Made by a program: the position numbers and the translations under genes | NCBI GenBank assembly: GCA_029261065.1 | Contig: JAJDCB010000009.1 | Span: 1-33,624, forward strand | DNA: 33,624 bases | DNA from: Candidatus Omnitrophota bacterium | GTDB taxonomy: Bacteria > Omnitrophota > Gorgyraeia > Zapsychrales > Zapsychraceae | Reading direction: 5' to 3' | The notes under the pieces: generated by a model | The model's input: the letters and a program-made list of their open reading frames with translations, nothing else | Told to the model about the DNA's origin: nothing | Database searches by the model: none | In this document: positions 1 through 33,624 of the stretch, in pieces | Position numbering within the stretch: position 1 is the first letter of the stretch | Layout: each line of letters begins with the position of its first letter

Positions 1-1295
<1,295 letters not shown>

Positions 1296-1296
<1 letters not shown>

Positions 1297-2465
1297 CAGC
1301 GCACCTTAACAATCTTGGCGCCAGGATAATAGTAACTTAGAATTTCATTAAACTTGTAACGTTGTCGCGCCATCTCGGCAGCTCCCCATTGGCACATCCC
1401 CACACCATGCCCCCACCCCTTTCCTCTCACATCAAAATAATAACCCTTCATTTCAATATCAAAGAAATTACTTTTGATAAAATTAGGCCCAACAATTAAC
1501 CGAAAATCCTTCGCCTTTACCTTCTTTTGCTTGCCATCTCTTGATGTTATCAATATATTTTTAACACGCCCACTCTTTGTGTGATCCAAAATTTCAATCG
1601 TCTTTATAAGACCAATGTTATGCCCTGCTTTTATAAGCTTCTCTTGCACATCCGAAGATTTAAAGTTTTTTTTCCATCCCTTAGCTGTATACGGAGCTCG
1701 CTTACAGTATTCACATCGCTGTCCTGACAAAGGAGCCAAATCATGCTTCCATAACTCTCCGGCATCTTCTGTATCTCCAGCACACGTTGAATGAAAATAG
1801 GCCGGTAATATTTTTGATTGATACTTAAGATACATCCCCTTCGTTTTCTTAGCAGCTAAATTCGTTCGATACCGTTCCGCACTTTTCCCGCCATAAACTT
1901 GTGAATAAATATCACTGCTCACATCATAATCAAGCTCTTTGTTTTCTTGACGTTGATATAAGGCATAAGAACGGGTGGCAACGGCTTGTGCTTTAATCAC
2001 TTCTATGGGCCAACGATGCGAAACCTCATGATACAACACACCATGCACATAACGTTCCAAATCCAAAACATTGACGAATAGCATCTTCTTCTTTTTAACA
2101 ATCACATCCATCATGCCACGGTATCTTTTTTGTTTTCCTCCTCTATAAACAGATAAATCTTTACTCATCACAATTCGAAGTTTGTTGGTAGGGAAAAACG
2201 ATTTGCCAATGTAAATGCCCTTATCATGAAAAAGGGCTCGTGATTTCTTAAAGTTACGACTTGCGGCTAACTCTCGATCTGTATTTAAATCCAAAATCCT
2301 GTATTTCCCTCGGATCGAAAGTACAACATCATCGGCCTGCTTTACAATGGCCACCCTTATCATATTTTCATCTACAGGCTTTTGCTTTGAAATATCCAAG
2401 GCAGAGGCCATCGAGACAATTAAAAATGAAGCGGCTAAAACAAATTGTGTTATTTTTGATGCCAT
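1296..2465 (-). CDS. spoIID: SpoIID/LytB-family peptidoglycan hydrolase
   Basis: The 389-residue protein has an N-terminal hydrophobic signal segment (about residues 5-22, with a plausible cleavage after MASA) and a SpoIID domain. The core YHEVSHRWPIEVIKAQAVAT (145-164) contains the Glu (E155) that corresponds to the catalytic Glu of Bacillus SpoIID, a lytic transglycosylase. A cysteine-containing block (CAGDTEDAGELW, then CEYC) and the C-terminal signature GWGHGVGMCQWGAAEMA (350-366) complete the family pattern. It should therefore be exported and cut glycan strands in the cell wall. Homologues are common in non-sporulating bacteria, so the gene does not indicate sporulation. Its start overlaps the DUF2905 gene by 16 bases and its end overlaps queA by one. 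The order ruvB, DUF2905, spoIID, queA, tgt resembles arrangements known in Clostridia. Confidence 0.9.
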
Positions 2466-2665
2466 AAGTATAAAACAAGACTTAATACAATACTAATTAG
2501 TAAACATGTTGTTAAGGGAAAATATACGCGAAAGTTTTCTTTCTCAATTAAGATATCGCCTGGAAGCCTTCCTATTCCCGGTATTTTTCCAAAAAAGTAT
2601 AAACCTATACCAATCGCAACTAACAAAAGACCGCCTACAATACAAACCTTTGCTATATCTTCCAT
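2450..2665 (-). CDS. DUF2905 family small membrane protein
   Basis: This is a protein of about 71 residues with two hydrophobic segments (near residues 3-24 and 48-68). Between them lies the family-typical stretch FGKIPGIGRLPGDILIEKEN. DUF2905 proteins are small predicted inner-membrane proteins of unknown function, so no role is assigned. The coding frame extends upstream to a TTG at 2686. However, a perfect GAGGTG Shine-Dalgarno at 2672-2677 sits 6 bases before the ATG at 2665, the third of three consecutive ATG codons, making that the best start; 2668 and 2671 are the alternatives. The gene follows ruvB by 33 bases and overlaps the start of spoIID by 16. Its constant pairing with ruvB or queA clusters in other bacteria is positional and says little about function. 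Confidence 0.85.
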   Translation of the reverse strand: MEDIAKVCIVGGLLLVAIGIGLYFFGKIPGIGRLPGDILIEKENFRVYFPLTTCLLISIVLSLVLYLWHQK

Positions 2666-2671
2666 CATCAT

Positions 2672-2677
2672 CACCTC
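2672..2677 (-). promoter_or_regulatory. Shine-Dalgarno site fixing the DUF2905 start
   Basis: GAGGTG on the minus strand lies directly before three in-frame ATG codons at 2671, 2668 and 2665. Spacing of 6 bases favours the ATG at 2665 over the upstream TTG at 2686. Confidence 0.7.
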
Positions 2678-2698
2678 ATGAGACAAGAAAACATCTTC

Positions 2699-3733
2699 TT
2701 AAATCAAACCTTCTTGAACCTTATTATTCTTTGGGGAGGGATCCTTCATGTGTCTTACAGACAGAGGTGTGAGTTCACGACCACGTTGTGTGCGTTTTAG
2801 AAAACCAATTTTTAAAAGATAGGGCTCAACAACATCAACAATGGTATCGACCTCTTCATTAAGTGTTGCTGCCAAGGCCTCCACACCAACAGGGCCGCCT
2901 TTATAATGTTCATGGATGAGTTTAATCAATCGTCGATCGCAATCATCCAATCCTTTTTCATCAATACCGAGTGAGCGCATCGCTTGATTAACCACGTCTT
3001 GATCAATATCACCATCTGGCATTTTAACTTGTGAAAAATCGCGCACACGACGCAATAAACGATTGGCAATACGCGGTGTTCCTCTCGCGCGAGACGCAAT
3101 AGCAAATGCGGCCTCTTGACTCAAAGTTACATTTAATTTTTGACTTGAACGTAAAATGATCCGACTTAATACCTCAGGGCTATAAAATTCAAGATGATGA
3201 AAAATACCGAATCGATCCCGTAAAGGAGCTGCTAACAAACCACTACGCGTTGTTGCTCCAATCAGGGTAAAGGGTTTGAGATTAAAATTAATGGTTTTAG
3301 CATATGGCCCTTTATCCACGATAAAATCAATCTTAAAATTTTCCATGGCGGGGTATAAAAATTCTTCAACAGGCTTTGATAAGCGATGAATTTCATCGAT
3401 AAAAAGGACATCACCTAACTCAAGATTTGTAAGAATCCCGATGAGATCACCTGCTCTTGTAATGGAAGGACCTGATGTAATAGCAATACGCGCTCCCATT
3501 TCATGGGCAACGATATTAGCAAGCGAAGTCTTACCTAATCCTGGCGGACCTGAGAAGAGCATATGTTCAACAGGCTCTTTGCGCAGTTTGGCAGCTTCAA
3601 TCGAAACGCGTAGATTATCAACAAGTTCGTCTTGGCCAATAAATTCTTGAATATTGGCTGGACGCAAAGACAGACTATAGACTTGGTCTTCATCTGTTTC
3701 TTGGTTAAAAACAATTCTTTTCTTCTCATCCAT
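2699..3733 (-). CDS. ruvB: Holliday junction branch migration ATPase RuvB
   Basis: RuvB is the hexameric AAA+ motor that drives branch migration of Holliday junctions with RuvA. From the ATG at 3733 it has 344 residues, the normal size. It shows Walker A GPPGLGKTS (62-70), Walker B DVLFIDEIH (108-116), the sensor region GATTRSGLLAAPLRDRFG (159-176) and the C-terminal winged-helix region with GGPVGVEALAA and TQRGRELTP. A GTG two codons upstream (3739) is an alternative start, and no strong Shine-Dalgarno discriminates between them. The gene follows scpA by 18 bases. Neither ruvA nor ruvC, the usual partners, is adjacent here, so they must be encoded elsewhere if present. Confidence 0.97.
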   Translation of the reverse strand: MDEKKRIVFNQETDEDQVYSLSLRPANIQEFIGQDELVDNLRVSIEAAKLRKEPVEHMLFSGPPGLGKTSLANIVAHEMGARIAITSGPSITRAGDLIGILTNLELGDVLFIDEIHRLSKPVEEFLYPAMENFKIDFIVDKGPYAKTINFNLKPFTLIGATTRSGLLAAPLRDRFGIFHHLEFYSPEVLSRIILRSSQKLNVTLSQEAAFAIASRARGTPRIANRLLRRVRDFSQVKMPDGDIDQDVVNQAMRSLGIDEKGLDDCDRRLIKLIHEHYKGGPVGVEALAATLNEEVDTIVDVVEPYLLKIGFLKRTQRGRELTPLSVRHMKDPSPKNNKVQEGLI

Positions 3734-3751
3734 AAGCACAACACTTTTTTG

Positions 3752-4501
3752 TTAGGAATTTGACTCGGTAGGGGCAATATTCTCGTTATTGCGCATCAAT
3801 TCAATATCAGAAAAAGGTTTCTTCTGAATGGCTTTTATTTCTTTTAAACGAATAAGTTCTAAGACAGCCAAAAATGTAACAATAGCCTCCACTTTTGTTT
3901 TGGTATTCGCAAAAAGAGCTCTTATTGTGATTTGAGATTGATCAATCAAATGATGTAAGATATCGTGAATCTTTTGTTCAACAGTATATTCTTCTTGAAC
4001 AACTTCGTGTAACACTTCTTCTGGGGTGCGTTTTAGAGCATCTGAAAGAGCTGTTATAAGATCGAACAAACTTGCATCAAAATAAACCTCTTTCGCTTCT
4101 TCTTTTAACTTCTTTGTCTCCTCTTCGTCACTCGCTCGTGAGAAGAAGTCTTTGCGATATTGTTCTTTTTCATGCAAGGATTCTGCAATTTCTTTAAATT
4201 TTTTATACTCTTGAAGCCTTCTGACAAGCTCATCTTTAGGATCAATTTCATCTTCCTCAAGTTCAACGGGGTCAGGGGGCAACAACATGCGAGACTTAAT
4301 TTGCATCAATGACGCGGCCATAACAAGAAACTCACCAACGACCTCTAAATCGAGCATCTTCATCATTTCAATATATTGCATATATTGCTCGGTGATCTCA
4401 GCGATAGAAATATCTGTAATATCTAAATCATTCTTCTTGATTAAAAACAGCAACAAATCAAGAGGACCTTCAAAAATTTCTAATTTGATTTTATAGTTCA
4501 A
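3752..4501 (-). CDS. scpA: Segregation and condensation protein A (ScpA kleisin)
   Basis: ScpA is the kleisin subunit that bridges SMC heads and recruits ScpB in chromosome condensation. The 249-residue protein has the canonical N-terminus FEGPLDLLLFLIKKNDLDI (residues 9-27) and the motif FLVMAASLMQIKSRMLLP (58-75), which mark the SMC-neck-binding helical domain. An acidic, charged middle section follows, and a C-terminal winged-helix segment ends in VTFLAVLELIRLKEI. The start is most likely the TTG at 4501: AGGA lies 5 bases upstream and the protein begins exactly where the family does. The gene comes 23 bases after trpS. scpB, which usually follows scpA directly, is not here; ruvB is next instead. 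Confidence 0.95.
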   Translation of the reverse strand: MNYKIKLEIFEGPLDLLLFLIKKNDLDITDISIAEITEQYMQYIEMMKMLDLEVVGEFLVMAASLMQIKSRMLLPPDPVELEEDEIDPKDELVRRLQEYKKFKEIAESLHEKEQYRKDFFSRASDEEETKKLKEEAKEVYFDASLFDLITALSDALKRTPEEVLHEVVQEEYTVEQKIHDILHHLIDQSQITIRALFANTKTKVEAIVTFLAVLELIRLKEIKAIQKKPFSDIELMRNNENIAPTESNS

Positions 4502-4524
4502 AGCTATCCTTTTTTTGCTATGTC

Positions 4525-5505
4525 TTAGCCAAAAACAACGCCGCGCACCTCTTCTAAAGTCTTCTGTGCGATCTGACGAGCCTTTTGTTTACCGGCTTCT
4601 AATATATCACGGATCTTGTTTTTGTCTTCGATTAATTTAGCTCTCTTTTCTCTAATTTCTTTTAACTGTTCTGTAATCTCTTGGGACAAAATTTTCTTAC
4701 AATCAGAACATCCCTTTTCTGCCTTACTACACCATTGATAAACATCCTTAGTCTGTTGGGGTGCAAAAACATTATAATAACTGTACACATTACATTCCTC
4801 AGGATGACCTTTATCTGTCAGTTTAATCCTTTTTGTGTCTGTAATCATCACTTTGGATTTTGAAGCAATCTGCTCAGGGGTATCCGATAGATTGATAGCA
4901 TTATTATAACTTTTACTCATCTTTCGTCCATCAAGACCTAAAAGTCTAGGTGTCTCAGTTAAAATCGCTTCACAATCTTCAAAAATTTCTTTTTTAAAAA
5001 TATGATTAAATCGGCGAGAAATCTCTCGGGTAAGCTCTAAATGAGGCAACTGATCTTCACCAATAGGCACAGCATTTGCTTTATACAACAATATATCAGC
5101 AGCTTGAAGAACAGGATAACCTAAAAACCCGTAAGTTTGCAGGTCTCTTGTCTTTATTTCTCTTAATTGTTCTTTATAGGTAGGATTTCGCTCTAACCAT
5201 CCAAGAGGTGTAATGCAGGAAAACATCATTTGCAGTTCTAAATGTTCAGGCACCTGAGATTGAACAAAAATGATTGATTTCTCAGGATCAATCCCACAAG
5301 CTATCCAATCGGCAGCCATCTCTATAACGTTATCTTTGATTTCAAGAGACTGCTCATACTCACCCATCAGCGCATGCCAATCAACGATACCAAAAATACA
5401 TTTATGTTCTTTTTGAAGGAGAAGCCAATTATGAAGAGCACCAACGAGATGTCCTAAATGAAGTTTTCCTGTAGGACGCATGGCGCTAAAAACGGTCTTT
5501 TTCAT
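4525..5505 (-). CDS. trpS: Tryptophanyl-tRNA synthetase, with an Fe-S-type cysteine set
   Basis: This class I synthetase charges tRNA-Trp. The 326-residue protein has the HIGH-type motif HLGH (17-20), the KMSKS loop (195-199) and the TrpRS motif GEDQLPHLELTR (149-160). In the anticodon-binding half there are four cysteines, C238, C259, C266 and C269, spaced C-x20-C-x6-C-x2-C. Thermotoga-type TrpRS carries a [4Fe-4S] cluster on a very similar C-x22-C-x6-C-x2-C pattern near the anticodon site. A bound cluster here is therefore plausible but inferred. The gene follows infB by 12 bases, where many bacteria have rbfA. No Shine-Dalgarno is evident, and the ATG at 5505 gives the standard MKKTVFSAMRPTG start. 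Confidence 0.97.
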   Translation of the reverse strand: MKKTVFSAMRPTGKLHLGHLVGALHNWLLLQKEHKCIFGIVDWHALMGEYEQSLEIKDNVIEMAADWIACGIDPEKSIIFVQSQVPEHLELQMMFSCITPLGWLERNPTYKEQLREIKTRDLQTYGFLGYPVLQAADILLYKANAVPIGEDQLPHLELTREISRRFNHIFKKEIFEDCEAILTETPRLLGLDGRKMSKSYNNAINLSDTPEQIASKSKVMITDTKRIKLTDKGHPEECNVYSYYNVFAPQQTKDVYQWCSKAEKGCSDCKKILSQEITEQLKEIREKRAKLIEDKNKIRDILEAGKQKARQIAQKTLEEVRGVVFG

Positions 5506-5517
5506 ATGAGGAGAGGT

Positions 5518-7881
5518 TTATAACTTTTGAGCTATCGATTCTATTTCGTAAGCTTCGATGATATCGCCAACCTTGTATTTATCAAATCCTTCTAATGTGA
5601 TACCGCATTCCATTCCTTCATTAACATCTTTGACATCTTCTTTAAATCGCTTTAAAGAAGAAATTTTTCCAGTATGAACAACTTCATCTTCACGCATAAT
5701 ATCCACACTTGCCTTACGATGAACTTTTCCCTTCGTGACATAACAACCAGCTACAAATCCTGAACGAGAAAGCTTAAATACTTCGCGGATTTCGATACGA
5801 CTTATAAATTTTTTGTTTACCTTCGCATCAAGCAATCCTTCTAAAGCATTTCGCATATCGTTGACGGCATCATATATAATGCGATATTCGCGGATATCAA
5901 CGGGATCTTTCTCAAGTTCTTCTTTTGCTCTTGGACCAATACCGACATGAAAAGCAATAATAATAGCATTAGAGGCCACGGCCAATAAAACATCTGAGGC
6001 ATTAACATCACCTACCCCAACGTGAATAAATCTAACCTTAACTCTGTCGCTTGGAATTTTTTCTAAAGAGTCTTTAAGCGCCTCAAGAGATCCTTGCACG
6101 TCAGCTTTAACAATGACATTTAACTCTTTGATGGATCCTTCTTGAATTTGTGAATACAAATCTTCTAATGTTAATTTTTGTGTGGCATACAAACGCTTGT
6201 CTTTTATCTCTTGCGTACGACGTACTGTAATCTCACGCGCCTGCTTTTCATCATCAACAACATAATACATCTCACCAGCCTCAGGAACACCAGGCAAGCC
6301 TAAGACTTCTACAGGCATTGAAGGTCCTGCTTCTTTGACTAATCTTTTATGATCATCAAACATAGCCTTAATTTTTCCATAATGAGGACCAACAACAACC
6401 ATATCACTTTCTTTTAAGGTTCCACTTTGAACAATAAATGTCGCTACAACACCTTTTCCCTGACTAAGATGAGCCTCTACAACAAGGCCTAACGACTTTT
6501 TATCTGCGTTTGCCTTTAGTTCTAACATCTCCGATTCTAACAAAATCATTTCTAAGAGTTTATCAACCCCTTCACCTGTCATAGCCGAAACACCCACACA
6601 CACTGTATTTCCACCCCAATCTTCGGACGCTAGATTAAGTTCTGAGAGCTGCTTTTTGACTTTGTCTAAGTCTGCATTCGGACGATCAATTTTATTTAAA
6701 GCAACAATAATAGGAACGTCAGCAGCCAAAGCATGATCAATCGCTTCTTTGGTTTGAGGCATGATACCTTCATCAGCGGCAACAACCAGCACAACTAAAT
6801 CTGTAATGTGTGCCCCTCGTCGTCTCATCGCAGTAAAGGCTTCGTGACCAGGCGTATCTAAAAACGTAATCCGTCCCCGTTCAATATTGACCGAATACGC
6901 GCCCATATGCTGAGTGATCCCACCATGTTCTTTATCTGTAACTTTTGATTTTCTAATTTTATCTAAAAGAGAAGTTTTACCGTGATCAACATGCCCCATA
7001 AACGTAACAACAGGTGCGCGAGAGGTAAGAAGACTCTCATCTTCCTCTTCCTGTTTGTGGCCCTCAATGATCTGCTCTTCTTGCGTTTTAATTTTAGCTA
7101 GATTAAAACCAAACTCAGGAGTTAGCTTTTCAACGACATCACGATCTAAAGCTTGATTGATATGAGCAAAAACACCCATTTTCATTAAAAATTTAAGAAC
7201 AGCGCTCGATCTTTGACCAATCTTAAGACTAAAGTCTTTTACAGTAATCGGAACTTTAATTTCAATATCTGGTAAACTTTCATCGCGTGGAACACTTGAC
7301 TCTTGATCAGAAGAACCTGCCGTATCATCACTGGTTATACCACCAGATTGTGGTACTTGTTGCGCTGCTGTAGCACTGCTCTCATCAGAAGCTCCAGGTG
7401 TCGCATGAGTTCTATTTGGAGTAGATTTTCTACGTTTTCGAGCTAAAGGCTTTAAAGTTATAACCGGCTCATTACTAATTTTTTTCTTTTTACGAATAGG
7501 TTCTTTGGGCTTTTCTTCTTTATCTTTCGGGGTGGCCGTTTTTTTCGTTGTTGCCTTAGCTTCTACTACTGTCTTTTCTTTCGTATCAGTTGCTTTAGCA
7601 GCTTTTTTCTTAGTGGTCGCTTTCTTAACAGGTTCTTTTGCTTTCTCTTTTTTATCAACAAGCGTTTCTTTCTTAACAGCCTTTTTCTTGGTTGTAACCG
7701 TTGATGCTTCCTTTTTTGTTGTTGAGTCCTTACCTTTCTTATATTCACTTCGTAATACAGAAATAACAACAGCATTAAGCTCTTGCTTACTGTCGATGGA
7801 CTTAAGTTTAAGAGCTTTAAGCGTTGTTAAAATATCTTTACTTGTGGTATTTAATTCTTTAGCTAATTCTGATACTTTCAT
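5518..7881 (-). CDS. infB: Translation initiation factor IF-2
   Basis: IF-2 is the GTPase that places initiator fMet-tRNA on the ribosome and promotes subunit joining. The 787-residue protein opens with an IF2_N module (MKVSELAKELN, 1-50). A low-complexity Lys/Ala/Thr-rich linker follows (about 50-150), then a Ser-rich stretch and a second IF2_N-like region (about 210-255). The G domain has G1 GHVDHGKT (296-303), GGITQHMGA (320-328), G3 DTPGHEAF (342-349), G4 NKID (396-399) and SAMTGEG. Domains II to IV complete a normal C-terminal half ending in YKVGDIIEAYEIE. It lies 23 bases after nusA in the classic rimP-nusA-infB order. The antisense strand of the linker gives a long hydrophobic open frame that is only a compositional shadow. 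Confidence 0.98.
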   Translation of the reverse strand: MKVSELAKELNTTSKDILTTLKALKLKSIDSKQELNAVVISVLRSEYKKGKDSTTKKEASTVTTKKKAVKKETLVDKKEKAKEPVKKATTKKKAAKATDTKEKTVVEAKATTKKTATPKDKEEKPKEPIRKKKKISNEPVITLKPLARKRRKSTPNRTHATPGASDESSATAAQQVPQSGGITSDDTAGSSDQESSVPRDESLPDIEIKVPITVKDFSLKIGQRSSAVLKFLMKMGVFAHINQALDRDVVEKLTPEFGFNLAKIKTQEEQIIEGHKQEEEDESLLTSRAPVVTFMGHVDHGKTSLLDKIRKSKVTDKEHGGITQHMGAYSVNIERGRITFLDTPGHEAFTAMRRRGAHITDLVVLVVAADEGIMPQTKEAIDHALAADVPIIVALNKIDRPNADLDKVKKQLSELNLASEDWGGNTVCVGVSAMTGEGVDKLLEMILLESEMLELKANADKKSLGLVVEAHLSQGKGVVATFIVQSGTLKESDMVVVGPHYGKIKAMFDDHKRLVKEAGPSMPVEVLGLPGVPEAGEMYYVVDDEKQAREITVRRTQEIKDKRLYATQKLTLEDLYSQIQEGSIKELNVIVKADVQGSLEALKDSLEKIPSDRVKVRFIHVGVGDVNASDVLLAVASNAIIIAFHVGIGPRAKEELEKDPVDIREYRIIYDAVNDMRNALEGLLDAKVNKKFISRIEIREVFKLSRSGFVAGCYVTKGKVHRKASVDIMREDEVVHTGKISSLKRFKEDVKDVNEGMECGITLEGFDKYKVGDIIEAYEIESIAQKL

Positions 7882-7904
7882 AAAATAACTTATCTTTCTT
7901 TTAT

Positions 7905-9128
7905 CTATAGTTCGTTAACTTCATCAATCAACTTCTGAGCTTTAACTTTGCCCAGTCCTTTGATTTGCGTTAATTCCTTCACACTTGATTTCGCAATTTT
8001 TTCTATGGAATCATACCCTGCATTGGTCAATTCAACAAGCAATTTTTCTCCTACAGAAGATAAGCTTGCTAAAGGACTATCTGCAGGAGCTTCCTCTGAA
8101 GCCTTCTCCTCTTGTGGGCTCTCTTTATCCGCTTGGGCTTTTTCTTCAGCTTCGACCTCTTCTAGCATTTCCTTTTGGAGCTCTTCCCATTGCTCAAAGG
8201 AGAATATATCTAATTCCCAACCAACCAATTGACTGGCTAACCTTACATTCTGGCCGTGACGACCAATGGCTAGTGAAAGTTGATCATCAGCGACAATGAT
8301 ATTCGCTTTTTTATCGTCATTATCCACCTGAATTTGTGAAATTTCAGCAGGAGATAACGCGGCTTGAATATATTCCTTAATATCAGCAGCATAACGGACA
8401 ATGTCGATTTTCTCCCCTTGAAGTTCTGAGACAATATTTTTAACACGAGAGCCTCTCATCCCTACACAAGCTCCAACGCAATCTACCCTTTCATCTTTAG
8501 AGTAAACAGCTATTTTTGTGCGCTCTCCAACATCACGCGCAATAGCTTTAATTTCAACAATTCCTTCAAAAATCTCTGGAACTTCTAGTTGAAAAAGGCG
8601 CTTAACAAAATTTTTATGTCCACGTGAAAGAATAACTTGCGGGCCTTTATTCTCCCGTTTAACATCCAACACATAGGCGCGTACTCGATCACCTTGTTGA
8701 AATTCTTCTTTGTTAGATTGTTCTTTTCTTGGAATAAAACCTTCTGTCTTGCCAAGATCTATAATGATGTTGCCACGCTCAAATCGATACACGCTACCAC
8801 TAATAATCTCGCCAATACGAGCCTGATACTCCGTATAAACAACGTCCTTCTCAGCCTCTCTAATTTTTTGTATCACAACTTGTTTTGCCGTTTGCGCCGC
8901 GATACGACCAAACTCACTTGATCGAATTTCAGTCTCGCCGGCATAAGCTGTTAGTTTCCCTGACAAAGGATCTAGAACAACCCGCACATCTTCTTCTTTA
9001 TCTACTGTCCATAACTTTTTAGCCGCTGATGCAACCGCAGCCTCAACCGCCTCTATAAGAATTTCTTTGGCTATTCCCTTATCTCGTTCTAACTGTTCCA
9101 ATATTCCCATCAATTCACTACTTGGCAT
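7905..9128 (-). CDS. nusA: Transcription termination/antitermination factor NusA
   Basis: NusA binds RNA polymerase and nascent RNA to control pausing, termination and antitermination. The 407-residue protein contains the N-terminal polymerase-binding domain (1-105), an S1 domain (about 108-180, beginning GEIISGSVYRFERGNIIIDLG), and tandem KH domains with VDCVGACVGMRGSRVKNI and LAIGRHGQNVRLASQL. It ends with an acidic Glu/Ala-rich linker (about 315-350) and a C-terminal helix-hairpin-helix repeat with IKGLGKVKAQKLIDEV. The acidic tail before the HhH segment may act as a flexible tether; that is inference. The ATG at 9128 has a good AGGAAGGG Shine-Dalgarno upstream. It lies 18 bases after rimP. 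Confidence 0.97.
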   Translation of the reverse strand: MPSSELMGILEQLERDKGIAKEILIEAVEAAVASAAKKLWTVDKEEDVRVVLDPLSGKLTAYAGETEIRSSEFGRIAAQTAKQVVIQKIREAEKDVVYTEYQARIGEIISGSVYRFERGNIIIDLGKTEGFIPRKEQSNKEEFQQGDRVRAYVLDVKRENKGPQVILSRGHKNFVKRLFQLEVPEIFEGIVEIKAIARDVGERTKIAVYSKDERVDCVGACVGMRGSRVKNIVSELQGEKIDIVRYAADIKEYIQAALSPAEISQIQVDNDDKKANIIVADDQLSLAIGRHGQNVRLASQLVGWELDIFSFEQWEELQKEMLEEVEAEEKAQADKESPQEEKASEEAPADSPLASLSSVGEKLLVELTNAGYDSIEKIAKSSVKELTQIKGLGKVKAQKLIDEVNEL

Positions 9129-9146
9129 CTCATTACCCTTCCTTTT

Positions 9147-9602
9147 TTATATTTCTTGAATCGCTTTATTAATCGTTTTAAACGGAATTTCTATTTCGAC
9201 TTCCTTTACCTTGATAACAACACATTCATCTAAAGATTTTACAATCACACCAAGATGTTCAAGTTTATCATTTATTTTTTCATTCAAATAAAACCGTACT
9301 TCTCGAGAAACCACTCTATTAAAATCTTTGGTGTTTGTTAACGGTCTATCTATTCCCGGTGAAGAAACTTCAATGCTATACGGACTATCAATAATACTGT
9401 TTTCTTCTAAATATCGAGAAATTTGTTTATTAACCGAGCTACATTCATCGGCAATTATTCCACCAAGCGGCCTGTCAGCAATAATCTGAACTAAGATGAA
9501 TTCATTTATTGGCTTTAAATTAAACTCAACTAATTCCAGCTTATCTTCTTCCAACACCTTTAATAAAAAAGGCTCAATTTGTTCTCTAATCTCTTCCAAC
9601 AT
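9147..9602 (-). CDS. rimP: Ribosome maturation factor RimP
   Basis: RimP assists maturation of the 30S subunit. The 151-residue protein is normal in size. It carries the conserved block SPYSIEVSSPGIDRPL in its N-terminal half (roughly residues 93-108) and a C-terminal Sm-like beta-barrel segment (GVIVKSLDECVVIKVKEVEIEIPF). The start ATG at 9602 is only two bases after the proS stop. No strong Shine-Dalgarno is visible, so translation is probably coupled to proS. nusA and infB follow, the standard operon order in most bacteria. Confidence 0.95.
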   Translation of the reverse strand: MLEEIREQIEPFLLKVLEEDKLELVEFNLKPINEFILVQIIADRPLGGIIADECSSVNKQISRYLEENSIIDSPYSIEVSSPGIDRPLTNTKDFNRVVSREVRFYLNEKINDKLEHLGVIVKSLDECVVIKVKEVEIEIPFKTINKAIQEI

Positions 9603-9604
9603 TT

Positions 9605-10858
9605 TTATGAGACCAAAGCTTCCATGGCTTGTTCTATTTTGACAAGTTTAATCTCAGATGTCCTACGACACTTAATTTCAACCTCGCCATTAGCCAAATT
9701 TTTCTTACCCACAATCAATCTTTTTGGAATACCGATAAGATCAGCATCATTAAACTTAAATCCCGCCGTCTCATCACGATCATCAACTAAGACATCAAAA
9801 CCTTTAGCGGTTAACTCTTGATAAAATCTATCAGCCAACTCATTTATCTCTGCAGACTTATCTCCACCTGCAATAGGAATAATTTCGATATCAAATGGAG
9901 AAACGCATTCTGGCCAAATAATTCCTTTTTTGTCGTTATTGGTTTCGATGATCGCAGCAATCACGCGGCTCACGCCAATGCCATAACAACCCATAATCAT
10001 AGGCTTCTGCTGACCATCTTCATCAATAAAAAAAGCTTCCTGAGCGGCACTATATTTTGTTCCCAACTGAAAAATATGACCTAATTCAATAGCAACTTGT
10101 TTTTCTAACTTACCTTTCTTACAAGAAGGACAATCTCGACCTTCCACCTGAGTTTCGCCGGCTCCTTCATAATACTGACATGAAGGACAATGATAAATCG
10201 TATCTTCGCCAATAGCTGCAGGCACTAAAAATTCATGCGAAACATCGCCTCCCATGGCACCAGAATCAGCTGCAATAATTGCAACATCAAGCCCACAACG
10301 TTTAAAAACATTTTTATAAGCTTGGTACATACGATCATAATTCTTTTTCAAACCTTCAACATCACGATCAAAACTATAAGCATCTTTCATGATAAATTCA
10401 CAGGCGCGAACGATGCCAAAACGTGTTCGTAGCTCATCTCTAAATTTGGTTTGAATCTGATAAAGACAAACAGGTAACTGCCTATAAGATTTGACAAAAC
10501 TTCCCACTAAATCCGTAATAATTTCTTCATGCGTAGGCCCTAAACACATCTCACGACCACGATTATCTTTAAACTTAATCATGACCTCATCTAAAACTTG
10601 ATCCCGTCCGGTCTTCTTCCATAATTCTATAGGGTGCAGAACTGGTAAAAACAATTCTGTTGCACCGGCCTCTTGCATTTCGTCTCGAATAATATCTTCA
10701 ATTTTCTTTAAGACCTTAAGTCCTAAGGGTAAATAAGAATACACACCCGAGGTAAGCATATGAACAAGCCCTGCTCTTAACGAAAGTTGATGACTAATAG
10801 CCTCCGCTCCAATAGGAACATCTTTTAACGTTGGAATAAAATATTTCGACCAATACAT
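9605..10858 (-). CDS. proS: Prolyl-tRNA synthetase lacking the INS editing domain
   Basis: This class II synthetase charges tRNA-Pro. At 417 residues it is about 150 shorter than the usual bacterial type (about 570). Motif 1, motif 2 (FRDELRTRFGIVRACEFIMKD, split at 139-159), the GHIFQLGTKYS block (260-270), motif 3 (GCYGIGVSR, 290-298) and the anticodon-binding domain are all intact. Between motifs 2 and 3, where the roughly 180-residue INS domain that hydrolyses Ala-tRNA-Pro normally sits, only about 20 residues remain. The flanking CxxC pairs (C224/C227 and C243/C246), normally on either side of INS, are brought close together and could form a small zinc-ribbon-like knob (inference). INS-less ProRS enzymes are known and usually rely on separate ProXp/YbaK-type editors. 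The gene lies 5 bases after cpaF and 2 before rimP. Confidence 0.95.
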   Translation of the reverse strand: MYWSKYFIPTLKDVPIGAEAISHQLSLRAGLVHMLTSGVYSYLPLGLKVLKKIEDIIRDEMQEAGATELFLPVLHPIELWKKTGRDQVLDEVMIKFKDNRGREMCLGPTHEEIITDLVGSFVKSYRQLPVCLYQIQTKFRDELRTRFGIVRACEFIMKDAYSFDRDVEGLKKNYDRMYQAYKNVFKRCGLDVAIIAADSGAMGGDVSHEFLVPAAIGEDTIYHCPSCQYYEGAGETQVEGRDCPSCKKGKLEKQVAIELGHIFQLGTKYSAAQEAFFIDEDGQQKPMIMGCYGIGVSRVIAAIIETNNDKKGIIWPECVSPFDIEIIPIAGGDKSAEINELADRFYQELTAKGFDVLVDDRDETAGFKFNDADLIGIPKRLIVGKKNLANGEVEIKCRRTSEIKLVKIEQAMEALVS

Positions 10859-10863
10859 AATGT

Positions 10864-12132
10864 TTACTCTGTAAAAAACCCTTGTGGGACATCAATCATT
10901 CGTTTAGCAAATTTCGAATAAAAACTAGGAAATTTACGGTTAAAAGCCCAATCACCCAAGACATCCCCCTCTGCGGAAGCTCCTTGTTGTTCAAAATAAA
11001 AAATGTCATTCATAGCAACTCTTCCAGTATTTTCATCATGAATGATATCAGAGACTGCCGTTACTCTTCTTTTTCCATCTGGAAATAACTCGATATGAAC
11101 AATGATATCAATGGCACGTGCGACCTGTTTACGAATCTCATCCGTACTTAAACGAATACCTGTCATAAGCATCATCGTAACCATGCGATTAAAACAATCT
11201 TCTGTTGTCTCAGCGTGAACGATCGCAAGCGATCCGCTGTGTCCACTACTAATAGATTGAATAAGATCCAAAATTTCCTCACCACGAACCTCACCTACAA
11301 TAATACGATCAGGACGCATCCGTAGGGAGTTAACAAAAAGTTCCGCCATCGTAATTTCCCCTTTACCTTCAATGTTCGAAGGCTTGGTGCAAAGCGTAAC
11401 CACATGATCCTGAAGTAAACGCAACTCAGGGGTATCTTCAATCGTTATAATTCGTTCATGGGAGGGGATGTGTCTAGAGAACACATTAAGAGCTGTTGTT
11501 TTACCAGCCCCAGTAGAACCACAAAAAACTACATTAAATTTGGCTTTCATCGCAAGAATCAAGAGAGTTGCAATATTTTTATCAAGCATTCTTAAATCCA
11601 ACAAGTCATCTACCGTACCAATATCATCCTTAAACTTTCTAATCGTCATAACAGGACCAATGAGCGAACAAGGAGGCAAAATAACATTAACACGTGACCC
11701 ATCGGCCATAGAGAAGTCAACATAAGGAGACGATTCATCCACGCGTTTATTTGTTCCCGAACTGGCTAAAATTTTCTGAATAGTATGATTAAGATGCCTG
11801 TTATCATCAAAATGAACATCTGTCTTTGTGATACGACCTTTTTTCTGAATAAAAATTTCGTTATACCCATTAATCATGATTTCCGTAATATCCTTATCTT
11901 CCATCAAAGGACGCATAGGACCTAAACTAATCACCGCCGAAACAATATTTCTAATTAACATCGCTCGTTGATCAACCGTAATCTTTAAATTCTGAGAATT
12001 ACACAGCTCAGCAATAGCATTATCAACGAATTCTCTTAACTGATCTTCTTTTAAAACGTCTTTAGCCTTAAGAAAATCCGTATTATTTAATAAATACCTA
12101 TTAACTTCTTCGATTGTATTATCATCTAACAT
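10864..12132 (-). CDS. cpaF: CpaF/TadA-type secretion ATPase (orphan)
   Basis: The 422-residue protein is a VirB11/PilT-superfamily hexameric ATPase of the CpaF (Tad pilus / type II-IV secretion) branch. It has an N-terminal all-alpha domain with the CpaF-typical [19 protein letters not shown] (71-89). This is followed by Walker [10 protein letters not shown] (205-213), the Asp box [10 protein letters not shown] (228-237), Walker [10 protein letters not shown] (276-284) and the His box [12 protein letters not shown] (296-307). It also has a C-terminal extension beyond the usual core (about 385-422). In Tad loci it powers pilus assembly beside cpaE, tadB and tadC, none of which is present here. 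It sits between rseP and proS with a good GGGAGG Shine-Dalgarno at its ATG. The partner platform proteins must be elsewhere, or the protein has another role. Family is certain; substrate is unknown. Confidence 0.9.
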
Positions 12133-12183
12133 GATTCTATTCCTCCCATGTCATAAGGCTTTTTAAAAGCTATTACGTAGCTT

Positions 12184-13572
12184 CTAATTAACCTTTTTGA
12201 TCAGGTTTCCTATCGATTCAAAAAGACCTATGCGGTCAAAATCTATATAAAAAATAAATAAGGCTAAAGCAATAATGGCCACTAATCCTGTATAAGAGAT
12301 AAGCTCTTCAATTTTTGCCGGTAATTCTTTTCCACGAACTTTCTCAATGGCTAACAAAAACAAATGCCCTCCATCCAAAGGAATGACTGGCATTAAATTA
12401 AATATGGCAAGACTGGCACTTACAAGGCCAAGAATATAGATAAAATGATTTAAACCCATCTCAGCGGCCGTTTTGACAACAGAAAAAATCATGACAGGCC
12501 CGCCCACACCATCGCGTGCAGCCATAGAACCTGTTAACATCCAATAAACGGCTTTACAGGTCATAACCGTTATATCGGCAATTTCATCATAAGACATTTT
12601 TAATGACGTTAAAAAATTAAATTTGTATGTCACTAGATCTGTCGTGGGTCCTACTGCGATAAAATGTAAAACTTTCTTCTCACCCTTATCTTCCACTTCC
12701 CTTTTCTTCGCCACAACCGTCTTTGTTAAAATTTGGTCATCACGCTCAATTTTAAGCTCAATATTCTCTGTTGCAGATTGCGTGATATTTTCATGTAAGG
12801 TTATCCAATCATTAACACCCACTTGATTAACCTCAACAATACGATCGCCTTCCTTTATTTCCGCTAGGTCAGCAGGACCTTCCTTTTCAACAAAACCAAC
12901 AACATTTGAATAAGGACTCACACCTATAGTTCTAACTTCTCTTATTTGCCCAAATAAATTACTTCGTTCTTCTACCTTTGGTTGAATTTGTTTTTCTAAA
13001 ATTTTTCCATCGCGCAATACTTTGAATTGAATTGTGTCTTTATTTGAATTTGCAATATTAATTTTTAACTTTGACCACCCATAAATCTTTTTAGAATCGA
13101 TTTCTAAAATAGTATCGTTAATCATCAATCCAGCTGTGTGTGCTGGATCGCCTTTTATCAAGCCACCTACTTTAGCTTCATCGACTTGCATGCCCAACAT
13201 AAACAAAAACACAAAACAAACATAAGCTAAAACAAAGTTGATCAAAGGGCCATTAAATATAATAAGGGCTCTTTGCCCAACTGTTTTAGAAAAGAACTCA
13301 TCCTTCGCGCCCTTACATTTAGATCGCTCATCCCCTGCCATGCGAACAAAACCACCTAAGGGGAGCAGTTTTAACATATAATTTGTACCATTATAAACTT
13401 TAGAATAAAGTGTTGGTCCAAATCCTATAGCAAACTCATCAACCCTGACGCCACATTTCTTTGCTGTAATAAAATGACCCCATTCATGGACGGAGATCAA
13501 TATCCCTAAAAAAATAGCAAAAACGATAGTTCCTTGTAGATTTGAAAAAAGTGATTCTATCATAGTAGTCAT
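12184..13572 (-). CDS. rseP: Site-2 zinc metalloprotease RseP
   Basis: RseP is a membrane-embedded protease that cleaves anti-sigma factors and signal-peptide remnants within the bilayer. The 462-residue protein matches E. coli RseP in length. It has HEWGH in the first transmembrane helix (29-33), two tandem PDZ-like domains (about 125-210 and 215-300), and the second active-site motif N-L-M-P-V-I-P-L-D-G (392-401). Hydrophobic helices lie near residues 15-30, 100-120, 375-395 and 430-450. It lies in the conserved uppS-cdsA-dxr-rseP order. No strong Shine-Dalgarno is seen at the ATG (13572); a second in-frame ATG lies three codons in. No anti-sigma factor gene is adjacent, so its substrate is unknown here. 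Confidence 0.95.
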   Translation of the reverse strand: MTTMIESLFSNLQGTIVFAIFLGILISVHEWGHFITAKKCGVRVDEFAIGFGPTLYSKVYNGTNYMLKLLPLGGFVRMAGDERSKCKGAKDEFFSKTVGQRALIIFNGPLINFVLAYVCFVFLFMLGMQVDEAKVGGLIKGDPAHTAGLMINDTILEIDSKKIYGWSKLKINIANSNKDTIQFKVLRDGKILEKQIQPKVEERSNLFGQIREVRTIGVSPYSNVVGFVEKEGPADLAEIKEGDRIVEVNQVGVNDWITLHENITQSATENIELKIERDDQILTKTVVAKKREVEDKGEKKVLHFIAVGPTTDLVTYKFNFLTSLKMSYDEIADITVMTCKAVYWMLTGSMAARDGVGGPVMIFSVVKTAAEMGLNHFIYILGLVSASLAIFNLMPVIPLDGGHLFLLAIEKVRGKELPAKIEELISYTGLVAIIALALFIFYIDFDRIGLFESIGNLIKKVN

Positions 13573-13630
13573 TACTGACTTAATTTCGGCATTCGAAAAA
13601 AGTCATTCCTTTCCTAAAATTAGGAGTTTT

Positions 13631-14785
13631 TTAAAGACTTATTAATGCCTGCGCTTCTTCTCGCGACCATTGATCAGCATTATTTATATCTTTCAAACTT
13701 GGATTTTTAACTATTTTATGTTTTTTTACAATTTTCTCAACAATTTTGTAAATCTTTGTAAATTTTATTTTACCTTCTAAATAAGCATCAACAGCTACTT
13801 CATCAGAACCATTAAGGACGCTTGGTAATGTCCCACCTTTCTTGGCCACATGAAAAGCTAAGCTCAAAGAAGGAAATTTTTTCAGATTTGGCTTTTGAAA
13901 TGTTAGACTTTTAAGTTTAACAAAATCCAATCCCTTTAATCCAGTGGACAATCGGTGAGGATAAGATAACGCATATTGTATCGGGATCCTCATATCCGTA
14001 ATTCCTAATTGTGCTAAAATAGATCCATCACAAAATTCCACCATCGAATGGATAATGGCCTCTGGATGGACCACCACTTCAATATCACTTATTTTAAGAT
14101 CAAACAATCTTTGCGCTTCAATGACTTCAAATCCTTTATTCATCAACATCGCCGAATCAACCGTAATTTTTGCTCCCATCTTCCAACGGGGATGCTTAAG
14201 AATCTCAGCGACTCTTAATTGATCAAACTTATCCTCATCAACATCTAATAAAGCGCCACCGGAAGCTGTAAGATGAATCTTTTTAATATCATTGCCCTCA
14301 CGTGCCTTAAGACATTGAAAAATCGCGCTTTGCTCGCTATCAATGGGAATAATCTGAGCTTCATATTTCTTAGCCTCACTCATAAGAATTTCACCTGCAA
14401 CAACCAAAGCCTCTTTGTTGGCAGGAGCAATCATTTTCCCAGCACGAACAGCACTTAAAAACGGTTTTAAGGCAGCACTTCCTCTCATGGCGATAACGAC
14501 AATATCAACATCTTTTAAACTCGCCAAATATTCCAAATCATTGTTTACGCTTAATATTTTTGTGCGATTGCCCGCCACATTCTTTTTTAAATAACTCATC
14601 CCCTTATCACTCACAGCAACATATGAGGGCTGAAATATTTTTATCTGTTTTTCAAGGAGCTTAAAATTATTATAGGCTGACAACCCAACGACTTTAAACT
14701 GCTTTGAATGCCGTTGAATAATTTTTAAGGTATTAATACCAATAGAACCCGTGGATCCTAAAATAACAATTTTTTTACATCTCAT
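13631..14785 (-). CDS. dxr: 1-deoxy-D-xylulose 5-phosphate reductoisomerase
   Basis: DXR converts DXP to methylerythritol 4-phosphate with NADPH, the committed step of the MEP isoprenoid pathway. From the ATG at 14785 the protein has 384 residues. It shows the nucleotide-binding ILGSTGSIG (8-16), ANKEALVVAGE, the metal/substrate segment IPIDSEQSAIFQCL, LTASGGAL, HPRWKMGAKITVDSAMLMNK and VVHPEAIIHSMVEF. An open frame extends 14 codons upstream into cdsA, but MRCKKIVILGSTG is the family start. It supplies precursors for the UppS product made two genes upstream. The enzyme is cytoplasmic and complete. Confidence 0.97.
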   Translation of the reverse strand: MRCKKIVILGSTGSIGINTLKIIQRHSKQFKVVGLSAYNNFKLLEKQIKIFQPSYVAVSDKGMSYLKKNVAGNRTKILSVNNDLEYLASLKDVDIVVIAMRGSAALKPFLSAVRAGKMIAPANKEALVVAGEILMSEAKKYEAQIIPIDSEQSAIFQCLKAREGNDIKKIHLTASGGALLDVDEDKFDQLRVAEILKHPRWKMGAKITVDSAMLMNKGFEVIEAQRLFDLKISDIEVVVHPEAIIHSMVEFCDGSILAQLGITDMRIPIQYALSYPHRLSTGLKGLDFVKLKSLTFQKPNLKKFPSLSLAFHVAKKGGTLPSVLNGSDEVAVDAYLEGKIKFTKIYKIVEKIVKKHKIVKNPSLKDINNADQWSREEAQALISL

Positions 14786-14799
14786 AAGAGTATCAAACG

Positions 14800-15618
14800 T
14801 TATCCATGAACAAGATAACTCAACCAAAAATAAAATGCCGGTGCTGAAAACAATAAACTATCAATACTATCCAGAACACCACCTAAAGCCGGCAACATTT
14901 TTCCTGAATCTTTCACCTGACAATCTCTTTTAATTAAAGATTCTGATATATCGCCCAACTGTCCTAAACCACCAAAAAAAGCACCAAAAAATAATAACTG
15001 CCAAACAGCCAAATTCAGCTCAGCCGGCAAAAATGATTGCGTTAATACAGCAGTGACACTACTAAAAACAAAACTACCAAGACTTCCCTCAATAGTTTTA
15101 TTAGGACTAACACGTGGCAACAAAGGATGTTTTCCATAACGACTACCAATTAGTAAAGCCCCAATATCGCCCATCTTTGTAACAAGCAAAATAAAAGCCA
15201 ACAATTTCATTCCTTCAACACCAGGAGCAAAAAAACGAATTTTTATCAAATAGCTGAATAACCAAGAAACATAGAGAACACCAAATAATGTTGTCGATAT
15301 CCCAACGATGGCATTCTCATTATCTTTACGTGCTAATTGCAGTATAAAAATAGTAACAAAAACTAAAACAATAAATAAAAGCTCCCATCGCTTTGTCGGT
15401 TCAAATTGCAAATAAGTTGCAATGGGAATTAAGACACCAATGGCAATGCCTGTGTAGGAGTAAATTGGAATTCCTTTTTTCTTAACCAAATAAAAGAATT
15501 CGTATAACCCCCCGATAATCAAAGCCAGCAAAACAATAAAAAAAGCAACCTTACTTAAGACCGCAAAGGCCGAAAGGGTAATCATAACTGCTGAGCTAAA
15601 AAAACGATCTTTATTCAT
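14800..15618 (-). CDS. cdsA: Phosphatidate cytidylyltransferase (CDP-diglyceride synthase)
   Basis: CdsA makes CDP-diacylglycerol from phosphatidic acid and CTP, feeding phospholipid synthesis. The 272-residue protein is very hydrophobic with about seven or eight membrane segments. The C-terminal signature runs from S227 to D253 as SLIKRDCQVKDSGKMLPA followed by LGGVLDSIDS. The K-R and K-D elements and both later Asp residues (D250, D253) are kept. Two positions of the common proteobacterial pattern differ: Leu245 where His is usual and Ser251 where Arg is usual. Such variants exist in other diderm phyla as far as I recall, so I treat it as a functional enzyme. The start is an ATG at 15618. 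It lies 65 bases after uppS. Confidence 0.93.
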   Translation of the reverse strand: MNKDRFFSSAVMITLSAFAVLSKVAFFIVLLALIIGGLYEFFYLVKKKGIPIYSYTGIAIGVLIPIATYLQFEPTKRWELLFIVLVFVTIFILQLARKDNENAIVGISTTLFGVLYVSWLFSYLIKIRFFAPGVEGMKLLAFILLVTKMGDIGALLIGSRYGKHPLLPRVSPNKTIEGSLGSFVFSSVTAVLTQSFLPAELNLAVWQLLFFGAFFGGLGQLGDISESLIKRDCQVKDSGKMLPALGGVLDSIDSLLFSAPAFYFWLSYLVHG

Positions 15619-15683
15619 TTTACTGCCATTTTTTAAACTACATAGGTTACGGCTAACTTCGCCCTTCTTGTAAATGACAAATA

Positions 15684-16415
15684 CTATTGAGCGGTTGTTG
15701 AGTGCCCAAAACGCCTATCCCGGTTTTGATAATCAATTATCGCTTTATTAAATTCTTCAACCGAAAAATCAGGCCAATATATATCAGTAAAATAAAGTTC
15801 TGCATATGAAAGTTGCCAGAGTAGGAAGTTACTTATTCGCTTTTCTCCTGAAGTGCGGATAAGTAAATCCGGATCAGGCAAATTTTGTGTATATAAATTA
15901 CGACTCACTAACTCTTCATTAATATCTTCAACATTAACAACACCCTCTTGAACTTTTTTCGAAATATCACGAATAGCATCAACAATTTCTAAACGCGAAC
16001 CATAATTAAACGCGAGATTGATAATCATACCTTCATTATCTTTGGTTTCTTCATTTGCAACATGCATAGCTTTAATGACGGATTCAGGTATTCGTTCACG
16101 TCGACCAATAATTTGAAATTTCGTATTTAAGTTTTTAAGTTTTTTTAATTTAGCCTGTAAAACAGCTGTGATTGTTTCCATTAAGCTTCTTACTTCATGT
16201 TCCGGGCGATTCCAATTCTCAGTTGAGAAGGTAAAAAGTGTCATAACTTTTACACCAAGTTCAGATGAATAATCAATGAGCTCTTCGACACGTTTGACAC
16301 CAGCAATGTGACCTTCTGTGCGCGAAAGATTTCTTTCTTTAGCCCAACGCCCATTACCATCCATGATAATAGCAACATGCTTTGGAATTCTCGTTTTGTC
16401 GATATCAATATCCAT
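15684..16415 (-). CDS. uppS: Undecaprenyl diphosphate synthase (cis-prenyltransferase)
   Basis: UppS condenses isopentenyl diphosphates into undecaprenyl diphosphate, the lipid carrier for peptidoglycan and O-antigen. The 243-residue protein has the active-site segment HVAIIMDGNGRWAK (13-26) with catalytic D19, FTFSTENWNRP, DLLIRTSGEKRISNFLLWQ (about 188-206) and the distal FTDIYWPDF. It is first in the uppS-cdsA-dxr-rseP group and lies downstream of the intrinsic terminator at 16453-16483. No convincing promoter is seen in the roughly 45 bases between that terminator and the ATG, and the Shine-Dalgarno is weak (AAGG about 11 bases away). Expression may depend on read-through or on a promoter type I cannot recognise. 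frr and pyrH, often just upstream in other bacteria, are absent. Confidence 0.97.
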   Translation of the reverse strand: MDIDIDKTRIPKHVAIIMDGNGRWAKERNLSRTEGHIAGVKRVEELIDYSSELGVKVMTLFTFSTENWNRPEHEVRSLMETITAVLQAKLKKLKNLNTKFQIIGRRERIPESVIKAMHVANEETKDNEGMIINLAFNYGSRLEIVDAIRDISKKVQEGVVNVEDINEELVSRNLYTQNLPDPDLLIRTSGEKRISNFLLWQLSYAELYFTDIYWPDFSVEEFNKAIIDYQNRDRRFGHSTTAQ

Positions 16416-16452
16416 AAACTTTATCGCCTTAAAATTTTTTGAAAACTTCTAT

Positions 16453-16483
16453 ATAAATAAAATGGGGGATTATGAATCCCCCA
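16453..16483 (-). terminator. Rho-independent terminator after the OmpA-like/coiled-coil unit
   Basis: On the minus strand a perfect 9-bp stem, TGGGGGATT paired with AATCCCCCA, closes a 3-base CAT loop (16463-16483) and is followed by TTTTATTTAT (16453-16462). It is the only textbook intrinsic terminator I found in the window. It separates the coiled-coil gene (stop at 16530) from uppS (start at 16415). Confidence 0.85.
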
Positions 16484-16529
16484 CCGTTTAGCTCCATAGA
16501 AAATTTTAAAGGACTTAGCTTTACTACAT

Positions 16530-16904
16530 TTAAAGCTCTTCGCCTTCAGGCCGAAAAATGCTAGTCCCAGCGGTCATGGCTTGCAAATCTTTGATCCTTG
16601 CGTCTAACTCTTTATTCATTATCGTTATTTTATCAAGCCTTGATTTTAAATCTGCATTTATACTATTAACTTGTTCCAATGACTTCTCTAACGTCTCTTT
16701 CTTACTTTTTGACCTTGTTAACTCCGTATCTAAAGAACCTACTTTCGCATTGGCTATCGTTAAATTTTCCTCAGCCGTCATACGAATAAACCGCTCTTTA
16801 TTTAAATCATCCTGAGCTACCATCGCATTTTGATTATAATGAACAGCCAAACCACAACTTAATGCTAATAACACAATAATCAAAATTATTAAAACAATTC
16901 TCAC
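16530..16904 (-). CDS. Small membrane-anchored coiled-coil protein, unknown function
   Basis: I do not recognise a named family. The protein of about 124 residues has an N-terminal hydrophobic segment (VRIVLIILIIVLLALSCGLAV). It continues as a charged, heptad-like alpha-helical region (about residues 30-108: KVGSLDTELTRSKSKKETLE and onward) typical of a coiled coil, and ends with a short tail FRPEGEEL. A Cys after LALS could be a weak lipobox, so it is either a membrane-anchored protein or a lipoprotein. A perfect AGGAGG at 16912-16917 is only 1 base from an ATG at 16910 but 7 bases from the GTG at 16904, so GTG is the likelier start. It follows the OmpA-like lipoprotein by 41 bases and ends before the terminator. 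It probably works with that protein at the envelope. Confidence 0.75.
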   Translation of the reverse strand: MRIVLIILIIVLLALSCGLAVHYNQNAMVAQDDLNKERFIRMTAEENLTIANAKVGSLDTELTRSKSKKETLEKSLEQVNSINADLKSRLDKITIMNKELDARIKDLQAMTAGTSIFRPEGEEL

Positions 16905-16911
16905 GGACATG

Positions 16912-16917
16912 CCTCCT
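16912..16917 (-). promoter_or_regulatory. Perfect Shine-Dalgarno indicating a GTG start for the coiled-coil gene
   Basis: AGGAGG on the minus strand is followed after 1 base by ATG (16910), too close to be used efficiently, and after 7 bases by an in-frame GTG (16904). The spacing selects the GTG. Confidence 0.65.
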
Positions 16918-16945
16918 GTTAAACTGTTAGTAAACCCAACAAGCT

Positions 16946-17557
16946 CTATCGACCTTCTTTCATTGTTTTAGGTAAGATAACAATTTCAACACGACGATTC
17001 TTCTGTCGCCCCTCTTTTGCCGCATTACTGGCTACAGGGTGATGCTCACCAAAGCCTGTTGCAGACAAACGAATAGGATCTACTTTTTTACCGTTCTCAA
17101 GATAATGTAGAACACTCAAGGCTCTTGCTGTAGAAAGCTCCCAATTTGATTTCCAACCAGAATATTTGATAGGGACGTTATCTGTATGTCCTTCGACACC
17201 AACATTGTGATCACGTACCGTTGTATTTAAAACGCGTGCGACTCGATCCAACTTCCCCAAAGAATCTTTTCTTAACTCAGATTTCCCAGAAGCGAACAAA
17301 ACCTCAGCCACAAAAGTTATAACAAGTCCCTTTTCTAGGTTTTCAACTACAATAGAACCGTCTTTAATTTCACTTTTTAGCCGCTCTTCTAATTCCAGCT
17401 TGGCTTTTTCTAAATCTGTCAATTCACGTTTTAATTTTGAAATCTTTTCAACGTCAACACGCCTTCCCTTTTGAAAAACAAGAGTACAGCCACTAAACAT
17501 AAAACTTAGGCAAACAATTCCAATTATTGATGTTAGAAATGACCTTCTGTGACGCAT
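16946..17557 (-). CDS. OmpA/MotB-like peptidoglycan-binding lipoprotein
   Basis: The 203-residue protein begins with a positively charged signal peptide (MRHRRSFLTSIIGIVCLSFM) and a lipobox-like FSGC with Cys24, indicating a lipoprotein. Residues 35-66 form a short charged coiled-coil. The C-terminal OmpA-like domain (about 75-195) contains VGVEGHTDNVPI (119-130), NWELSTARALSVLHYL (138-153), the GFGEHHP turn and KNRRVEIVI, the conserved non-covalent peptidoglycan-binding residues. The sequence style is closer to MotB-type than to Pal. It has no flagellar neighbours and no membrane channel segment, so a stator role is not supported. AAGGAGG lies 5 bases before the ATG at 17557. A promoter at 17651-17679 drives it. 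It probably tethers an envelope membrane to the cell wall (inference). Confidence 0.88.
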   Translation of the reverse strand: MRHRRSFLTSIIGIVCLSFMFSGCTLVFQKGRRVDVEKISKLKRELTDLEKAKLELEERLKSEIKDGSIVVENLEKGLVITFVAEVLFASGKSELRKDSLGKLDRVARVLNTTVRDHNVGVEGHTDNVPIKYSGWKSNWELSTARALSVLHYLENGKKVDPIRLSATGFGEHHPVASNAAKEGRQKNRRVEIVILPKTMKEGR

Positions 17558-17650
17558 AATGGCCTCCTTATAGTGATACAAATTTAAGCCAAAAATAAAC
17601 TTATTCAGAAATAGTTGTCTTACGGTGAGTTACAACGAAGACTGTATGAC

Positions 17651-17679
17651 ACATTAACATAGCGTACTTTTAAAGTCAA
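17651..17679 (-). promoter_or_regulatory. Sigma70-type promoter for the OmpA-like lipoprotein unit
   Basis: On the minus strand TTGACT (17674-17679) is separated by 17 bases from TAATGT (17651-17656), which is preceded by the extended -10 dinucleotide TG. Transcription would start near 17644, giving a leader of roughly 85 bases before the lipoprotein ATG. Confidence 0.7.
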
Positions 17680-17746
17680 GAAAATTATAGGTACTTATGC
17701 ACCCAATAATATAGTCTTTGATAATTATATTATTTATATAAGTGTC

Positions 17747-17767
17747 TATATAACTATTAGTTATATA
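17747..17767. repeat. 21-bp perfect palindrome in AT-rich intergenic DNA
   Basis: Two 10-base arms, TATATAACTA and TAGTTATATA, are perfect inverted repeats around a single central base. It lies about 70 bases upstream of the promoter at 17651-17679 and about 75 bases downstream of purA. It has no GC-rich stem or T-run, so it is not an intrinsic terminator. It could be an operator for a dimeric regulator, or a chance product of the very AT-rich context. Apart from this site, the promoter and the lipoprotein RBS, I see nothing in the 284-base gap 17558-17841. Confidence 0.6.
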
Positions 17768-17841
17768 TCTTCATTGATGCCAGGATAAATTGAAAAAAGG
17801 AAGACATCAAAGCGATTTTGGAAGGAATTTACAGTGTAAAA

Positions 17842-19140
<1,299 letters not shown>

Positions 19141-20724
19141 TTATACTTTTAACAATTTAACAAGCGTAATATCTTCTGTATTCTTTAGCTCTTCAATCGT
19201 TGTCTCAGCTACTTCGCTATCAACATTGACAACACTAATGGCAACACCATCTTGAGACTCACGACCCAAAGTAATGCCAGCAATATTAACTTTCGCTTTT
19301 GCTAAAATTGTTCCAACAGCCCCAACAAGTCCAGGCTTATCGTTATTTGCAATAAACAACATATGACCATCAGGGATCGCCTCGACATAAACATCGTTAA
19401 TTTTGACAATACGAGGTTTATTATTACTAGAAAGCGTTCCCCAAATTACAAACGGATCTTTATCCGTATTAACTTCTACTTTGATAGAGTTGACAAATTC
19501 AACTGTTTGGCTAGATTTTACCTCTTCAATATTAATAGCCCGGTCTTTAGCCATATCCAAAGCATTAATAAAATTAACAGAGTCACCCAGTATGGGCTTT
19601 AACAAACCATTAACTAATGACAATGTAATCGGCGCAACTTTATACGCATTAACAACACCACTATAGCTAACTTTAACACCATTAATACGCCCTTCAATTA
19701 ATTGACCAGCAAACTTACCCATCCGTAACCCCAAATTAATATAAGGCTCTAAAATTTTATACGCAGCGGCATCCACCGACGGAAAATTGGCTGCATTAAT
19801 AATCCCTTTCCCTAGCAATGCATCACGAACAGTTTCAGCAATTTCGATGGCTACATTCACTTGAGCTTCTTTTGTTGAGGCTCCAAGATGAGGTGTTGTA
19901 ATGCAATTATCAAATTTTAGAAGACCACAATTTACATCTAATGGCTCCTTCTCATAAACATCGAGCGCACAACCAGCAATTTTTTTATTCTCCAAAGCAC
20001 GAAGAAGAGCTTCTTCATCTAATCTTCCACCGCGCGCACAATTAATAATACGCGCATTATCTTTCATTAAGGCAAACTCGTTATCGGAAACCATATTTCT
20101 TGTCTCAGAACTTTTAGGAATATGTATGGTGATATAGTCTGAGGCTTTAAACAACTCCTCTAACTCAACCATTTTGACACCTTTCTGATCCGCTACTTCT
20201 AAAGATAAATAAGGGTCATAAACAATGACATCCATCCCAAAGGTTTTGGCAAACTTACCAACAGTTGAACCAATACGACCAAAACCGACAACGCCTAACG
20301 TTTTGCCATGTAATTCAACACCACTAAATTTGGAGCGATCCCAGCGACCAGCTTTCATAGACGCACACGCCTGAGGAATATTTCGTGAAAGAGCTAAAAT
20401 CATACTCATCGTATGTTCAGCTGTTGAGGTTGTGTTCCCAGCTGGTGTATTCATCGCAACAATACCTTTACGAGTTGCAGCTTTTAAATCAATATTATCT
20501 AATCCTACACCCGCGCGCCCTATAACCTTAAGTTTATCGGCCGCATCAATAATCTGCTCAGTGACATTGGTCGCACTTCGAATAATCAAAGCATCATATT
20601 CTTTAATGATTCCCTTTAATTCCTCTGGAGATAAACCTTCCTTGCAATCAACCTCAAAGCCATCTACTTTTTTTAAAATATCAATACCGGCTTGTGCTAA
20701 TTTGTCACTCACTAATATCTTCAT
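19141..20724 (-). CDS. serA: D-3-phosphoglycerate dehydrogenase, long form with ACT domain
   Basis: SerA oxidises 3-phosphoglycerate to 3-phosphohydroxypyruvate, opening serine synthesis. The 527-residue protein is the long type. It has a catalytic domain (1-95 and 285-310) around a Rossmann domain with GFGRIG (147-152) and the NAD-selecting Asp170, an intervening domain (about 320-450), and a C-terminal ACT domain (about 455-527, NDKPGLVGAVGTILAKAKVN). Catalytic Arg231 (in NCARGG), Glu260 (YEKEP) and His279 (TTPHLGAST) are in place. The ACT and intervening domains suggest allosteric control by serine or a related effector. GGAG lies 8 bases before the ATG. The class V aminotransferase just upstream is the natural next-step enzyme. 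Confidence 0.97.
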   Translation of the reverse strand: MKILVSDKLAQAGIDILKKVDGFEVDCKEGLSPEELKGIIKEYDALIIRSATNVTEQIIDAADKLKVIGRAGVGLDNIDLKAATRKGIVAMNTPAGNTTSTAEHTMSMILALSRNIPQACASMKAGRWDRSKFSGVELHGKTLGVVGFGRIGSTVGKFAKTFGMDVIVYDPYLSLEVADQKGVKMVELEELFKASDYITIHIPKSSETRNMVSDNEFALMKDNARIINCARGGRLDEEALLRALENKKIAGCALDVYEKEPLDVNCGLLKFDNCITTPHLGASTKEAQVNVAIEIAETVRDALLGKGIINAANFPSVDAAAYKILEPYINLGLRMGKFAGQLIEGRINGVKVSYSGVVNAYKVAPITLSLVNGLLKPILGDSVNFINALDMAKDRAINIEEVKSSQTVEFVNSIKVEVNTDKDPFVIWGTLSSNNKPRIVKINDVYVEAIPDGHMLFIANNDKPGLVGAVGTILAKAKVNIAGITLGRESQDGVAISVVNVDSEVAETTIEELKNTEDITLVKLLKV

Positions 20725-20789
20725 TCCCTTAACTCCATACTTATCCCTTAAGCTTTAAAAACGGCCTAGGGCACATGTTATCATGATAA

Positions 20790-21932
20790 TTATTCTTGAT
20801 TAAAAACCTTTTGCGCGGCACTCAATCCAGCACCAAGTTCAAAAGAATGACCGAGTTGAGTAAGAACCTTCTCAAGGCAAGCAATGCCGGTGAGAATATC
20901 ATATTCGTCAATGCATCCCATATGAGCAATACGAATAATTTTCCCCTTTAACTCCGCTTGACCACCAGCAACGGAAACCCCATAAGTATCTCTCATAACT
21001 TTAACAAGCTTATTACCATCGACAGTTGAAGGAAGACCAATCGCCGTTAAGACGTTTGATCGACACGACTCATCAGGATACAAAGATAACCCCAGAGCCA
21101 ATGCTGCTTGCTGTGTTCCACGGGCTAATCGGGCATAATGAGCAAATAAATTCTCAAGCCCCTCTTTCCTCATAAGCGTTAAGCTTTCATTTAAAGCCCG
21201 AACAATACCAATTGCTGGTGTAAAAGGCGTATCTGTTTTCTCAAATGCTTTTTTGGATTTGCGAAGATCAAAATAATAGCGAGGAGATTTGGATTCCTCA
21301 ATCAATTTAAAAGCTTTATCACTCACTGAAACAAATGCTAGGCCAGGTGGCAACATAAAACCTTTATGTGACGCTGATGCCACCGCATCAACACCCCAAG
21401 CATCCATTTTTAAATCAATTACACCTAAACCACTGACGGCATCAACAACACACACGGCCTGTGTTTTCTGAACTTCCTGAGCTACCGCTTGAACATCTGT
21501 GACAACACCTGTCGATGTTTCTGAAAGTGTAATGAAAACAGCTTTTGCATCTTTATGCTCTTCTAAAGCTTGCTTTATTTCTTTTGCCGTGACCGCTTGC
21601 CCCCAAGGAACTTTAATAACATGAGCATTAATACCATAAGCTTGACACAACTCTGTCCACCGTTCTCCAAACTTCCCACCTTCTACTGTTATCGCCTTAT
21701 CTCCAGGAGATAAGATGTTGGCCACAAGTGCTTCCATCGCACCTGTCCCTGAAGCTGGTATTAAATATATATCATTCTTCGTTTGAAAAACATACTGCAG
21801 CCCCTCAATAGCTTCTTTTATATCTTCCTGAAACTGAGGTGTGCGGTGATGGATAATAGGCTCGCCTAACGCTTGACAAACACTCGGTGGAATTTGCGTT
21901 GGGCCCGGTGTTAACAACAAATTTCTTTTCAT
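20790..21932 (-). CDS. Class V aminotransferase, probable phosphoserine aminotransferase role
   Basis: This is a PLP-dependent aminotransferase of 380 residues in the serine-pyruvate / alanine-glyoxylate class. It begins with the diagnostic LLLTPGPTQIPPSV (5-18) and has the PLP-phosphate loop ASGTGAMEAL (60-69). The PLP-binding segment VVDAVSGLG (162-170) is followed by Schiff-base Lys190 in SASHKGFMLPPG. The substrate cannot be read from the sequence. Because it lies 65 bases upstream of serA in the same direction and no serC is seen, the best inference is transamination of phosphohydroxypyruvate to phosphoserine, as proposed for similar serA-linked enzymes in thermophiles and methanogens. 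Alanine-glyoxylate or serine-glyoxylate activity remains possible. Such proteins are often misannotated as a soluble hydrogenase subunit. Confidence 0.85.
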   Translation of the reverse strand: MKRNLLLTPGPTQIPPSVCQALGEPIIHHRTPQFQEDIKEAIEGLQYVFQTKNDIYLIPASGTGAMEALVANILSPGDKAITVEGGKFGERWTELCQAYGINAHVIKVPWGQAVTAKEIKQALEEHKDAKAVFITLSETSTGVVTDVQAVAQEVQKTQAVCVVDAVSGLGVIDLKMDAWGVDAVASASHKGFMLPPGLAFVSVSDKAFKLIEESKSPRYYFDLRKSKKAFEKTDTPFTPAIGIVRALNESLTLMRKEGLENLFAHYARLARGTQQAALALGLSLYPDESCRSNVLTAIGLPSTVDGNKLVKVMRDTYGVSVAGGQAELKGKIIRIAHMGCIDEYDILTGIACLEKVLTQLGHSFELGAGLSAAQKVFNQE

Positions 21933-21960
21933 GTTCCTATCCCTTGTTTACAAATATTAA

Positions 21961-22572
21961 CTATTTTTTCTTTTTATCTCCAACCCCAACAACTTCATCA
22001 ACCAAACCATACTCTTTGGCTTCTTGCGCTGACATAAAATAGTCCCTATCACAATCCGCTAAAACATCTTCAAACTTTTTGCCACAATGCATAGCGATTA
22101 ACTCTGTTAATTCTTTTTTCATACGTAGAATTTCTTGAGCTTGAATTTCGATATCACTTGCCGTCCCTTGAGCGCCTCCCCAAGGTTGATGAATCATAAT
22201 ACGCGAATACGGCAATGCAAAACGTTTACCCTTTGCACCAGCTGTTAAAAGTAATGAACCCATACTTGCCGCTTGTCCTAAACAATAAGTAGCGATATCA
22301 GGCTTAACAAACTGCATGGTATCATATATAGCTAGTCCTGCTGTTACAGAACCACCTGGTGAGTTAACATAAACACTAATGTCTTTTGATGCATCTTCGC
22401 TTTGTAAAAAAAGAAGCTGAGCTATGATCAAATTCGCGACGTTATCATCAATGGCTGTTCCGATAAAAATAATCCTGTCTTTAAGAAGACGCGAGTAAAT
22501 GTCATACGCACGTTCTCCACTTGATGATTTTTCAACAACCATTGGTACGAGCACCGAATTCACTGGATCCAT
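21961..22572 (-). CDS. clpP: ATP-dependent Clp protease proteolytic subunit
   Basis: ClpP is the barrel-shaped serine protease that degrades proteins unfolded by ClpX or ClpA/C. The 203-residue protein has the whole catalytic triad: Ser103 in GQAASMGS, His128 in MIHQPWGG and Asp177 in DRDYFM. It also has the oxyanion SPGGSVTAG segment (71-79). A short N-terminal propeptide-like stretch precedes the [10 protein letters not shown] block. A strong GGGAGG Shine-Dalgarno within the tig 3' end precedes the ATG, and the genes are one base apart. The order tig-clpP is common, but clpX, which usually follows, is absent: the class V aminotransferase gene is next. Confidence 0.98.
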
Positions 22573-22573
22573 A

Positions 22574-23461
22574 TTATTCCTCCCACTTGGCTTCTTTTAA
22601 TAATAATTCCATCACCTTCGATGGTAAATTTTCACCTTCTTTGATCTCAAGCTTTTCTTCTCCAGCAATTTTGTCAAAGATAAGGTAAACCTTAACATCC
22701 TTTTCTACAGCTTCTTTTAACTCATCCCGCATACGTGTTTCGTCTTCTTTAATTTTATCAGCAGGCGTCCCTTGCTGCTCCAAACGCTGTTTGGTTTCAT
22801 GAATACGATGTTCCAATTGCTTTTTCATCATCGATTCAGGCGCTTTAAATGAGACACTTTTAAGTAAACTTTCTACAATTTGATTCTCAACATCGGCACG
22901 ATTTTGGCGATCTTTATCGAGCTCCATTTGTCTTGCTACAGATTTTTTAAATTCATCAAGATTAGGATAACCTAAACCTTTAGCAAAAGCATCATCAACA
23001 ACAACCTTTTTATCAGCGCCTTGCCCCTGCTTGATGTAATCTAGAGTTTTCTCAATCTCTTCATCTGTAACAGTATTACTTTTTCTTTTAACTTTAATCT
23101 GTTTGTAACTCTTTAATTTAATTTCTGGCTTGATTTCTAATTTAGCGGTAAAGGTTACTTTACCATCTTTAAAGTCAACATCTTGGATATCAGGCATATC
23201 AATGGGTGATAAATTTTCTTGTTTGATACCTTCATGATAAACCTCTGGAATCAACTGTTTAACAGCTTCTTCTTGAGCAATATGACTATGGGAACCTTCT
23301 AGCACATTTCGAGGGACTTTTCCTGGACGAAATCCTTTTACCTTAGCTTTCTTTCCTAAATCCTTGTAAACTTCATCTAATTGTTTTGAAACCCTGTCTT
23401 TTGGAATTTCAAATTTAAGTTCACGCTTTATTTCATCTACATTTTTGACATCTACTTTCAT
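22574..23461 (-). CDS. tig: Trigger factor lacking the PPIase domain
   Basis: Trigger factor is the ribosome-bound chaperone that shields nascent chains. The N-terminal ribosome-docking domain is present (1-110) with the signature GFRPGKVP (43-50). The linker [15 protein letters not shown] and [15 protein letters not shown] (131-145) match normal trigger factors. The sequence then passes within about ten residues into the C-terminal chaperone arm ([20 protein letters not shown], 156-175, and onward). The FKBP-type PPIase domain of roughly 90 residues that normally sits here is missing, giving 295 residues instead of about 430. The frame is open and the junction clean, so this looks like a natural compact form rather than a broken gene. 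The chaperone cradle should remain functional; proline isomerase activity should not. It lies 1 base before clpP. Confidence 0.93.
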
Positions 23462-23487
23462 AACAACACATACCCCCTAAAAAATGA

Positions 23488-24216
23488 TTACATTTTAAAT
23501 TTCTCGCCTAAATAAATCTTGCGAGCTTCCGGATCGTCAATCAAATCCTGCGCGGTGCCTGATATCAAAATGCGGCCCTCAGCTATTAAATACGCACGAT
23601 CTGTAATGGAGAGTGTTTCTCTCACATTATGATCTGTTAAAAGAATCCCAAGACCTCGATTTTTTAATTCTTTAATGATTTCTTGAGCTTCTGCTACAAC
23701 GATAGGATCAATGCCGGAGAAAGGTTCATCCAATAATAAAAAGGATGGATTAGTTACCAAGGCCCGCGTGATTTCTAAACGTCGCCGCTCACCACCGGAT
23801 AAGGTATACGCCTTACTTTTGGCAAGATGAGCAATATTTAACTCCTCTAATAATCCATTTAACCGCTTACGTCTCTCTCGTGGACTAATTTGAAGCGTTT
23901 CTAAAACGGCCATAATATTTTGTTCGACCGTTAATTTTTTAAATATGGAAGATTCTTGCGCCAAATATCCCATTCCCAGTCGGCATCGATCGTGGATAGC
24001 TTTCTTCGTAATATCTTCATTATCAAAAAAAACTTGACCCTCATCAGGTTGAATAATACCAACGGCCATGTAGAATGTCGTTGTTTTGCCAGCTCCATTG
24101 GGCCCTAACAAACCAACTATTTCAGAACGACCAACCGTGATACAAGGTTTATCAACGACCCGACGTCCACCGTAAGATTTGACTAAATTCTTTGTTTCTA
24201 AAAGGTGTAATGGCAT
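23488..24216 (-). CDS. lptB: LPS export ABC transporter ATPase LptB
   Basis: LptB powers extraction of LPS from the inner membrane with LptF/LptG. The 242-residue ABC ATPase has Walker A GPNGAGKT (38-45), Q-loop Gln87 in LAQESSIFKKLTVEQN, ABC signature LSGGERRR (139-146), Walker B FLLLDEPFSGIDP (159-171) and switch His196 in TDHNVRET. The FSGIDP and IFKKLTVEQNI details are typical of LptB and separate it from branched-chain amino acid transporters. It starts 2 bases after the LptC/LptA-like gene, which supports the assignment. lptF and lptG are not adjacent and must lie elsewhere. tig follows after 26 bases. Confidence 0.95.
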   Translation of the reverse strand: MPLHLLETKNLVKSYGGRRVVDKPCITVGRSEIVGLLGPNGAGKTTTFYMAVGIIQPDEGQVFFDNEDITKKAIHDRCRLGMGYLAQESSIFKKLTVEQNIMAVLETLQISPRERRKRLNGLLEELNIAHLAKSKAYTLSGGERRRLEITRALVTNPSFLLLDEPFSGIDPIVVAEAQEIIKELKNRGLGILLTDHNVRETLSITDRAYLIAEGRILISGTAQDLIDDPEARKIYLGEKFKM

Positions 24217-24218
24217 TA

Positions 24219-25061
24219 TTAGTTTTTAAAATCCAATCCACCGCCGCCTAAGGTCATTTTTAATTTAGGGCGACCAGTCATGGTTAATTTCTTCTCAATA
24301 GCGTTGTAAATAGCTTTCTCAGCAAGAGAAACGCTTTCTCCCTGAATTATTTCAACATTACCTTCACATATCATTTCTTTAATGCCTTCATTATCTTTTT
24401 CAAAATAAATCGTCATTTTATCCGCTTTTAACGTTCGATCTTTAGAGAAGGCCACCACATTATCAATAAACTCTGCTTTTAATTCAGCCTGATTAATCGT
24501 CATAGGCCCATCACAGGTCACCTCTACAACTTCCTTCTCAGCTTCCTTAGGTTTCGTATCTACTCGAAGCGTGATATCTTTATTAATTTGTGCATTCTTT
24601 AAGCCTGGCTTAGCAGTCATACCTTGACCAGTAACATACAACCCTTTTTCCGAATCTGTAATCGTAACTTTCTCTTCTGTAGAAACAAGATCTTCATCTC
24701 TATTCCAATCTAAATAATCTGTCTCAAGAGTTGAGCCATCTTCACTCTTAATAATAACATCCGTCTCAAGTTGCATATCACCACTGGCTTGATCAATCGT
24801 CCCTTTTTCAGCGGTGACATTAACTTTTTGTTCCCCGTAAGCATTCGCATCAACATTGGAGAGCTTAATGGAGCTTCCCACAACATCAGCGGTTTCCCCG
24901 CGAACATCCCAGGATTTCTCTCCTTCATCTGTATAACCAGACAAATTAAATCCTTGAAACTTTTGTTCCATATCAGCCGCTTGCGCGCAAGCAGCTATTA
25001 TAACGAATAATATATTGAAAACTAGCAATAATTTAACAGATGTTTTAAGAATATTCTTCAA
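24219..25061 (-). CDS. LptC-LptA fusion-like periplasmic LPS transport protein
   Basis: The 280-residue protein has an N-terminal signal or anchor segment (about 7-28, ending ACAQAA) followed by two OstA-type beta-jellyroll regions. Residues about 33-170 resemble LptC: FNLSGYTDEGEKSWDVRGE, repeated beta strands and the LptC-like STLETDYLDWNRDEDLVSTE (110-129). Residues about 178-275 resemble LptA: TCDGPMTINQAELKAEF, LKADKMTIYFE, MICEGNVEIIQ and AIYNAIEKKLTMTGRPKL. One chain may therefore provide both the membrane-proximal and bridge modules of the Lpt machine. It lies directly between kdsC and lptB, where Proteobacteria have separate lptC and lptA genes. The start is probably TTG at 25061, with GGAAGG 6 bases upstream, overlapping kdsC by 17 bases. 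Alternatively it is a long LptA/LptC variant; the family is clear, the two-domain reading is an inference. Confidence 0.8.
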   Translation of the reverse strand: MKNILKTSVKLLLVFNILFVIIAACAQAADMEQKFQGFNLSGYTDEGEKSWDVRGETADVVGSSIKLSNVDANAYGEQKVNVTAEKGTIDQASGDMQLETDVIIKSEDGSTLETDYLDWNRDEDLVSTEEKVTITDSEKGLYVTGQGMTAKPGLKNAQINKDITLRVDTKPKEAEKEVVEVTCDGPMTINQAELKAEFIDNVVAFSKDRTLKADKMTIYFEKDNEGIKEMICEGNVEIIQGESVSLAEKAIYNAIEKKLTMTGRPKLKMTLGGGGLDFKN

Positions 25062-25584
25062 GGATAGCCTTCCATTTGTTTTGTGTCTTTAAAATTAGTT
25101 CAACGACTTCCCGAACAGCTCCATGCCCGCCTTTGTTCTTCGTGAGATAATCCACATGCTTTGTTAAACACTCTGATCCATTGGGAACAGTGACGGCAAA
25201 GCCAACTTGTTTTAAAACAGCTAAATCAGGTAAATCATCCCCCATAAAGCACACATTTTCATTCTTCAAATTGAAATGTTTTAAAATCTTTCGATAAACA
25301 TCACCCTTAGGATAAGCATCTTGGCATACCTTGTCAATTTTTAAATCCCGCGCGCGGGCACTTACGGCTTTGGAAGATCGGGCACTTAAGATGGCCGTCT
25401 TAAACCCCGCTTTTCGAAAAAGAACCAAACCAAAACCATCTTGCACATTAAAATATTTGATTTCCTCTCCCTTAGAATCAATGACAATTTTACCAGGCGT
25501 TAATATACCATCAACATCTAATATAATGAGTTTTATCTTTTTGATTTTAACTTTTAAAGCCTGAGATATCTTTTTTGCCATCAT
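25045..25584 (-). CDS. kdsC: 3-deoxy-D-manno-octulosonate 8-phosphate phosphatase
   Basis: KdsC removes phosphate from KDO 8-phosphate to give KDO. The 179-residue protein is a HAD-superfamily C0 phosphatase: nucleophile and acid/base Asp residues in LIILDVDGILTPG (19-31, D23 and D25), the motif II region AILSARSS, a conserved Lys in AYPKGDVYRKI and motif III GDDLPDLAVLKQVG. The start lies in the kdsD stop (TGATG; ATG at 25584, with GGGAG 7 bases upstream). A GTG at 25587 and an ATG at 25581 are alternatives. The tight overlap with kdsD and lptCA indicates translational coupling. The KDO pathway enzymes are cytoplasmic. Confidence 0.95.
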   Translation of the reverse strand: MMAKKISQALKVKIKKIKLIILDVDGILTPGKIVIDSKGEEIKYFNVQDGFGLVLFRKAGFKTAILSARSSKAVSARARDLKIDKVCQDAYPKGDVYRKILKHFNLKNENVCFMGDDLPDLAVLKQVGFAVTVPNGSECLTKHVDYLTKNKGGHGAVREVVELILKTQNKWKAILEEYS

Positions 25585-26543
25585 CACATAACTCCCGCCA
25601 TTAATAAATCTTGAATATCCAGTAAACCTACTAACTTTTTCTTTTTATCAAGCACAGGAAGCTCATCAATGTGTTTCGATTCCAGTATCTGAAAAGCTTC
25701 AACAGCCAACATATCTTTTTGAATTGTCTTTGGTGTTTTGGTCATCACAGATTTAACCGGTTTTGAAAGGATATTAAGATCTGTTTCAATATGTCTTCTT
25801 AAATCACCATCAGTAAAAATCCCTACACATCCACCTTTAGTATTTACAATACAAGCCGAACCACACCTTGCCCGCGTTATAGCTAACAATACATTCTTGA
25901 CAGGCGTCTCTTCTTTGACTTTTGGAAAATGAGATCCCTTCCGCATAACATCCTCAACCTTTAACAATAACTTTCGTCCCAACGATCCTCCTGGATGAAA
26001 AGAGGCAAAATCTTCCTTCTTGATCCCTTTTCTTAATATCAAACAAGCCGCTAAGGCATCTCCCATGACAAGTGTTGCTGTGGTCGAAGCCATCGGCGCC
26101 AAACCTAACGGGCAACCTTCCTTTTTGACTGAGACATCTAACGTTACATCACTATATTTGGCTAACGTCGATTTTGGATTTCCTGTCATTGCAATCGTTT
26201 TAACTTTGATGCGTTTAATCGATGGAATAAGACGTGTTGTTTCCTCTGTTTCACCACTATTGGAGATAAGAATAAGAACATCATCTTTTGTGACCTGACC
26301 TAAATCACCATGAACAGCATCCGCACTGTGCATGCTAATACTGGGAGTCCCTGTTGAGGATAATGTAGCTGCAATCTTTCGACCAATTAAACCTGTTTTT
26401 CCCATACCTGTAACAATGACACGCCCCTTGCACTTCGATAACAAGTCTAACGCTTTTATGAAATCTTTATCAATACGCTTAGTAAGCGCTTTAATAGAAT
26501 CAGCTTCAATCTCTATAACTTCTTTAGCTTTTTTTATTGTCAT
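25584..26543 (-). CDS. kdsD: D-arabinose 5-phosphate isomerase
   Basis: KdsD interconverts ribulose 5-phosphate and arabinose 5-phosphate, the first dedicated KDO step. The 319-residue protein has a SIS domain (about 30-170) with VTGMGKTGLIGRKIAATLSS, MHSADAVHGDLGQV and ISNSGETEE. The HPGGSLGRKLLLKVEDVM linker and two CBS domains follow (about 195-260 and 262-319, with GIFTDGDLRR and VGLLDIQDLL). This SIS-CBS-CBS layout is the standard KdsD architecture. The start overlaps the kdsA stop by 4 bases (ATGA) and the end overlaps kdsC by one base. In this operon context a KDO role is much more likely than the related GutQ/KpsF variants. Confidence 0.96.
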   Translation of the reverse strand: MTIKKAKEVIEIEADSIKALTKRIDKDFIKALDLLSKCKGRVIVTGMGKTGLIGRKIAATLSSTGTPSISMHSADAVHGDLGQVTKDDVLILISNSGETEETTRLIPSIKRIKVKTIAMTGNPKSTLAKYSDVTLDVSVKKEGCPLGLAPMASTTATLVMGDALAACLILRKGIKKEDFASFHPGGSLGRKLLLKVEDVMRKGSHFPKVKEETPVKNVLLAITRARCGSACIVNTKGGCVGIFTDGDLRRHIETDLNILSKPVKSVMTKTPKTIQKDMLAVEAFQILESKHIDELPVLDKKKKLVGLLDIQDLLMAGVM

Positions 26544-27370
26544 TTCTTTTTTACAGTTGTATCAATGGATTTTAACGTCATTAATAATTTTTTTAATTTG
26601 TTGAGAGCTAACATATTGGGCCCATCGGATAAAGCTTTTTTAGGATTCGAATGAACCTCCATAAAAAGGGCATCGCAACCAGCAGCCACACCGCATCGAG
26701 CCATTAAAGGGATATAATCACTATTGCCACCTGAGACATGTCCCAGACCACCTGGTTGTTGTACGCTGTGGGAGGCATCGAAAACAACAGGGCAACCCAT
26801 GGCGCGCATAATATCAAGGGCACGAAAATCAACAACCAAGTTATTATACCCAAACGTTGTTCCACGCTCCGTTAATAAAATCTTCTTATTCCCTGTATAT
26901 TCCACTTTGTTAACCGCTTGAATCATATCTTGAGGGGCTACAAACTGTCCCTTTTTAATATTGATAACTTTCTTGGTCTCTCCAGCCTTAACAAGCAAAT
27001 CCGTTTGCCGACAAAGAAAGGCCGGTATTTGGATAATGTCTAATACTTCAGCGGCACGATCCATTTCCTCTGGGGTATGAACATCACTTAAAACAGGCAC
27101 ACCTAATTCACTTTTAATCTCCGCTAATATCTCCAGGCCTTTCTCATGACCCAAACCTCGAAAAGATTTGATAGATGTCCGATTGGCTTTGTCGTAACTA
27201 GCTTTATAAATAAAGGGCACCTTACATGCCTCTGCGATCTCTTTTAAAGATTTTGCAATATGCTTAACGACTTGCTTACTTTCGATAACACAAGGCCCCG
27301 CAATTAAAACAAAAGGAGTACTCCCTCCAATTGTGACATTTCCGACTTTTATCTTTTTATTCATCAACAT
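26540..27370 (-). CDS. kdsA: KDO 8-phosphate synthase, metal-dependent type
   Basis: KdsA condenses arabinose 5-phosphate with phosphoenolpyruvate. The 276-residue TIM-barrel protein has IAGPCVIES (23-31), YKASYDKANRTS, SFRGLGHEKGL, IIQIPAFLCRQTDLL, KKGQFVAPQDM, TERGTTFGYNNLVVDFR, VVFDASHSVQQPGG and DALFMEVHSNPKKALSDGP. Cys27 in the first block corresponds to the metal-ligand Cys of the Aquifex-type (class II, metal-dependent) enzymes; the E. coli type has Asn there. The other expected ligands (His in DASHSVQ, Glu in MEVH, Asp in LSDGP) are present. The start is ATG at 27370, immediately after the kdsB TAG, with a second in-frame ATG at 27364. Confidence 0.97.
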   Translation of the reverse strand: MLMNKKIKVGNVTIGGSTPFVLIAGPCVIESKQVVKHIAKSLKEIAEACKVPFIYKASYDKANRTSIKSFRGLGHEKGLEILAEIKSELGVPVLSDVHTPEEMDRAAEVLDIIQIPAFLCRQTDLLVKAGETKKVINIKKGQFVAPQDMIQAVNKVEYTGNKKILLTERGTTFGYNNLVVDFRALDIMRAMGCPVVFDASHSVQQPGGLGHVSGGNSDYIPLMARCGVAAGCDALFMEVHSNPKKALSDGPNMLALNKLKKLLMTLKSIDTTVKKK

Positions 27371-28105
27371 CTACTTTCGTTTAAGGATTTTCTCAACAAC
27401 AGCCAAATCTTCTTTTGTATCAACTCCAACAGTATCTACCGCTGTTATAACAGTTTTAATTTGATAACCTTCCTCCAATACGCGTAACTGTTCTAGCTGT
27501 TCACTATTCTCTAATAAAGAATTTGGCCATGCCTTAAAATCTAATAAAAAATCTTTTGTATAAGCATAGATACCTAAATGTTTATAATATTTCATCTCTT
27601 CAAAACTTTTGTTATCTCTATTAAAAGGAATAGGACTACGTGAAAAATATAACGCATAGTGTTGAGAATTGATGACAACTTTAACGATATTTGGATTATT
27701 AACATCCTCTAGCCTTTCTATTCTTTTTATCACAGTAGCCATAGAACATTTTTTATCTTGGAGTAACGCATTAGCTAAATCATCGATCAAAGAAGGGTGA
27801 ATAAGAGGTTCATCTCCTTGAATATTAACAACGATATCGGCATCGATATTGGCAATAACGTGAGCGATACGGTCTGAACCAGAAGCTAGCTCAGGTGGAG
27901 TCATTGTTGTTTGTGCGCCAAAGGCCTTCACCACATCATACACACGGATATCATCACAGGCGACGATTAACTCATCAAGCAATTGACTTCTACTCGCCCG
28001 CTCCCAGACATGTTCAATCATCGGCTTACCGGCAATAGGTGCTAACACTTTACCTTCAAAACGGGTTGAAGCATATCTTGCGGGGATTACGCCAACAACT
28101 TTCAT
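27371..28105 (-). CDS. kdsB: CMP-KDO synthetase (3-deoxy-manno-octulosonate cytidylyltransferase)
   Basis: KdsB activates KDO with CTP to CMP-KDO, the donor for KDO transferase. The 244-residue protein starts VVGVIPARYASTRFEGKVL (3-21), the nucleotide-binding Arg/Lys pattern. It also has GKPMIEHVWERA, VVNIQGDEPLIHP (92-104), ATVIKRI, YFSRSPIPFNRD and YKHLGIYAYTKDFL, and the C-terminal VDTVGVDTKEDL. GAAGGGAG precedes the ATG. With kdsA, kdsD and kdsC immediately downstream, the whole route from ribulose 5-phosphate to CMP-KDO is encoded in one run of genes. KDO transferase (waaA) is not in the window. Confidence 0.97.
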   Translation of the reverse strand: MKVVGVIPARYASTRFEGKVLAPIAGKPMIEHVWERASRSQLLDELIVACDDIRVYDVVKAFGAQTTMTPPELASGSDRIAHVIANIDADIVVNIQGDEPLIHPSLIDDLANALLQDKKCSMATVIKRIERLEDVNNPNIVKVVINSQHYALYFSRSPIPFNRDNKSFEEMKYYKHLGIYAYTKDFLLDFKAWPNSLLENSEQLEQLRVLEEGYQIKTVITAVDTVGVDTKEDLAVVEKILKRK

Positions 28106-28146
28106 TTTTGAAACTCCCTTCTCTAATATTAAAACCTAAAATAAAA

Positions 28147-29172
28147 TTATAATTTGATATCTTTTAGATCATCAATTGTTATGGCAACAGCGCCCATTTG
28201 TCCTACGACAATGCCAGCTGCATAATTGGCTAAATCAGCCGCTTGAAATTTATCAGCCCCAACAGCCAAACTTAATGTAAAAACAGAAATAACGGTATCA
28301 CCAGCACCCGTAACATCATAAACATCTTTAGCGCGCGTGTGAATATGTTTAGGCTTTTTACCCTTTTCAAACAAACACATCCCCTCTTCACCTAAGGTAA
28401 TCAATAAGGACTCAAGCTTTAAATACTTTAATAATCTGCCTCCCGCCTCAACGACGCTATCAAATGATTCAAGTTTATCTGTTGTTAACGATAAACTTTC
28501 TTTTGACTTCTGAGTAATTTTAATATTACGTATCGCATTTTCAGCTTCTTTTTTGTTAGGCGTAATCGTTGTGACTCCTCGATAATAATTAAAATGATCA
28601 TCCTTTGGATCCACGCTAATAATTTTTTTGTTTTCTTGGGCCAATGCACAAAGAGCTGTGACCAAATCAGGGGTTACAACACCTTTTCCATAATCTGAAA
28701 TAATGACCCCATCAAGAGTTTTTATGTGCTTTTTGATAAAATTTAAAATCTTTTGGGTTAATTTGGCATCAATGGTTGTATCTAATTTTTCTCGATCTAA
28801 CCTTAAGACTTGTTGATGTTGGGCCACTATTCGTGTTTTAACAATCGTTGGAATACTTTTATCAACAAAAACACCATCACCATTAATGCCTTGATTGTCC
28901 AGTTCCTTAAGAAAAAGATTTCCCTCTAGGTCATTTCCGATGCGACCAATAAGTAAAACTTTTGCACCCAAAGAACTAAGATTGGCTCCAACATTAGCTG
29001 CCCCTCCAGGAGCATAGGTGGGCTCGCCTTGTTGATGAACAACAGGAACCGGGGCTTCGGGGGAAATACGAGACACTTGCCCTCTTATATGTTGATCAAG
29101 GATTAGATCCCCAACCACCAATATTTTCTTATTGGCAAATTCTTTAATAATATCGCTATAAGATTTTTTCAT
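28147..29172 (-). CDS. hldA: D-glycero-beta-D-manno-heptose 7-phosphate kinase
   Basis: This PfkB-family kinase makes heptose 1,7-bisphosphate on the way to ADP-heptose. From the ATG at 29172 it has 341 residues. It shows the HldE/RfaE N-terminal block VVGDLILDQHIRGQVSRISP (19-38), YAPGGAANVGANLSSLGA (53-70), ISDYGKG, the substrate loop TPNKKEA and the catalytic VTGAGDT (287-293, Asp292). It stops after the kinase domain: the nucleotidyltransferase half found in bifunctional HldE is absent, so it is the HldA (RfaE1) type. An upstream TTG (29181) would add three residues. The gene is first after the promoter at 29249-29277. gmhA, gmhB and hldC are not seen here. Confidence 0.95.
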   Translation of the reverse strand: MKKSYSDIIKEFANKKILVVGDLILDQHIRGQVSRISPEAPVPVVHQQGEPTYAPGGAANVGANLSSLGAKVLLIGRIGNDLEGNLFLKELDNQGINGDGVFVDKSIPTIVKTRIVAQHQQVLRLDREKLDTTIDAKLTQKILNFIKKHIKTLDGVIISDYGKGVVTPDLVTALCALAQENKKIISVDPKDDHFNYYRGVTTITPNKKEAENAIRNIKITQKSKESLSLTTDKLESFDSVVEAGGRLLKYLKLESLLITLGEEGMCLFEKGKKPKHIHTRAKDVYDVTGAGDTVISVFTLSLAVGADKFQAADLANYAAGIVVGQMGAVAITIDDLKDIKL

Positions 29173-29248
29173 TTGATTCAACTTCTAAGTTTAAGTGTAT
29201 TAACATTTTAGAGTGAAAACAGCCTTTTTCTATAAAACAAAAGAGATG

Positions 29249-29277
29249 ATTTTATCATAGTTTAAATATTGCGTCAA
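29249..29277 (-). promoter_or_regulatory. Sigma70-type promoter for the heptose/KDO/Lpt operon
   Basis: On the minus strand TTGACG (29272-29277) is spaced 17 bases from TAAAAT (29249-29254), which has the extended -10 element TG one base upstream. The promoter overlaps the stop codon of the upstream glycosyltransferase gene. Start of transcription near 29242 would leave about 70 bases before the hldA ATG. Confidence 0.7.
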
Positions 29278-30292
29278 CTGCTTCAAAAACCTGTTGAGGC
29301 TGAATAAGTTCCAAGTATTTAGGGTCTACAGGCTCTGCTTTTTTAAAAGAAACCTCCATATTCGGCTCAATACTGACAACTTTAGAGCCCCTGGAAAGAG
29401 GTCGCCAGCGTTCAAAATTGATACCTGGTTGATTACGAGTAAAAATGGCCACAACGGGAATATTGACACCAGAAGCCAAATGGACTGGCCCAGAATCACT
29501 GGAGATAAGCATTTTGCAATTTTTCAGTAAACAAGCAAATTGGCCTATTGTTGTCGAGCCTGAAAGATCAATAAATGGTGTTTTGGTGAGCAACTTTATT
29601 TCTTCAATTGTCTTTTTTAGATTCTTATCACCCACCATCAAAAAATGAACCTTTCTTTCCTGATAGATCATATCCATTAATTTTGCAAAATGTTTAGCTG
29701 GCCACACCTTTGAAGGATCACTAGCACCTGCATGTAGAGCAACAATAGGAATATTATCATTTAATTGGTATTCCTTAAATTTATCTTTAACCCACCTCTG
29801 GGCATCAGGTTGGATGGGAACACATGGATTAATTTTTTCTACTTGCATTCCTAAATGTGTAAGAACATCCAAACAATACCGCGCCTCATGCTTATCCCCT
29901 ATATGACGCTCATCTTTAATGGGGCGATTTAACAAAAATCCAAACTTATCATTTCGATAACCCATACGCTCTGGAATTCCTGCCAAGAAACATAACGCAT
30001 TTATGCGCTTCTTTGTATGATAGACAATTGCTAAATCAAATTTTTTCTTTTTTAACTCTCCAACCAATTTAAAAAAGCCCAAACCTCCTTTATGCTCTCC
30101 CAATCTATCATCAACAATAATATGATCGACATAAGGATTTCCTTTAACTAAATCTTTCGTGGATGGTGCAATAAGTACTGAAATCTTAGCCTGCGGAAAA
30201 AACTCTTTAAGAGGTTTGAAAACGGGTGTCGTTAATACAACATCCCCCATGCGATCTGTTCGTATAACAAGAATATTTTTATAATCTTTCAT
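29255..30292 (-). CDS. Glycosyltransferase family 9 (heptosyltransferase-like)
   Basis: The 345-residue protein is a GT9 enzyme of the ADP-heptose:LPS heptosyltransferase family. It begins KDYKNILVIRTDRMGDVVL with the RxDxxGDVVLTTPVFKPL motif. It also has LAGIPERMGYRNDKFGF, VALHAGASDPSKVWPAKHFAKL (in the middle) and the donor-site ISSDSGPVHLASGVNIPVV. Unlike its neighbours it has no cysteine cluster near the C-terminus. The frame is open further upstream into the previous gene, but MKDYKNILVI at 30292 matches the family start, 4 bases after the upstream stop. An ATG at 30313 with a GAAGAG upstream is an alternative. It presumably adds a sugar to LPS core at the cytoplasmic face of the inner membrane. 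Its exact acceptor is unknown, and the 3' end holds the hldA promoter. Confidence 0.85.
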   Translation of the reverse strand: MKDYKNILVIRTDRMGDVVLTTPVFKPLKEFFPQAKISVLIAPSTKDLVKGNPYVDHIIVDDRLGEHKGGLGFFKLVGELKKKKFDLAIVYHTKKRINALCFLAGIPERMGYRNDKFGFLLNRPIKDERHIGDKHEARYCLDVLTHLGMQVEKINPCVPIQPDAQRWVKDKFKEYQLNDNIPIVALHAGASDPSKVWPAKHFAKLMDMIYQERKVHFLMVGDKNLKKTIEEIKLLTKTPFIDLSGSTTIGQFACLLKNCKMLISSDSGPVHLASGVNIPVVAIFTRNQPGINFERWRPLSRGSKVVSIEPNMEVSFKKAEPVDPKYLELIQPQQVFEAVDAIFKL

Positions 30293-30296
30293 GATA

Positions 30297-31268
30297 TTAT
30301 TTGAGGATAACATTTTGCTCTTCAATTTGAATCGCTTGAATAACGGTTTCGTAGCTAAGCGTTTCCATACATGTATGCTTAAGTTGCTTGGATGGATCCT
30401 CACATGAACGGCATACTTCTTTAGATTTAAGAAATATGGCATTATCACTCCAAGGCCCATATTTTTTAGGATCACTTTTTGAGAAAAGAGCGACGACAGG
30501 CTTATTTAAGTAACTCGCCAAATGCATAGGCGAACTATCATTAACAATAGCCAAAAAACATCTATCGATCGCACAAGCCAATTGAATCAAATTCGTTTTT
30601 CCACAAATATTTATAGCCTCATTCTGTTTCATTTTTTTCTTTATTCGTTCAGCCACACTTTGATCGTGATTATCACCAACAAAAACAACCTTAAAACCAA
30701 AATGAGAAATAAAATGATCGCTTAACTTAGCAAACCCATCTTCCGTCCATCTTTTAATTTGATCAGCAGCTCCTGGGGCCATGACAACAATATCACTTGT
30801 GCTGGTTCGACTTTCTTTTAATAAATTATCAATAAGATGCTGATCCTCATCCGAAAAATATAACGCCTTTTTATCCGCAACATCATCACTAAAGGGATGA
30901 ACCAAACGCAAACGATTGAGATGTTTTTCTTTCATATGCGTAAATGGCGCCTTTCGGCTTAACAATGAAACTCTTTTCTTGGCCCCAATAAGTAAAGGAA
31001 TGGCTGTGTTGCGCAAATCGATAACTAAATCAAACTTTTCTTTTCGTAATTCAGAAATCCATTTTAATGTTTCTTTAGTGGATTGCTGTTTGTCAAAAAT
31101 ATAAAGAGAATCAAAATGAGGGTTTTGATGCAACAGAGTTTCTGCCTTCGGTCCAACAACAACAGATATATTAGCTTGCGGATAATCTCTCTTTAAAATA
31201 TCCAGTACGGGAAACGTTAAAACAACATCTCCGATATTTGACAATGTAATAACTAATATTTTTTTCAT
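30297..31268 (-). CDS. Glycosyltransferase family 9 (heptosyltransferase-like) with C-terminal cysteines
   Basis: This 323-residue GT9 protein starts MKKILVITLSNIGDVVLTFP, the family N-terminus. It contains FDLVIDLRNTAIPLLIG, VVMAPGAADQIKRW and the donor-binding IVNDSSPMHLASYLNKPVVALF. Near the end it has a cysteine set CRSCEDPSKQLKHTCME, similar to the tail of heptosyltransferase I/II enzymes. It overlaps the preceding waaF-like gene by 4 bases (ATGA), a sign of tight coupling. It probably acts in LPS core assembly, but whether it adds heptose or another sugar, and at which position, cannot be told from sequence. Confidence 0.87.
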   Translation of the reverse strand: MKKILVITLSNIGDVVLTFPVLDILKRDYPQANISVVVGPKAETLLHQNPHFDSLYIFDKQQSTKETLKWISELRKEKFDLVIDLRNTAIPLLIGAKKRVSLLSRKAPFTHMKEKHLNRLRLVHPFSDDVADKKALYFSDEDQHLIDNLLKESRTSTSDIVVMAPGAADQIKRWTEDGFAKLSDHFISHFGFKVVFVGDNHDQSVAERIKKKMKQNEAINICGKTNLIQLACAIDRCFLAIVNDSSPMHLASYLNKPVVALFSKSDPKKYGPWSDNAIFLKSKEVCRSCEDPSKQLKHTCMETLSYETVIQAIQIEEQNVILK

Positions 31269-32284
31269 ATAGCGTACTGTCTCACAGCTTCTAAAACATG
31301 ATTAACATTCACAGCTTGCATACAAATGTTGTCGGGACAATCTAAATAATAACAAGCATTTTGATTACACCCTACATCTTCTTGCAATACTATTGTCTCG
31401 CCTAAACCGCGCGGTCCTGTAATTTCTGGCCGAGTCGGACCAAAAATCGCAATGGTCTTCGTCCCCACACTACTAGCCACATGCAAAGGACCCGAATCAG
31501 CAGAAATAACGAGTACGGCTCTTCTCATTAACGCCATAAGTTCTTTAAGCGAAGTTTTACCAGCAAGTAATATGGGCTTCTTGGATAAATTTTTTATAAT
31601 ACTTTCTAAAAGAGGAATATCTTTTTTAGCTCCTGTTAGCACAATGGAATGTGTCGTTTGTTGTTGCAACGATATAATGAGTTCTTCAAAGTTTGACTCA
31701 GACCAACGTTTTAAGTCCCAATTTCCTCCAGGATTAATGATGATTATATTATCATTTGGCGAAAGGCCCAAATCAGATAAAATAACATCCACATCTTTAG
31801 AGGCATGTTGATCTACATTTAAAGACGTTCTTCGCTCCGTAACGGAAACTCCAAAATCTTCGATAACTTGTAAATAATAATCACTTCTATGACAGATCTC
31901 TTTGCACTTTTTAACCCTCTGCGTTAAAAATCGCCCTCGCCCTTTCTCATCATAGCCTATACGTTGCGGAATCCCAGCCAGATAAACTAGCAAGGCCTTT
32001 GTCAACGATCGATGCAACAAAAATGCAATGTCAAAACCCTTACTTTTAAGTTCACGTATTAATTTCCATTTGGCAAACGGACTTAAGTGCTGGCCTTTTT
32101 CATCATAAATAATAATCTCATCAATACCAGCAATACTTTCACAGACATCGCGAACCCTTGGAGGAACAAGACAACTAATAGTAGCCTCTGGATAATTTTC
32201 TTTGAGGGCTTTAAAAAGGGGGGAAGAAAAAATCACATCCCCTACCCAGTTGACATTCACGACTAATATCTTTTTAAATGCCAT
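31265..32284 (-). CDS. waaF: ADP-heptose:LPS heptosyltransferase II-like
   Basis: The 339-residue GT9 protein is the closest of the group to WaaF (heptosyltransferase II). It starts with KKILVVNVNWVGDVIFSSP and has FLLHRSLTKALLVYLAGIP, then IGYDEKGRGRFLT. The acceptor and donor motifs INPGGNWDLKRW and VISADSGPLHVASSVGTKTIAIFGPT follow. The C-terminus has a four-cysteine set CNQNACYYLDCPDNICMQAV like that of many WaaF proteins. WaaF adds the second heptose to the inner core. It lies 2 bases after the GT4 gene, and its stop overlaps the next gene by 4 bases. The choice of WaaF over WaaC is moderate; the family itself is certain. Confidence 0.82.
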   Translation of the reverse strand: MAFKKILVVNVNWVGDVIFSSPLFKALKENYPEATISCLVPPRVRDVCESIAGIDEIIIYDEKGQHLSPFAKWKLIRELKSKGFDIAFLLHRSLTKALLVYLAGIPQRIGYDEKGRGRFLTQRVKKCKEICHRSDYYLQVIEDFGVSVTERRTSLNVDQHASKDVDVILSDLGLSPNDNIIIINPGGNWDLKRWSESNFEELIISLQQQTTHSIVLTGAKKDIPLLESIIKNLSKKPILLAGKTSLKELMALMRRAVLVISADSGPLHVASSVGTKTIAIFGPTRPEITGPRGLGETIVLQEDVGCNQNACYYLDCPDNICMQAVNVNHVLEAVRQYAI

Positions 32285-32286
32285 AA

Positions 32287-33381
32287 TTAAACCATATCAC
32301 GATAAACCCGTAACGTTTCATCGACCATAATCTTTAAAGAATGTTTCTGTTGAATAAAATTATGCGCTTGCTGCCCCATTTTTTTACGTTTATCTTTATC
32401 TTGTATTAACGCTATTAAAGCATCAGCTAAAGCTAACACATTACCTCTTTCCACAAGAGAACCTGAGACACCATCTTCAATCAAACTTGGCAGGCCACCC
32501 ACACGGGAAGCAACAACCGGCAAACCTGCGGATTGAGCCTCCATGACAGAAAGCCCCAACCCCTCCTCTCTGGAAGGCATCACAAAGATATCAAACATGG
32601 TTAAAAATTCATACGTTTTGTTGATGACAGAAATAAATTGAATATTTCTTTCCACATTTAATTTTTTAACTTGTTCCTTTAAAGCACCCTCCATTTTTCC
32701 TTCGCCAACAATCATCAATATTATCTCAGGATATTTTTGAACAACCCTCGGTATCGATTCAATAAGAATATCTTGCCCCTTCACATCAGATAAACGCGCT
32801 ATGATACCAATGACAACATCATCTTTTTTAATATTATATATCTGTCTATTTTTTAATCGCCGGTTACCATCAATAAGAGGAAAGGCAGCTAAATCAATAC
32901 CACTACTGACAAGCACGACCCTTTTAAGGGGAATAAAAAAATCATCAATAAGATGTGCCTTCACCGCATCACTTATCGCTATTACTTTATCTCCCCAACA
33001 AGGAAACATTCTTCGAGATAACCTTCTCTTAAAATAACCATGACATGTACCCACATAAGGTTTCTTACATAATCGAGAAACAATTCTAGATAACACCTGT
33101 GTTACTCGCGTATGGGCATGTAAAATATCTATGTGATGATCCTTGATGATTGTCTTAACCTTAGGAATGGCTAAATAGATTTTTGGGCTTAATTCGGATT
33201 TTGTCTTAATCGCTAACTCAAAGACATGCACTCCCAAAGATTCAAAGGAAGCCTTCATATTTCCACCACTACTGACAATAAAAACCTTATGACCAGATGC
33301 CACAAGCCCTTTCGATAGTGTCAATAAATAGCTTGTTATGCCACCAGCATTTATGTGAGTTGTTAGAAATAAGATGTTCAT
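32287..33381 (-). CDS. Glycosyltransferase family 4
   Basis: This 364-residue protein is a GT-B, retaining GT4 enzyme. The N-terminal acceptor domain has LFLTTHINAGGITSYLLTLS (4-23) and IDILHAHTRV (84-93). The C-terminal donor domain has IIARLSDVKGQDILIESI (193-210), IVGEGKMEGALKEQ and the E-x7-E pair Glu273/Glu281 in REEGLGLSVMEAQSAGLPVV. The donor sugar and acceptor are unknown; the gene lies between GT9 heptosyltransferases, so an LPS core or related surface glycan role is likely. The ATG overlaps the preceding stop by 4 bases (ATGA), and its own stop is 2 bases before the WaaF-like gene. No membrane segment is evident; the enzyme is probably peripheral to the inner membrane. Confidence 0.9.
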   Translation of the reverse strand: MNILFLTTHINAGGITSYLLTLSKGLVASGHKVFIVSSGGNMKASFESLGVHVFELAIKTKSELSPKIYLAIPKVKTIIKDHHIDILHAHTRVTQVLSRIVSRLCKKPYVGTCHGYFKRRLSRRMFPCWGDKVIAISDAVKAHLIDDFFIPLKRVVLVSSGIDLAAFPLIDGNRRLKNRQIYNIKKDDVVIGIIARLSDVKGQDILIESIPRVVQKYPEIILMIVGEGKMEGALKEQVKKLNVERNIQFISVINKTYEFLTMFDIFVMPSREEGLGLSVMEAQSAGLPVVASRVGGLPSLIEDGVSGSLVERGNVLALADALIALIQDKDKRKKMGQQAHNFIQQKHSLKIMVDETLRVYRDMV

Positions 33382-33624
33382 ACCTTAATTTCACCTATTA
33401 TTTCTGTCGTCAACTGTGAAACCTCTTCCGGAAAAAGTTCTTTCATACAAATATGCGTACCAATTTTGCAAGTTTGACTATAACAAGGGGCACATTTAAC
33501 ATCACGTTCTAAAACATTTATATTTTTTCCAGGAGGTAAATGCCGTTTTGATGATGTTGGACCAAATAGAGCAATAGCAGGTGTCCCAACAGCTGCAGCT
33601 AAATGAAGCGGTGCTGAATCTGGC
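33378..33624 (-). CDS. Glycosyltransferase family 9, C-terminal end (cut by window edge)
   Basis: Only the last 81 codons are in the window. Their translation begins PDSAPLHLAAAVGTPAIALF, the GT9 donor-binding segment, followed by GPTSSKRHLPPGKNINVLER. A cysteine set follows, CAPCYSQTCKIGTHICMKEL, and the protein ends GEIKV. It is thus another heptosyltransferase-type gene, the fourth GT9 copy in this cluster, and it carries the same C-terminal cysteine layout as its WaaF-like neighbour. The TGA stop overlaps the GT4 start by 4 bases. The N-terminal half and true start are beyond the window, so completeness cannot be judged. Confidence 0.85.
   Translation of the reverse strand, partial: PDSAPLHLAAAVGTPAIALFGPTSSKRHLPPGKNINVLERDVKCAPCYSQTCKIGTHICMKELFPEEVSQLTTEIIGEIKV

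Follow-up and report, generated by a model that had tools for sequence, protein, structure and literature searches.

What does a CpaF/TadA-type ATPase do when its gene stands alone, outside any tad cluster, in an operon of housekeeping genes? The window, which is the whole stretch of 33,624 nucleotides analysed from a Candidatus Omnitrophota genome, contains a gene run on the reverse strand in the order uppS–cdsA–dxr–rseP–cpaF–proS–rimP–nusA–infB, with short gaps. The features discussed below are as follows.

5518..9602, reverse strand: genes that we take to be rimP, nusA, and infB (positions; conserved order)
9605..10858, reverse strand: proS, downstream neighbour (PRK09194, 578 bits, over the cut-off)
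10864..12132, reverse strand: stand-alone CpaF/TadA-type ATPase of the A1 type, 422 amino acids (ORF, PF00437, CpaF structures, and tree)
11209..11241, reverse strand: altered His-box segment, residues 298–308 (equivalents of T380 replaced by I and N384 by E, H382 kept)
11320..11322, reverse strand: codon of R271, equivalent of the inter-subunit arginine finger R347, retained
11497..11520, reverse strand: Walker A, GSTGAGKT, residues 205–212
11710..11712, reverse strand: codon of S141, equivalent of the arginine finger R217 of Caulobacter crescentus CpaF (alignment)
12141..12147, reverse strand: ribosome-binding-like GGGAGGA, 8 bases from its end to the ATG (read from the sequence)
12184..13572, reverse strand: rseP (site-2 protease), upstream neighbour (TIGR00054, 292 bits, over the cut-off)
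13631..16415, reverse strand: dxr, assigned by family search, with genes that are presumably uppS and cdsA (positions; conserved order)
16461..16485, reverse strand: terminator-like hairpin of 11 pairs with a T-rich tail, upstream of uppS (consensus scan only)

An intact CpaF-type gene between rseP and proS

The cpaF ORF is intact and starts with ATG. Its protein matched PF00437 over residues 71–345 (158 bits in a profile search), and its best solved relatives were the C. crescentus CpaF chains 8rkd, 8rjf, and 9e24 (phmmer, E ~1e-86), to which it is 36–37% identical over ~410 residues. The AlphaFold model (mean pLDDT 86.8) also aligned best with CpaF (Foldseek and VIA-align; Z 36.1, rmsd 10.9, 418 residues aligned), and the next family was archaeal GspE (VIA-align, Z 28.3). 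A sequence-only reading of the window had described a complete CpaF-type ATPase, and the core residues of the Walker A motif, Asp box, Walker B motif, and His box were indeed all found, but Ser replaces the arginine finger R217 and the context of the His box is altered. Because this finger is replaced, the protein, as judged from its sequence, is CpaF-type rather than a canonical CpaF. The N-terminal arm formed by the first ~79 residues of C. crescentus CpaF is absent as well; residue 14 of the window protein aligns with residue 93 of the 501-amino-acid CpaF, and residue 1 falls at ~80. The score with the TadA model TIGR03819 (263 bits) was below the curated cut-off of 373; this model does not discriminate here because a tad-encoded fusion protein of the same genome (320 bits) misses the cut-off as well. 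The VirB11 model TIGR02788 (215 bits against a cut-off of 250) and the PilT model TIGR01420 (56 bits against 319) were also missed.

The placement between rseP and proS was confirmed, with 51 bases between rseP and cpaF and 5 between cpaF and proS. The hairpin upstream of uppS is a possible operon boundary, and a promoter scan was uninformative (26 sites against 30 expected). Whole-genome profile searches with PF00437 and PF00482 returned no further match within the window; the claim that other Tad genes are lacking stands for the window, but not for the genome, which has a tad locus on contig C19. The ProS protein of the window (9605–10858) has 417 amino acids and aligns with the 559-amino-acid model in two stretches, which suggests that its central editing insert is missing. 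A 126-amino-acid protein at 16530–16910, between ompA and uppS, appears coiled-coil-like by eye and had no Pfam match; it stays beside ompA in part of the order.

The tad locus and other motors of the same genome

The tad locus on contig C19 was found by searching the assembly (2.71 Mb, 36 contigs, 95% complete) for tad genes, a check that the sequence-only reading had proposed. It encodes a peptidyl-prolyl isomerase, CpaB/RcpC, a secretin, a CpaE–CpaF fusion, TadB, and TadC, and also contains several short pilin-like ORFs. Two large ORFs, which we take to be TadG-like from their position, had no family match in a profile search. The fusion (723 amino acids, L031 1914–4085) joins a MinD/ParA-like domain to a CpaF domain with a complete ATPase domain. 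It shares with the window protein a Tad-type ATPase domain that is 39% identical, but differs from it in the MinD/ParA-like domain, the canonical arginine fingers, and its separate clade. Because the tad locus has its own fused ATPase, the window gene is a second one. Six double-domain GspF platforms are also encoded in this genome, each adjoining its own GspE/PilB gene, and the sole platform of the CpaF kind is TadB/TadC. The tad secretin (L031 4235–5899) carries a C-terminal TonB_C domain (PF03544, 53 bits). Within the tad locus, a 598-amino-acid ORF (L030 17555–19351) has no assigned function, and a 70-residue match to it recurs in the tad region of G206.

Conservation of the operon position in the order and class

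The stand-alone gene was present in 50 of the 55 sampled genomes of the order (own genome included), with 56–75% identity. Four of the five genomes without it gave no ProS match, and in the fifth a contig start interrupts proS; the locus thus appears to be unassembled in these genomes. The place in the operon was conserved in every sampled relative of the order where the spot was readable. At the 30 loci examined in the order (own included), rseP and/or proS flanked the gene in all cases and both did so in 28, the two loci with a single flank ending at contig edges. The same gene order occurs in Ca. Zapsychrus exili, whose contig ends after cpaF, and in Ca. Omnitrophota RA.bin146 (phylum Omnitrophota). 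The description of the gene as an orphan was right, and its tight place in the operon is shared by its relatives.

Elsewhere in the class, the arrangement was mostly rseP–ispG–cpaF–proS, and some genomes had a second copy between proS and rimP. We refer to the copy upstream of proS as A1 and to the copy between proS and rimP as A2; among 75 mapped loci, 31 upstream and 8 downstream copies of at least 300 amino acids were readable. In the two-copy genomes, the copies flank proS at every locus that was read unbroken. G216 and G257 have A2 only. proS is gone from the spot in G083 and G252, and none of the usual neighbours was found around the A1 gene of G130. The suggested link to the neighbouring membrane protease RseP was not supported as a general explanation by this comparison of neighbourhoods, in which ispG mostly separates the two genes outside the order and a second copy lies between proS and rimP. 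Two stand-alone A-like CpaFs were seen in G097, G104, G108, G120, G127, G132, and G162, and also in G174, G185, G191, G202, G294, and G302.

Altogether, 17 genomes of the class have ispG–proS without cpaF. Twelve of them encode a fused Tad ATPase and show ispG–proS–rimP with an intact empty site (gaps of ≤83 bases for ispG–proS and ≤229 bases for proS–rimP), which means that Tad can do without the stand-alone gene. The five others, in which no Tad was detected, have looser surroundings, with 845 bases between ispG and proS in G112 and 396–3001 bases between proS and rimP. The five stand-alone CpaFs inspected from other classes of the phylum all sit in ordinary tad clusters; among the A1 and A2 copies read, none lay inside a tad cluster.

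Arginine fingers and active-site residues

Residues are numbered here as in C. crescentus CpaF, with roles taken from the parts consulted of two papers (PMC11300603, PMC12019362). In all 35 A1 sequences compared, K287, T288, E312, E331, G334, R347, E357, R359, H382, and D208 were kept, as was the finger R223. These include the loop-8 residue D208 and two of the central-loop residues (E331 and G334), the third of which, G332, was kept in 34 of 35; among the A1 sequences read later, E331 is D in G116 and A in G130. By contrast, the R217 position was occupied by S, A, C, I, or P in all 35 A1 sequences and by R or K in all 106 tad-type CpaFs used for comparison (21 fusions, five sequences from other classes of the phylum, and 80 reference rows, four of them Omnitrophota fusion-type). 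T380 was likewise I or V in every A1 sequence and T in 104 of the 106 others, and T372 was S in 35 of 35 A1. N384 was E or D in the 21 sequences from the order and A in G040, and N in 105 of the 106 others.

When the 39 copies read at the locus were divided by position, all 31 upstream copies lacked R217 and had R347, whereas all eight downstream copies had R217 and carried H at R347, which the consulted part of PMC12019362 describes as a conserved residue of every type IV filament ATPase. Twenty more regions added 14 A1 and three A2 copies with the same finger signatures, and once G097 was added, the A2 signature was found in 12 of 12 A2 genomes. D208 was missing in seven of the eight downstream copies. 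The loss of R217 is not specific to A1, since the class has seven other additional CpaF-like proteins, from different clades, in which R217 is likewise absent and R347 present; five of these are encoded in tad-like clusters beside CpaB. Paired adjacent CpaF-type genes, both without R217, were observed in tad-like clusters with CpaB and secretin matches in G317:C144 (L339) and G290:C61 (L341). CpaF-like proteins of 356–386 amino acids that match only from model position ~56–69 were seen in G091:C9 (L336), G271:C127 (L338), G150:C17, G191:C1, and G237:C36, and those of G091 and G271 formed their own branch in a quick tree.

Ancestry and selection

The sequence-only reading had asked whether this CpaF forms a separate branch. 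In a tree of 97 rows, A1 and A2 formed one clade of their own (support 100/96) and the CpaE–CpaF fusions another (100/100), the latter grouping with CpaFs of Bdellovibrionota and Verrucomicrobiota/Kiritimatiellota (98/92); the rows were all CpaF-type, so that a placement outside CpaF could not show. From these separate, well-supported clades, the A1/A2 kind and the fusion kind look old and separate rather than products of a recent duplication. In a quick rerun of 68 rows with more copies, the fusions stayed apart, and A1 and A2 formed two groups that were not joined by a supported node.

A1 is under purifying selection, with dN/dS values of 0.047 (G120/G169) and 0.033 (G120/G132) at nearly saturated synonymous sites. 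The idea that A1 is more conserved than the tad-encoded CpaF proved false: mean identity was 60.3% for A1 and 68.3% for the CpaF part of the fusion, and A1 was lower in 78 of 78 genome pairs.

Co-occurrence with Tad genes

In a class sample of 236 genomes, 52 carriers of the stand-alone gene were counted after seven doubtful genomes were excluded (G237, G091, G136, G271, G317, G345, and G290). G136 was later shown to have A1, which gives 53 carriers, 50 with Tad, and the proteins of G091, G271, G317, G345, and G290 proved to be of other kinds. The A1 signature was confirmed in G083, G130, G242, and G252, which were first counted by score alone. A fused Tad ATPase was found in 67 of the 236 genomes, and the stand-alone gene was carried by 48 of these 67 against 4 of the 169 others (Fisher 1e-29, uncorrected for ancestry). 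The fusion or TadB was present in 49 of the 52 carriers, and the three without compare with 3.9 false absences expected from incompleteness; in the order, by our reading, 7 of 55 genomes lacked both, against 6.1 expected. The stand-alone gene is missing from all four genomes whose only cpaF is an unfused one beside TadB. A fifth genome, G315, has a similar protein and no TadB match, and G156 and G246 have TadB with no fusion or A copy detected. Five carriers with TadB or TadC had at first shown no fusion; one proved to have a truncated fusion, and in four the region was cut off or masked. G206 and G209 do have tad genes, the G206 fusion being truncated at a contig start, whereas the tad region is masked by N in G002 and cut off in G025 and G302. 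An apparent frame of 24,300 amino acids around TadB in G002 was an artefact of the masked stretch.

This association was compared with an InfB tree of 74 rows, 73 of which were used (G043 was dropped), in a sample deliberately enriched for discordant genomes, so that its counts are not frequencies. In its sampling, 4 of 80 queries gave no match, one genome had no usable InfB, and G198 (partial, at a contig start) was left out. Carriers and Tad-bearing genomes fell mostly in one half of the tree, with the exception of members of f24 and f33, and phylogenetically independent pairs, which were few and of little power, showed no correlation between gain or loss of the gene and gain or loss of Tad. 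The association of the gene with Tad is thus strong, yet shared ancestry may underlie it, and we do not accept raw co-occurrence as proof of functional coupling, considering that the Fisher test ignores ancestry. Ten carriers in the InfB sample had no detected Tad genes (10 rows, 8 changes). Examples of carriers in which Tad genes went undetected are G013, G120, G169, and G236. Incompleteness could explain these absences, although the sister pairs G120/G169 and G005/G010 may represent real losses of Tad. An earlier view that the gene outlived Tad through many independent losses was withdrawn, as the absences are close to the expectation from completeness.

Possible functions of the stand-alone CpaF

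The explanation that we favour, while holding it tentatively, is that the stand-alone CpaF serves the Tad pilus machine as an accessory motor ATPase, engaging TadB/TadC and dividing the labour with the fused motor. Co-expressed with housekeeping genes, it would dock on the TadB/TadC platform via the conserved loop-8 Asp and the central-loop residues, and it might either form an alternative ring by itself or share a mixed ring with the fusion's CpaF domain. Since it has neither the disordered N-terminal arm nor one of the nucleotide-sensing arginine fingers, its ATP cycling would be expected to differ, and labour might be shared with the fused motor, for example as extension versus retraction, as with PilB/PilT/PilU in type IVa pili. 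The fold and sequence of CpaF, the distinct clade, the retention of catalytic and platform residues, the prevalence of Tad among carriers, and the purifying selection all argue for the accessory motor, and the tad-like clusters of G317 and G290, with two CpaF-type genes side by side, indicate that more than one CpaF-type protein per Tad machine occurs. Against it stand the Tad-positive genomes with empty sites, the uncorrelated independent pairs, the location outside tad clusters, the lower conservation, and the carriers without Tad. Of the two roles first proposed for the gene, service to a dispersed pilus or another job, the pilus is thus the better supported, with the protein as an additional rather than the only motor.

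The location itself, which is the same housekeeping operon at every readable locus of the order and through much of the class, would also fit an independent cellular job tied to this translation and envelope operon, in which the CpaF ring serves as an ATP-driven machine without a pilus. The altered arginine finger and His-box context and the ten carriers without detected Tad genes point the same way. We nevertheless regard this job as unlikely, though deserving serious consideration: the 17 genomes without cpaF between ispG and proS mean that it is not generally essential, Tad is present in 49 of 52 carriers, the platform-contact residues are kept in nearly all, and no single partner follows the gene, as ispG is present or absent, a second copy may stand after proS, and proS is gone in G083 and G252. 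It is improbable that the protein is an extra motor of a type IVa pilus or type II secretion machine that docks on a GspF/PilC-type platform. Such platforms were found in all 11 carriers searched, including those without detected Tad, and the loop-8 and central-loop residues are described as universal among such motors in the consulted part of PMC11300603; however, each GspF platform adjoins its own GspE/PilB gene in this genome, G120, and G213, PilT-sized ATPases are also present, and sequence and fold are those of CpaF, not of PilT/PilB. The loss of one finger and the clean absences in part of the class would suit a nearly functionless relic of a tad locus that was duplicated long ago, held in place by the inertia of the operon, but purifying selection, the intact catalytic core, and the presence of the gene at every readable locus of the order make this very improbable. 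A relocated, sole ATPase of the tad locus, for which membership in the TadA/CpaF family could be cited, is scarcely credible and is refuted in this genome, where the tad locus proved to have a CpaF of its own, fused to CpaE, with a complete ATPase domain and in a separate clade.

The finger signatures of A1 and A2 also permit a bolder, and rather unlikely, version of the accessory motor, in which the CpaFs encoded on either side of proS assemble into a heteromeric Tad motor with complementary fingers. In the published geometry, R347 would act from the neighbouring subunit; that R217 would act from the subunit's own N-terminal domain is our own reading. In an alternating A1/A2 ring, the A2 sites would then have every finger and the A1 sites would lack both, giving three complete and three degenerate sites, like F1-ATPase. 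In lineages with A1 only, such as that of the window, A1 would instead pair with the fusion's CpaF domain and complete the sites of that domain with its R347. The seven extra CpaF-like proteins that lost R217 and kept R347 fit this pattern; alternatively, divergent CpaF copies may often lose R217. The heteromer is weakened by the existence of A1-only and A2-only genomes, by the loss of R217 in other extra copies, and by the consideration that, with about ten catalytic positions, chance alone could make two losses complementary.

Relation to known systems

The sampled order and much of its class have a second, separately descended, and catalytically equipped CpaF in one operon position, and a literature search of titles and the starts of abstracts returned nothing describing this stand-alone gene. 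Compared with C. crescentus CpaF/TadA (8rjf, 8rkd, and 9e24), the window protein shares Walker A, the Asp box, Walker B, the His of the His box, R223, R347, loop 8, and the central loop; it differs in the Ser at R217, in the replacement of T372, T380, and N384, and in the lack of the 79-residue arm, and its gene lies outside tad, in a housekeeping operon, and is additional to the tad-encoded CpaF. VirB11, TrbB, and FlaI belong to the same superfamily, but the window protein falls below the curated cut-offs and their structural Z is lower. PilT and PilU of type IVa retraction, although of another subfamily, provide a precedent for several motor paralogues per pilus, with PilU depending on another motor according to the consulted part of PMC6762196. 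A second Tad motor contrasts with the usual description of Tad pili as driven by a single bifunctional ATPase, given in the part of PMC12019362 consulted; whether bifunctionality holds across the family is stated as not known in that of PMC11300603. Genomes with two or three conserved CpaF-type proteins and complementary finger losses offer a natural setting for testing whether separate motors can take over extension and retraction.

The searched text of an Omnitrophota survey (PMC10066038) discusses Tad as a means of predation or attachment and reports two or three of TadB, TadC, and RcpA in 74 of 116 Velamenicoccia species; cpaF and TadA are not mentioned in that text, and the Tad motor is unnamed. 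The survey also gives the Tad coordinates of V. archaeovorus LiM as 12382–29832. In G127, the fusion lies at 14998–17154 and TadB at 27835–28662 of its contig, positions that fit the published interval, from which we infer that G127 is V. archaeovorus LiM and hence that the class studied here is Velamenicoccia. G127 has both A1 and A2 around proS, and with this assignment an existing enrichment, for which Tad expression has been reported, would be usable for tests.
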